Source: Propionibacteriaceae bacterium
GTDB lineage: Bacteria; Actinomycetota; Actinomycetes; Propionibacteriales; Propionibacteriaceae
Length of the DNA stretch: 40,756 nucleotides
NCBI GenBank assembly: GCA_017882685.1
Contig: JADGPA010000010.1
Location: 1 to 40,756, forward strand
Direction of reading: 5' to 3'
The position numbers were made by a program, and so were the translations under genes. Below, one piece after another: positions 1-40,756 of the stretch. Each line of letters begins with the position of its first letter. Position 1 is the first letter of the stretch. The notes under the pieces are model-generated. The model was not told where the DNA came from. It did not search any database and worked only from the letters and a program-made list of their open reading frames with translations.

Positions 1-43
1 CGCCAGGTCAGTTCATCCAGTACTGCATTCACGGTCGCTAAGA

Positions 44-1297
44 CTAGCGGGGCGCTCCTTCGAGCGGTTTCGACGCCCGTCGCCGGAAGGAGACCGATGA
101 CCACGGCAACGTCCGGACAGACGGACGGAGGGCTCCGACAACCAGCATCCCCCAGCCGAGCCAGATCAGCGGACGCAGCAGGCTGCCCTCGAAACTCGAC
201 TCGACCACAAACGACGCAAGAACGGCGATCACACCGATGCCGTGGATCCGCGCCGTCGCGCGCAAGTGGAGGTGGCTACGTCGATACCACCAGATGCCGG
301 TGATCAGCAGGGTGGCCGCTATCAGCACGCCAAGTATCGGCCCGAAGGAAAGCACCTGCTGTATATAGGTGTTGTGGACGTCGCGGCCGATCCCGCCACC
401 CTGACCCGTCAACCAGGTGGGCAGCCGGAGTCCGCCTCCACCACTCGCGCCGGGATCACCGTTCCAGGCGTCTTGGAGAAGGTCGATCCGCGCATCAATA
501 TTGGCGCCACTGAAGCGGCTCGCAAAATACATCCGGGTCGGAGGGTTGAGCGACCCAAGGACGACAGCGAGCGCAGCCACGGGCAGGGACCACGCGAGGG
601 CCAGCAGGGCCCGGCGCCGGCCGCGCTTCTCCAGCAGGAAGTAGAGCCCAAGGCCCGCAAGCACGGCGACGAAGGCGCCGCGACTGATGCTCAGCATGAA
701 CGCGAGCTCCCCCACCACGGCCACGGCGATGTCCGGCCACCGGCGCGTCCGAAGTGCCCAGGCGACCGTCGGTGGAACGAGAAGCAGGAGCAGGGCCGCG
801 AGGTTGTTCGACCTGCCGATGAAAGGGTGGCTGAACCGGACGAAGTAGGAGACGTAATCCCCGGTATTGGGGTCGAGGGTGGCCGGCGGCAGGAAGCCGG
901 GGACGTGAAACCACAGGAGCATGCCCGGAATCACCAGGAGGATGACCCAGACCTGGAGAAAGGGCATGAAACTCGCCGGTCGGACATCGCGAAGGAAGGT
1001 CGCCATCATGGCAAAGGCCAGCAGGCCTTCGACGCACGCCACTATGTAGAGGAGAGTCTCGGCCGGGCTAGCAGTCCAAAGGAGGGAGAGTGCTCCCAAC
1101 ACCACCATGCCTAGGCCCAGCCAGAGGTAGGGAAGGGGAATGCGTGGCGGTCCAACCCGGCGAACCGTCAGAATCCAGGGCACGAAGACCAGGAGCAGGG
1201 CAACGTCGAAGACGGACGCCGAATGATCAAGCAGGGGAAACCGGAAGGGCACCGCGGCCGTCGCGATGATAGCCAGCGCGCAGATCCGGTCGCTCAT
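44..1297 (-). CDS. O-antigen polymerase/ligase-like membrane protein (Wzy/WaaL type)
   Basis: Predicted polytopic membrane protein of about 417 residues with some ten hydrophobic segments. It has two features typical of the Wzy_C/O-antigen ligase superfamily: an SRGAF segment after a central helix, and a large periplasmic-type loop with GGGIGRDVHNTYIQ before the last helices. The likely role is polymerising lipid-linked oligosaccharide repeats, or ligating finished glycan, on the outer face of the membrane. The frame stays open upstream to 1540, but the ATG at 1297 is preferred: GGAGAG lies 7 bases before it and the upstream residues (Arg/Pro rich) look non-coding. It is divergent from the glycosyltransferase at 1474, with 176 bases between. 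Wzy and ligase cannot be told apart by sequence alone. The cluster also has a flippase, which favours Wzy. Confidence 0.8.
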   Translation of the reverse strand: MSDRICALAIIATAAVPFRFPLLDHSASVFDVALLLVFVPWILTVRRVGPPRIPLPYLWLGLGMVVLGALSLLWTASPAETLLYIVACVEGLLAFAMMATFLRDVRPASFMPFLQVWVILLVIPGMLLWFHVPGFLPPATLDPNTGDYVSYFVRFSHPFIGRSNNLAALLLLLVPPTVAWALRTRRWPDIAVAVVGELAFMLSISRGAFVAVLAGLGLYFLLEKRGRRRALLALAWSLPVAALAVVLGSLNPPTRMYFASRFSGANIDARIDLLQDAWNGDPGASGGGGLRLPTWLTGQGGGIGRDVHNTYIQQVLSFGPILGVLIAATLLITGIWWYRRSHLHLRATARIHGIGVIAVLASFVVESSFEGSLLRPLIWLGWGMLVVGALRPSVRTLPWSSVSFRRRASKPLEGAPR

Positions 1298-1473
1298 GTC
1301 GATTCTCTCCAGCTGCCCCAGGATCGCTCTCACTCGACGAAAGCATAGGTCAAAGGGCGCACCCGTCGTCGCGGGCACCATCGCAGCCCGCCACTCGTGA
1401 GAGACTTCTGGTCGCAGACGATCCGCTCCTGTCGGCTCGGCCGTGCCATCCCGAACTACCCGTGAGGACCCGA

Positions 1474-2403
1474 ATGCCCGACATCGCCGTTGTGGTCGTC
1501 GCCTACCGGTCTGCCGCGACTCTGGAGCTCTGTCTGGCATCGATCCTCGCCGACGCTAACACCCGGGTGATCGTCGTGGACAACTCCAGCGATCCCGACA
1601 CCCGTAGACTGTGCGCTTTGGTCGCCAAGACTCATCCCGGTCGGCTCATCTATGACGACCCGGGCGTCAACCTTGGCTACGCCAAGGCCTCGAACCGGGG
1701 TCTGGCCGCACTCGAACCCTTCGAGCTGGTGGCTGTGGTCAACCCCGACGTCGCTCTCGATCGCAGCCTCTCCGAACTTGCGGCGATCCCCGAGTTCGAG
1801 CCGGCCGACGTCATCGCCGGGAGGTTGCGGTCCCCGGGTTCTGCTCGGTCGCTCAACGCCCGGCCCAGGGTGAGCATTGCCCGGGAGTTTGGCAAGGCCT
1901 TGTTCGGTTCACGGATCTACTCACAGCCCGAGCTGGTCGTGCCCGACGGCCGCGTGCACCAGGTCGATCAACTGGACGGGGCCCTCCTCCTGCTGAGCGC
2001 TGTGACCTGGCGACGCCTGGGCGGCTTCGACGAACGGTTCGAGCTCTACTACGAGGATGTGGACCTGTGTTTCCGGGTGCGCCAGACGGGGCGCTGCCTG
2101 CTGGCCAACACCCCATGGGGAGGCCACGTCGGGGGCCACTCGTTCAAGGCCTCTGATGGACGCGCCTTCATCGCGCTACGGGTGAGCCGAACGCGCTTTG
2201 CGCTCAAGTGGTGGCACCCGCAATCATTTGGGCGGATCGCGGCACTGTTGGTGGCGGTGGTGGAATGGCTGGTCCGCTCCATCACCCGACAGTCCGAGGG
2301 TCAGGTCATCCGGTCGTTGGCACTAAGGCGGGTTGCCGCAGAACTTGTCGACCCCGGAAGCCAGCATTTGCTCAATGAGCTTGCTCGCGAGCCGATCAAG
2401 TGA
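1474..2403 (+). CDS. GT2 family glycosyltransferase (rhamnosyltransferase-like)
   Basis: GT-A fold glycosyltransferase, 309 residues. The N-terminus VVVAYRS is the nucleotide-binding strand, VVNPDV (about residues 88-93) is the DxD-like metal/UDP-sugar site, and GGFDERFELYYEDVDLCFR is the acceptor/catalytic motif typical of WbbL/RfbF-like enzymes. The C-terminus has one hydrophobic stretch (LLVAVVEWLV). It probably adds one sugar to a lipid-linked intermediate on the cytoplasmic face. The ATG at 1474 has GAGGA seven bases upstream; the in-frame GTG at 1462 has no ribosome binding site. It is the first gene of a plus-strand run continuing to about 9645. The donor sugar cannot be told from sequence. 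Confidence 0.88.
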   Translation: MPDIAVVVVAYRSAATLELCLASILADANTRVIVVDNSSDPDTRRLCALVAKTHPGRLIYDDPGVNLGYAKASNRGLAALEPFELVAVVNPDVALDRSLSELAAIPEFEPADVIAGRLRSPGSARSLNARPRVSIAREFGKALFGSRIYSQPELVVPDGRVHQVDQLDGALLLLSAVTWRRLGGFDERFELYYEDVDLCFRVRQTGRCLLANTPWGGHVGGHSFKASDGRAFIALRVSRTRFALKWWHPQSFGRIAALLVAVVEWLVRSITRQSEGQVIRSLALRRVAAELVDPGSQHLLNELAREPIK

Positions 2404-2460
2404 ACCGAATATCATTGAGCCAATGCCCTGCCCCGTGACCGCCCCGAGGAAAGACAACTG

Positions 2461-3831
2461 ATGGCGCTGACGCGACGAGACCTGCTGGGTCTTGGAACTC
2501 TGGGCGGCCTGACGCTTCTTGGCGGCTGCACCACGGCGGCGGGCGCCCTGGACGCACCACCGATCCTGGTGCCGACCGGCACGCGAACCCTGCCAACGCC
2601 GGAATCAACGGCGTCACCGCGGCGCGTCCCTACTCCGAAGTACTCCAGCATCGCCCCGGGCGACCCCGCGAGCGCGGTAGAGGCCACCGGCCTCGATGAG
2701 CACCTGAAGGCTCTGAGCGCCTACGCAGGAGGTCCCCTCCGGACGGTGACAATCCGTCCTGGAACCTACATTCGAACGACTCCCATCATGATCCCGTCCG
2801 GGGTGCGGGTAGTTGCCGCCGGCGTGACCTTCACCAGCCAGGTTCCTGGCGAACAAACCCCCTTGGTGGAGATTCGGGGAGTCACAGACGTAGTAATCGA
2901 GGGGGGAACCTGGGATGGCAACAAGGCACACCCAGGGGCCGTCTCGGAATGGAAGCACGTCATCCGGATGATCGATGCGGCAAGGATCACCCTCGACGCT
3001 GTCGTCGCCACCAACGGCGTCGGCGACGGCATCTACGTCGGTTCGCAAAGAACCCCTTGCCGCGATGTGACCCTCCGGTCGGTCAAGGCCATAAAGAACG
3101 GTCGCAACGGCTTGTCGATCACAGCAGTGGTCGGACTCCACTGCACCGATTCGATCTTCACCGGCAACGGTGCCCGGTCCCCCCAATCCGGCGCGTGCGT
3201 CGAGCCCAACCATGCCAAAGCAGCCATCGAGGATGTGACGTTCACACGCTGCGCCTTCACCCTGAACAAGTCGCGCGGCTTCCTCGTGGTCATGCGTCCG
3301 CAGAGCCGCGTGATCAAGGACTCGATCCAGCTGATCGACTGCACGATCGATCACAACGCGAATCCCTGGGGCGGCACGATGGTCTGCGGCGGCCTCGTCC
3401 TGATCCGTCCCCGCGGAGTGCTGGTCTCGGGCGGGACGATCAAGGCCAGCCACACCGGGATTCTGGTGCAGGGGTTGCGACCCAACGACCCAAAGACGGC
3501 ACCGCACAAGGGCACTGTGCGGCTTGTCGACGTCGATGTGCACGACAACGATCGCGAGGGCCTGATCGTCCTCAGCGGGATCGGCAAGCTCACCGCAGAA
3601 AGGGTGAGGTTCTTCGACAACTCCAGGGAGCAGGCCGGCTACTTCAGCGGCGTCATGCTTGCCCAGGGTTCGAACATGACCTTCACCGATTGCGTCTCCA
3701 CAGGCGCGCGCATGTACGGTTTGCAGGCGTCCGACCCGGTAACAAACGTGACCGTGCGACACTGCGACCTGCGCGGAAACGGCAAGGGCACCCTTCACAC
3801 CGGCTCGGCCGACGTGACTGTGATCAAGTAG
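2461..3831 (+). CDS. Tat-exported lipoprotein, right-handed parallel beta-helix
   Basis: 456 residues. The N-terminus has a twin-arginine motif (TRRDLLGLG), a hydrophobic core and a lipobox-like LLGGC, giving Cys23 as the predicted lipidated residue, so the protein is predicted to be folded in the cytoplasm and anchored outside. A Pro/Thr-rich linker is followed by repeated short beta strands typical of right-handed beta-helices (for example GGTWDGNK, GDGIYVG, NGLSI, SRGFLVV, GILVQG). Such folds are used by polysaccharide lyases and epimerases and by glycan-binding proteins. Position 248-251 reads EPNH. It is paralogous to the gene at 8374, which reads EPHD there and is not a lipoprotein. GAGGAAA lies upstream of the ATG. 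Role inferred: modification, trimming or binding of the glycan made by the locus. Enzyme activity is not assignable. Confidence 0.85.
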   Translation: MALTRRDLLGLGTLGGLTLLGGCTTAAGALDAPPILVPTGTRTLPTPESTASPRRVPTPKYSSIAPGDPASAVEATGLDEHLKALSAYAGGPLRTVTIRPGTYIRTTPIMIPSGVRVVAAGVTFTSQVPGEQTPLVEIRGVTDVVIEGGTWDGNKAHPGAVSEWKHVIRMIDAARITLDAVVATNGVGDGIYVGSQRTPCRDVTLRSVKAIKNGRNGLSITAVVGLHCTDSIFTGNGARSPQSGACVEPNHAKAAIEDVTFTRCAFTLNKSRGFLVVMRPQSRVIKDSIQLIDCTIDHNANPWGGTMVCGGLVLIRPRGVLVSGGTIKASHTGILVQGLRPNDPKTAPHKGTVRLVDVDVHDNDREGLIVLSGIGKLTAERVRFFDNSREQAGYFSGVMLAQGSNMTFTDCVSTGARMYGLQASDPVTNVTVRHCDLRGNGKGTLHTGSADVTVIK

Positions 3832-3854
3832 ACGATAGAGACGGAAGAAGACGA

Positions 3855-5114
3855 GTGACGAAGCTGGTTGTGATGGGCCAGGGTTACGTCGGCCTGCCGA
3901 TGGCCCTGCGCGCTGCGGAGACCGGGATCTCGGTGACCGGGTTCGACAGCAACGACGCGGTAGCCACTGCCCTCGCGGCCGGCCGCTCGCACATCGGTGA
4001 CGTCACTGACGAGGAACTCGCCCAGGGGCTGGCGACCGGCTACACCGCGACCTCCGACCCGGGATGCCTGGCCGAGGCCGACGTCATCATCGTCTGCGTC
4101 CCGACCCCCCTCGGCGAGGGTGGCGGACCCGACCTCAAAGCCGTCAAGCTCGCAGCAGATCTCATCGGAGCGCTCGTCAAGCCGGGGACGCTGTGCATCC
4201 TCGAGTCCACGACCTACCCGGGCACGACGGAGGAGATCTTCGCCCCCCGGGTCCGCACGGATCGCCTGACGGTCGGCGAGACGGTGTTCGTCGCCTTTTC
4301 CCCCGAGCGGATCAATCCGGGCCAGACGACCTACCTGGTCAGGAACACCCCCAAGGTCGTCGGTGGGCTGACCCCCGAGTGCACCCGCCGGGCCGCCGAG
4401 TTCTACGGTCGCTTCGTTGACGCAGTGGTGAGCGCAAAAGGGGCGAAGGAGGCCGAGATGGCCAAACTGCTGGAGAACACCTTCCGCCACGTGAACATCG
4501 CGCTCGTCAACGAGATGGTTCGGTTCAGCCACGAGCTCGACATCGATTTGTGGAACGCCATCGACTGCGCCGAGACCAAGCCATTCGGTTTCATGGCTTT
4601 CCGTCCGGGCCCCGGGGTCGGTGGCCACTGCATCCCGGTGGACCCGTCGTACCTCAGCCATCGGGTGAAGGCGATGCTCGGCTACTCCTTCCGCATGGTC
4701 GAGTTGGCCGAGGAAGTCAACACCGCAGCCCCCCAGTACGTCGTCGACCGGGTTGCCGACGAGCTCAACAAGCGGCGCCAGTCGGTCAACGGCGCGAAGA
4801 TCCTGCTGCTGGGCGTCACCTACAAGCCCAATGTCGCCGACCTGCGGGAGGCCCCGGCCATCCCCATCGCAACACGCCTGCTCACGCTCGGCGCCGACGT
4901 CTGGTTCCACGATCCGCATGTGTCGAAGTGGGACGTCGCCGGTCGTACGATCGAGCCCGTGGCCGATCCCTACGCAGCAGCTGCCGCCGCCGACCTTGTC
5001 GTGCTGCTGCAACCACATGCAACCTATGACCTGGCTGCGCTGGCGGACAGCGGCGCACATGTCTTCGACAGTTGTGGCGCAATGCGGCCCGGCGGCCGCA
5101 TCGTCAGGCTCTGA
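3855..5114 (+). CDS. wbpA: Nucleotide-sugar dehydrogenase (UDP-N-acetylglucosamine 6-dehydrogenase, WbpA-like)
   Basis: 419 residues with all three parts of the UDP-glucose/GDP-mannose dehydrogenase family. An N-terminal Rossmann fold opens with MGQGYVGLPMA. The central domain carries the catalytic cysteine in PGPGVGGHCIPVDPSYL (Cys259). The C-terminal UDP-binding domain contains VTYKPNVADLREAP. The GGHCIPVDP wording is typical of the UDP-GlcNAc (WbpA/WecC) branch rather than UDP-glucose dehydrogenase, so the likely product is a UDP-HexNAc uronic acid. The frame is open from 2949, but that part is a shadow of the beta-helix gene. The real start is GTG 3855, with GGAAGAAG upstream and the family's usual first strand immediately after. 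Substrate choice is inferred. Confidence 0.88.
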   Translation: MTKLVVMGQGYVGLPMALRAAETGISVTGFDSNDAVATALAAGRSHIGDVTDEELAQGLATGYTATSDPGCLAEADVIIVCVPTPLGEGGGPDLKAVKLAADLIGALVKPGTLCILESTTYPGTTEEIFAPRVRTDRLTVGETVFVAFSPERINPGQTTYLVRNTPKVVGGLTPECTRRAAEFYGRFVDAVVSAKGAKEAEMAKLLENTFRHVNIALVNEMVRFSHELDIDLWNAIDCAETKPFGFMAFRPGPGVGGHCIPVDPSYLSHRVKAMLGYSFRMVELAEEVNTAAPQYVVDRVADELNKRRQSVNGAKILLLGVTYKPNVADLREAPAIPIATRLLTLGADVWFHDPHVSKWDVAGRTIEPVADPYAAAAAADLVVLLQPHATYDLAALADSGAHVFDSCGAMRPGGRIVRL

Positions 5115-5134
5115 AGCCGATCAACATCACACCG

Positions 5135-6295
5135 ATGGCTCCGATCCCTGACACCGTCCTCTTCGGGGTAACCGTCGGCACCACTGCGAGCAAGCTCCTG
5201 CGGGGACAGTTGGCCTGGCTCGCCGCGCGTGGCTGGAAGGTGCATCTGGCGTGCTCCCCCGGCCCGGAACTTGACGCAGCGGAGGTAAGGGAGGGCTGCG
5301 AGGCCCACCGGATCCCCATGGAACGAGAGATCAGCCCGCTGCGGGACGTGCGGGCGCTGGTCTCCTGGTTCGCCCTGGTCCGCAGTGTGCGGCCGAGCGT
5401 CACACACCTCAGTACGCCGAAGGCTGCGCTCCTTGGCACTCTCGCCGCCTGGACCCTGCGCGTGCCGCGACGGGTCTACCTTGTCCGCGGCCTGCGGCTG
5501 GAGGGAGCTCACGGCGCCGCCCGGCCACTGCTCTGGCTGAGCGAGCGAATCACCATCGGCCTTTCCACCGACGTGGTGGTGGTCAGCCCGAGCCTGGGAA
5601 CCCAGCTGGCAAGGCACCGGCTCCTCGGACGGCACAACGCAGTGTTGATCGGCAACGGCAGCAGCAACGGCGTCGACGTCGCTGCGGTTGCCGAGCGCGT
5701 TGCGGCCTCCGGACGCGAGCACATGCGCACGCGGCTGCAGGTGGACGAGACGGCCGTGGTGGTCGGGTACGTCGGCCGGATCGTCGCAGACAAGGGCATC
5801 GAGACCCTTCTTGCCGCGCTGGACTGGTGCCGGAGCCGTCTCACCCTGCTGTTGGTCGGCAGCGTCGACGACCCCGGGCTGGCTGGGGCGATCGCCTCCG
5901 CGGCCGTGCCGATCGTGCACGTCGACTGGACCGACGACGCCTGGTCGTACTACGCGGCCATGGACGTGCTGTGCCTGCCCACCAGGCGGGAGGGTTTCCC
6001 CAACGTTGTGCTTGAGGCCGCGGCCGCCGGTATCCCCTGCGTCAGCACAGACGCCACCGGAGCTGTCGACGCGGTGATCCCCGGAGTGACTGGCGAAACC
6101 GTCGCTGTCGACGACGCTGCCGCCCTCGCCGCAGCGATCGACCGGCTGGTGGAGAACGCGCCGGACCGTGCCCGGATGGGCGCAGCAGCCAAGGCACGGG
6201 CAACCCGTGACTTCCGGCCACAGGACATCTGGGCTGGCATGGACGCGATCCTTCGCGGCCGGGACCACCCCAACTTCAGAATCCTCAGCAACTAG
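5135..6295 (+). CDS. GT4 family glycosyltransferase (GT-B fold)
   Basis: About 386 residues. The C-terminal half has the GT4 signatures: VGYVGRIVADKGIETLLAA, then RREGFPNVVLEAAAAGIPC, the E-x7-E nucleotide-sugar site. GNGSSNGVD resembles the CapM/PglA-like subgroup, which extends undecaprenyl-diphosphate-linked sugars. The enzyme may therefore add the second sugar after the initiating phosphosugar transferase at 11254-11859; that is inference. The start is placed at ATG 5135, 20 bases after the dehydrogenase stop. No convincing Shine-Dalgarno is visible, and the 21 extra in-frame codons upstream are shadows of the dehydrogenase gene. The spacing suggests one transcript with its neighbours. 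Confidence 0.85.
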   Translation: MAPIPDTVLFGVTVGTTASKLLRGQLAWLAARGWKVHLACSPGPELDAAEVREGCEAHRIPMEREISPLRDVRALVSWFALVRSVRPSVTHLSTPKAALLGTLAAWTLRVPRRVYLVRGLRLEGAHGAARPLLWLSERITIGLSTDVVVVSPSLGTQLARHRLLGRHNAVLIGNGSSNGVDVAAVAERVAASGREHMRTRLQVDETAVVVGYVGRIVADKGIETLLAALDWCRSRLTLLLVGSVDDPGLAGAIASAAVPIVHVDWTDDAWSYYAAMDVLCLPTRREGFPNVVLEAAAAGIPCVSTDATGAVDAVIPGVTGETVAVDDAAALAAAIDRLVENAPDRARMGAAAKARATRDFRPQDIWAGMDAILRGRDHPNFRILSN

Positions 6296-6304
6296 GGAGT
6301 CGGC

Positions 6305-7231
6305 TTGCGATTGCTCATCACCGGAGGGGCCGGGTTCATCGGCTCCAACCTTGCCGCAACGACCCTTGCAGCCGGGCATCAGGTCACCGTCATCGACGAC
6401 CTTTCCACCGGATATCGGGACAACCTCGACGGCATGGATGTCGACTTCATCGAAGCCAGCATCCTCGACACCGAAGCGCTCGGCCGGTCGCTGGAGGGCG
6501 TCGACTCCGTCGTCCATCTGGCGGCGCTCGGCAGCGTCCCGCGCAGCATTGCCAACCCGATGGCAACGCACCATGCCAATGCAACCGGAACCCTGACAGT
6601 GCTGCAGGAGGCCCACGAGTCCGGTGTCAGCCATGTCGTTGTGGCCTCTTCGTCATCGGTGTACGGCATGAACCCCGCACGGCCGAAAGGCGAACGGGAG
6701 TGGGTGCGACCCATGAGCCCGTATGCGGTTTCCAAGCTCGCAGCCGAGCAGTACGCGCTCGCCCACCAGCAGTCCTTCGGCATGAAGACGCTCGCATTCC
6801 GGTTCTTCAACGTCTACGGACCCCGGCAGCGGGCAGGGCATGTCTATGCGGCGGTGATCCCCACCTTCATCGACCTCGCCCTGCGGGGGGAGCCGTTGCC
6901 GGTGAACGGCGACGGCAGCGTCTCCCGCGACTTCACCTATGTCGGCACCGTCTGCAACGTGTTGCTGGACGCCGCCACGCGCCGCGTGACCCACCCGGAG
7001 CCGGTCAACCTCGCGTACGGGACGAACACAAGCCTCACAACGCTGATCGATGAGATCGGCGCGCTGCTCGATCGCGATCCGGAGGTGATCCACCGGGAGC
7101 CGCGCGCCGGCGACGTCCAGCATTCCCAGGCCCGCAACGAATCGCTTCTGAGCTTGTTCCCGGGGGTTGAGCCGGTTGGCCTGCGGACAGGGCTGGAGGC
7201 CACTGTCGCGTGGTTCAAGGAGACCAGTTGA
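6305..7231 (+). CDS. NAD-dependent NDP-sugar epimerase/dehydratase (SDR family; UDP-GlcNAc/UDP-glucose 4-epimerase-like)
   Basis: 308-residue extended short-chain dehydrogenase. The N-terminal GGAGFIGSN binds NAD, SSSSVYG supplies the catalytic Ser, and SPYAVSKLAAEQ carries the Tyr-x3-Lys pair. FNVYGPRQ and SRDFTYV are typical of GalE/WbpP-like 4-epimerases. It probably supplies a 4-epimerised NDP-sugar to the transferases around it; acting on UDP-GlcNAc or its uronic acid would fit the adjacent WbpA-like gene. The start is TTG 6305, supported by AGGGAG 8 bases upstream and by the Rossmann motif beginning right after. Its last four bases overlap the next gene (TTGA). Confidence 0.88.
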   Translation: MRLLITGGAGFIGSNLAATTLAAGHQVTVIDDLSTGYRDNLDGMDVDFIEASILDTEALGRSLEGVDSVVHLAALGSVPRSIANPMATHHANATGTLTVLQEAHESGVSHVVVASSSSVYGMNPARPKGEREWVRPMSPYAVSKLAAEQYALAHQQSFGMKTLAFRFFNVYGPRQRAGHVYAAVIPTFIDLALRGEPLPVNGDGSVSRDFTYVGTVCNVLLDAATRRVTHPEPVNLAYGTNTSLTTLIDEIGALLDRDPEVIHREPRAGDVQHSQARNESLLSLFPGVEPVGLRTGLEATVAWFKETS

Positions 7232-8271
7232 GCGCATCGGTCGCCGCTTTCTCCAGCTACTCTCCGGAGGCTGCGAGCACCCGGGTGCGCCTGTACGACT
7301 GGTTCGACCACTTCGGACTCACCGTCGAGGCCCACTGCCACGCGGGGCTTCGCAGTGCAGCCCCGGCAATCCTCGCGCGCAACCTAGGCAAGGTGTTGCG
7401 GGCAGAAGCCAGCCTGCGCCGGTTCTCCCCCGCTGGCCGGACCGTCCTGATGTCCAGGGAGGCCAGCCCGCTGAGCCGCGGCGGAACCGAGCAGAGGATC
7501 CTTTCTGGAGCAGCCCACTCCGTCTTCGACTTCGACGACGCGATCTACCTCTCGACCTCCTGGACCCGGAGCCTGCTCGACCCGCCCGGCAAGTTCGTGC
7601 GCTGCGTCGCGGCGGCGGACGTCGTGATCGCCGGCAATGACCACCTGGCTGAGGCGGCAGCTGCGCACGCCCGGAAGGTGGTGATGATCCCCTCCTGCGT
7701 GGAACCCGACGCGTACTCCCCCAGGACCAACTGGGACCTCCCTGACCGGCCCACCCTTGTCTGGCTCGGGTCCGGAGCCACCGAGCAGTACCTGGAGCCG
7801 CTCCTGCCCGCCCTCGACCGGTTGCGCGCCACGCTCGGGATCAGGCTGAGCGTGATCAGCACCGGCATCCCCAACCCTGCGATGGGCGGCCGGGACTGGA
7901 TCCGGTTCGTTGCCTGGAGGCCGGACTCCTACGCCGTTGAGCTGGCCAGGGGCGACGTTGCGCTCGCCCCGCTGGCCGACACCGAGTTCGCCCGGGGAAA
8001 GTGCGCCTACAAGCTCCTGCAGTACGCCGCCAGCGGCCTGCCCATGGTCGGCTCGCCCGTTGGCGCCAACCGGTTGGCCCTCGAAAGGTTCGACGGCCTA
8101 ACGGTCGAGCCCCGGGCCGACTGGTACGACGCGGTGGTGGCAATGCTCAAGGCGTCCGCTGCCGACCGCGCAGCGCGTGCAGCCGCCGCCGGCGCGGCAG
8201 TGCGCCAGTGGTACTCGTTCACCGCCTGGTCGACGGACTGGCTGCTGGCAACCGGAATCGACCCCGAATGA
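7228..8271 (+). CDS. Glycosyltransferase, GT-B fold (GT4-like, divergent)
   Basis: About 347 residues. It shows a GT-B layout with VFDFDDAIYLS in the N-terminal domain, ADVVIAGNDHLAE at the domain boundary, VWLGSG at the start of the C-terminal domain, and CAYKLLQYAASGLPMVGSPVG, which resembles the E/K-rich C-terminal donor-site helix of GT4 enzymes. Acceptor and donor are unknown. The start is taken as TTG 7228, which overlaps the epimerase stop (TTGA) and has AAGGAG five bases before it. The GTG at 7210 in the same frame has no such site. Translational coupling to the epimerase is likely. Confidence 0.78.
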   Translation: MSASVAAFSSYSPEAASTRVRLYDWFDHFGLTVEAHCHAGLRSAAPAILARNLGKVLRAEASLRRFSPAGRTVLMSREASPLSRGGTEQRILSGAAHSVFDFDDAIYLSTSWTRSLLDPPGKFVRCVAAADVVIAGNDHLAEAAAAHARKVVMIPSCVEPDAYSPRTNWDLPDRPTLVWLGSGATEQYLEPLLPALDRLRATLGIRLSVISTGIPNPAMGGRDWIRFVAWRPDSYAVELARGDVALAPLADTEFARGKCAYKLLQYAASGLPMVGSPVGANRLALERFDGLTVEPRADWYDAVVAMLKASAADRAARAAAAGAAVRQWYSFTAWSTDWLLATGIDPE

Positions 8272-8314
8272 CCTGGCAGAAGGCTGGAGCAGGGATCGAG
8301 GTTGGTGCAGGATT

Positions 8315-8324
8315 TGGTGCACCA
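8315..8324. other. 10-bp perfect palindrome TGGTGCACCA
   Basis: Perfect 10-bp palindrome in the 102-base gap before the second beta-helix gene, with a partial copy (TTGGTGCA) at 8302-8309. Such a site could bind a dimeric regulator, and this is the only sizeable gap in the plus-strand run, but short palindromes also arise by chance. A weak extended -10-like CATGCT ends six bases before ATG 8374. No function can be assigned. Confidence 0.2.
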
Positions 8325-8373
8325 GGTCGTCGGATGGCGCCAATCACCGCTCGGGTCGTGGCATGCTGGCGGT

Positions 8374-9645
8374 ATGACCCTGAATCGTCGGCAATTCCTT
8401 GGCGCGTCCGCACTCGTTGGCGGAGCAATCGTGATGACACCCTTCGGCCGTGCGATGGCCGCCCCGATGGCACTCCCGAGCGATGTCGTGCCCCCGATCA
8501 CCGTGTCGGGAGCCGACGGTGTGCTGGACAAGGTGCTGGCCAACCTAGGGCCCTGGGTTGGACCAGACCTGCGAGTGGTCACGATCACAAGGGGCACCTA
8601 CAAACGCACCAAGGCTATCCGGGTGCCCTCTGGTGTCTACTTGAACGCAGTCGGGTCGACGTTCATCCTGCAGACCAAGGGCAGCCATGACGCCGTGCTG
8701 CGCATCGAGAACGTGACTGACGTGACGATCAATGGCGGCACGTGGGACGCCAACAAGAAGATCGTCAAGGCCAAGACTGAATGGCGGCATGCGATCGTCG
8801 TCCACCACTCGACGAATGTCACGCTCCAGAACCTGCACGCCCGGAACGGCAAGGGCGATGGTATCTACATCGGGACGGATGGAAGCCTCTGCAGGAACGT
8901 CGTCGTGAACAACGTCGACTGCTTCAGCAACACCCGGTGCGGTCTCGCCATCACCGCCTGCGACCGCTTCAGTGCTACGAACTCGCGGTTCTACTCCAAC
9001 AGCGGCCACGCCCCCGAGGCCGGCGTCGTGATCGAGCCCCACGACACATCGGTGATCGACAACATCAAGTTCTACCGCTGCCAGTTCTACAGCAACGCCA
9101 GTCGGGGCTTCCATGTGGTGATGCACGTCGCCAACGGCTACCCGGTCGGGACCGGGATCGAGGTGGCCAACTGCACGATGACAAACAACGGCAGGAAGAG
9201 CAAGGACCAGTCGACCGCCGGTATCGCGCTGCTGCGCCCGCGCAAGGTCACGATCACCAACTGCTACTCCGCCAGCAACTCGAACGGCGTCTTCATCCTC
9301 GGCCGGCGCACCGGTGATCCTTCGACGGTCAAGGGCTATGTGACCCTGAACGACAACTGCAGGGTGAACGGCAACCTCAAGGACGGCATCATCATCCAGA
9401 ACTCCATCAAGAGCCTCCAGGTCCTGAACTCGCAGATCGTGAACAACTCCAGGAAGAAGAAGAACACCTACGACGGTCTCCGGATCAAGCAGGGCGCCAA
9501 TGTGCAGGTCACCGGCTCGACCGTGACCGGTCACCGCTACGGCGTTTACACGGACAAAGGGGTCACCGGCGTGAAGCTCACCGGCAATGTCCTGAACCCC
9601 AACAAGAAGGGCGCCTACAAGGGGCCGGGCATCACCCCCGCCTAG
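8374..9645 (+). CDS. Tat-exported right-handed parallel beta-helix protein (paralogue of the 2461 gene)
   Basis: 423 residues. Tat signal NRRQFLGASALVGGA with a likely AxA cleavage site (AMA-AP); no lipobox, so probably released rather than anchored. The mature part aligns along its whole length with the protein at 2461-3831: GGTWDANK, GDGIYIG, SRGFHVV and LLRPRKV match GGTWDGNK, GDGIYVG, SRGFLVV and LIRPRGV. Residues 221-224 read EPHD, recalling the DPHD motif of alginate C5-epimerases, though that likeness is not proof. The ATG at 8374 is chosen because the Tat motif follows directly; upstream in-frame codons from 8302 have no signal character. The TAG stop spans the left end of the insertion sequence, so the native C-terminus may have changed by a few residues. 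Confidence 0.83.
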   Translation: MTLNRRQFLGASALVGGAIVMTPFGRAMAAPMALPSDVVPPITVSGADGVLDKVLANLGPWVGPDLRVVTITRGTYKRTKAIRVPSGVYLNAVGSTFILQTKGSHDAVLRIENVTDVTINGGTWDANKKIVKAKTEWRHAIVVHHSTNVTLQNLHARNGKGDGIYIGTDGSLCRNVVVNNVDCFSNTRCGLAITACDRFSATNSRFYSNSGHAPEAGVVIEPHDTSVIDNIKFYRCQFYSNASRGFHVVMHVANGYPVGTGIEVANCTMTNNGRKSKDQSTAGIALLRPRKVTITNCYSASNSNGVFILGRRTGDPSTVKGYVTLNDNCRVNGNLKDGIIIQNSIKSLQVLNSQIVNNSRKKKNTYDGLRIKQGANVQVTGSTVTGHRYGVYTDKGVTGVKLTGNVLNPNKKGAYKGPGITPA

Positions 9646-10229
9646 GGCGTGTCGCATAACTGGTCGCGTAGGAGGGTGATGATTCCGGCGAGGACGATCC
9701 CGGCGCGGTAGTTGCGGGAGTGTTTGTCGTAGCGGGTCGCGATCGCCCGGAACTCCTTGATTCGGTTGAAGAACCGCTCGACGACGTTCCTGCCCTTGTA
9801 GATGGCCGGATCGAAGTCGGGGGGTCGGCCGCCGACACTGCCCTTGGCCTTACGGCGGGCGATCTGGTCGTCGCGCTCGGGGATCGTGACCCGGACCCGG
9901 CGACGGCGCAGCGCGGCCCGTGTGGAGGGATGGGCGTAGGCCTTGTCGGCGACCACCCGGCACACCCTGGTGCCGGTGGCGTCGAGCACGTCCAGCAGCC
10001 GGGGGTTCTCCCCGGCCTGGCCAGGTGTAACGACCACCGAGCGGAGGTGCCCGGACGGGTCGACCGCGACGTGGGACTTGGTCGACCAGCCGCCACGTGA
10101 ATGTCCCAGGCCGTGATCGGCCGGTTCGATCCGGGGATTCTTGTAGTTCGGTTCAGCCCCCTTTTCGGGCACCGGCGGCGTGCTTGTGCGCCCGCACGAT
10201 CGTGCCGTCCACCACTGCGACAAGTCCAT
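9642..10229 (-). CDS. IS5-family transposase, OrfB (DDE C-terminal part)
   Basis: The second frame supplies the rest of a DDE transposase: GGWSTKSHVAVDPSGHLRSV, VVADKAY (second catalytic Asp) and NVVERFFNRIKEFRAIATRYDK (catalytic Glu in the Y/R-E-R-K region typical of IS5). Only the part from about 10166 leftwards matches transposase. The first 20 or so residues from the in-frame ATG at 10229 read OrfA in the wrong frame, so OrfB is probably made only by frameshifting from OrfA. The TAG stop uses flanking bases (9642-9644), so its stop comes from the junction with the host sequence. Confidence 0.85.
   Translation of the reverse strand: MDLSQWWTARSCGRTSTPPVPEKGAEPNYKNPRIEPADHGLGHSRGGWSTKSHVAVDPSGHLRSVVVTPGQAGENPRLLDVLDATGTRVCRVVADKAYAHPSTRAALRRRRVRVTIPERDDQIARRKAKGSVGGRPPDFDPAIYKGRNVVERFFNRIKEFRAIATRYDKHSRNYRAGIVLAGIITLLRDQLCDTP
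9644..9660 (+). repeat. IS left terminal inverted repeat
   Basis: AGGGCGTGTCGCATAAC, a perfect reverse complement of 10530-10546. The core is the 16 bases from 9645. The outer bases also form a CTAG (9642-9645) that gives stop codons to both the beta-helix gene and the transposase. Confidence 0.92.
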
Positions 10230-10497
10230 TCTCTTCCTCGCTGCCAGCGATCGCGGTCAACACCTGGTCCCACGTGCCGTCCTTGGCCCAGTCGTTGAAC
10301 CGTCGCCACAGGCTCGGCCAGGGTCCGAACTCCGCCGGCACATCCCGCCACGGCGATCCGGTCCGTAACCGCCAACAGATCCCCTCCACCGTCACCCGAT
10401 GGTCGTTCCAGGGCCTGCCGCCCTTCGGCCCCGTCCGCGGCATCAACGGCTCGATCCGGGCCCACATCTCATCACTGAACTGAGCACTCCTGACCAT
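10153..10497 (-). CDS. IS5-family transposase, OrfA (N-terminal part)
   Basis: 114 residues with the DUF4096-like N-terminal region of IS5 transposases (FSDEMWARIEPLMP, GRPWNDHRVTVEGICWRLRTG, WRDVPAEFGPW) and the first catalytic Asp in VAVVDGTIVRAHKHAAGA. It ends at a TGA right after an A4G5 run, where the downstream frame takes over. OrfA alone would lack two of three catalytic acids. Start ATG 10497, with GGAGG about 9 bases upstream. Confidence 0.88.
   Translation of the reverse strand: MVRSAQFSDEMWARIEPLMPRTGPKGGRPWNDHRVTVEGICWRLRTGSPWRDVPAEFGPWPSLWRRFNDWAKDGTWDQVLTAIAGSEEENGLVAVVDGTIVRAHKHAAGARKGG
10156..10167 (-). other. Probable programmed frameshift site in the transposase
   Basis: On the minus strand the sequence reads CGA AAA GGG GGC and then TGA in the OrfA frame. 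Moving one base forward (+1, or -2) gives GAA AAG GGG GCT and continues in OrfB. An A4G5 run directly before a stop, joining two halves of one conserved enzyme, is the usual arrangement of frameshift-controlled IS5/IS427 transposases. A plain disabling mutation is the alternative. Confidence 0.6.
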
Positions 10498-10529
10498 AAC
10501 CAGCAGCCTCCGGCATGACCGTCGCTGAG

Positions 10530-10546
10530 GTTATGCGACACGCCCT
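10530..10546 (-). repeat. IS right terminal inverted repeat
   Basis: GTTATGCGACACGCCCT, the reverse complement of 9644-9660 with no mismatch over 17 bases. The next bases inward differ, so the repeat ends there. Confidence 0.92.
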
Positions 10547-10547
10547 C

Positions 10548-10589
10548 GTCAACGCACTCTTCGCCGTCATCCGGCTCTATGCGCGGTGA
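10548..10589 (+). pseudogene. Possible 3' remnant of a plus-strand gene cut by the IS
   Basis: Directly after the right IS end, one plus-strand frame reads VNALFAVIRLYAR and then TGA, with codons ending almost entirely in G or C as in the neighbouring genes. It runs into a strong hairpin where a plus-strand operon would be expected to end. This could be the tail of a gene whose main part was lost in an IS-linked deletion. Thirteen codons are too few to exclude chance. Confidence 0.2.
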
Positions 10590-10597
10590 CGGCGAAG
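10559..10597. terminator. Hairpin terminator downstream of the pglFECD operon (possibly bidirectional)
   Basis: CTTCGCCGTCA (10559-10569) pairs perfectly with TGACGGCGAAG (10587-10597). Within the 17-base loop CCG and CGG can extend the stem. It begins 16 bases after the pglD stop (minus strand). There is no T tract, which is common for actinobacterial hairpin terminators. Perfect symmetry means it could also stop transcripts coming from the left. Confidence 0.65.
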
Positions 10598-10612
10598 TTG
10601 CGTCCGGGCTGG

Positions 10613-11257
10613 TCAGGCCCAGCGGCCGGGCACGCCCGTCACCACCACACCGGACGGGGCGTTCTTCGTCAGGCAGGCGGCCGCGCCGACAACGGTGTCC
10701 GGCCCGATGCTGAGTCCTTGCAGCACGACGGCGCCCGCGCCGACAAGGCAGCGGGTGCTGATTCTGCAGTCCCCGGAGACGATCGCGCCGGGGTTCACCG
10801 ACACAAAGTCGGCGCAGCTGGTGTCGTGGCCGATGGTCGCGTTCGGATTCAGGTGCACGTGGCGGCCCAGCGTGACGTTGGTGGAAACCGCCACCCCGGC
10901 GCACACCACGGAACCTGCTCCCAGCTTCGTCAACGCACCCACCGTCGCTGAAGGATGCACGAGGGTGGCCGGTTGCCAGCCGGCAGCCTCGCAGCGGCCT
11001 GCGAGCCGCTCGCGGACGCTCGGCGCACCGATGGCGACCACGAAATGCAGTGGTCCGGTCAGCGCGAGGGCCTCAGCCAGGCTGCCGAGATGCCGGACGC
11101 CGAGAGCCGCCAGGCGTTCCAGATTCGCAGGAGAGGGCGCGTCGTCGACCACACCGAGCAGGTTCCAGGTGGGCTGGGCCCGGTTCACCGCAGCGACAAC
11201 GTCGAGGGTTTCCCTGCCGAATCCGGCAGCACCCAGCACCACCAGGTCGGGGATCAC
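10613..11257 (-). CDS. pglD: Sugar O/N-acyltransferase, PglD/NeuD family
   Basis: 214 residues. The N-terminal Rossmann-like domain (DLVVLGAAGFGRETLDVV, VVDDAP) binds the UDP-amino sugar. The C-terminal left-handed beta-helix of hexapeptide repeats (VHPSATVG, HLNPNATIGHDT, SVNPGAIVSG, VGAGAVVLQG) ends in VVTGVPGRWA. His144 in NATIGHD corresponds to the catalytic His of PglD. The expected reaction is acetyl-CoA-dependent N-acetylation of a UDP-4-amino-6-deoxy-HexNAc, giving UDP-diNAc-bacillosamine. GTG start overlapping the upstream stop (GTGA). Last gene of pglF-pglE-pglC-pglD. Confidence 0.87.
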   Translation of the reverse strand: MIPDLVVLGAAGFGRETLDVVAAVNRAQPTWNLLGVVDDAPSPANLERLAALGVRHLGSLAEALALTGPLHFVVAIGAPSVRERLAGRCEAAGWQPATLVHPSATVGALTKLGAGSVVCAGVAVSTNVTLGRHVHLNPNATIGHDTSCADFVSVNPGAIVSGDCRISTRCLVGAGAVVLQGLSIGPDTVVGAAACLTKNAPSGVVVTGVPGRWA

Positions 11258-11859
11258 CCCACACTCCCCGTGAACTTGCTTCTTGTGGCTTCACCCGGGG
11301 CCGAGATCCCGTCCTGACGAAGCACGCGCGCCACGGTCAGCAGGAGGATCCTCAGGTCGAGGGCAAGGCTCCAGTTGTCCACGTACTCGACGTCGAGCGC
11401 GAACTGGGTCTCCCACAGCAGCAGGTTCCTGCCGCTGACCTGGGCAAGGCCGGACATGCCTGGTCGCACCTCGTGCCGGCGGAACTGATCGGGGGTGTAC
11501 AGCGGCAGGTACTCCGGCAGCAGCGGTCGCGGCCCCACAAGGCTCATGTCACCCCGGACGACGTTCAGCAGGCTGGGCAGCTCGTCCACGCTCGTCCGGC
11601 GGAGCAGCCGGCCCACCCGGGTCAGCCGAACGCTATCCGCCAATCCGGGGCCGTCCCGCATCGTGCGGAACTTGTACAGGGTGAAGTCGACGCCGTCCCT
11701 GCCGGTGCGCTTCTGTCGGAACAGGACCGGGCGGCCCATGGTCCCCAGCACGGCAAGGGCCGCCACCGCCTGGATCGGCAGGGTCACCACCAGTCCGAGG
11801 ACACCAGCCGCGAGATCAGCGGCGCGCTTCACGCCAAGCGCGTAGCGGCGATCACGCAT
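11254..11859 (-). CDS. pglC: Initiating phosphoglycosyl transferase, PglC-like (small monotopic PGT)
   Basis: About 201 residues, the minimal size of PglC. One N-terminal hydrophobic re-entrant helix (LAAGVLGLVVTLPIQAVAALAVL) is followed by the catalytic dyad in TSVDELPSLLNV (Asp92-Glu93) and then GDMSLVGPRPLLPEYLPLY, RPGMSGLAQVSG and the usual C-terminal amphipathic region. It should transfer phospho-sugar from the UDP-sugar made by PglF/E/D to undecaprenyl phosphate, the first membrane step of the glycan. Start: ATG 11859 gives an 8-base overlap with pglE and the dyad at the position seen in PglC. An ATG at 11874 is also possible. Confidence 0.88.
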   Translation of the reverse strand: MRDRRYALGVKRAADLAAGVLGLVVTLPIQAVAALAVLGTMGRPVLFRQKRTGRDGVDFTLYKFRTMRDGPGLADSVRLTRVGRLLRRTSVDELPSLLNVVRGDMSLVGPRPLLPEYLPLYTPDQFRRHEVRPGMSGLAQVSGRNLLLWETQFALDVEYVDNWSLALDLRILLLTVARVLRQDGISAPGEATRSKFTGSVG

Positions 11860-12985
11860 CGACCACCACGCCATGGATCAGGCCGATGATCAGCTCCACC
11901 TGCTCGTCGGTGATCGCAGAACCGCTCGGCAGGGTCAGCCCGCGCTCGAACAGGGCCTCGCTGGTGCCGTCGATCACCGCAGGCGCGTCGGCGAAGACCG
12001 GCTGCAGGTGCAGCGGCTTCCACAGCGGCCGGGCCTCCACCTCGTTGGCGCGCAGGACCTCGGCGATGTCGTCTGCGGAGAAACCGGCCAGCGCCGGGTC
12101 GATGACCAGCGAGGTCAGCCAGTAGTTGTCCCTGGTTTCTCCGACCTCGTCCTCGGGCTGGCCGAGGAACCTCACCCCAGGCCGGTCACCGAGCAGGTCG
12201 AGGTAGCGCAGCTTCAATCGGCGGCGACGCTCGATCATGCCGTCCAGCCGGGACAGCTGGGCCCGGCCCAGCGCAGCGAGCAGGTTCGAGAGGCGGTAGT
12301 TGTAGCCGATCTCGGTGTGCTCGTAGTGCTTCGCCGGCTGCCGCGCCTGGGTGGCCAGGTAACGGATGCGGTCGGCGGACTCCTTGTCATTGAGCAGCAG
12401 AGCACCGCCGCCGGAGGTGGTCATCACCTTGTTGCCGTTGAAGGACACCGCCGCCAGCTCGCCGAAGGCTGCTGCCGAACGACCCCCATACCGTGCGCCG
12501 AGCGACTCGGCAGCGTCACAGAGCATGGGGACGCCGTGCGCAGTGACGATCCGGTCGATGCGGTCGTGGTCAACGACATGGCCCAACAGGTCAACCGGGA
12601 CCACGGCACCCACCCGCCAGCCGTTGGCTGCGGCCTCATCGAAGGCGCGGGCAAGCAGGTCGGGGTTCAGGTTGCCGGAGCTGTCTGCGTCAACGAAGAA
12701 CGGGCGGGCGCCGGTGTAGACCACGGCGTTGGCCGTTGCAGCGAAGGTCATCGATGAGCACAACACAACGTCCCCTGGGCGGACCCCGGCGAGCAGCAGG
12801 CCCAGATGGAGGGCAGCTGTGCCGGACGACAGAGCGACGGCGTACGGGCGGCCGACGTAGTCGGCGAGCTCGCGCTCGAACGCATCCACCTCCGGGCCCA
12901 GCGGCGCGATCCAGCCCGATCGCACTGCGCGCACGATCGCGGCCTCCTCCGCCTCGGTGACGTCAGGAGCAGACAAGTGGATCAC
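11852..12985 (-). CDS. pglE: DegT/DnrJ/EryC1/StrS aminotransferase, PglE-like
   Basis: 377-residue PLP-dependent sugar aminotransferase: SGTAALHLGL phosphate site, PVDLLGH, LCDAAESLGARY with the PLP-contacting Asp157, and SFNGNKVMTTSGGG with the Schiff-base Lys186, close to Lys184 of PglE. Probable reaction: glutamate-dependent amination of the UDP-4-keto-6-deoxy-GlcNAc made by the upstream dehydratase. The frame is open to 13129, but the correct start is the GTG at 12985 overlapping the pglF stop (GTGA), with VIHLSAPDVTEAEE as the family-typical beginning. The protein ends with an 8-base overlap into pglC. Confidence 0.9.
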   Translation of the reverse strand: MIHLSAPDVTEAEEAAIVRAVRSGWIAPLGPEVDAFERELADYVGRPYAVALSSGTAALHLGLLLAGVRPGDVVLCSSMTFAATANAVVYTGARPFFVDADSSGNLNPDLLARAFDEAAANGWRVGAVVPVDLLGHVVDHDRIDRIVTAHGVPMLCDAAESLGARYGGRSAAAFGELAAVSFNGNKVMTTSGGGALLLNDKESADRIRYLATQARQPAKHYEHTEIGYNYRLSNLLAALGRAQLSRLDGMIERRRRLKLRYLDLLGDRPGVRFLGQPEDEVGETRDNYWLTSLVIDPALAGFSADDIAEVLRANEVEARPLWKPLHLQPVFADAPAVIDGTSEALFERGLTLPSGSAITDEQVELIIGLIHGVVVDA

Positions 12986-14769
12986 AAGCGGCTCCCGACG
13001 CGGGCACCGGCGAGAAAGGTACCAGGACGGGCGTAACGGACGGAGGCGGGATCGACCGGCGGCACCGCCACCTGCGAGATCAGTGGGTGCGCGGTCTCGC
13101 CCGCGGTCTCGTTGTCGTTGAACAGGCACTCGTGCAGCTTCTCCCCGGGACGCAGGCCGGTGAAGATGATCTCGATCTTCCTTCCCGACTCGCGGATCAG
13201 GCGCTGCGCGACATCGAGGATGCGCATCGGCTCCCCCATGTCGAGCACCATCACGTCGCCCGGCGTGCCGATGGCGCCGGCCTGGATGGTGAGCTGGCAG
13301 GCCTCGGGGATGGTCATGAAGTACCGCGTGATGTCCGGATGGACAACGGTGAGCGGGCCACCCTGTTCGATCTGCTTGTAGAAGGTGTGCAGCACCGATC
13401 CACGCGAGCCGAGCACGTTGCCGAACCGGACCGAGACGTAGCCGCTGCCCATGTCATGGGCGAACCAGGAGGTGAGCTGCTCAGCCAGCCGCTTGGTCTT
13501 GCCGAGAACGCTGATCGGGTCGGCGGCCTTGTCCGTGGAGATGTTCACGAACCGTTCGACGCCGTGCCGTCTCGCGGCCTCGAGGACGTTCAGAGTGCCG
13601 AGCACGTTGGTCTTCCAGGCCTCTGACGGGTAGGCCTCGAGCATCGGGAGGTGCTTCAACGCGGCGGCATGGAAGACGACACTGGGGCGATGCTCGAGAA
13701 ATACCCGATCGAGCGCCTCTGCGTCCCTGATGTCGCACAGCACCATGTCCCGAGTGTCCAGAAGGCCCGTGCCGTAGAGGTTGAGCTGCACGGCGTGCAA
13801 GGCGGATTCGTCACGATCCAGGAGGATCAGCTCAGCCGGACCCAGGCGGTGCAGCTGGAGCGCCAGCTCTGAGCCGATCGAACCGCCGGCGCCGGTGACC
13901 AGCACCGCCTTGCCGTTGACGTAGTCGGAGATGCTGCGCAGGTCTGTCTTCACCTGGCCCCGGCCAAGGATGTCGGCAACGGAGAGGCGCCGGATATCCC
14001 CGACCTCGACGGCCCCGCCGACGATGTCGGCGACCTTGGGCAGGGTGAGCACATTGAGCCCAGCGGCTTGAGCCTGGTCACTGACCCGTCGAATCAGCTC
14101 GCTCGACGCACTCGGAATCGCGAGGAGCACCGTAGAGACGTCTTCCTCCTCAGCGACCCGAGCAAGGTCCGAGCCGGTCCCCAGCACGCGCACACGTGTG
14201 ATCTCCGCGTGCTGTTTGGCCGGGTCATCGTCGACGTAGCCGACGATTTCGTAGGGGGCCATTGCGTCGTCAAGGAGCATCCTGCCGAGCATGCGGCCAC
14301 CACTGCCCGCGCCATAGACCAGGATCCGCTCCGGGTCCTTCGGTCGCATCGCGCGGATCTGGCGATGGTTCATGGCGCGGCCGGCGAACCGTCCTGCGGC
14401 CATGGCGAGGATCGCACCAAGCGGGACGGAGAGGATCACGCCTCTCGGGAAGCCCGGCCAGCCCAGGCTGAACATAAGCCCGGCAACCAGGCCGATGATC
14501 AGGGCGATCGTCGACAGGTGAACGGCCTCGCTGTAGCTGCCCACGGAGTGGCGTCCCTGGTAGATGTGACGCAACATCCCCACCAGCAACTGGGCGCCAG
14601 CGGTGGTGACCGCATAGGCCGTCACCACGGCCCACTGGATGCCGTTGAAGGAGAAGTCATAGCGTGCAACGACGAGGCAGACCGTCGCCAATATCCAAGC
14701 CGAAGGATCCCAGAGTGCAAACGGGCTCAGCGGCATGGGAATGTTCGATCTCTTCCCGACTGCGCGCAT
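12982..14769 (-). CDS. pglF: Membrane-bound UDP-GlcNAc 4,6-dehydratase, PglF/WbpM/CapD-like
   Basis: 595 residues. Four transmembrane helices lie within residues 15-125. A CoA-binding-like Rossmann domain follows (ILVYGAGSGGRML, about 149-162), then the SDR catalytic domain (VTGAGGSIGSELALQL, about 291-306; NISTDKAADPISVLGKTKR, 409-427). Thr412-Asp413-Lys414 match the catalytic TDK of PglF. The Met of PglF/WbpM is Leu422 here, a change I believe is common in actinobacterial homologues. It starts the bacillosamine pathway by making the UDP-4-keto-6-deoxy sugar. Start ATG 14769 has GGAG 8 bases upstream. First gene of a four-gene, start/stop-overlapped operon. Confidence 0.9.
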   Translation of the reverse strand: MRAVGKRSNIPMPLSPFALWDPSAWILATVCLVVARYDFSFNGIQWAVVTAYAVTTAGAQLLVGMLRHIYQGRHSVGSYSEAVHLSTIALIIGLVAGLMFSLGWPGFPRGVILSVPLGAILAMAAGRFAGRAMNHRQIRAMRPKDPERILVYGAGSGGRMLGRMLLDDAMAPYEIVGYVDDDPAKQHAEITRVRVLGTGSDLARVAEEEDVSTVLLAIPSASSELIRRVSDQAQAAGLNVLTLPKVADIVGGAVEVGDIRRLSVADILGRGQVKTDLRSISDYVNGKAVLVTGAGGSIGSELALQLHRLGPAELILLDRDESALHAVQLNLYGTGLLDTRDMVLCDIRDAEALDRVFLEHRPSVVFHAAALKHLPMLEAYPSEAWKTNVLGTLNVLEAARRHGVERFVNISTDKAADPISVLGKTKRLAEQLTSWFAHDMGSGYVSVRFGNVLGSRGSVLHTFYKQIEQGGPLTVVHPDITRYFMTIPEACQLTIQAGAIGTPGDVMVLDMGEPMRILDVAQRLIRESGRKIEIIFTGLRPGEKLHECLFNDNETAGETAHPLISQVAVPPVDPASVRYARPGTFLAGARVGSRL

Positions 14770-14802
14770 TTCGAAATCTCCGTCCTGGGGGTCTCCGCGA
14801 AG

Positions 14803-14832
14803 ATCCTATCGCGCGCCGCCAGCAACGTTGAA
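14803..14832 (-). promoter_or_regulatory. Candidate promoter of the pglFECD operon
   Basis: On the minus strand TTCAAC (14832-14827) and TAGGAT (14808-14803) are separated by 18 bases, resembling a housekeeping -35/-10 pair. TAGGAT fits the actinobacterial TANNNT -10 rule. The implied start at about 14796 gives a leader of about 27 bases containing the GGAG site. Predicted from sequence only. Confidence 0.4.
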
Positions 14833-14929
14833 CTCGGTACCGAACGAAGCAGACACCCCCCGGGCGCGACGTCACGTATCGTATCTGTGCGATGAACGAG
14901 AAGGTGGCACCGAGTGCAGGGGGCGAGCG

Positions 14930-15982
14930 ATGATGGAAGCCGCGCCAAGTTCCGAGCCTCCGAGCGCCCGGCCACAGAGGGCATTGGCAAAAAGGACAGG
15001 CAGGGTAGCCTCCTCCCGCCCGGTGAGGGCCGCCCTACGGGATCCCGGCGCAAGGAAGCGACGCGTGACCTGGCGCCGACTCGTGGTCCTGCTCCTTGTT
15101 CTCGTCCTTGTCGCCGCCAGCTACTTCGTCGTCGTCGGGGTCCGGGCGCTCGACCGGCTCGAGCGTGACCCGGCGATCCTCGGTGACTACCCCGGGCGGC
15201 CGGCCGCTGGCCTCGGCACCAACTTCCTTGTGATCGCCACCCACACCGCGGACGCCTCGACGAAGGCAGATCTGATCATGTTGGCGCACCTGAACCGCGC
15301 GAACAACAAGGTCTATCTTGTTCCCCTGCCCAGCGACTTCTACCTCACTGGCGAGGATGGCAAGCAATTCGAGTTGCAGGAGTTGTACGCGCAAAGCGGC
15401 GCGAGCCTGCAGCGCGTTCTCGAGGCAACCCTCGATACCCGAATCGACCACGCTGTCACCGTCGACTACGCGGGATTCATCGGTCTGACGGAACAACTCG
15501 GCGGGGTTGCCGTGGACAACCCTGTTGAAACCACCACCCCTGCCGGGATCCACTTCGCGAAGGGGCGGATCACGGTCGCAGGCAAGGAAGCGCTCGCCTA
15601 CGTTGCCGACAACTCCAACTTCCCCGGGCGGGCGAGGGTGCTCCAGCAGCGCCAGCAGTCCGTGATGCGCGCGATCGTGCTCAAGTCCCTGCAACCCGAG
15701 ACCATCCTCAACCCGGTGGTGTCGAGCTCGGTGACGAAGGCGCTGTCCCAGCACATCAGGGTCGACGTTTCGATGACTACTCCGGTGATCGTGCAGCTGG
15801 TTGCGGCGATGCGGATCGGGAGTTCGAGTGACATCGTCACGGTGGGAGCCCCCGTCCTCGGCACAACAACCAGCGACAACGGGAGCCAGGCCACGCTGCC
15901 CAGCCCCGTTCTTGTCACCGAGCTTTCCGCTGCCTTGCGCAACGACACCATGGACGCCTACCTCGCGGCGCATCCGGCCTGA
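14930..15982 (+). CDS. LytR-CpsA-Psr (LCP) family protein, degenerate active site
   Basis: 350 residues: a basic cytoplasmic N-terminus (about 1-50), one transmembrane helix (51-70), then an extracellular LCP domain. The fold is recognisable (NFLVIATHT, IDHAVTVDYAGFIGLTEQLGGVAV, KGRITVAGKEALAYV, GRARVLQQRQQSVM). LCP proteins attach lipid-linked glycans to peptidoglycan. Several residues that usually hold the pyrophosphate are changed: RSDT is TKADL here, IPRD is LPSD, and the YxRxR after ALxY is YVADN. It may bind without transferring, or use another chemistry. Start ATG 14930 with AGGGGG upstream; the upstream frame from 14735 overlaps pglF and is unlikely. It ends 6 bases before the convergent flippase stop. 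Confidence 0.8.
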   Translation: MMEAAPSSEPPSARPQRALAKRTGRVASSRPVRAALRDPGARKRRVTWRRLVVLLLVLVLVAASYFVVVGVRALDRLERDPAILGDYPGRPAAGLGTNFLVIATHTADASTKADLIMLAHLNRANNKVYLVPLPSDFYLTGEDGKQFELQELYAQSGASLQRVLEATLDTRIDHAVTVDYAGFIGLTEQLGGVAVDNPVETTTPAGIHFAKGRITVAGKEALAYVADNSNFPGRARVLQQRQQSVMRAIVLKSLQPETILNPVVSSSVTKALSQHIRVDVSMTTPVIVQLVAAMRIGSSSDIVTVGAPVLGTTTSDNGSQATLPSPVLVTELSAALRNDTMDAYLAAHPA

Positions 15983-15988
15983 GCGGTC

Positions 15989-17404
15989 CTAGCGGACCAG
16001 TCCGGCGGCCACACGCCCGGCGCTGCGCAGGCGAGGCCATGACAGGGCAAGGAACCCCACGTAGCACGCGGCGTAGGTGGCGAGCGCCGGGCCAACCGGG
16101 AGGAACCAGGCCGAGCACACGAAGACAGCAGTCAAGCCGAGCTCAGGCAGCAGGCTCGCCAGTGCCCACACGCCCAGCCGTCGGGAGAGCACCAGCTCTG
16201 CGACGGTCGCGCGGACCACGATCAGGACGATGATCGAGCCGACGGTCAGCTCAAGGCTGCCCAGCCAGAACGCGCAGATCACAGAAAGCACCATCGACAG
16301 TCCGACGCCGCCGAGGTTCACCAGCAGCATGCTGCGTTCCTCGCGAAGGTCCTTGAGGAACGAGTTGATCAGGAGGGCCATTCGCCCCTCGAAGACGAAC
16401 ACCGGGAACAGCAGGCCCAGGTAGCGCAGTGACTCGGCGTAGTCGGGCAGCCAAAGGCCCAGTCCGATGCGCAGCGGGAAGTAGAGCATGAGCAGCATCG
16501 CTGCGATCGGCAGGTAGAGCGTCCGCAGGGTCAGGAACAGTTCCGGCTTCCGTGCGGGGTCGATGCGCCGCAAGGTCGGGAACACGACCACTCCCACCGC
16601 GTTCACGAACACCATGACGAGGCTGCTGACGCTGAGCGAGAGCGAGACCTTGCCGAAGGTGACGACGTCCCAGTGCCGCTCGATCGCGAACCGGACGACG
16701 CCGACCACCAGCATGCTGGCCAGGTTGGCCAGCATCAGCTTGATCCCGACGCTCACGTTCAGCCAGGCCTCCGACAGGTCTGCCTTCTTCGCGTGCACCC
16801 GCTCGATGACAAGGTCGCGGCACCAGTACACAGAGACAACAAGTGAAACCGACTTGGCGAGCAGATCGCACAGGATGAGCCCGTGGTAGCCGGTGCCGCC
16901 GGTGAGGAACCAGATCGTGACGGCAGTGATGAAGACGACCTGCTCCAGTGCGAGGGCACGCGCGTAGTGCCCGATCAGGTTCGTCGCCTGCCAGACAAAG
17001 AAGAAGAAGGCCCGGGTGCCGAGGACGAGGGTAGCCACGCCGGTCATCGCCAGGATGAAGGCCCGGTCGGCATCGGGAACGAGAACCCAGGCCGCGAGCA
17101 CGACCACCACACCGATCACCACCTGGGTCGCCACCAGCAACCAGAACTGGACGGCGAAGCGACTGCGTTCCAGCTGTCCGTACAGGTGACCCCCATACCG
17201 TAGGTAGATGCCGTCGTTCCAGCCGAACTGCATGACACCGACGTAGCCGACATAGAAGACGTACAGCTGCCAGAAGGAGTAGTCACCGACACCCAGCAGC
17301 TTGGGGAAGATCAGGGTGCTCGCAAGGGAGACCAGCAGCAGGAGGGCGTTCGTCGCACCGGACTGGGACGCTCTGACGATGAACCCGCGAGCGCTCGCCT
17401 TCAC
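15989..17404 (-). CDS. Oligosaccharide flippase, MOP superfamily (Wzx-like)
   Basis: About 471 residues, with roughly 12-14 hydrophobic helices across the whole length and an N-terminus (VKASARGFIVRASQSGATNALLLL...LIFPKLLGVGDYSFW) typical of polysaccharide-export flippases. It would move undecaprenyl-PP-oligosaccharide to the outer membrane face for the polymerase at 44-1297. The true start is GTG 17404, which overlaps the stop of the acetyltransferase (GTGA); the frame upstream to 17542 is a shadow of that gene. Assignment to the glycan made here is by context. It lies downstream of argH and the acetyltransferase on the same strand. Confidence 0.85.
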   Translation of the reverse strand: MKASARGFIVRASQSGATNALLLLVSLASTLIFPKLLGVGDYSFWQLYVFYVGYVGVMQFGWNDGIYLRYGGHLYGQLERSRFAVQFWLLVATQVVIGVVVVLAAWVLVPDADRAFILAMTGVATLVLGTRAFFFFVWQATNLIGHYARALALEQVVFITAVTIWFLTGGTGYHGLILCDLLAKSVSLVVSVYWCRDLVIERVHAKKADLSEAWLNVSVGIKLMLANLASMLVVGVVRFAIERHWDVVTFGKVSLSLSVSSLVMVFVNAVGVVVFPTLRRIDPARKPELFLTLRTLYLPIAAMLLMLYFPLRIGLGLWLPDYAESLRYLGLLFPVFVFEGRMALLINSFLKDLREERSMLLVNLGGVGLSMVLSVICAFWLGSLELTVGSIIVLIVVRATVAELVLSRRLGVWALASLLPELGLTAVFVCSAWFLPVGPALATYAACYVGFLALSWPRLRSAGRVAAGLVR

Positions 17405-18093
17405 CGCTCCACGTCGCTCGGGTCCTTGAGATGGCCCAGGTAGAGGTCGCCGTCGAAGAAGTCGGGTGTCAGCGGCGCGGTCAAGGTCTCCAGGTTGGCG
17501 ACGATCTCCTCCCGGCTGACCGCAGCCCAGTCGAACGAACACAGTGCTGCCACCTGGTCGACTGCGAACCGGTACCTGACCACCCGTCCGCCGGCGTGGA
17601 CGGCGTAGGCGGGTACGTCCCGTGCGATCACGCTGCCGGCCCCGAGCACTGCTCCCTGACCGACGCTCACCCCGGAGAGGATGGTGCAGCCTCTGCCGAT
17701 CCAGACATCGTCGCCGATTGTGACAGGTCCTCTTGGAGCCGACCCGATGTCAGCCGACGCCGCAACATGCCGCCCCAACGGGTAGCTTGACGGGCGATCG
17801 AAGGGGTGTTCGCCCCCGGCGAGAATGGTGACGTCTGCGGCGATCGAGCAGAAAGCCCCGATCCGGATGACCTCCTGCGGGTGGCCGAAGAAAAGCAGGT
17901 TCAGCGGCCCGTAGGTGTAGTTCCCGACACTTACCCGATCGCGTGGAAAGAGCGTGCCAGCTGTCGTGAGGTTTCTCGGGTTCTCGCGCCTCCAATTTGC
18001 ACGGTGCGCAGCGAGCCGGACGGCGTCGCGTACAGGTCGGGCCAGTTCTCTCAACAAAGACAACGGCATTGGGGGCGGCAAGTTGGACTCCAT
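17401..18093 (-). CDS. Hexapeptide-repeat acyltransferase (CatB/xenobiotic acyltransferase-like)
   Basis: 230 residues. A left-handed beta-helix is shown by repeats such as IGAFCSIAADVTI, VTIGDDVWIGRGCTILSGVSVGQGAVLGAGSVIARDV. The catalytic His lies in LAGGEHPFD (His96), the GGxHxxD pattern of the XAT class. The tail after the helix (VRYRFAVDQVAAL) is also typical. Likely role: O-acetylation of a sugar in the locus glycan. It starts 24 bases after the argH stop with no terminator in between, so it may be carried on the arg transcript; it is translationally coupled to the flippase. ATG 18093 has only a weak upstream site; ATG 18069 is a less likely alternative. Confidence 0.83.
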   Translation of the reverse strand: MESNLPPPMPLSLLRELARPVRDAVRLAAHRANWRRENPRNLTTAGTLFPRDRVSVGNYTYGPLNLLFFGHPQEVIRIGAFCSIAADVTILAGGEHPFDRPSSYPLGRHVAASADIGSAPRGPVTIGDDVWIGRGCTILSGVSVGQGAVLGAGSVIARDVPAYAVHAGGRVVRYRFAVDQVAALCSFDWAAVSREEIVANLETLTAPLTPDFFDGDLYLGHLKDPSDVER

Positions 18094-18117
18094 CTCAGGC
18101 GTTCCGAAGCGGCTGAC

Positions 18118-20007
<1,890 letters not shown>

Positions 20008-20011
<4 letters not shown>

Positions 20012-21213
20012 CGGTGCTCCAGGAGACCGGGCAGTGCCGCGACGAAGGTGTCGAGTTCTGCGTCGGTGACGATCAGGGGCGGAGCCAGCCGCAGCACGTG
20101 TGGCCTGGGGGCGTTGATCACGAAACCGGCGTCGAGTGCCGCCTCGGCGACGGCGGGCGCGATCGGGTCGGCCAGCACGACACCGCGCAGCAGTCCCCTG
20201 CCGCGAACAGCCGTCACCAGGGGATGGTGCAACGCGAGGATCTCGGCGGCGAGCCGGTCTCCGGCAGCCACGGCCCGGTCGAGCAGACCGTCGCGTTCGA
20301 TGATCCCGATCACGGCGAGGCCGGCGGCCGCGGCCACCGGGTTGCCGCCGAACGTGGTGCCATGCGAGCCCGGGCCCAGCAGGGACGCTGCCGCGCCGGT
20401 GGCCACGCAGGCACCGATCGGGAACCCGTTGCCCAGGCCCTTGGCGAAGGTGACTATGTCGGCGGTGACGCCTGAGGCCGCGCTGGCCAGCCAGGCGCCG
20501 CAGCGTCCGATGCCGGTCTGCACCTCATCGATCCACAGCAGCGCACCGGCGGCTGTGGTGAGCTCGCGGGCAGCCCGCAGGTAGTCCGACGGGGGCTCGA
20601 CGACACCATTCTCACCCTGGATCGGCTCGAGGATGACGGCGGCCACTGTGTCGTCCAGCGCAGCGGCCAGAGCGTCGACGTCGCCGTACGGCACGAACGT
20701 GACATCGCCGGGCAGCGGCTCGAACGGCTCCCGGTAGGCCGGGTTGGCGGTGAGCGCGAGCGCACCGAGGGTGCGGCCGTGGAACGCGCCGTCGGCGGCG
20801 ATCAGCCGGGTGCGTCCGGTGCGGCGGGTGATCTTGAAGCCGGCCTCGTTGGCCTCTGTGCCGGAGTTGGTGAAGAACACCCGAGCCTCCAGGCCGGGCG
20901 CATTCACGGTAGCGAAGGCTGTGAGGCGCTCCGCGAGGGCGATCTGGGTGGGGGTGGCGAAGAAGTTCGACACGTGGCCGAGGGTGGAGAGTTGCGCGGA
21001 GATCGCGCCCAGCACCTGAGGGTGGGCGTGGCCGAGGGCGTTTACTGCCAGCCCGGCCAGCAAGTCGAGGTAGCGGTTGCCGTCGGCGTCCCACAGGTGT
21101 GCTCCCTCGCCCCGCACGAACACCCGCTTCGGCGCACCGAAGGTGTTCATCAGGGCGTTGCTGTACCGGGCGGTTAGCTCGGCCTGGCCACCCGAGGTCT
21201 GAGTGATGGTCAC
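20008..21213 (-). CDS. argD: Acetylornithine aminotransferase
   Basis: 401-residue class III PLP aminotransferase. [17 protein letters not shown] is the phosphate region, [15 protein letters not shown] holds the PLP-contacting Asp, and [16 protein letters not shown] holds the Schiff-base Lys258. It transfers an amino group from glutamate to N-acetylglutamate semialdehyde. The start is GTG 21213 overlapping the argB stop (GTGA); the longer frame to 21423 reads argB in the wrong frame. Confidence 0.94.
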
Positions 21214-22099
21214 GAGACCAACTCGCTGATCGCGGAGTCGTTGAGCACCATGGTGCCGATGCCCTCGTCGGTGAAGATCTCCAGCAACAGCGAGTGCGGC
21301 ACCCTCCCATCGATCACGGTCGCCTTCGGCACCCCGGCCTCCACAGCAGTCAGGCAGGCTTCCATCTTCGGGATCATCCCTGCAGCCAGCGTGGGCAGCA
21401 TGGCTGCGAGGTCGGCCGCCCAAATCTGCCGGATCACCTCGGTGGAGTTGGGCCAGTCGGCGTACAGGCCGGCGACGTCAGTGAGCACGATCAGGCGTTC
21501 TGCAGCCAGCGCTGCGGCAATGGCCCCCGCTGCGGTGTCGGCGTTCACGTTGTGCACCAGGCCGTCCTCGTCGGGCGCCACGGTTGCGACGACGGGGATG
21601 CGTCCGGCGTTGATCAGGTCGAGCACGGCCTCGGGACGGACCTCGGTGACCTCCCCGACAAGGCCGAGGTCGATCTCCTCCCCGTCCAGCTGGATGCCCT
21701 TGCGGGCTGCGGTGAGCAGGCCGGCGTCCTCACCGGAAAGGCCGACGGCCAGGGGCCCATGGGCGTTCAGCAGGCCGACCAGTTCGCGGTTCACCTGACC
21801 CATCAGGACCATCCGGACCACGTCCATTGCCTCAGGGGTGGTGACCCGCAACCCGCCACGGAATTCACTGGCGATCCCCAGCCGCTTCAGCATGGAAGAA
21901 ATCTGCGGGCCGCCGCCGTGCACGACGACCGGTTTCACGCCCACCATCCGTAGGAACACGATGTCCTGGGCGAAGGCAGCCTTCAACCCGTCGTCGATCA
22001 TGGCGTTGCCGCCGTACTTGATCACCATCGTCTTGCCCACGTAGCGCTCCAGCCACGGAAGGGCTTCGATCATGATGGCCGCCTTGCTGGCCGCGTCGA

Positions 22100-22103
<4 letters not shown>
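21210..22103 (-). CDS. argB: Acetylglutamate kinase
   Basis: 297-residue amino acid kinase. VIKYGGNAM and [18 protein letters not shown] are the phosphate/N-acetylglutamate-binding loops. [14 protein letters not shown] and GGMIPK-like [19 protein letters not shown] close the active site. It phosphorylates N-acetyl-L-glutamate, usually the arginine-feedback step. ATG start overlapping the argJ stop (ATGA). Confidence 0.95.
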
Positions 22104-25607
<3,504 letters not shown>

Positions 25608-25611
<4 letters not shown>

Positions 25612-26654
25612 CGGCTGTCAGCTCAACGGCCCCATTGCTGGCGGCCTATCGCGGCGAGCCCGTGACCCGGCGTCCGGTGTGGTTCATGAGGCAGGCCGGA
25701 CGCTCCCTGCCCGAGTACCGCAAACTCCGCGAGGGCACAGCAATGCTCGACGCCTGCCTCGACCCCGAGATGGCTGCGGAGATCACCTGCCAGCCCGTGC
25801 GCCGGCACGACGTGGACGCGGCCATCTTCTTCTCCGACATCGTCGTCCCGCTGCGCCTGGCGGGCGTCGACGTCGACATCGTCCCCGGCGTGGGACCGGT
25901 GCTGGCCAACCCTGTGCGCACCGCCGCCGATGTCGACCGCCTGCCGGACCTGGACCCGGCGGCGCTCGCGCCCGTGCGCGACGGGGTTGCAGCATCGGTG
26001 GCCCAGCTCGGCGACGTGCCGCTGATCGGCTTCGCCGGCGCACCGTTCACCCTTGCCTCTTACCTTGTGGAGGGTCGGCCCAACCGGGACCTGCCCGCCA
26101 CCAGCGCGCTGCTGGCTGAGGACCCCGCCACGTGGCACCGGCTGCTGGGCTGGGTGGCCGATCTCGCCGCGGCCTTCCTGCGGGCACAGGCTGAGGCGGG
26201 TGCGTCCGCACTGCAGTTGTTCGACTCCTGGGTGGGCCGGCTCTCCCCCGACACCTACGCGCGCGATGTCCAGCCGCACTCCGCCGCGGTCTTCGCCGCC
26301 GTCGCCGACCTCGGGCTTCCGCGGGTGCACTTCGGCACAGCGACCCGGCAACTGCTGCCCGCCATGCGGGACGCGGGCGCGGACGTGGTCGGCGTGGCCA
26401 GCGACATCGGGCTCGACGAGGCCAGCGCGCTGTTTGGCCACCGGGTGCCGCTGCAGGGCAACCTCGATCCGGCCGTGCTCTCGGCGGACTGGGCAAGCCT
26501 CGAGGCCGCGACCCGTGACGTCGTGCGGCGCGGCGCGGCGGCGCCCGGCCACGTGTTCAACCTCGGCCACGGCGTCCCGCCGGACACCGACCCCCACGTT
26601 CTCACCCGGCTCGTCGAGCTGGTGCACTCCATCCCGACAGGACAGGTCGACTGA
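25608..26654 (+). CDS. hemE: Uroporphyrinogen III decarboxylase
   Basis: 348 residues. The family signature RPVWFMRQAGRSLPEYR is near the N-terminus with its two substrate-binding arginines. DIVVPLRLAGVDVDI, GFAGAPFTLASYLVEG, FDSWVGRLSP and the C-terminal FNLGHGVPPDTDP complete the pattern. It decarboxylates uroporphyrinogen III to coproporphyrinogen III, which enters the coproporphyrin branch encoded downstream. GTG start overlaps the hemA stop (GTGA). Confidence 0.95.
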
Positions 26655-26655
26655 C

Positions 26656-27771
26656 ATGGCACACCCGGCAGGCATCGGCGCGGTCACACCCGACGGTTGG
26701 GCCTACCAGCGCTCGCCGATGATCGTCTACTGGGAACTGACCAACGCCTGCGGGCTGGCCTGCCGACACTGCCGCGCCACCGCCATGCCGGACGCGGCCC
26801 CCGGGGAGCTCACCACCGCAGAGGCAATCGCCCTGCTCGATGACATCACCGGCTTCGGCGACCCGGCTGCCGGTGAGGCGCTGCCGCACCTGGTGATGAC
26901 CGGCGGCGACCCGTTGCGCCGTCCCGATCTGGCTGAACTCATCGCCGAAGCGCAGGCCCGCGGCATCGGCGTGTCCCTTGCGCCCGCGGTCACCCCGCTG
27001 CTGAGCCGGGAAAAGCTCTTCTGGATGAAGGACATCGGCATCCAGGCGATCTCGCTGTCCCTCGACGGCTCGGACTCAGGCGCCCACGACGGCGTCCGGA
27101 TGGTGCCGGGCACCTTCGATGCCACGCTCGAGGCCCTCGACATCGCCGCAGAGGCGGGCCTGCCGGTGCAGGTGAACACCCTTGTCACGGCCGCGACCGC
27201 CGCCGACCTGCCGGCCATCCACGATCTGCTCAGCGCTCACACCCTTCAGCAGTGGAGCCTGTTCTTCCTGATCTCGATCGGACGCGGCACCGAGCTGACC
27301 GAGCTCTCCCCCGGCGAGGCGGAGCGGGTGCTGATCTGGGCACAGCAGGTGGGTCGCAGCTCCGCGTTCCGGGTGAAGACAACAGAGGCCATGCACTACC
27401 GCCGGCTTGGCGCGGCCGCCCTGCTGCGCGCAGGCAAGAGCAAGGAGGACGTCGAGGCGCACCCGATGTCCCGTGCGTTCGGCATCCGCGACGGCAACGG
27501 CATCGTGTTCGTGTCCAACACCGGCGACGTCACCCCGTCCGGGTTCCTGCCGTTGACGGTCGGCAACGTGAAGGACTCCTCGCTGGTCAGCCTGTACCGG
27601 GACGACCCGGTACTGCGGTCGCTGCGCGACCCTGACCAGTTCAAGGGACGCTGCGGGGCGTGCGAGTACCACGACTGGTGCGGCGGCTCCCGTGCCCGCG
27701 CCTACGCCTGGACCGGGGATCCGCTGGAATCCGATCCGCTCTGCCCGTACGTCCCCAAGGGCAGCCTGTGA
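26656..27771 (+). CDS. Radical SAM/SPASM protein of the heme operon (AhbD/NirJ-like)
   Basis: 371 residues. The radical SAM cluster motif is C32-x3-C36-x2-C39 in NACGLACRHCRA, with VMTGGDPLRRPDL as the GGE-like SAM site and SLSLDGSDSGAHDGVR typical of the SPASM/NirJ group. The C-terminus has C333-x2-C336-x5-C342 and C363, enough to ligate an auxiliary Fe-S cluster. AhbD, of this superfamily, decarboxylates Fe-coproporphyrin III to heme without oxygen. The gene lies one base after hemE and overlaps hemY, so a heme-related task is likely; an oxygen-independent substitute for HemQ is inference. The frame opens at 26053 but shadows hemE; ATG 26656 is the start. Confidence 0.82.
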   Translation: MAHPAGIGAVTPDGWAYQRSPMIVYWELTNACGLACRHCRATAMPDAAPGELTTAEAIALLDDITGFGDPAAGEALPHLVMTGGDPLRRPDLAELIAEAQARGIGVSLAPAVTPLLSREKLFWMKDIGIQAISLSLDGSDSGAHDGVRMVPGTFDATLEALDIAAEAGLPVQVNTLVTAATAADLPAIHDLLSAHTLQQWSLFFLISIGRGTELTELSPGEAERVLIWAQQVGRSSAFRVKTTEAMHYRRLGAAALLRAGKSKEDVEAHPMSRAFGIRDGNGIVFVSNTGDVTPSGFLPLTVGNVKDSSLVSLYRDDPVLRSLRDPDQFKGRCGACEYHDWCGGSRARAYAWTGDPLESDPLCPYVPKGSL

Positions 27772-29165
27772 GGCTACTTGTCGTCGGTGGCGGGATCACC
27801 GGACTGGCAGCAGCCTGGGAGGCTGTCCGCGGCTCCGGGGCACCGGCGGAGGTCCTGCTCGTCGAGGCGTCCGACCGGTTCGGCGGCAAGGTGCACACCG
27901 AGCGCACGGACGGGCTGCTGATCGAGCATGGCCCGGACTCGTTCGTTGCCTACCGGCCGGCTGCACTCCAGTTGGCCGAGGAGCTGGGGTTGTCCGGCGA
28001 CGTGATCTCCACCAGCGGCACCCGGACGGTGCACCTGCGGGCCCGCGGTCGACTTCGGCCGCTGCCGGCCGGCATGGGCATGGTGCTGCCGAGCCGGCTG
28101 TGGCCGTTCGTGACCACCGGCATCCTCTCCCCTGCAGACAAGCTCCGCGCCGGCCTCGACCTGGTGCTGCCTCGACGGCTGGTTGCCGGTGAGGACATCT
28201 CGATCGGCGCGTTCCTGCGCGCCCGGCTGGGTGGCGGGATCGTCCGCCGCTTCGCTGACCCGATGATCGGCGGCATCTACGGCGCAAGTGTCGACGAGCT
28301 CAGCCTCGACGCGGTGCTGCCATCGCTACGCTCGGACGAGGCCGCCCATCGCAGCCTGATGCTGGCCGCCATCGCGCAGGGTCGCAAGGCTCGTGCTGGT
28401 GGACGCGGACCGGGATCGCCGTTCCGGACGTTCACGGGCGGACTGGGCAGCCTCGTGGACGCCCTTGTCGAGCAACTGATCGCTGCCGGGGCCGACCTGC
28501 GGCTCAACACGCGGGTGGCGGAACTTCGCCCTGCCGGCGAGCGTGCCGAGGCTGTGCTGGACGACGGCAGCGTCGAGGCCGTGGACGCGATCGTGCTGGC
28601 CGGTGGGGTGACCAGCTCGGTTGCGCTCCTTGCGGTGCCGGCACCCGGATCGTCGTCGGCCATGTCCCGGATACCCCTGGCCACCTCCACCGTCGTAACA
28701 CTGGCTTACCCGGCTGCGGCCTTCGGCACGCCCGTCACCTCGCACGGCTGGCTGGAGGCCGACCCGGCCCCGATCAGCGGCATCACCGTCAGCTCCGCCA
28801 AATGGGCCGGACGCGCAGGGGCGGACACGGTGCTGATCCGGGCGTTCGTCCCCGAGCGGCTCGGGCCGATCGCCACAGCTGATGATGCGGAACTGCTTGC
28901 CGCGGTCACCGGCCACCTCGCCGACGTCCTCGGCACGACCGAGCCGCCGGGCCTGGTGCGGATCGCCCGCTGGCCGGAAATGATGCCCAAATACACCGTC
29001 GGCCACCTCGACACCGTCGCGGCTGCCGACGCCGGGCTTGCCCATCTGCCGAACTGGCGCCTGGCCGGCTCGGCGGTGCGCGGCGTCGGCGTCCCCGACT
29101 GCATCGCGGACGGGCGACGGCAGGTTGCGCTCGCCCTCTCCGGCCGGGCTAGGGTCGGTGCATGA
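27768..29165 (+). CDS. hemY: Coproporphyrinogen III oxidase, HemY/CgoX type (formerly protoporphyrinogen oxidase)
   Basis: 465-residue flavoprotein. The FAD dinucleotide-binding fold is at the N-terminus (LLVVGGGITGLAAAW, VEASDRFGGKV), GLLIEHGPDSF is a PPO-family hallmark, GGIYGASVDELSLDAVLP lies mid-protein, and the C-terminal LAGSAVRGVGVPDCIADGRR closes the FAD site. With HemQ and HemH next to it, the expected reaction is six-electron oxidation of coproporphyrinogen III to coproporphyrin III. GTG start overlaps the radical SAM stop (GTGA), and the gene ends ATGA into hemQ. Confidence 0.93.
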   Translation: MRLLVVGGGITGLAAAWEAVRGSGAPAEVLLVEASDRFGGKVHTERTDGLLIEHGPDSFVAYRPAALQLAEELGLSGDVISTSGTRTVHLRARGRLRPLPAGMGMVLPSRLWPFVTTGILSPADKLRAGLDLVLPRRLVAGEDISIGAFLRARLGGGIVRRFADPMIGGIYGASVDELSLDAVLPSLRSDEAAHRSLMLAAIAQGRKARAGGRGPGSPFRTFTGGLGSLVDALVEQLIAAGADLRLNTRVAELRPAGERAEAVLDDGSVEAVDAIVLAGGVTSSVALLAVPAPGSSSAMSRIPLATSTVVTLAYPAAAFGTPVTSHGWLEADPAPISGITVSSAKWAGRAGADTVLIRAFVPERLGPIATADDAELLAAVTGHLADVLGTTEPPGLVRIARWPEMMPKYTVGHLDTVAAADAGLAHLPNWRLAGSAVRGVGVPDCIADGRRQVALALSGRARVGA

Positions 29166-29830
29166 CCATCGCAACTCCCGAAGGCGTCAACTACACCTGC
29201 TACGCCGTGTTCAGCCGCCAGCACCCGGCGCCCGACTCCGTCGTAGCCGACGCGACGGCATTGGTCGACGACCTCACCGCTGCCGGCATCACCGTCCGAG
29301 GCCTGTACGACGTCGCCGGCATGCCGTCCTCGGCCGACCTGATGGTGTGGTTGCACGGACCCTCTGCCGCCGCGCTGCAGGAAGCGATCCGCAGCTTCGA
29401 GCGCGACGCCTTCGCAGGTACGGCCGACCTGGTGTGGTCGGGCTTCGGCGTGCACCGGCAGGCGGAGTTCAGCCGCGAGCACGCCCCGGCGTTCATGCTC
29501 GGGGTGGAGCCCAAGGCCTGGCTGACCGTCTACCCGTTCGTCCGCTCCTACGAGTGGTACCTGCTGCCGGAGGACGAGCGGCGCGCCATGCTGGCCGAGC
29601 ACGGGGTGATGGGACGGGACTACCCGCAGGTCGCTGCCAACACGGTGGCGGCGTTCGCGCTCGGCGACTACGAGTGGCTGCTGGCGCTGGAAGCAGACGA
29701 GCTGACCGATCTGGTGGACTTGATGCGCCACCTGCGCGCTTCCGAGGCCCGGCGTCACGTGCGGCTGGAGGTACCGTTCTACACCGGTCACCGGATCGCG
29801 CCGTCGGACCTGCCGCGGGTCCTTCGTTGA
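29162..29830 (+). CDS. hemQ: Coproheme decarboxylase (HemQ/ChdC)
   Basis: 222 residues, chlorite-dismutase-like family. LTVYPFVRSYEWYLLPEDERR carries the catalytic Tyr124, EHGVMGRDY the proximal His147, and FSREHAPAF the distal His107. These are offset by a constant 11 from the His118/Tyr135/His158 I recall for the Corynebacterium enzyme. It converts Fe-coproporphyrin III to heme b using hydrogen peroxide. Its presence shows that the operon encodes the coproporphyrin-dependent route. ATG overlaps the hemY stop (ATGA). Confidence 0.95.
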   Translation: MTIATPEGVNYTCYAVFSRQHPAPDSVVADATALVDDLTAAGITVRGLYDVAGMPSSADLMVWLHGPSAAALQEAIRSFERDAFAGTADLVWSGFGVHRQAEFSREHAPAFMLGVEPKAWLTVYPFVRSYEWYLLPEDERRAMLAEHGVMGRDYPQVAANTVAAFALGDYEWLLALEADELTDLVDLMRHLRASEARRHVRLEVPFYTGHRIAPSDLPRVLR

Positions 29831-30894
29831 GTACTACGTTGACTTACGATGCGCTGCTGCTTCTCGGGTTTGGCGGTCCTGAGGGAGAAGAGGAGGTCCT
29901 GCCCTTCCTCCAGCGGGTAACGGCAGGACGCGGGATTCCGCCCGAGCGGCTGAAGGTTGTCGGTCACCACTACTACACGCTGGGTGGCGTCAGCCCGATC
30001 AATGAGCAGAACCGGGCGTTGCTCGCAGCACTCAGCGAGGCCATCGCCGGGTTGGGCGTGGCCATCGACTCTGTGCTCGCCAACCGCAACTCGCCACCGT
30101 TCGTCGCCGACGTCCTTGCCGACCTCGCGGCGAAGGGGCACAGCCGCGTGCTTGCCGTCGCCACCGCCGCCTACTCCGGGTACTCCAGCTGCCGGCAGTA
30201 CCGTGAGGACCTGGGCATCGCCATCGAACACGAAGGGCTTGGGCTTGAGCTCAGAAAGCTGCCGCCGTTCTTCGACCTGCCCGGGTTCACCGATGCGATC
30301 GTCGAGTTGCTGTTGGCCGCCCTGCCCGCCGGCCTCGACCTTGCCGCACCCGGCAGTCGGCTCGTCTTCACCACCCATTCGATCCCGAACGCTGTGGCAG
30401 CGACCGCAGGGCCGGACGGCGACGCATACCTCGTCCAGCACCGCTGGGTGGCCGACCGGGTCGTCGACGCCGTTGCAGTGGCCATCGGGCAGCGGCCGGA
30501 GTGGCAGCTGGTCTTCCAGTCCCGCAGCGGCCCGCCCTCCGTGCCGTGGCTGGAGCCGGACGTGAACGACGTGCTCCGCACCCTGGGCGCCGACGGCGTC
30601 ACCGACGTCGTCCTCGTGCCGATCGGGTTCCTCAGCGACCACATGGAAGTCATCTGGGACCTGGACACCGAGGCGATGGCAACCGCGGCCGAGGTCGGGA
30701 TCCGCCTGGTCCGCACGCCCACAGTCGGCACGCACCCGCGCTTCGTCGACGACCTCGCCACCCGGATCGTCGCCGAGTTGCGCACCGGATCCCCCGTCGC
30801 AACCGAGGGGCAGTTCTGCTTCGGCGGTTGCTGCGCGAACCCGCGCAGGGAGGCTCCGGTGGTGCCCGGGCTCGCCATAGACCCGCTGCCGTGA
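29827..30894 (+). CDS. hemH: Coproporphyrin III ferrochelatase (HemH/CpfC)
   Basis: About 355 residues. YDALLLLGFGGPEG is the usual start, and VLVPIGFLSDHMEVIWDLD holds the conserved Glu/Asp near the active site. TTHSIP appears as expected, with the metal-site His. It inserts ferrous iron into coproporphyrin III. Cys122 (SSCRQYRED) and Cys331/335/336 near the C-terminus (FCFGGCCANP) match the pattern of [2Fe-2S]-containing actinobacterial ferrochelatases. The start is TTG 29827 overlapping the hemQ stop (TTGA); a TTG at 29839 is possible. The frame upstream to 29038 shadows hemQ. Confidence 0.93.
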   Translation: MSTTLTYDALLLLGFGGPEGEEEVLPFLQRVTAGRGIPPERLKVVGHHYYTLGGVSPINEQNRALLAALSEAIAGLGVAIDSVLANRNSPPFVADVLADLAAKGHSRVLAVATAAYSGYSSCRQYREDLGIAIEHEGLGLELRKLPPFFDLPGFTDAIVELLLAALPAGLDLAAPGSRLVFTTHSIPNAVAATAGPDGDAYLVQHRWVADRVVDAVAVAIGQRPEWQLVFQSRSGPPSVPWLEPDVNDVLRTLGADGVTDVVLVPIGFLSDHMEVIWDLDTEAMATAAEVGIRLVRTPTVGTHPRFVDDLATRIVAELRTGSPVATEGQFCFGGCCANPRREAPVVPGLAIDPLP

Positions 30895-32519
30895 AGCTCC
30901 GCCTCGCCACCCGCGGGTCAGCGCTGGCCTGGACGCAGTCCGGGCATGTCGCCGACGCGCTGCGCGCCCGCGGCCACGAGGTGGAGCTGGTCCGCATCAC
31001 CACCCAGGGCGACGTCTCCGACGCTCCCCTTGCCAGCCTTGGTGGGACGGGGGTCTTCGTCGGCGCCGTCCGCGGGGCCGTGCTCGCCGGTGACTGCGAC
31101 CTCGCCGTCCATTCCTTCAAGGACCTGCCCACCGCTGCAGCACCCGGCCTCCAGCTCGGCGCCGTCCCACCCCGCGAAGACCCGGCGGACGCCCTGTGCT
31201 GCCGCGACGGCCTCACCCTGGCCGGCCTGCCGGAGGGCGCGAAGGTCGGCACCGGCTCGCCACGCCGGGCAGCGCAACTGCTGGCGCTGCGGCCCGATCT
31301 GACCATCGTGGAGATCAGGGGCAACGTGGAGACCCGGCTGCGACGCGCAGGAGAGGACCTGGACGCCGTCGTGCTCGCTGCCGCCGGCCTGCGCCGGCTG
31401 GGCCTCGCCGACCGGATCACCGAACTGTTCGACGTGGCTACCTTCCTGCCGGCACCCGCTCAGGGCGCCCTCGCCGTGGAGTGCCGCCTGGACGCGCAGC
31501 CCGCGCTGCTGGAAGCCCTCTCCGACCTCGACGACCCGGCCACACGGCTGGCCGCCCTCGCCGAACGGGCCGTGCTTGCCCGGCTGGAGGCTGGCTGCGC
31601 CGCGCCAGTGGCGGCGCACGCGCGCCTGGTGAACGGCACGATTTCGTTGACGGCGGCGGTGGTGGCCCTCGACGGCTCGCGGCGGCTCAGCGAACACGCC
31701 TCCGGCGAGCCCGACGACACTGCTGCCACGGCGCTCGGGGAACTCGTCGCCGACCGGCTGCTTGCCGCTGGCGCAGGCACGATCGCAGAACTGGGCGCAG
31801 CAAAGCCACGGCCACTGACCGGGCGTCGTATCCTGCTGCCCGAACGCTCCCCCGCAGGGACGGCGGAGGCCCTGACCGCCGCCGGTGCGGCCGTCGTGCA
31901 ATCCACGTTCACCACGCAACGGCCACTTCCCACAATCGAACTCGAAGAGGCGCTGACCGCGGGGTGCGACTGGCTGGTTGTGACCTCAGCCAACACGGTG
32001 ACCATGCTCGGTCAGCAGGGGTTCGACCTGGCACCACGCCTGTCGGAAGGGACAAGGGTTGCGGCCGTCGGGCCGGCGACCGCGTCCGCGCTGCGCGGGG
32101 CTGGCGTCACCGTCGATGTGGTCGCCGACCCGGGCGGTGGCGCTGCCCTGGTTTCGGCGTTCCCTGCCGGGCAAGGCCTCATCCTGCTGCCGGGCGCAGA
32201 ACAGTCCTCGCCGGAACCGGCTTCGGGGCTCACGGCCAAGGGGTGGACCGTGCGCCGCGTGCCGGTCTACCGGACCGTCGTCGCGCCCCAACCGCCGGAC
32301 GTCGTCTCGGAGTGGTCCCGGCTCGACGCGTTCGTCGTGACCGCAGGATCCGTGGCGCGCGCAGCCGTCGAGGCGGGAGGGCTGCCCGGCCCGAAGGTCG
32401 TCGCCATCGGCGAGGCCGCTGCGGCCGCAGCCCGCGCCGCAGGGCTGGATGTTGTCGCAGTGGCCGACCGTCCCGACGCCGGCGGGATCGCCGGCGCCGT
32501 CATGGCCGCGCTGGCCTGA
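30891..32519 (+). CDS. hemCD: Fused porphobilinogen deaminase-uroporphyrinogen III synthase (HemC-HemD)
   Basis: 542 residues with two enzymes in one chain. HemC (about 1-295): LRLATRGSALAWTQ, DLAVHSFKDLPT, GTGSPRRAAQL and LEAGCAAPVAAHA, with Cys236 as the dipyrromethane cofactor site. HemD (about 300-542): LTGRRILLPERS, DWLVVTSANTV, VAAVGPATASAL, FVVTAGSVARAA, as in uroporphyrinogen III synthase. The fusion would pass the unstable hydroxymethylbilane straight to the cyclase. GTG start overlaps the hemH stop (GTGA). It ends the first heme transcription unit; the convergent HAD gene stops 15 bases away. Confidence 0.94.
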   Translation: MKLRLATRGSALAWTQSGHVADALRARGHEVELVRITTQGDVSDAPLASLGGTGVFVGAVRGAVLAGDCDLAVHSFKDLPTAAAPGLQLGAVPPREDPADALCCRDGLTLAGLPEGAKVGTGSPRRAAQLLALRPDLTIVEIRGNVETRLRRAGEDLDAVVLAAAGLRRLGLADRITELFDVATFLPAPAQGALAVECRLDAQPALLEALSDLDDPATRLAALAERAVLARLEAGCAAPVAAHARLVNGTISLTAAVVALDGSRRLSEHASGEPDDTAATALGELVADRLLAAGAGTIAELGAAKPRPLTGRRILLPERSPAGTAEALTAAGAAVVQSTFTTQRPLPTIELEEALTAGCDWLVVTSANTVTMLGQQGFDLAPRLSEGTRVAAVGPATASALRGAGVTVDVVADPGGGAALVSAFPAGQGLILLPGAEQSSPEPASGLTAKGWTVRRVPVYRTVVAPQPPDVVSEWSRLDAFVVTAGSVARAAVEAGGLPGPKVVAIGEAAAAAARAAGLDVVAVADRPDAGGIAGAVMAALA

Positions 32520-32534
32520 GCCAGGCGCCGCGGC

Positions 32535-33314
32535 TCAGAGCATCGGCACCAAGTCGGCAACCGAGTCCAGCACGAGGCTGGGACGGTAGGGGTAGGTCTC
32601 GATCTCGTCGACCTTGGTGACCCCGGAGAGCACAAGCACGGTGAGGAGGCCCGCTTCCATGCCGGCAACGATGTCGGTGTCCATCCGGTCACCGATCATC
32701 GCCGTGGTCTCGGAATGGGCCTCGATCCTGTTCATCGCCGAGCGGAACATCATCGGGTTCGGCTTCCCGACGACGTAGGGCTGCCGGTTGGTTGCGGCCG
32801 TGATCATCGCAGCCACCGCGCCGGTAGCCGGCAGCAGCCCGCTGGGTGAAGGGCCGACGGTGTCAGGGTTGGTGACGATGAACCGCGCGCCGGCGCTGAT
32901 CAGCCGGATGGCGTTGGTGATCGCCTCGAAAGAGTAGTTGCGGGTCTCCCCCAGCACGACGAAGGCCGGGTCGGTCTCTGTCAGGACGAAGCCGGCCTCG
33001 TGCATGGCCATGGTCAGGCCGGCTTCGCCGATAACGAAGGCGGTCTTGTGGCCGGGTTGGCCGGCGAGGAATGCGCCGGTGGCCATGGCGGAGGTCCACA
33101 GGTTCTCCTCCGGGACCGGAAGACCGGAGCGGGCCAGCCGCGCAGCGAGGTCGCGCGGGGTGTAGGTCGAGTTGTTGGTGAGGACAAGGAAGCGGCGGGA
33201 GGTGTCCACCCAGCGCTGCAGGAGCGCGACGGCGCCGGGAACCGGCTGCTCGTCGTGGACAAGGACCCCGTCCATGTCGGTGAGGAAGCATTCGATGTCG
33301 CGCACATTCCGCAT
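32535..33314 (-). CDS. HAD superfamily phosphatase, NagD-like (class IIA)
   Basis: 259 residues. Motif I FLTDMDGVLVHDEQ holds the nucleophile Asp and the acid/base Asp. Motif II is LTNNSTYTP, and the C2-type cap is followed by KPNPMMF (motif III Lys) and MIGDRMDTDIVAG (motif IV). NagD-like enzymes hydrolyse nucleotide or sugar phosphates; the substrate here is unknown. It sits inside the heme cluster on the opposite strand, so a direct heme role is not implied. Start ATG 33314; only a weak GGGATG site precedes it. The long open frame upstream to 34184 is the shadow of hemB. Confidence 0.85.
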   Translation of the reverse strand: MRNVRDIECFLTDMDGVLVHDEQPVPGAVALLQRWVDTSRRFLVLTNNSTYTPRDLAARLARSGLPVPEENLWTSAMATGAFLAGQPGHKTAFVIGEAGLTMAMHEAGFVLTETDPAFVVLGETRNYSFEAITNAIRLISAGARFIVTNPDTVGPSPSGLLPATGAVAAMITAATNRQPYVVGKPNPMMFRSAMNRIEAHSETTAMIGDRMDTDIVAGMEAGLLTVLVLSGVTKVDEIETYPYRPSLVLDSVADLVPML

Positions 33315-33342
33315 GCAGCAAGCATCCCATTCCCAGCGCTCC

Positions 33343-33366
33343 GGGAACCAACCCGGCCCGGTTCCC
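33343..33366. promoter_or_regulatory. Inverted repeat between the HAD gene and hemB
   Basis: GGGAACC (33343-33349) and GGTTCCC (33360-33366) form perfect 7-base arms around 10 bases, in the 105-base divergent space that must hold the promoters of hemB-hemL and the HAD gene. It could be an operator for a dimeric regulator. It is not placed like a terminator. No known regulator can be matched. Confidence 0.3.
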
Positions 33367-33419
33367 GACCTCCGTGCGACATGAGCGAGAATGGCCTGAC
33401 ACCACTTCGAAGGAGCCAG

Positions 33420-34400
33420 ATGACAACGATCGCGAGGCGTCCACGCCGGTTGCGGACCACCCCGGCGATCCGCCGGCTGGTCGCAGAGACCCGGGTGCAT
33501 CCCGCCCAGCTCGTGTTGCCGGTGTTCGTCGCAGACGGGCTCAGCGAGCCGAACCCGATCAGCTCGCTGCCGGGCGTAGTGCAACACACGCTCGACTCGG
33601 TGCGCGCAGAGGCGAATGCCGCCGTCTCCGCAGGCATCGGGGGGATCGTGCTGTTCGGCGTCCCCGAGCCCGACGACAAGGACGCCACCGGCTCGGCCGC
33701 CTACGCCGCCGATGGCATCCTCAACCGGGCGATCGCCGCGCTGCGCGCAGAGGTCGGCGACGACCTGCCGATCATCGCCGACACGTGCCTCGACGAGTTC
33801 ACTGACCACGGTCACTGCGGCGTGCTGGACGCCGACGGACGGGTCGACAACGACGCGACCGTCGAGCTGTACGTGCGTCAGGCGGTGTCGCAGGCAGAGG
33901 CCGGAGCCCACTTCGTCTCCCCCTCGGGAATGATGGACGGCCAGGTCGCAGCCATCCGCGCGGGCCTCGATGTCGCCGGCCACTCCGACGTGGGCATCCT
34001 CGCCTACGCGGTCAAGTACGCCTCCGCCTTCTACGGTCCCTTCCGGGAAGCCGTCGGCTCGTCCCTCGTCGGCGATCGCAGGACCTACCAGCAGGACTCG
34101 GCGAACCGTCGGGAGGGACGCCTCGAAGCCGCCCTCGACGAGCTGGAGGGCGCGGACCTGCTGATGGTGAAACCCGCCTCCCACTACCTCGACGTGCTGG
34201 CGGACGTCGCCGCCTGGTCCCGGATTCCGGTGGCCGCCTACCAGGTGTCCGGGGAGTACGCGATGATCGCCGCAGCTGCGGAGCGGGGCTGGATCGACCG
34301 GCAGGCGACCCTTACAGAGGCGGTCACCTGCATCGTGCGGGCCGGCGCAGACATCGTGCTCACCTACGCAGCACTCGAGCTCGCCGGCTGGCTGAAGTGA
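33420..34400 (+). CDS. hemB: Delta-aminolevulinic acid dehydratase (porphobilinogen synthase)
   Basis: 326 residues. Schiff-base lysines are Lys199 ([15 protein letters not shown]) and Lys251 ([14 protein letters not shown]). The active-site metal motif reads [17 protein letters not shown] (Cys123, Asp125, Cys133), a mixture of the Zn type (three Cys) and the Mg type. It condenses two ALA molecules into porphobilinogen, feeding HemCD. ATG 33420 has a strong AAGGAG upstream; the frame to 33000 shadows the HAD gene. It overlaps hemL by 4 bases (GTGA). Confidence 0.95.
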
Positions 34401-35698
34401 GCGGCAACGACGCTGCCTTCGAGCGCGCCCTCCGGATCATCCCGGGCGGGGTCTCGTCGCCGGTACGGGCGTTCGGTTCGGTGGGCGGCAGCCCCGTCTT
34501 CATCGCGAGAGCCGCCGGCCCGTACTCCTACGACGTGGACGGGCGTGAATACGTCGACCTCGTCGGTTCGTGGGGCCCGGCACTGCTTGGCCACGCCCAT
34601 CCCGAGGTGGTCGCCGCCGTGCAGGCCGCAGCAGCGCGTGGTTTGTCCTTCGGTGCGCCGACGGTGGCGGAGGCCGAACTCGCTGAAGCGATCAGCGCGC
34701 GGGTGCCGCTGGCGCAGAAGGTACGGCTGGTCTCCACCGGCACAGAGGCGTGCATGACCGCCGTCCGGCTGGCGCGGGGTGCTACGGGACGTGACCTCCT
34801 GGTGAAGTTCGCCGGTTGCTACCACGGCCATTCCGACGCGCTGCTCGCTGCGGCCGGATCGGGCCTGGCCACTGGCGGGCTGCCCGGTTCGGCCGGCGTC
34901 ACCGCTGCAGCCACGGCCCAGACACTGGTGGTCCCCTACAACGACGCCGACGCGATCCGCGCGCTCTTCGCTGAACGCGGTGGCGAGATCGCCGCCGTGA
35001 TCACAGAGCCGGCGGCCGCCAACATGGGCATCGTGCCACCAGAACCGGGCTTCAACGCCCTGCTCTGGGAGCTGACCGCAGCCCACGGCGCCCTCCTGAT
35101 CTACGACGAGGTCCTCACCGGCTTCCGGGTGTCCGCGTCCGGGTGGTGGGGCCTGGAAGGCGGGGTCGAGCCGGACCTGTTCACCTTCGGGAAGGTGGTG
35201 GGCGGCGGCATGCCGCTGGCTGCCCTCGGCGGTCGCGCAGGGCTGATGGACATGCTGGCCCCGCTCGGACCGGTCTACCAGGCCGGAACGCTGTCGGGGA
35301 ACCCGCTGGCAACGGCGGCCGGCATCGCCACCCTTCGGCTGGCCGACGCCGGTGTCTACGAACGCGTCGACTCGGCGTCAGCCCAGCTGTCCACAGAAGT
35401 CTCTGCTGCGTTCACACGGGCTGGCGTGCCGCACCGCCTGCAGCGGGCCGGCTCACTGTTCTCTGTATTCATCGGCCTCGAATCCCCCGTCCGCGACTAT
35501 GCGACGGCACTGCGTCAAGACACCGGGGCGTTCCGGGCGTTCTTCCACGCGATGCTGGACGCAGGGGTGGCTCTGCCGCCGTCTGCATACGAGGCGTGGT
35601 TCCTCTCCGCGGCCCACGACCAGCACGCGCTGGATCAGGTGGTGTCGGCGCTGCCGGTTGCCGCCGCGGCGGCGGCGTCAGCGCTCAGTTCGTCTTGA
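34397..35698 (+). CDS. hemL: Glutamate-1-semialdehyde 2,1-aminomutase
   Basis: 433-residue PLP enzyme. [13 protein letters not shown] is diagnostic for Hem[21 protein letters not shown] the phosphate site, [14 protein letters not shown] the PLP Asp, and [20 protein letters not shown] the Schiff-base Lys266. It converts glutamate-1-semialdehyde, the HemA product, to ALA. GTG start overlaps the hemB stop. Its 3' end overlaps the 3' end of the convergent RCC1 gene by 14 bases (35685-35698). Confidence 0.95.
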
Positions 35699-38600
35699 CG
35701 GCCACCCAGGCACTGGTGTTGCTCAGGCCCCCGTCCACCACGTACTTGAGGCGGTAGTAGTAGGTGGTGCCGGGCGTCAGCGAACAGGTGCCCGGGGTGA
35801 TCAGGGTGGCGCCCGTTGCGCAGGGAGCCCCGGCAACAGCCTGGACGGTCACCGGGACGGTGCTGGAGGTGATCGTGTTGTTGCCCAGGCGGCCCTCAGC
35901 GTTCTGGCCCCAGCAGTAGGCAACCGACCCGGAGACCGCACAGGTGTGCGTGGCTCCGGCGGCCACCTGGTCGACGGTCCCGGACATGACGCCCGATGCG
36001 GTCACGGCAACGGGGGTCCTCTGGTCGGTGGTGTTGCCGTTGCCCAGTTGGCCGTTGCCGTTGTCGCCCCAGCAGTACGCCTTGCCGGTCGCGACGACGC
36101 AGCTGGAGTACATCCCCGCCGAGAGGCTGGTCAGGGTGGCGCCGGCAGTCCACGGCGCTGTCACCGCCACCGCCGATGTCTGCGTAGTGGTGTTCCCGTT
36201 GCCGAGCTGGCCATTGTTGTTGTAGCCCCAGCAGTACGCCTTGCCGCCGGCGATCACACAGGTGTGCGCCTGCCCGGCGCTGACGGCGGACACCGTGAGC
36301 CCGCTGAGGACTCCGGTGGTCAGCACGGCGACCGGCACGGAGCTGTTGGTGTTGCTGCCGACACCGAGCTGGCCGGACACGTTGGAGCCCCAGCAGTAGG
36401 CCGCACCCCCGGCGATCGCGCAGGTGTGCGCGGCCCCGGCAGCGATGGCGGTGACGGTCTTGGTGGCCAGCACGCCCTGCACCAGCACCGGCGACGTGCG
36501 CTGCGTGGTGCTGCCGTCACCGAGTTGGCCGCGGGAGTTGTCCCCCCAGCAGTAGACCTTGCCGCCGGTCAGCGCGCAGGAATGCATGTAGCCGGTCGCG
36601 ACATCCGTCACACCGGTGATCGAGCCGGCCTGCACCGGAGTCGTGCTCTGGGCATTCGTGCCGTTGCCCAGTTCCCCGTGAATGTTGAGGCCCCAGCAGT
36701 AGACACCGCCATCGGCCACCGCGCAGGTGTGCTGGCCGCCGTTGGCATCGTCCATCCCCGCGGAGATCTCGGTCACGGTCTTGCCAGACAGCACACCGGT
36801 GGCCACGACGGCGGTCGGCACGGTGGCGTCCGTCGTGCTGCCGAGACCCAGCTCGCCGTTGGTGTTGTCGCCCCAGCAGTAGGCCGCACCCTCGAGGATG
36901 CCGCAGGTGTGGTCGGTGCCTGCGGAGACCTGAGTGACCTTCACGCTGGAAGTCCGCTTTGCGAACCCGCCGCGGTCGAGCGCGGTCAGCATGCCGCCGC
37001 GGTAGACGGTGACTGGGTTCGACCCACTGGAGCTTGTCGAGCGCTGCAGCGTGAACTCAGAGTAGGACTTGGACAATTCGCTGACCTGACCCCACCCGAG
37101 CGTGAGCGACGTGGTGGCCTTCGCCGTTGCGGCGGGAGGAACAGCGCCGCGGGTCTTGGTCGTCACCTTCAACCAGGCGCTGTTCGGTGCGGTCCAGGTG
37201 CCGACGCCGTAGCCGAGCCGGCCGTAGTAGTCGGTGCCCTCCTGGAGGGAGCAGTCGCTGCCGTTGAGGCGCACCGAGCCTGTGGCGCAGATCGGTCCGG
37301 TGATCGCTGCGTCCACCGGGGTGGTCGTGCTGGCCGAGGCCTTGTTGCCGAGCTGGCCGCTGGTGCCCAGCCCCCAGCAGGCGCCCGGGGTGTCGCCGTT
37401 GGCGCAGGTGAACTGGCCGCCTGCGCTGATCGTGGCGAGGGTGCGCCCGGACAGTACTCCGCTAGCGCTGACGGCCACCGCTGCACCAGCGGACGCTGTG
37501 GTGGTCCCGTTGCCGAGCTGACCCGATGCGCCCCCGCCCCAGCAGTGCGCTGCGCCGCCGGCGATTGCGCACGAGTGGGTGCTGCCGGCCGAAATCGCGG
37601 TCACGTTCGCCGAGGCTGCCACTGTCCCGGTGACGGCGACCGGCGAGGACTGGTTGCCTGCGGTGAGGACGCCATTGCCGAGTCGGCCGTTGGTGGTGAG
37701 GCCCCAGCAGTATGCGTTGGCATCAGCGACTGCGCAGGAGTGGGCGTCGCCTGCGGAAATGGCGGTGACCGTCCGTCCGCTCAGGACACCGCCGGTGGTG
37801 ACAGCGACCGGCGCCGTGCGCTGCGTCGTTGTGGTGTCGCCGACCTGGCCGTTGGTGTTCACTCCCCAGCAGAAGGCAAGGCCATCGGCGATCGCGCAGC
37901 TGTGCGAGGTGCCAGCAGAGATCGCGGTGACGGCGCGGCCGGAAAGGATCCCGGTGGCGGTGCTCACGGCAACCGCGCTGGTCGTCGAGGTGGTCGAGGT
38001 GTTGCCCAACTGGCCGTTGGCGTTGTTACCCCAGCAGTAGGCGGTGCCGTCGGCCACCGCACAGGCGTGCGTACCGCCCGCGGAGATGCCTGTCACGGTC
38101 TTGCTGGACGGAATGCCGAAGACGGCTGTCGGCGTGGACGTGTTCCCGGTTCCGTTGAGACCGGTGCGGCCACTACCGCCGTTGCCCCAGCAGTACGCAT
38201 CGCCATCGGCGACGGCGCAGGTGAAGTCGGTACCGGCGCTCACGTCGCTGACAGTCTTGCTCGCGAAGGTGGTGACAAGCGTCGGCGTGGATGTCGGGCT
38301 GGTGGTGCCCGGACCGAGCGCGCCGCCCGCGCTTGTGCCCCAGCAGTACAGCTGGCCGCGGGCAATCCCGCAGGCGTGGGTGCCACCGGCGCTGATGTCC
38401 GAGAGCGTCAGGTTGCCGGTGGTCGAGTTGGAACCGAGCGTCTGGGTGAAAGTGAGGGCGGGGCCGGAATAGACCTGGGTGGCGTTGCCGCCAGTGGACG
38501 TCGTGGCTCCGGTCAGCACGTAATTTGGGGTTGCCCATGCACCGCTGGCGGCGCTCCATGAGCCTGTGGCCGTCGCAGCCGTGGCGGTGAACTCGGGCGT

Positions 38601-38780
38601 GACTGCGCTCAGGGTGGCTGCGGTGAAGGTGGCCTTGGCGTAATCGGCGTCGATGAAGGTGGCCAGCGTTGCCTGCTGCTGCCAGACCAGGGTCAGGGCT
38701 GCGAGCAAGCCCAAGCCGACGACGGCGAGGCGGCGGCGACCCTTTCGAGGGGCCGGGACGTAGCGCAGACCCCTGCTCAC
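35685..38780 (-). CDS. Giant secreted RCC1-repeat protein with two FN3-embedded propellers and a SipW-type signal
   Basis: 1031 residues. A basic N-terminus and one hydrophobic helix (18-33) precede [18 protein letters not shown], a TasA/camelysin-like SipW signature. Then come two copies of one layout: an FN3 first half (about 70-118; 551-602), seven RCC1 blades (127-495; 613-985), and an FN3 second half with [16 protein letters not shown] (497-543; 986-1031). Each of the 14 blades carries ISAGxxHxC and YCWGxNxxGQLG, with two Cys nine residues apart, suggesting one disulfide per blade. RCC1 repeats form 7-bladed propellers, so both look complete. No sorting signal or C-terminal helix is seen. 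Probably extracellular adhesion or ligand binding. GTG 38780 overlaps the upstream stop. Function not known. Confidence 0.85.
35826..36944 (-). repeat. Second block of seven RCC1 repeats
   Basis: Protein residues 613-985. Seven imperfect repeats of about 53 residues (159 bases), each with [I/V]SAG, HxC and YCWG. They begin near residues 617, 671, 726, 778, 832, 885 and 938. Coding repeats, not a DNA array. Confidence 0.85.
37296..38402 (-). repeat. First block of seven RCC1 repeats
   Basis: Protein residues 127-495, with repeat starts near 127, 178, 231, 286, 340, 395 and 450. The consensus is the same as in the second block, about 54 residues per unit. An FN3-like tail and a new FN3-like head (about residues 497-602) separate the two blocks. 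Confidence 0.85.
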
Positions 38781-40036
38781 CGCACTACCTCCCTGTCCTC
38801 GGACGCTCGCCGGCGCCCGCCAGCGAGCCGGGCCACGACCAACCCGGAAACGACTGCAACCCCGGCGAGTGCCAGGGTTTCGAGAGTGCCATCCGAGCCG
38901 GTGTAGGCGAGGCCGCCGTGGCTACCTCCGCCACCGCCACCGCCTCCGCTGTCGTCGGATACGGCTTCGACAACTTCGCCGCCACCCCAGGCGATGACCT
39001 TCATGGTTGCCTTGACCTCGGGCGCCTCGCGGTTGAGGGTTGCACGCACGAGGATCCAGATCGGGGTGCCGGCGGGGGTCATCGCGAACTCGCGTGCGTC
39101 CTGGTGGGTGGCCGGCACGATCGCCCGGTCCAGCGGCTTCGCCGAGACCAGGGTCTGCGCCCCTCCGGTGCACGTCTGGCCCTGCCAACGCTCCGGGCAG
39201 GACTGCACGTCGACGGTCAGAGCATCGGCGTCGACCATGCCGGCGGCGAGGCCCAGCCCGATGTGCAGCGCGCCTTCCTCCTCGCCGCGGGTCGCGACGC
39301 CGACCTGCCACAACACGGGCAGGCCGGGAAGCATCGTGCTCATCTTCTCGTTGTCGGAGATGACGGTCAGCACCATGTGGCGCCCGACGACCTCGTGCTC
39401 GGTCTCGGCAGCCTGTGCATCGGTCGCCCCGAGCATCGAGCTGCCGGCGACGATAGCCGCAGCCGCAACGACGCTGGCCTTGCGCGCCTGCCGGGGCCAG
39501 AACGCCCAGCTGACCAGGAGTCCGGCGAGAAGCGTCAGGCCCGCCATCAGCAGCGGGTTGCGCATGCCCTGGAACAGGTCGGCAACGCCGGGGACGGAAG
39601 CGACCACGAGGCGCGCCTGGCTGATCAGGTAGGGATTGGGGTCCTCCAGCTTGTTCGCGTCGCCGCGCATGGTGATCTCGCGGGCGTCCGGCTGGCCGGC
39701 GACGGGCTTGATGGAGGTGATGCGGTGGGTGATGGGGAGCAGGTTCTTCCGCTCAACCGTTGTGACATCACCGACGCGGAACTGGGTGGCCGGCAGCAGC
39801 CGCACCAGGGCAGCTGAGCCGGCAGGAATGGTCGGGGTCATCGACCCAGTGGAGAACAGGATGATCGAGAAGCCCCAGACGTGCGCAGCGACGGCTGCGA
39901 TGACGCTGATGAGACCGAGACCGCCAAGTGTCCACAGCACCCCGTCGACAAGGAACTGGCGCACGGAGCTCACGCGCCCGGGGGTGGTCCGGGTGGGCAC
40001 GTCGTCGAAGGCCCGGCGGGGTTGACCTTTGGCCAT
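38777..40036 (-). CDS. SipW-type signal peptidase I fused to an exported domain with an LAYTG sorting signal
   Basis: 419 residues. The peptidase part (about 1-182) has a helix at 33-56, the catalytic Ser65 in FSTGSMTPTIPAG, His104 (PITHRI) where other type I peptidases have Lys, as in SipW/ER-type enzymes, RGDAN (Asp126), and a second helix 160-180. Then a signal-peptide-like segment follows (KASVVAAAAIVAGSSMLGATDAQA-A, cleavage AQA near 209), an unknown beta-rich domain with two Cys (211-358), a Gly8 linker, LAYTG (376-380), a hydrophobic helix and RRR: a complete LAxTG-type sorting signal. It probably processes the two neighbours, and perhaps itself. AGGA precedes ATG 40036; GTGA overlap with the RCC1 gene. 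Confidence 0.85.
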   Translation of the reverse strand: MAKGQPRRAFDDVPTRTTPGRVSSVRQFLVDGVLWTLGGLGLISVIAAVAAHVWGFSIILFSTGSMTPTIPAGSAALVRLLPATQFRVGDVTTVERKNLLPITHRITSIKPVAGQPDAREITMRGDANKLEDPNPYLISQARLVVASVPGVADLFQGMRNPLLMAGLTLLAGLLVSWAFWPRQARKASVVAAAAIVAGSSMLGATDAQAAETEHEVVGRHMVLTVISDNEKMSTMLPGLPVLWQVGVATRGEEEGALHIGLGLAAGMVDADALTVDVQSCPERWQGQTCTGGAQTLVSAKPLDRAIVPATHQDAREFAMTPAGTPIWILVRATLNREAPEVKATMKVIAWGGGEVVEAVSDDSGGGGGGGGSHGGLAYTGSDGTLETLALAGVAVVSGLVVARLAGGRRRASEDREVVR

Positions 40037-40061
40037 TGCGATCCTGTCTTGAAAGCCCGAG

Positions 40062-40097
40062 CCCGGTCAGGTCCGCGCGGGGCGGAGCCTGACCGGG
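40062..40097. terminator. Strong hairpin between the TasA-like and SipW genes
   Basis: CCCGGTCAGG-TCCGC (40062-40076) pairs with GCGGA-CCTGACCGGG (40082-40086, 40088-40097) around a 5-base loop, with one bulged G at 40087: 15 base pairs, mostly G-C. It fills the 82-base gap on the minus-strand transcript. No T tract. It could end a fraction of transcripts, protect the upstream message, or both, so that the small structural protein is made in excess over the peptidase. Confidence 0.65.
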
Positions 40098-40118
40098 TGG
40101 CCCGGGATGGGGGTGTTG

Positions 40119-40745
40119 CTACTGGGAGACGGCCTGGAACTGCCAGGTCACGGCACCGGTCTGGCTCTGGGCGAGCGCCGCACCGGCGGTCACCTTGAAG
40201 CACAGGTAGGCGGCCGTGCCAGCGTTGGTGGTCGGCGAACCCATCGCAAGGCTGATGGGGGTCGCGCCGGTGACCGAGGTCACGGCGGTACCGGCGGGCA
40301 CGACGACGGTACCGGTGCTGGCGGTGGTGCAGCCCGCCCCTGTGGTCTTGATGACCTCGTAGGTGAGGTTGCTCACGGTGCCGGTGCTGGTCGCAGCAGT
40401 GAGGTTCAAGGTCGCGTTGTTGGTGGTGTTCGCGGCGAGACGGACCGCATACGGAGCGGCGACGACGTCGGTCGGCGTCAGGTTGCTGACCGGCGCGGTG
40501 AAGGTCAGGCCGCCGGCAGCGCCGGAGGTGGCGTGCTCGCCGAAAACGGCCTGCGAGGCGTCGACGGCGCCTTCCAGGTTGAACTTACCTGCGGTGAACG
40601 TGGCGGATGCGAACTCGCTGTCGTTCCATGATGCCAGGGTGGCCATGGTGCCTACCCCAAGCACCAGCCCACCTGCGAGGACGGCGGCAACCTTGCGGCG
40701 CGCGCTGCGCTTCGAGTTCTGATCCGACGATTTGATGACGGTCAT
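40119..40745 (-). CDS. TasA/camelysin-like protein with SipW-dependent signal peptide
   Basis: 208 residues. A basic N-terminus (KRSARRKVAA), a hydrophobic helix (19-37), then TLASWNDSEFASATFTAGKFNLEG, which matches the pattern of SipW-cleaved TasA/CalY precursors (aromatic-x-D-x-E ... FTAGxLxL). The mature part is Thr/Ala/Val/Asn rich, beta-strand-like, with two Cys (GAGCTTAS, YLCFKV) and no sorting signal. Family members form surface fibres or are secreted proteases (peptidase M73 fold); a fibre-like role is inference. ATG 40745 lies 11 bases from the window edge, so the promoter is outside. Confidence 0.8.
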   Translation of the reverse strand: MTVIKSSDQNSKRSARRKVAAVLAGGLVLGVGTMATLASWNDSEFASATFTAGKFNLEGAVDASQAVFGEHATSGAAGGLTFTAPVSNLTPTDVVAAPYAVRLAANTTNNATLNLTAATSTGTVSNLTYEVIKTTGAGCTTASTGTVVVPAGTAVTSVTGATPISLAMGSPTTNAGTAAYLCFKVTAGAALAQSQTGAVTWQFQAVSQ

Positions 40746-40756
40746 CTGAGTGATCC

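Follow-up and report, generated by a model that had tools for sequence, protein, structure and literature searches.

A SipW cassette of Propionicimonas-like bacteria with TasA-like proteins, a peptidase-LAxTG fusion and a large RCC1 double-propeller protein: a candidate surface-fibre locus

Three adjacent genes of a Propionibacteriaceae bacterium may form a TasA-type donor-strand surface-fibre cassette of Propionicimonas-like bacteria, with a large display protein in a TapA-like place, a reading to which we give an even chance. The window, i.e. the whole stretch of 40,756 nucleotides analysed (contig JADGPA010000010.1, assembly GCA_017882685.1), belongs to a genome that is 89% complete. All three open reading frames are located on the minus strand. 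A preliminary description of this DNA had proposed them as a three-gene module, and its coordinates were borne out:

40119-40745, minus strand: TasA-like fibre-subunit candidate, 208 aa (TIGR04088 match and AF2 model resemblance to the TasA fibre)
40056-40106, minus strand: predicted intercistronic RNA stem-loop in the TasA-like/SipW gap (-39.7 kcal/mol, z -3.0)
38777-40036, minus strand: 419-aa fusion of a SipW-type signal peptidase with an LAxTG wall-anchor domain (TIGR02228 40.3 bits, below cut-off)
38777-38780, minus strand: GTGA overlap of the SipW stop and the RCC1 start (sequence at the junction)
35685-38780, minus strand: double RCC1 propeller/split FN3-like protein, 1031 aa, here called the giant (14 PF00415 stretches)

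The contig end is not the module end. Contig C39 and the window have an identical 127-bp end, and beyond this overlap C39 carries a second TasA-like gene, located upstream of the module, then pheT and pheS (the latter two identified by eye). The module had been suggested to be possibly self-contained; this did not hold as stated, as the second TasA-like gene lies upstream and the sortase (see below) is encoded on another contig. The GTGA overlap was present at all six SipW/RCC1 junctions compared. In L055 and L059, 183 bases separate the two genes, and in L056-L058 a TasA-like gene sits between them. Loci carry between one and three TasA-like genes in tandem. The predicted stem-loop had z values of -2.0 to -5.6 across the window and nine relatives, in a folding-energy analysis of 10 of the 13 intergenic stretches (all but L048, L059 and L061).

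Genes 1 and 3 have a common N-terminal signature, ATLA|x-aromatic-x-D...F-A. Already pointed out in the preliminary description, it was confirmed by a profile-profile comparison of the two families (94.6% probability, E 6.7e-8, over ATLAS..TFTA). A combined signature profile of 48 positions was built from eight rows including genes 1 and 3, whose own matches are thus given by construction. In six frames of the genome it matched only the RCC1 gene (6e-25), TasA-like gene 1 (8e-24) and TasA-like gene 2 on C39 (1e-22); nothing was found elsewhere, the next match having an E of 0.5. The contig-end repeat of TasA-like gene 1 is also matched (2e-7). The signature spans the predicted signal peptide ends:

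40632-40745, minus strand: predicted signal peptide of the TasA-like protein, putative cut A38|S39, Trp at P2' (alignment A4)
38661-38780, minus strand: predicted signal peptide of the giant, putative cut A40|T41, Phe at P2' (conservation)

In the TasA-like proteins T36, L37, A38, W40 and D42 are invariant in the 21 rows of alignment A4, which is the fuller alignment A1 (25 rows) minus one row with an N stretch and three divergent rows without the aromatic motif; P2' is tryptophan in 22 of the 25 A1 rows. In the giant T38, L39, A40 and D44 are invariant, and position 42 is F or Y in 10 of 10 rows. The signature runs on into the mature part (D..A..FTA). According to the available part of one study, TasA is cut by SipW, and aromatic residues at P2' hinder LepB of E. 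coli; P2' is not the whole reason for this hindrance, because residues P3 to P4' hinder as well (PMC10269814). The SipW of the cassette, an ER/archaeal-type Ser-His signal peptidase, would process the TasA-like proteins and the giant by removing their signal peptides, and the aromatic P2' residue of both may hinder the ordinary Ser-Lys signal peptidase, as shown for LepB.

The TasA-like protein passed TIGR04088, a 34-residue signal/early-mature model of SipW-type signal peptides, with 39.1 bits (cut-off 19), and the second copy on C39 scored 40.5 bits. The giant had no TIGR04088 match at E 1, and none at E 10 in the search of its own genome. The TasA/camelysin model NF046066 was not reached (10 bits, cut-off 450). 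A 25-row TasA-like profile found nothing meaningful in the PDB and matched no TasA chain by sequence, and TasA homology by sequence was dropped. The AF2 model of the protein (pLDDT 65.6, residues 1-52 below 50) had no match at E <=0.001 among 350,542 PDB chains. Its best match was the TasA fibre 8aur, weak in its values (E 3.4e-3, prob 0.99, TM 0.37, rmsd 8), and donor-strand pilins ranked 7, 11 and 13. The modelling thus lends weak support to a TasA fold, a jelly roll that a donor strand completes. The TasA-like proteins could instead be monomeric surface proteins, the cassette representing a general SipW surface-protein set, as the missed family model, the weak structural match and the varied proteins of other actinobacterial SipW cassettes would allow. 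We regard this as improbable, given that the TasA fibre is the best PDB match, that the genes are repeated in tandem and that a high subunit output would be in keeping with a stem-loop behind the subunit gene.

Gene 2 comprises two halves:

39587-39937, minus strand: peptidase domain, residues 34-150 (Ser65, His104, Asp126)
39410-39418, minus strand: internal A-x-A site A207-Q-A209 | A210, predicted second cleavage at the end of a hydrophobic stretch (conservation)
38921-39409, minus strand: C-terminal wall-anchor domain (a separate gene 3' of SipW in L070 and L071)
38897-38911, minus strand: LAYTG sorting motif, followed by a hydrophobic stretch and RRR (LAxTG conservation)

The protein resembles archaeal/SipW-type signal peptidases yet stays under the cut-offs of TIGR02228 (40.3 bits, cut-off 51.85) and NF046067 (30.4 bits, cut-off 190); its fused relative in L068 exceeds the former with 55.0 bits. 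Ser65, His104 and Asp126, which we take to be the catalytic residues of the SipW/archaeal-type family, are invariant in 10 aligned rows (A3), and the predicted Ser-His pair is present. Six relatives in the genus share 64-70% identity over nearly the whole length. The wall-anchor domain gave no match to NCBIfam anchor (sorting-signal) models at E 1. No similarity to TasA was found with hhalign, and its candidacy as a TasA-like domain was ruled out (0.2% probability, E 0.35). The LAxTG motif is present in all seven genus members with the domain, and with its hydrophobic stretch and basic tail it has the features of a class E sortase substrate, LAxTG being the motif preferred by this class. The expected class E sortase was found elsewhere in the genome, on another contig (NF033747 238.6 bits, cut-off 160), and is the only sortase detected (PF04203, E <=0.001).

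The chimera is a fusion: at L070 and L071, in two genomes of another family, the anchor half is encoded next to SipW by a gene of its own, and half of the close SipW genes of the genus (7 of 14) lack it. Of the earlier account of this protein, the SipW-type peptidase beside two signature genes stood, while the sorting signal proved not to be a fixed part. In the literature searched, which left most subscription journals outside, no report of a signal peptidase fused to a sorting signal was seen. The chimera is probably cut into two proteins. A209 and A210 are invariant in 10 rows and A-x-A is aligned in eight of them; L061 and L062 have AAAA at the site and A-x-A one residue further on. The separate anchor gene of L071 starts with a signal-peptide-like stretch at the position of this site. 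Were the chimera to stay whole, the sortase would move the peptidase from membrane to wall and processing would take place there, for which the constant LAxTG motif and the class E sortase could be claimed. Signal peptide cleavage occurs at the membrane; this, the invariant Ala-Ala at the junction and the separate or absent anchor domains make such a course very improbable.

The giant shows the following repeat anatomy:

37308-38423, minus strand: propeller 1, seven blades (seven C-x8-CWG repeats and strands of the model)
35847-36971, minus strand: propeller 2, seven blades (seven C-x8-CWG repeats and strands of the model)
37146-38606, minus strand: first FN3-like unit, halves 38427-38606 and 37146-37304, split by propeller 1 (joined halves match unit 2)
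35688-37148, minus strand: second FN3-like unit, halves 36975-37148 and 35688-35834, split by propeller 2 (match to unit 1; sub-cut-off fn3 score)

Pfam PF00415 identified 14 RCC1 stretches (E 2.6e-119). The 32 cysteines comprise 14 C-x8-CWG pairs, seven per propeller, and two further pairs, and disulphides are presumed. The best AF2 model (pLDDT 79.9, pTM 0.55; the other four 47-64) matched UVR8 with a TMt of 0.92, so that repeats, blade number (7 + 7 CWG) and structure agree with RCC1 propellers. With their halves joined, FN3-like units 1 and 2 match each other over 108 columns (E 6.2e-17). The giant is a duplicated unit, each seven-blade propeller being inserted in an FN3-like domain. Seven of 20 possible joined pieces (10 rows for each unit) were compared with fn3 (PF00041): unit 2 scored 16.4-21.3 bits in 4 of 4 versions (cut-off 25), and unit 1 gave no match in 3 of 3. 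FN3 assignment by Pfam on single pieces was abandoned; the middle piece gave nothing, and the last 49 residues scored 18 bits against the FN3-like PF16656, whose cut-off is 30. The RCC1 double propeller of the preliminary description thus stands, while its FN3 part is weak and stays below the PF00041 cut-off. UVR8, RCC1 and BLIP-II likewise consist of RCC1 blades; the giant differs in having two propellers, a cysteine pair per blade, a split FN3-like domain around each propeller and a secretion signal.

A TasA profile did not match the RCC1 reading frames, and the giant showed no TasA-like domain that could receive a strand. Shared secretion alone could account for the cassette: SipW would process both kinds of protein, and the giant would be secreted and stay free or loosely bound, as a lectin, inhibitor or matrix glue, without ever entering a TasA-like fibre. 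No anchor was seen in its sequence, its PDB relatives by sequence include the secreted inhibitor BLIP-II, and outside the cassette, genomes of the genus often encode secreted single-propeller RCC1 proteins whose signal peptides are of the ordinary kind. This is possible but somewhat unlikely, since the signature extends into the mature part, which cleavage alone would not need, and among the RCC1 proteins examined is found only on the cassette copy (0 of 14 readable N-termini of other secreted RCC1 proteins). No report of secreted RCC1 proteins in Propionibacteriaceae, or of SipW together with RCC1, was found in the literature searched, most subscription journals lying outside.

Co-occurrence was computed for 30 genomes of the genus. 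The signature (14), a close SipW (14, E below 1e-50) and the giant (13) are nested: signature and close SipW occur in the same 14 genomes, the giant with its N-terminus in 13 of these, and neither signature nor giant in the 16 others. The remaining genome, G166, has SipW but no giant; hemL follows directly after SipW, and the contig also holds an N gap. Conservation of the grouping, proposed earlier as a check, was found: the giant lies on the SipW contig in 12 of the 13 genomes, three of which (G066, G162 and G050) have a TasA-like gene in between. A SipW gene within 4 kb was counted in 71 of 72 cases, a figure biased by the choice of the 67 loci mostly around SipW; the genome-wide signature searches are the unbiased version. 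In G109 and G032, placed in the same genus with distant SipW genes, an RCC1-like protein adjoins six of seven SipW genes, the exception being L114. The SipW loci examined in G092, G127 and G154 (L067, L115-L117) have no RCC1-like neighbour; L116 stops soon after SipW. Secreted RCC1 proteins of the single-propeller type are widespread in the genus.

A class survey of 345 genomes yielded SipW-profile matches in 59, RCC1 repeats in 63 and both in nine. Among the matches listed, the two were adjacent only in the genome of the window (1 of 9), and the pairing was rejected as a class-wide rule. The cassettes L061-L063 and L068-L071 likewise have TasA-like genes and SipW with an anchor domain, fused in L061-L063, L068 and L069 and separate in L070 and L071. 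Five of them, outside the genus (L061, L062, L069-L071), have proteins of 173-214 aa in the giant's place. These match the giant in 29 N-terminal columns (E 8e-6, 83.7%); as homologues beyond the N-terminus they were rejected (FN3-like unit 2, E 0.031, 1.6%).

Related operons are known from Firmicutes, as far as the available parts of the papers describe them. In tapA-sipW-tasA of Bacillus subtilis a SipW-type peptidase likewise stands beside substrates with SipW-type signal peptides, namely a donor-strand subunit (a probable one in the present cassette) and an additional protein of similar N-terminus, encoded by a gene that overlaps sipW. In B. subtilis the donor strand is the N-terminus of TasA, the first strand is supplied by TapA, and tapA is the gene that overlaps sipW (PMC9674648, PMC10151520). 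Where B. subtilis has the small Ig-fold TapA (PMC9674648, PMC10151520), the present cassette has a double propeller of 1031 residues. Moreover, SipW is here fused to a sorting-signal domain, and no match of the subunits to TasA could be detected by sequence. The TapA likeness of the giant consists in its N-terminal resemblance to the subunit alone. In the SipW-TasA-CalY-CapP system of Bacillus cereus, SipW also has several substrates, including an assembly modulator that its C-terminal part ties to the wall; the system differs in being sortase-independent and in its CapP, which lacks propellers and has a transcript of its own (PMC13082335). In sipW-bsaABC of Clostridium perfringens, SipW is needed for subunit secretion and polymerisation, and the operon encodes extra secreted proteins; the neighbouring sortase is not needed there, and the available text mentions no RCC1 protein (PMC7395162).

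For the fibre reading, cleavage would expose the N-terminal donor strand x-W/F-x-D...F-A, and the TasA-like subunits would polymerise, each strand passing into the next subunit. The giant would sit only at one fibre end, the place of TapA in B. subtilis, because it shares the N-terminus of the subunits, and a TasA-like domain to receive a strand was not found in it. Its two cysteine-braced seven-blade propellers, each in an FN3-like frame, could serve as a display or binding head. The second half of the SipW protein, once a wall-anchor protein in its own right, would probably be released by a cut at the internal A-x-A site, and the class E sortase would attach it to the wall through LAxTG. Gene order, signature, co-occurrence, fusion and repeat anatomy come from the computation; the cleavages, disulphides, fibre assembly, position of the giant and binding of a ligand are proposed. 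The complete scheme, in which one gene yields both a processing peptidase and a sortase-fixed fibre base, and in which the giant, joined by a TasA-like donor strand, starts or caps the fibre and offers a binding surface of 14 cysteine-braced blades, is a tentative proposal and rather unlikely to hold as a whole.

The fibre type is already known, and the combination of parts seems new. TasA-type fibres have, to our knowledge, been studied mainly in Bacillus. In the available parts of the papers cited no large adhesin is described on them. An FN3-like domain with a propeller inside, the whole unit occurring in duplicate, is an unusual architecture, and the fused versus split peptidase and anchor genes offer a natural experiment. 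The source of the fibre's binding head, its fixation to the wall and the retention of a private signal peptidase become testable. If the reading is true, this cassette of one genus, with a giant bearing the signature of the subunits, would be a Gram-positive counterpart of the tip-adhesin pilus.

The preliminary description placed the three open reading frames correctly; all are encoded on the minus strand:

40119-40745, minus strand: gene 1, a TasA-like protein (TasA-like 1)
38777-40036, minus strand: gene 2, a SipW-type peptidase fused to an LAxTG wall-anchor domain (the chimera, protein P0002)
35685-38780, minus strand: gene 3, a giant RCC1/FN3 double-propeller protein of 1031 residues

The window is a complete contig (C205, 40,756 bp). 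The draft genome to which it belongs totals 2.99 Mb on 215 contigs and is 88.9% complete. The SipW stop codon overlaps the RCC1 start codon in GTGA, an overlap found at all six junctions compared. In the related loci L055 and L059, a gap of 183 bases replaces this overlap, and in L056-L058 a TasA-like gene sits between them. Eleven bases separate gene 1 from the contig end. Contig C39 of the same genome has an exact 127-bp end in common with the window and continues with a second TasA-like gene (TasA-like 2) and then, judged by eye, pheT and pheS. The cassette is likewise flanked by a pheT-like gene and hemL in L054-L058 (gene names assigned by eye, hemL through BLAST against the copy in the window), with one extra gene ahead of hemL in L055; other genes precede hemL in L053. 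Where loci with a close SipW are named, they are metagenome assemblies, two labelled Propionicimonas sp. Directly 3' of the giant, L055 (5091-5912, G080) encodes an additional TasA-like protein with a SipW-type N-terminus and a proline-rich insert. The ATLA-aromatic signature is missing from TasA-like proteins encoded towards the pheT end in L057 (7604-8215), L058 (8132-8752) and L065 (9032-9655).

Folding of ten stretches (the window and nine relatives) revealed a strong stem-loop (z -2.0 to -5.6) in the spacer that separates sipW from the TasA-like gene. In L054, with z -2.0, 11 of 200 shuffles folded equally well. The stem-loop could lower sipW expression relative to the subunit.

Elsewhere on the contig, positions 1462-15979 hold a polysaccharide-synthesis cluster. 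Pfam matches in nine of ten ORFs scanned include glycosyltransferases, epimerase/dehydratases, a DegT aminotransferase, a bacterial sugar transferase, a PglD-like and a LytR-CpsA-Psr protein. Two overlapping ORFs inside it (9642-10497) resemble an IS-type transposase in two frames (by eye).

Profiles of the TasA-like and giant families can be aligned, starting at ATLA and running through the early mature region (94.6% probability, E 6.7e-8). A profile built from both families (A5), searched against a six-frame translation of the own genome, matched only the giant, TasA-like 1 (also as a copy at a contig end) and TasA-like 2; the best remaining hit had E 0.5. Over 30 genomes of the genus, it scored 44 hits (E 0.001 or less) distributed over 14 genomes, the same 14 that encode a SipW matching P0002 at E < 1e-50. 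The giant, including its N-terminus, occurs in 13 of these and is absent from the 16 others, five of which carry distant SipW genes (G032, G092, G109, G127 and G154; E 4e-25 to 9e-11); related genomes in these counts are not independent events. It is whole in 11 genomes, split across contigs in G169 and G175, and on one contig with SipW in 12 of 13, the two being on separate contigs in G171. The fourteenth genome, G166, lacks the giant and has hemL directly after SipW.

Other secreted RCC1 proteins are numerous in the genus. Sixteen such ORFs (15 in the genus and a single one in another family) formed a control set, 12 of them with seven repeats by the pattern used. None of the 14 with a visible N-terminus bears the signature, so the SipW-type N-terminus is tied to the cassette copy and not to RCC1 proteins generally; by eye, all 14 start with ordinary signal peptides. 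A secreted single-propeller RCC1 family with ordinary signal peptides is expanded, as seen on own contigs C173 (L108, 3477-4739) and C12 (L120, 3020-4192) and in L123, L124 and L126. L123 encodes five such proteins in a row.

If the cut follows ATLA, Trp occupies P2' in 22 of 25 TasA-like rows, and Phe or Tyr does so in all ten giants. One study describes the Ser-Lys peptidase LepB as hindered by aromatic P2' residues, which occur in 0 of 143 verified substrates, and TasA, with Phe at P2', as cut by the ER-type SipW; residues P3 to P4' also matter for LepB (PMC10269814). Ser65, His104 and Asp126 of the window SipW are kept in all ten aligned rows.

In the chimera, the peptidase domain and a hydrophobic stretch are followed by another hydrophobic segment, which terminates in Ala-Ala and precedes a domain of roughly 165 residues; the C-terminal end carries an LAxTG-like motif ahead of a further hydrophobic segment and a basic tail. 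The Ala-Ala is invariant in ten rows. A-x-A stands at the aligned place in eight of them and one residue further on in L061 and L062. In another family of the class, the anchor domain is a separate gene directly behind SipW, with LATTG (L070, G364; L071, G334); in L074 (G483) it lies at a contig end, with no SipW in the stretch examined. It is fused to SipW in L068, L069 and, in the same family, L061-L063. Within the genus, seven of the 14 close SipW proteins carry it and seven lack it; no separate copy was found in the stretches around the latter (L054-L060). The simplest reading is that two neighbouring genes were fused and that the product is cleaved again, yielding a peptidase in the membrane and a protein attached to the wall. 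LAxTG is the motif preferred by class E sortases. Such a sortase, which the preliminary description proposed to look for, is present (238.6 bits, cut-off 160) and is the only sortase found by a PF04203 search.

Five cassettes outside the genus (L061, L062, L069-L071) encode a 173-214-residue protein with a similar N-terminus after SipW and the anchor domain. G109 and G032 are assigned to the same genus, yet have only distant SipW genes; an RCC1-like protein adjoins six of these seven. Two such neighbours occur in L064 (one truncated by the contig end), the others in L066, L112, L113 and L128; L114 has none. The four whole proteins scanned match PF25390 (E 4e-22 to 7e-41) under its 150-bit cut-off and PF00415 or PF13540 over the cut-off. 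The L112 protein reaches 19.1 bits against TIGR04088 (cut-off 19). No RCC1-like neighbour was found at the distant SipW genes examined in G092, G127 and G154. Among the matches listed in a class survey, RCC1 adjoins SipW only in the present genome. G109 harbors six SipW genes, five beside an RCC1-like protein (L064, L112, L113, L128), and several small proteins with SipW-type signals upstream.

The giant contains 32 cysteines. Each blade (7 + 7) has one pair spaced nine residues apart (C-x8-CWG), 14 in all, and two further pairs are spaced by twelve. In the predicted strands, the two cysteines of each of three hand-checked pairs (137/146, 188/197, 240/249) face each other across a hairpin, the geometry required for a disulphide. 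The best of five models reaches pLDDT 79.9 and pTM 0.55 (47-64 for the remaining four), with the first 54 residues unreliable. One predicted propeller resembles UVR8 (TMt 0.92, rmsd 1.7). Each propeller is flanked by the halves of a small beta-sandwich, the first before and the second after it. With halves joined, unit 2 resembles fn3 below the cut-off of 25 (16.4-21.3 bits, four of four versions tried); unit 1 showed no fn3 resemblance in three versions. The two units align with each other across the gap (108 columns, E 6.2e-17), which indicates duplication of the propeller-in-FN3-like domain as a whole.

Gene 1 passes TIGR04088 (39.1 bits, cut-off 19). It falls short of the TasA family model and for that reason is not assigned to that family; its profile found no TasA in the PDB. 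Compared with 350,542 PDB chains, the fold predicted from 21 rows (pLDDT 65.6, residues 1-52 unreliable) is closest to the TasA fibre solved by cryo-EM (8aur; E 3.4e-3, probability 0.99, TM 0.37). A fibrillar-adhesin domain from a Gram-negative bacterium comes second, and the donor-strand pilins CS17 (rank 7), CfaB (rank 11) and FimG (rank 13) follow. This predicted likeness to TasA is suggestive, not proof. In Bacillus subtilis, TasA inserts its N-terminal strand into the following subunit, the first strand being supplied by TapA (PMC9674648, PMC10151520). The giant here bears the same N-terminal pattern as the TasA-like subunits. The TasA profile matches none of the RCC1 ORFs. With a TasA-like N-terminus but no TasA-profile match, the giant would be restricted to one fibre end. 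The observation of the preliminary description is borne out, and its interpretation as a possible surface-fibre or adhesion apparatus holds in outline. If the fold prediction holds, gene 1 would work like TasA. The cassette is classed as a new form of the TasA-SipW fibre cassette, having a fused wall-anchor half and a giant propeller protein as putative third substrate.
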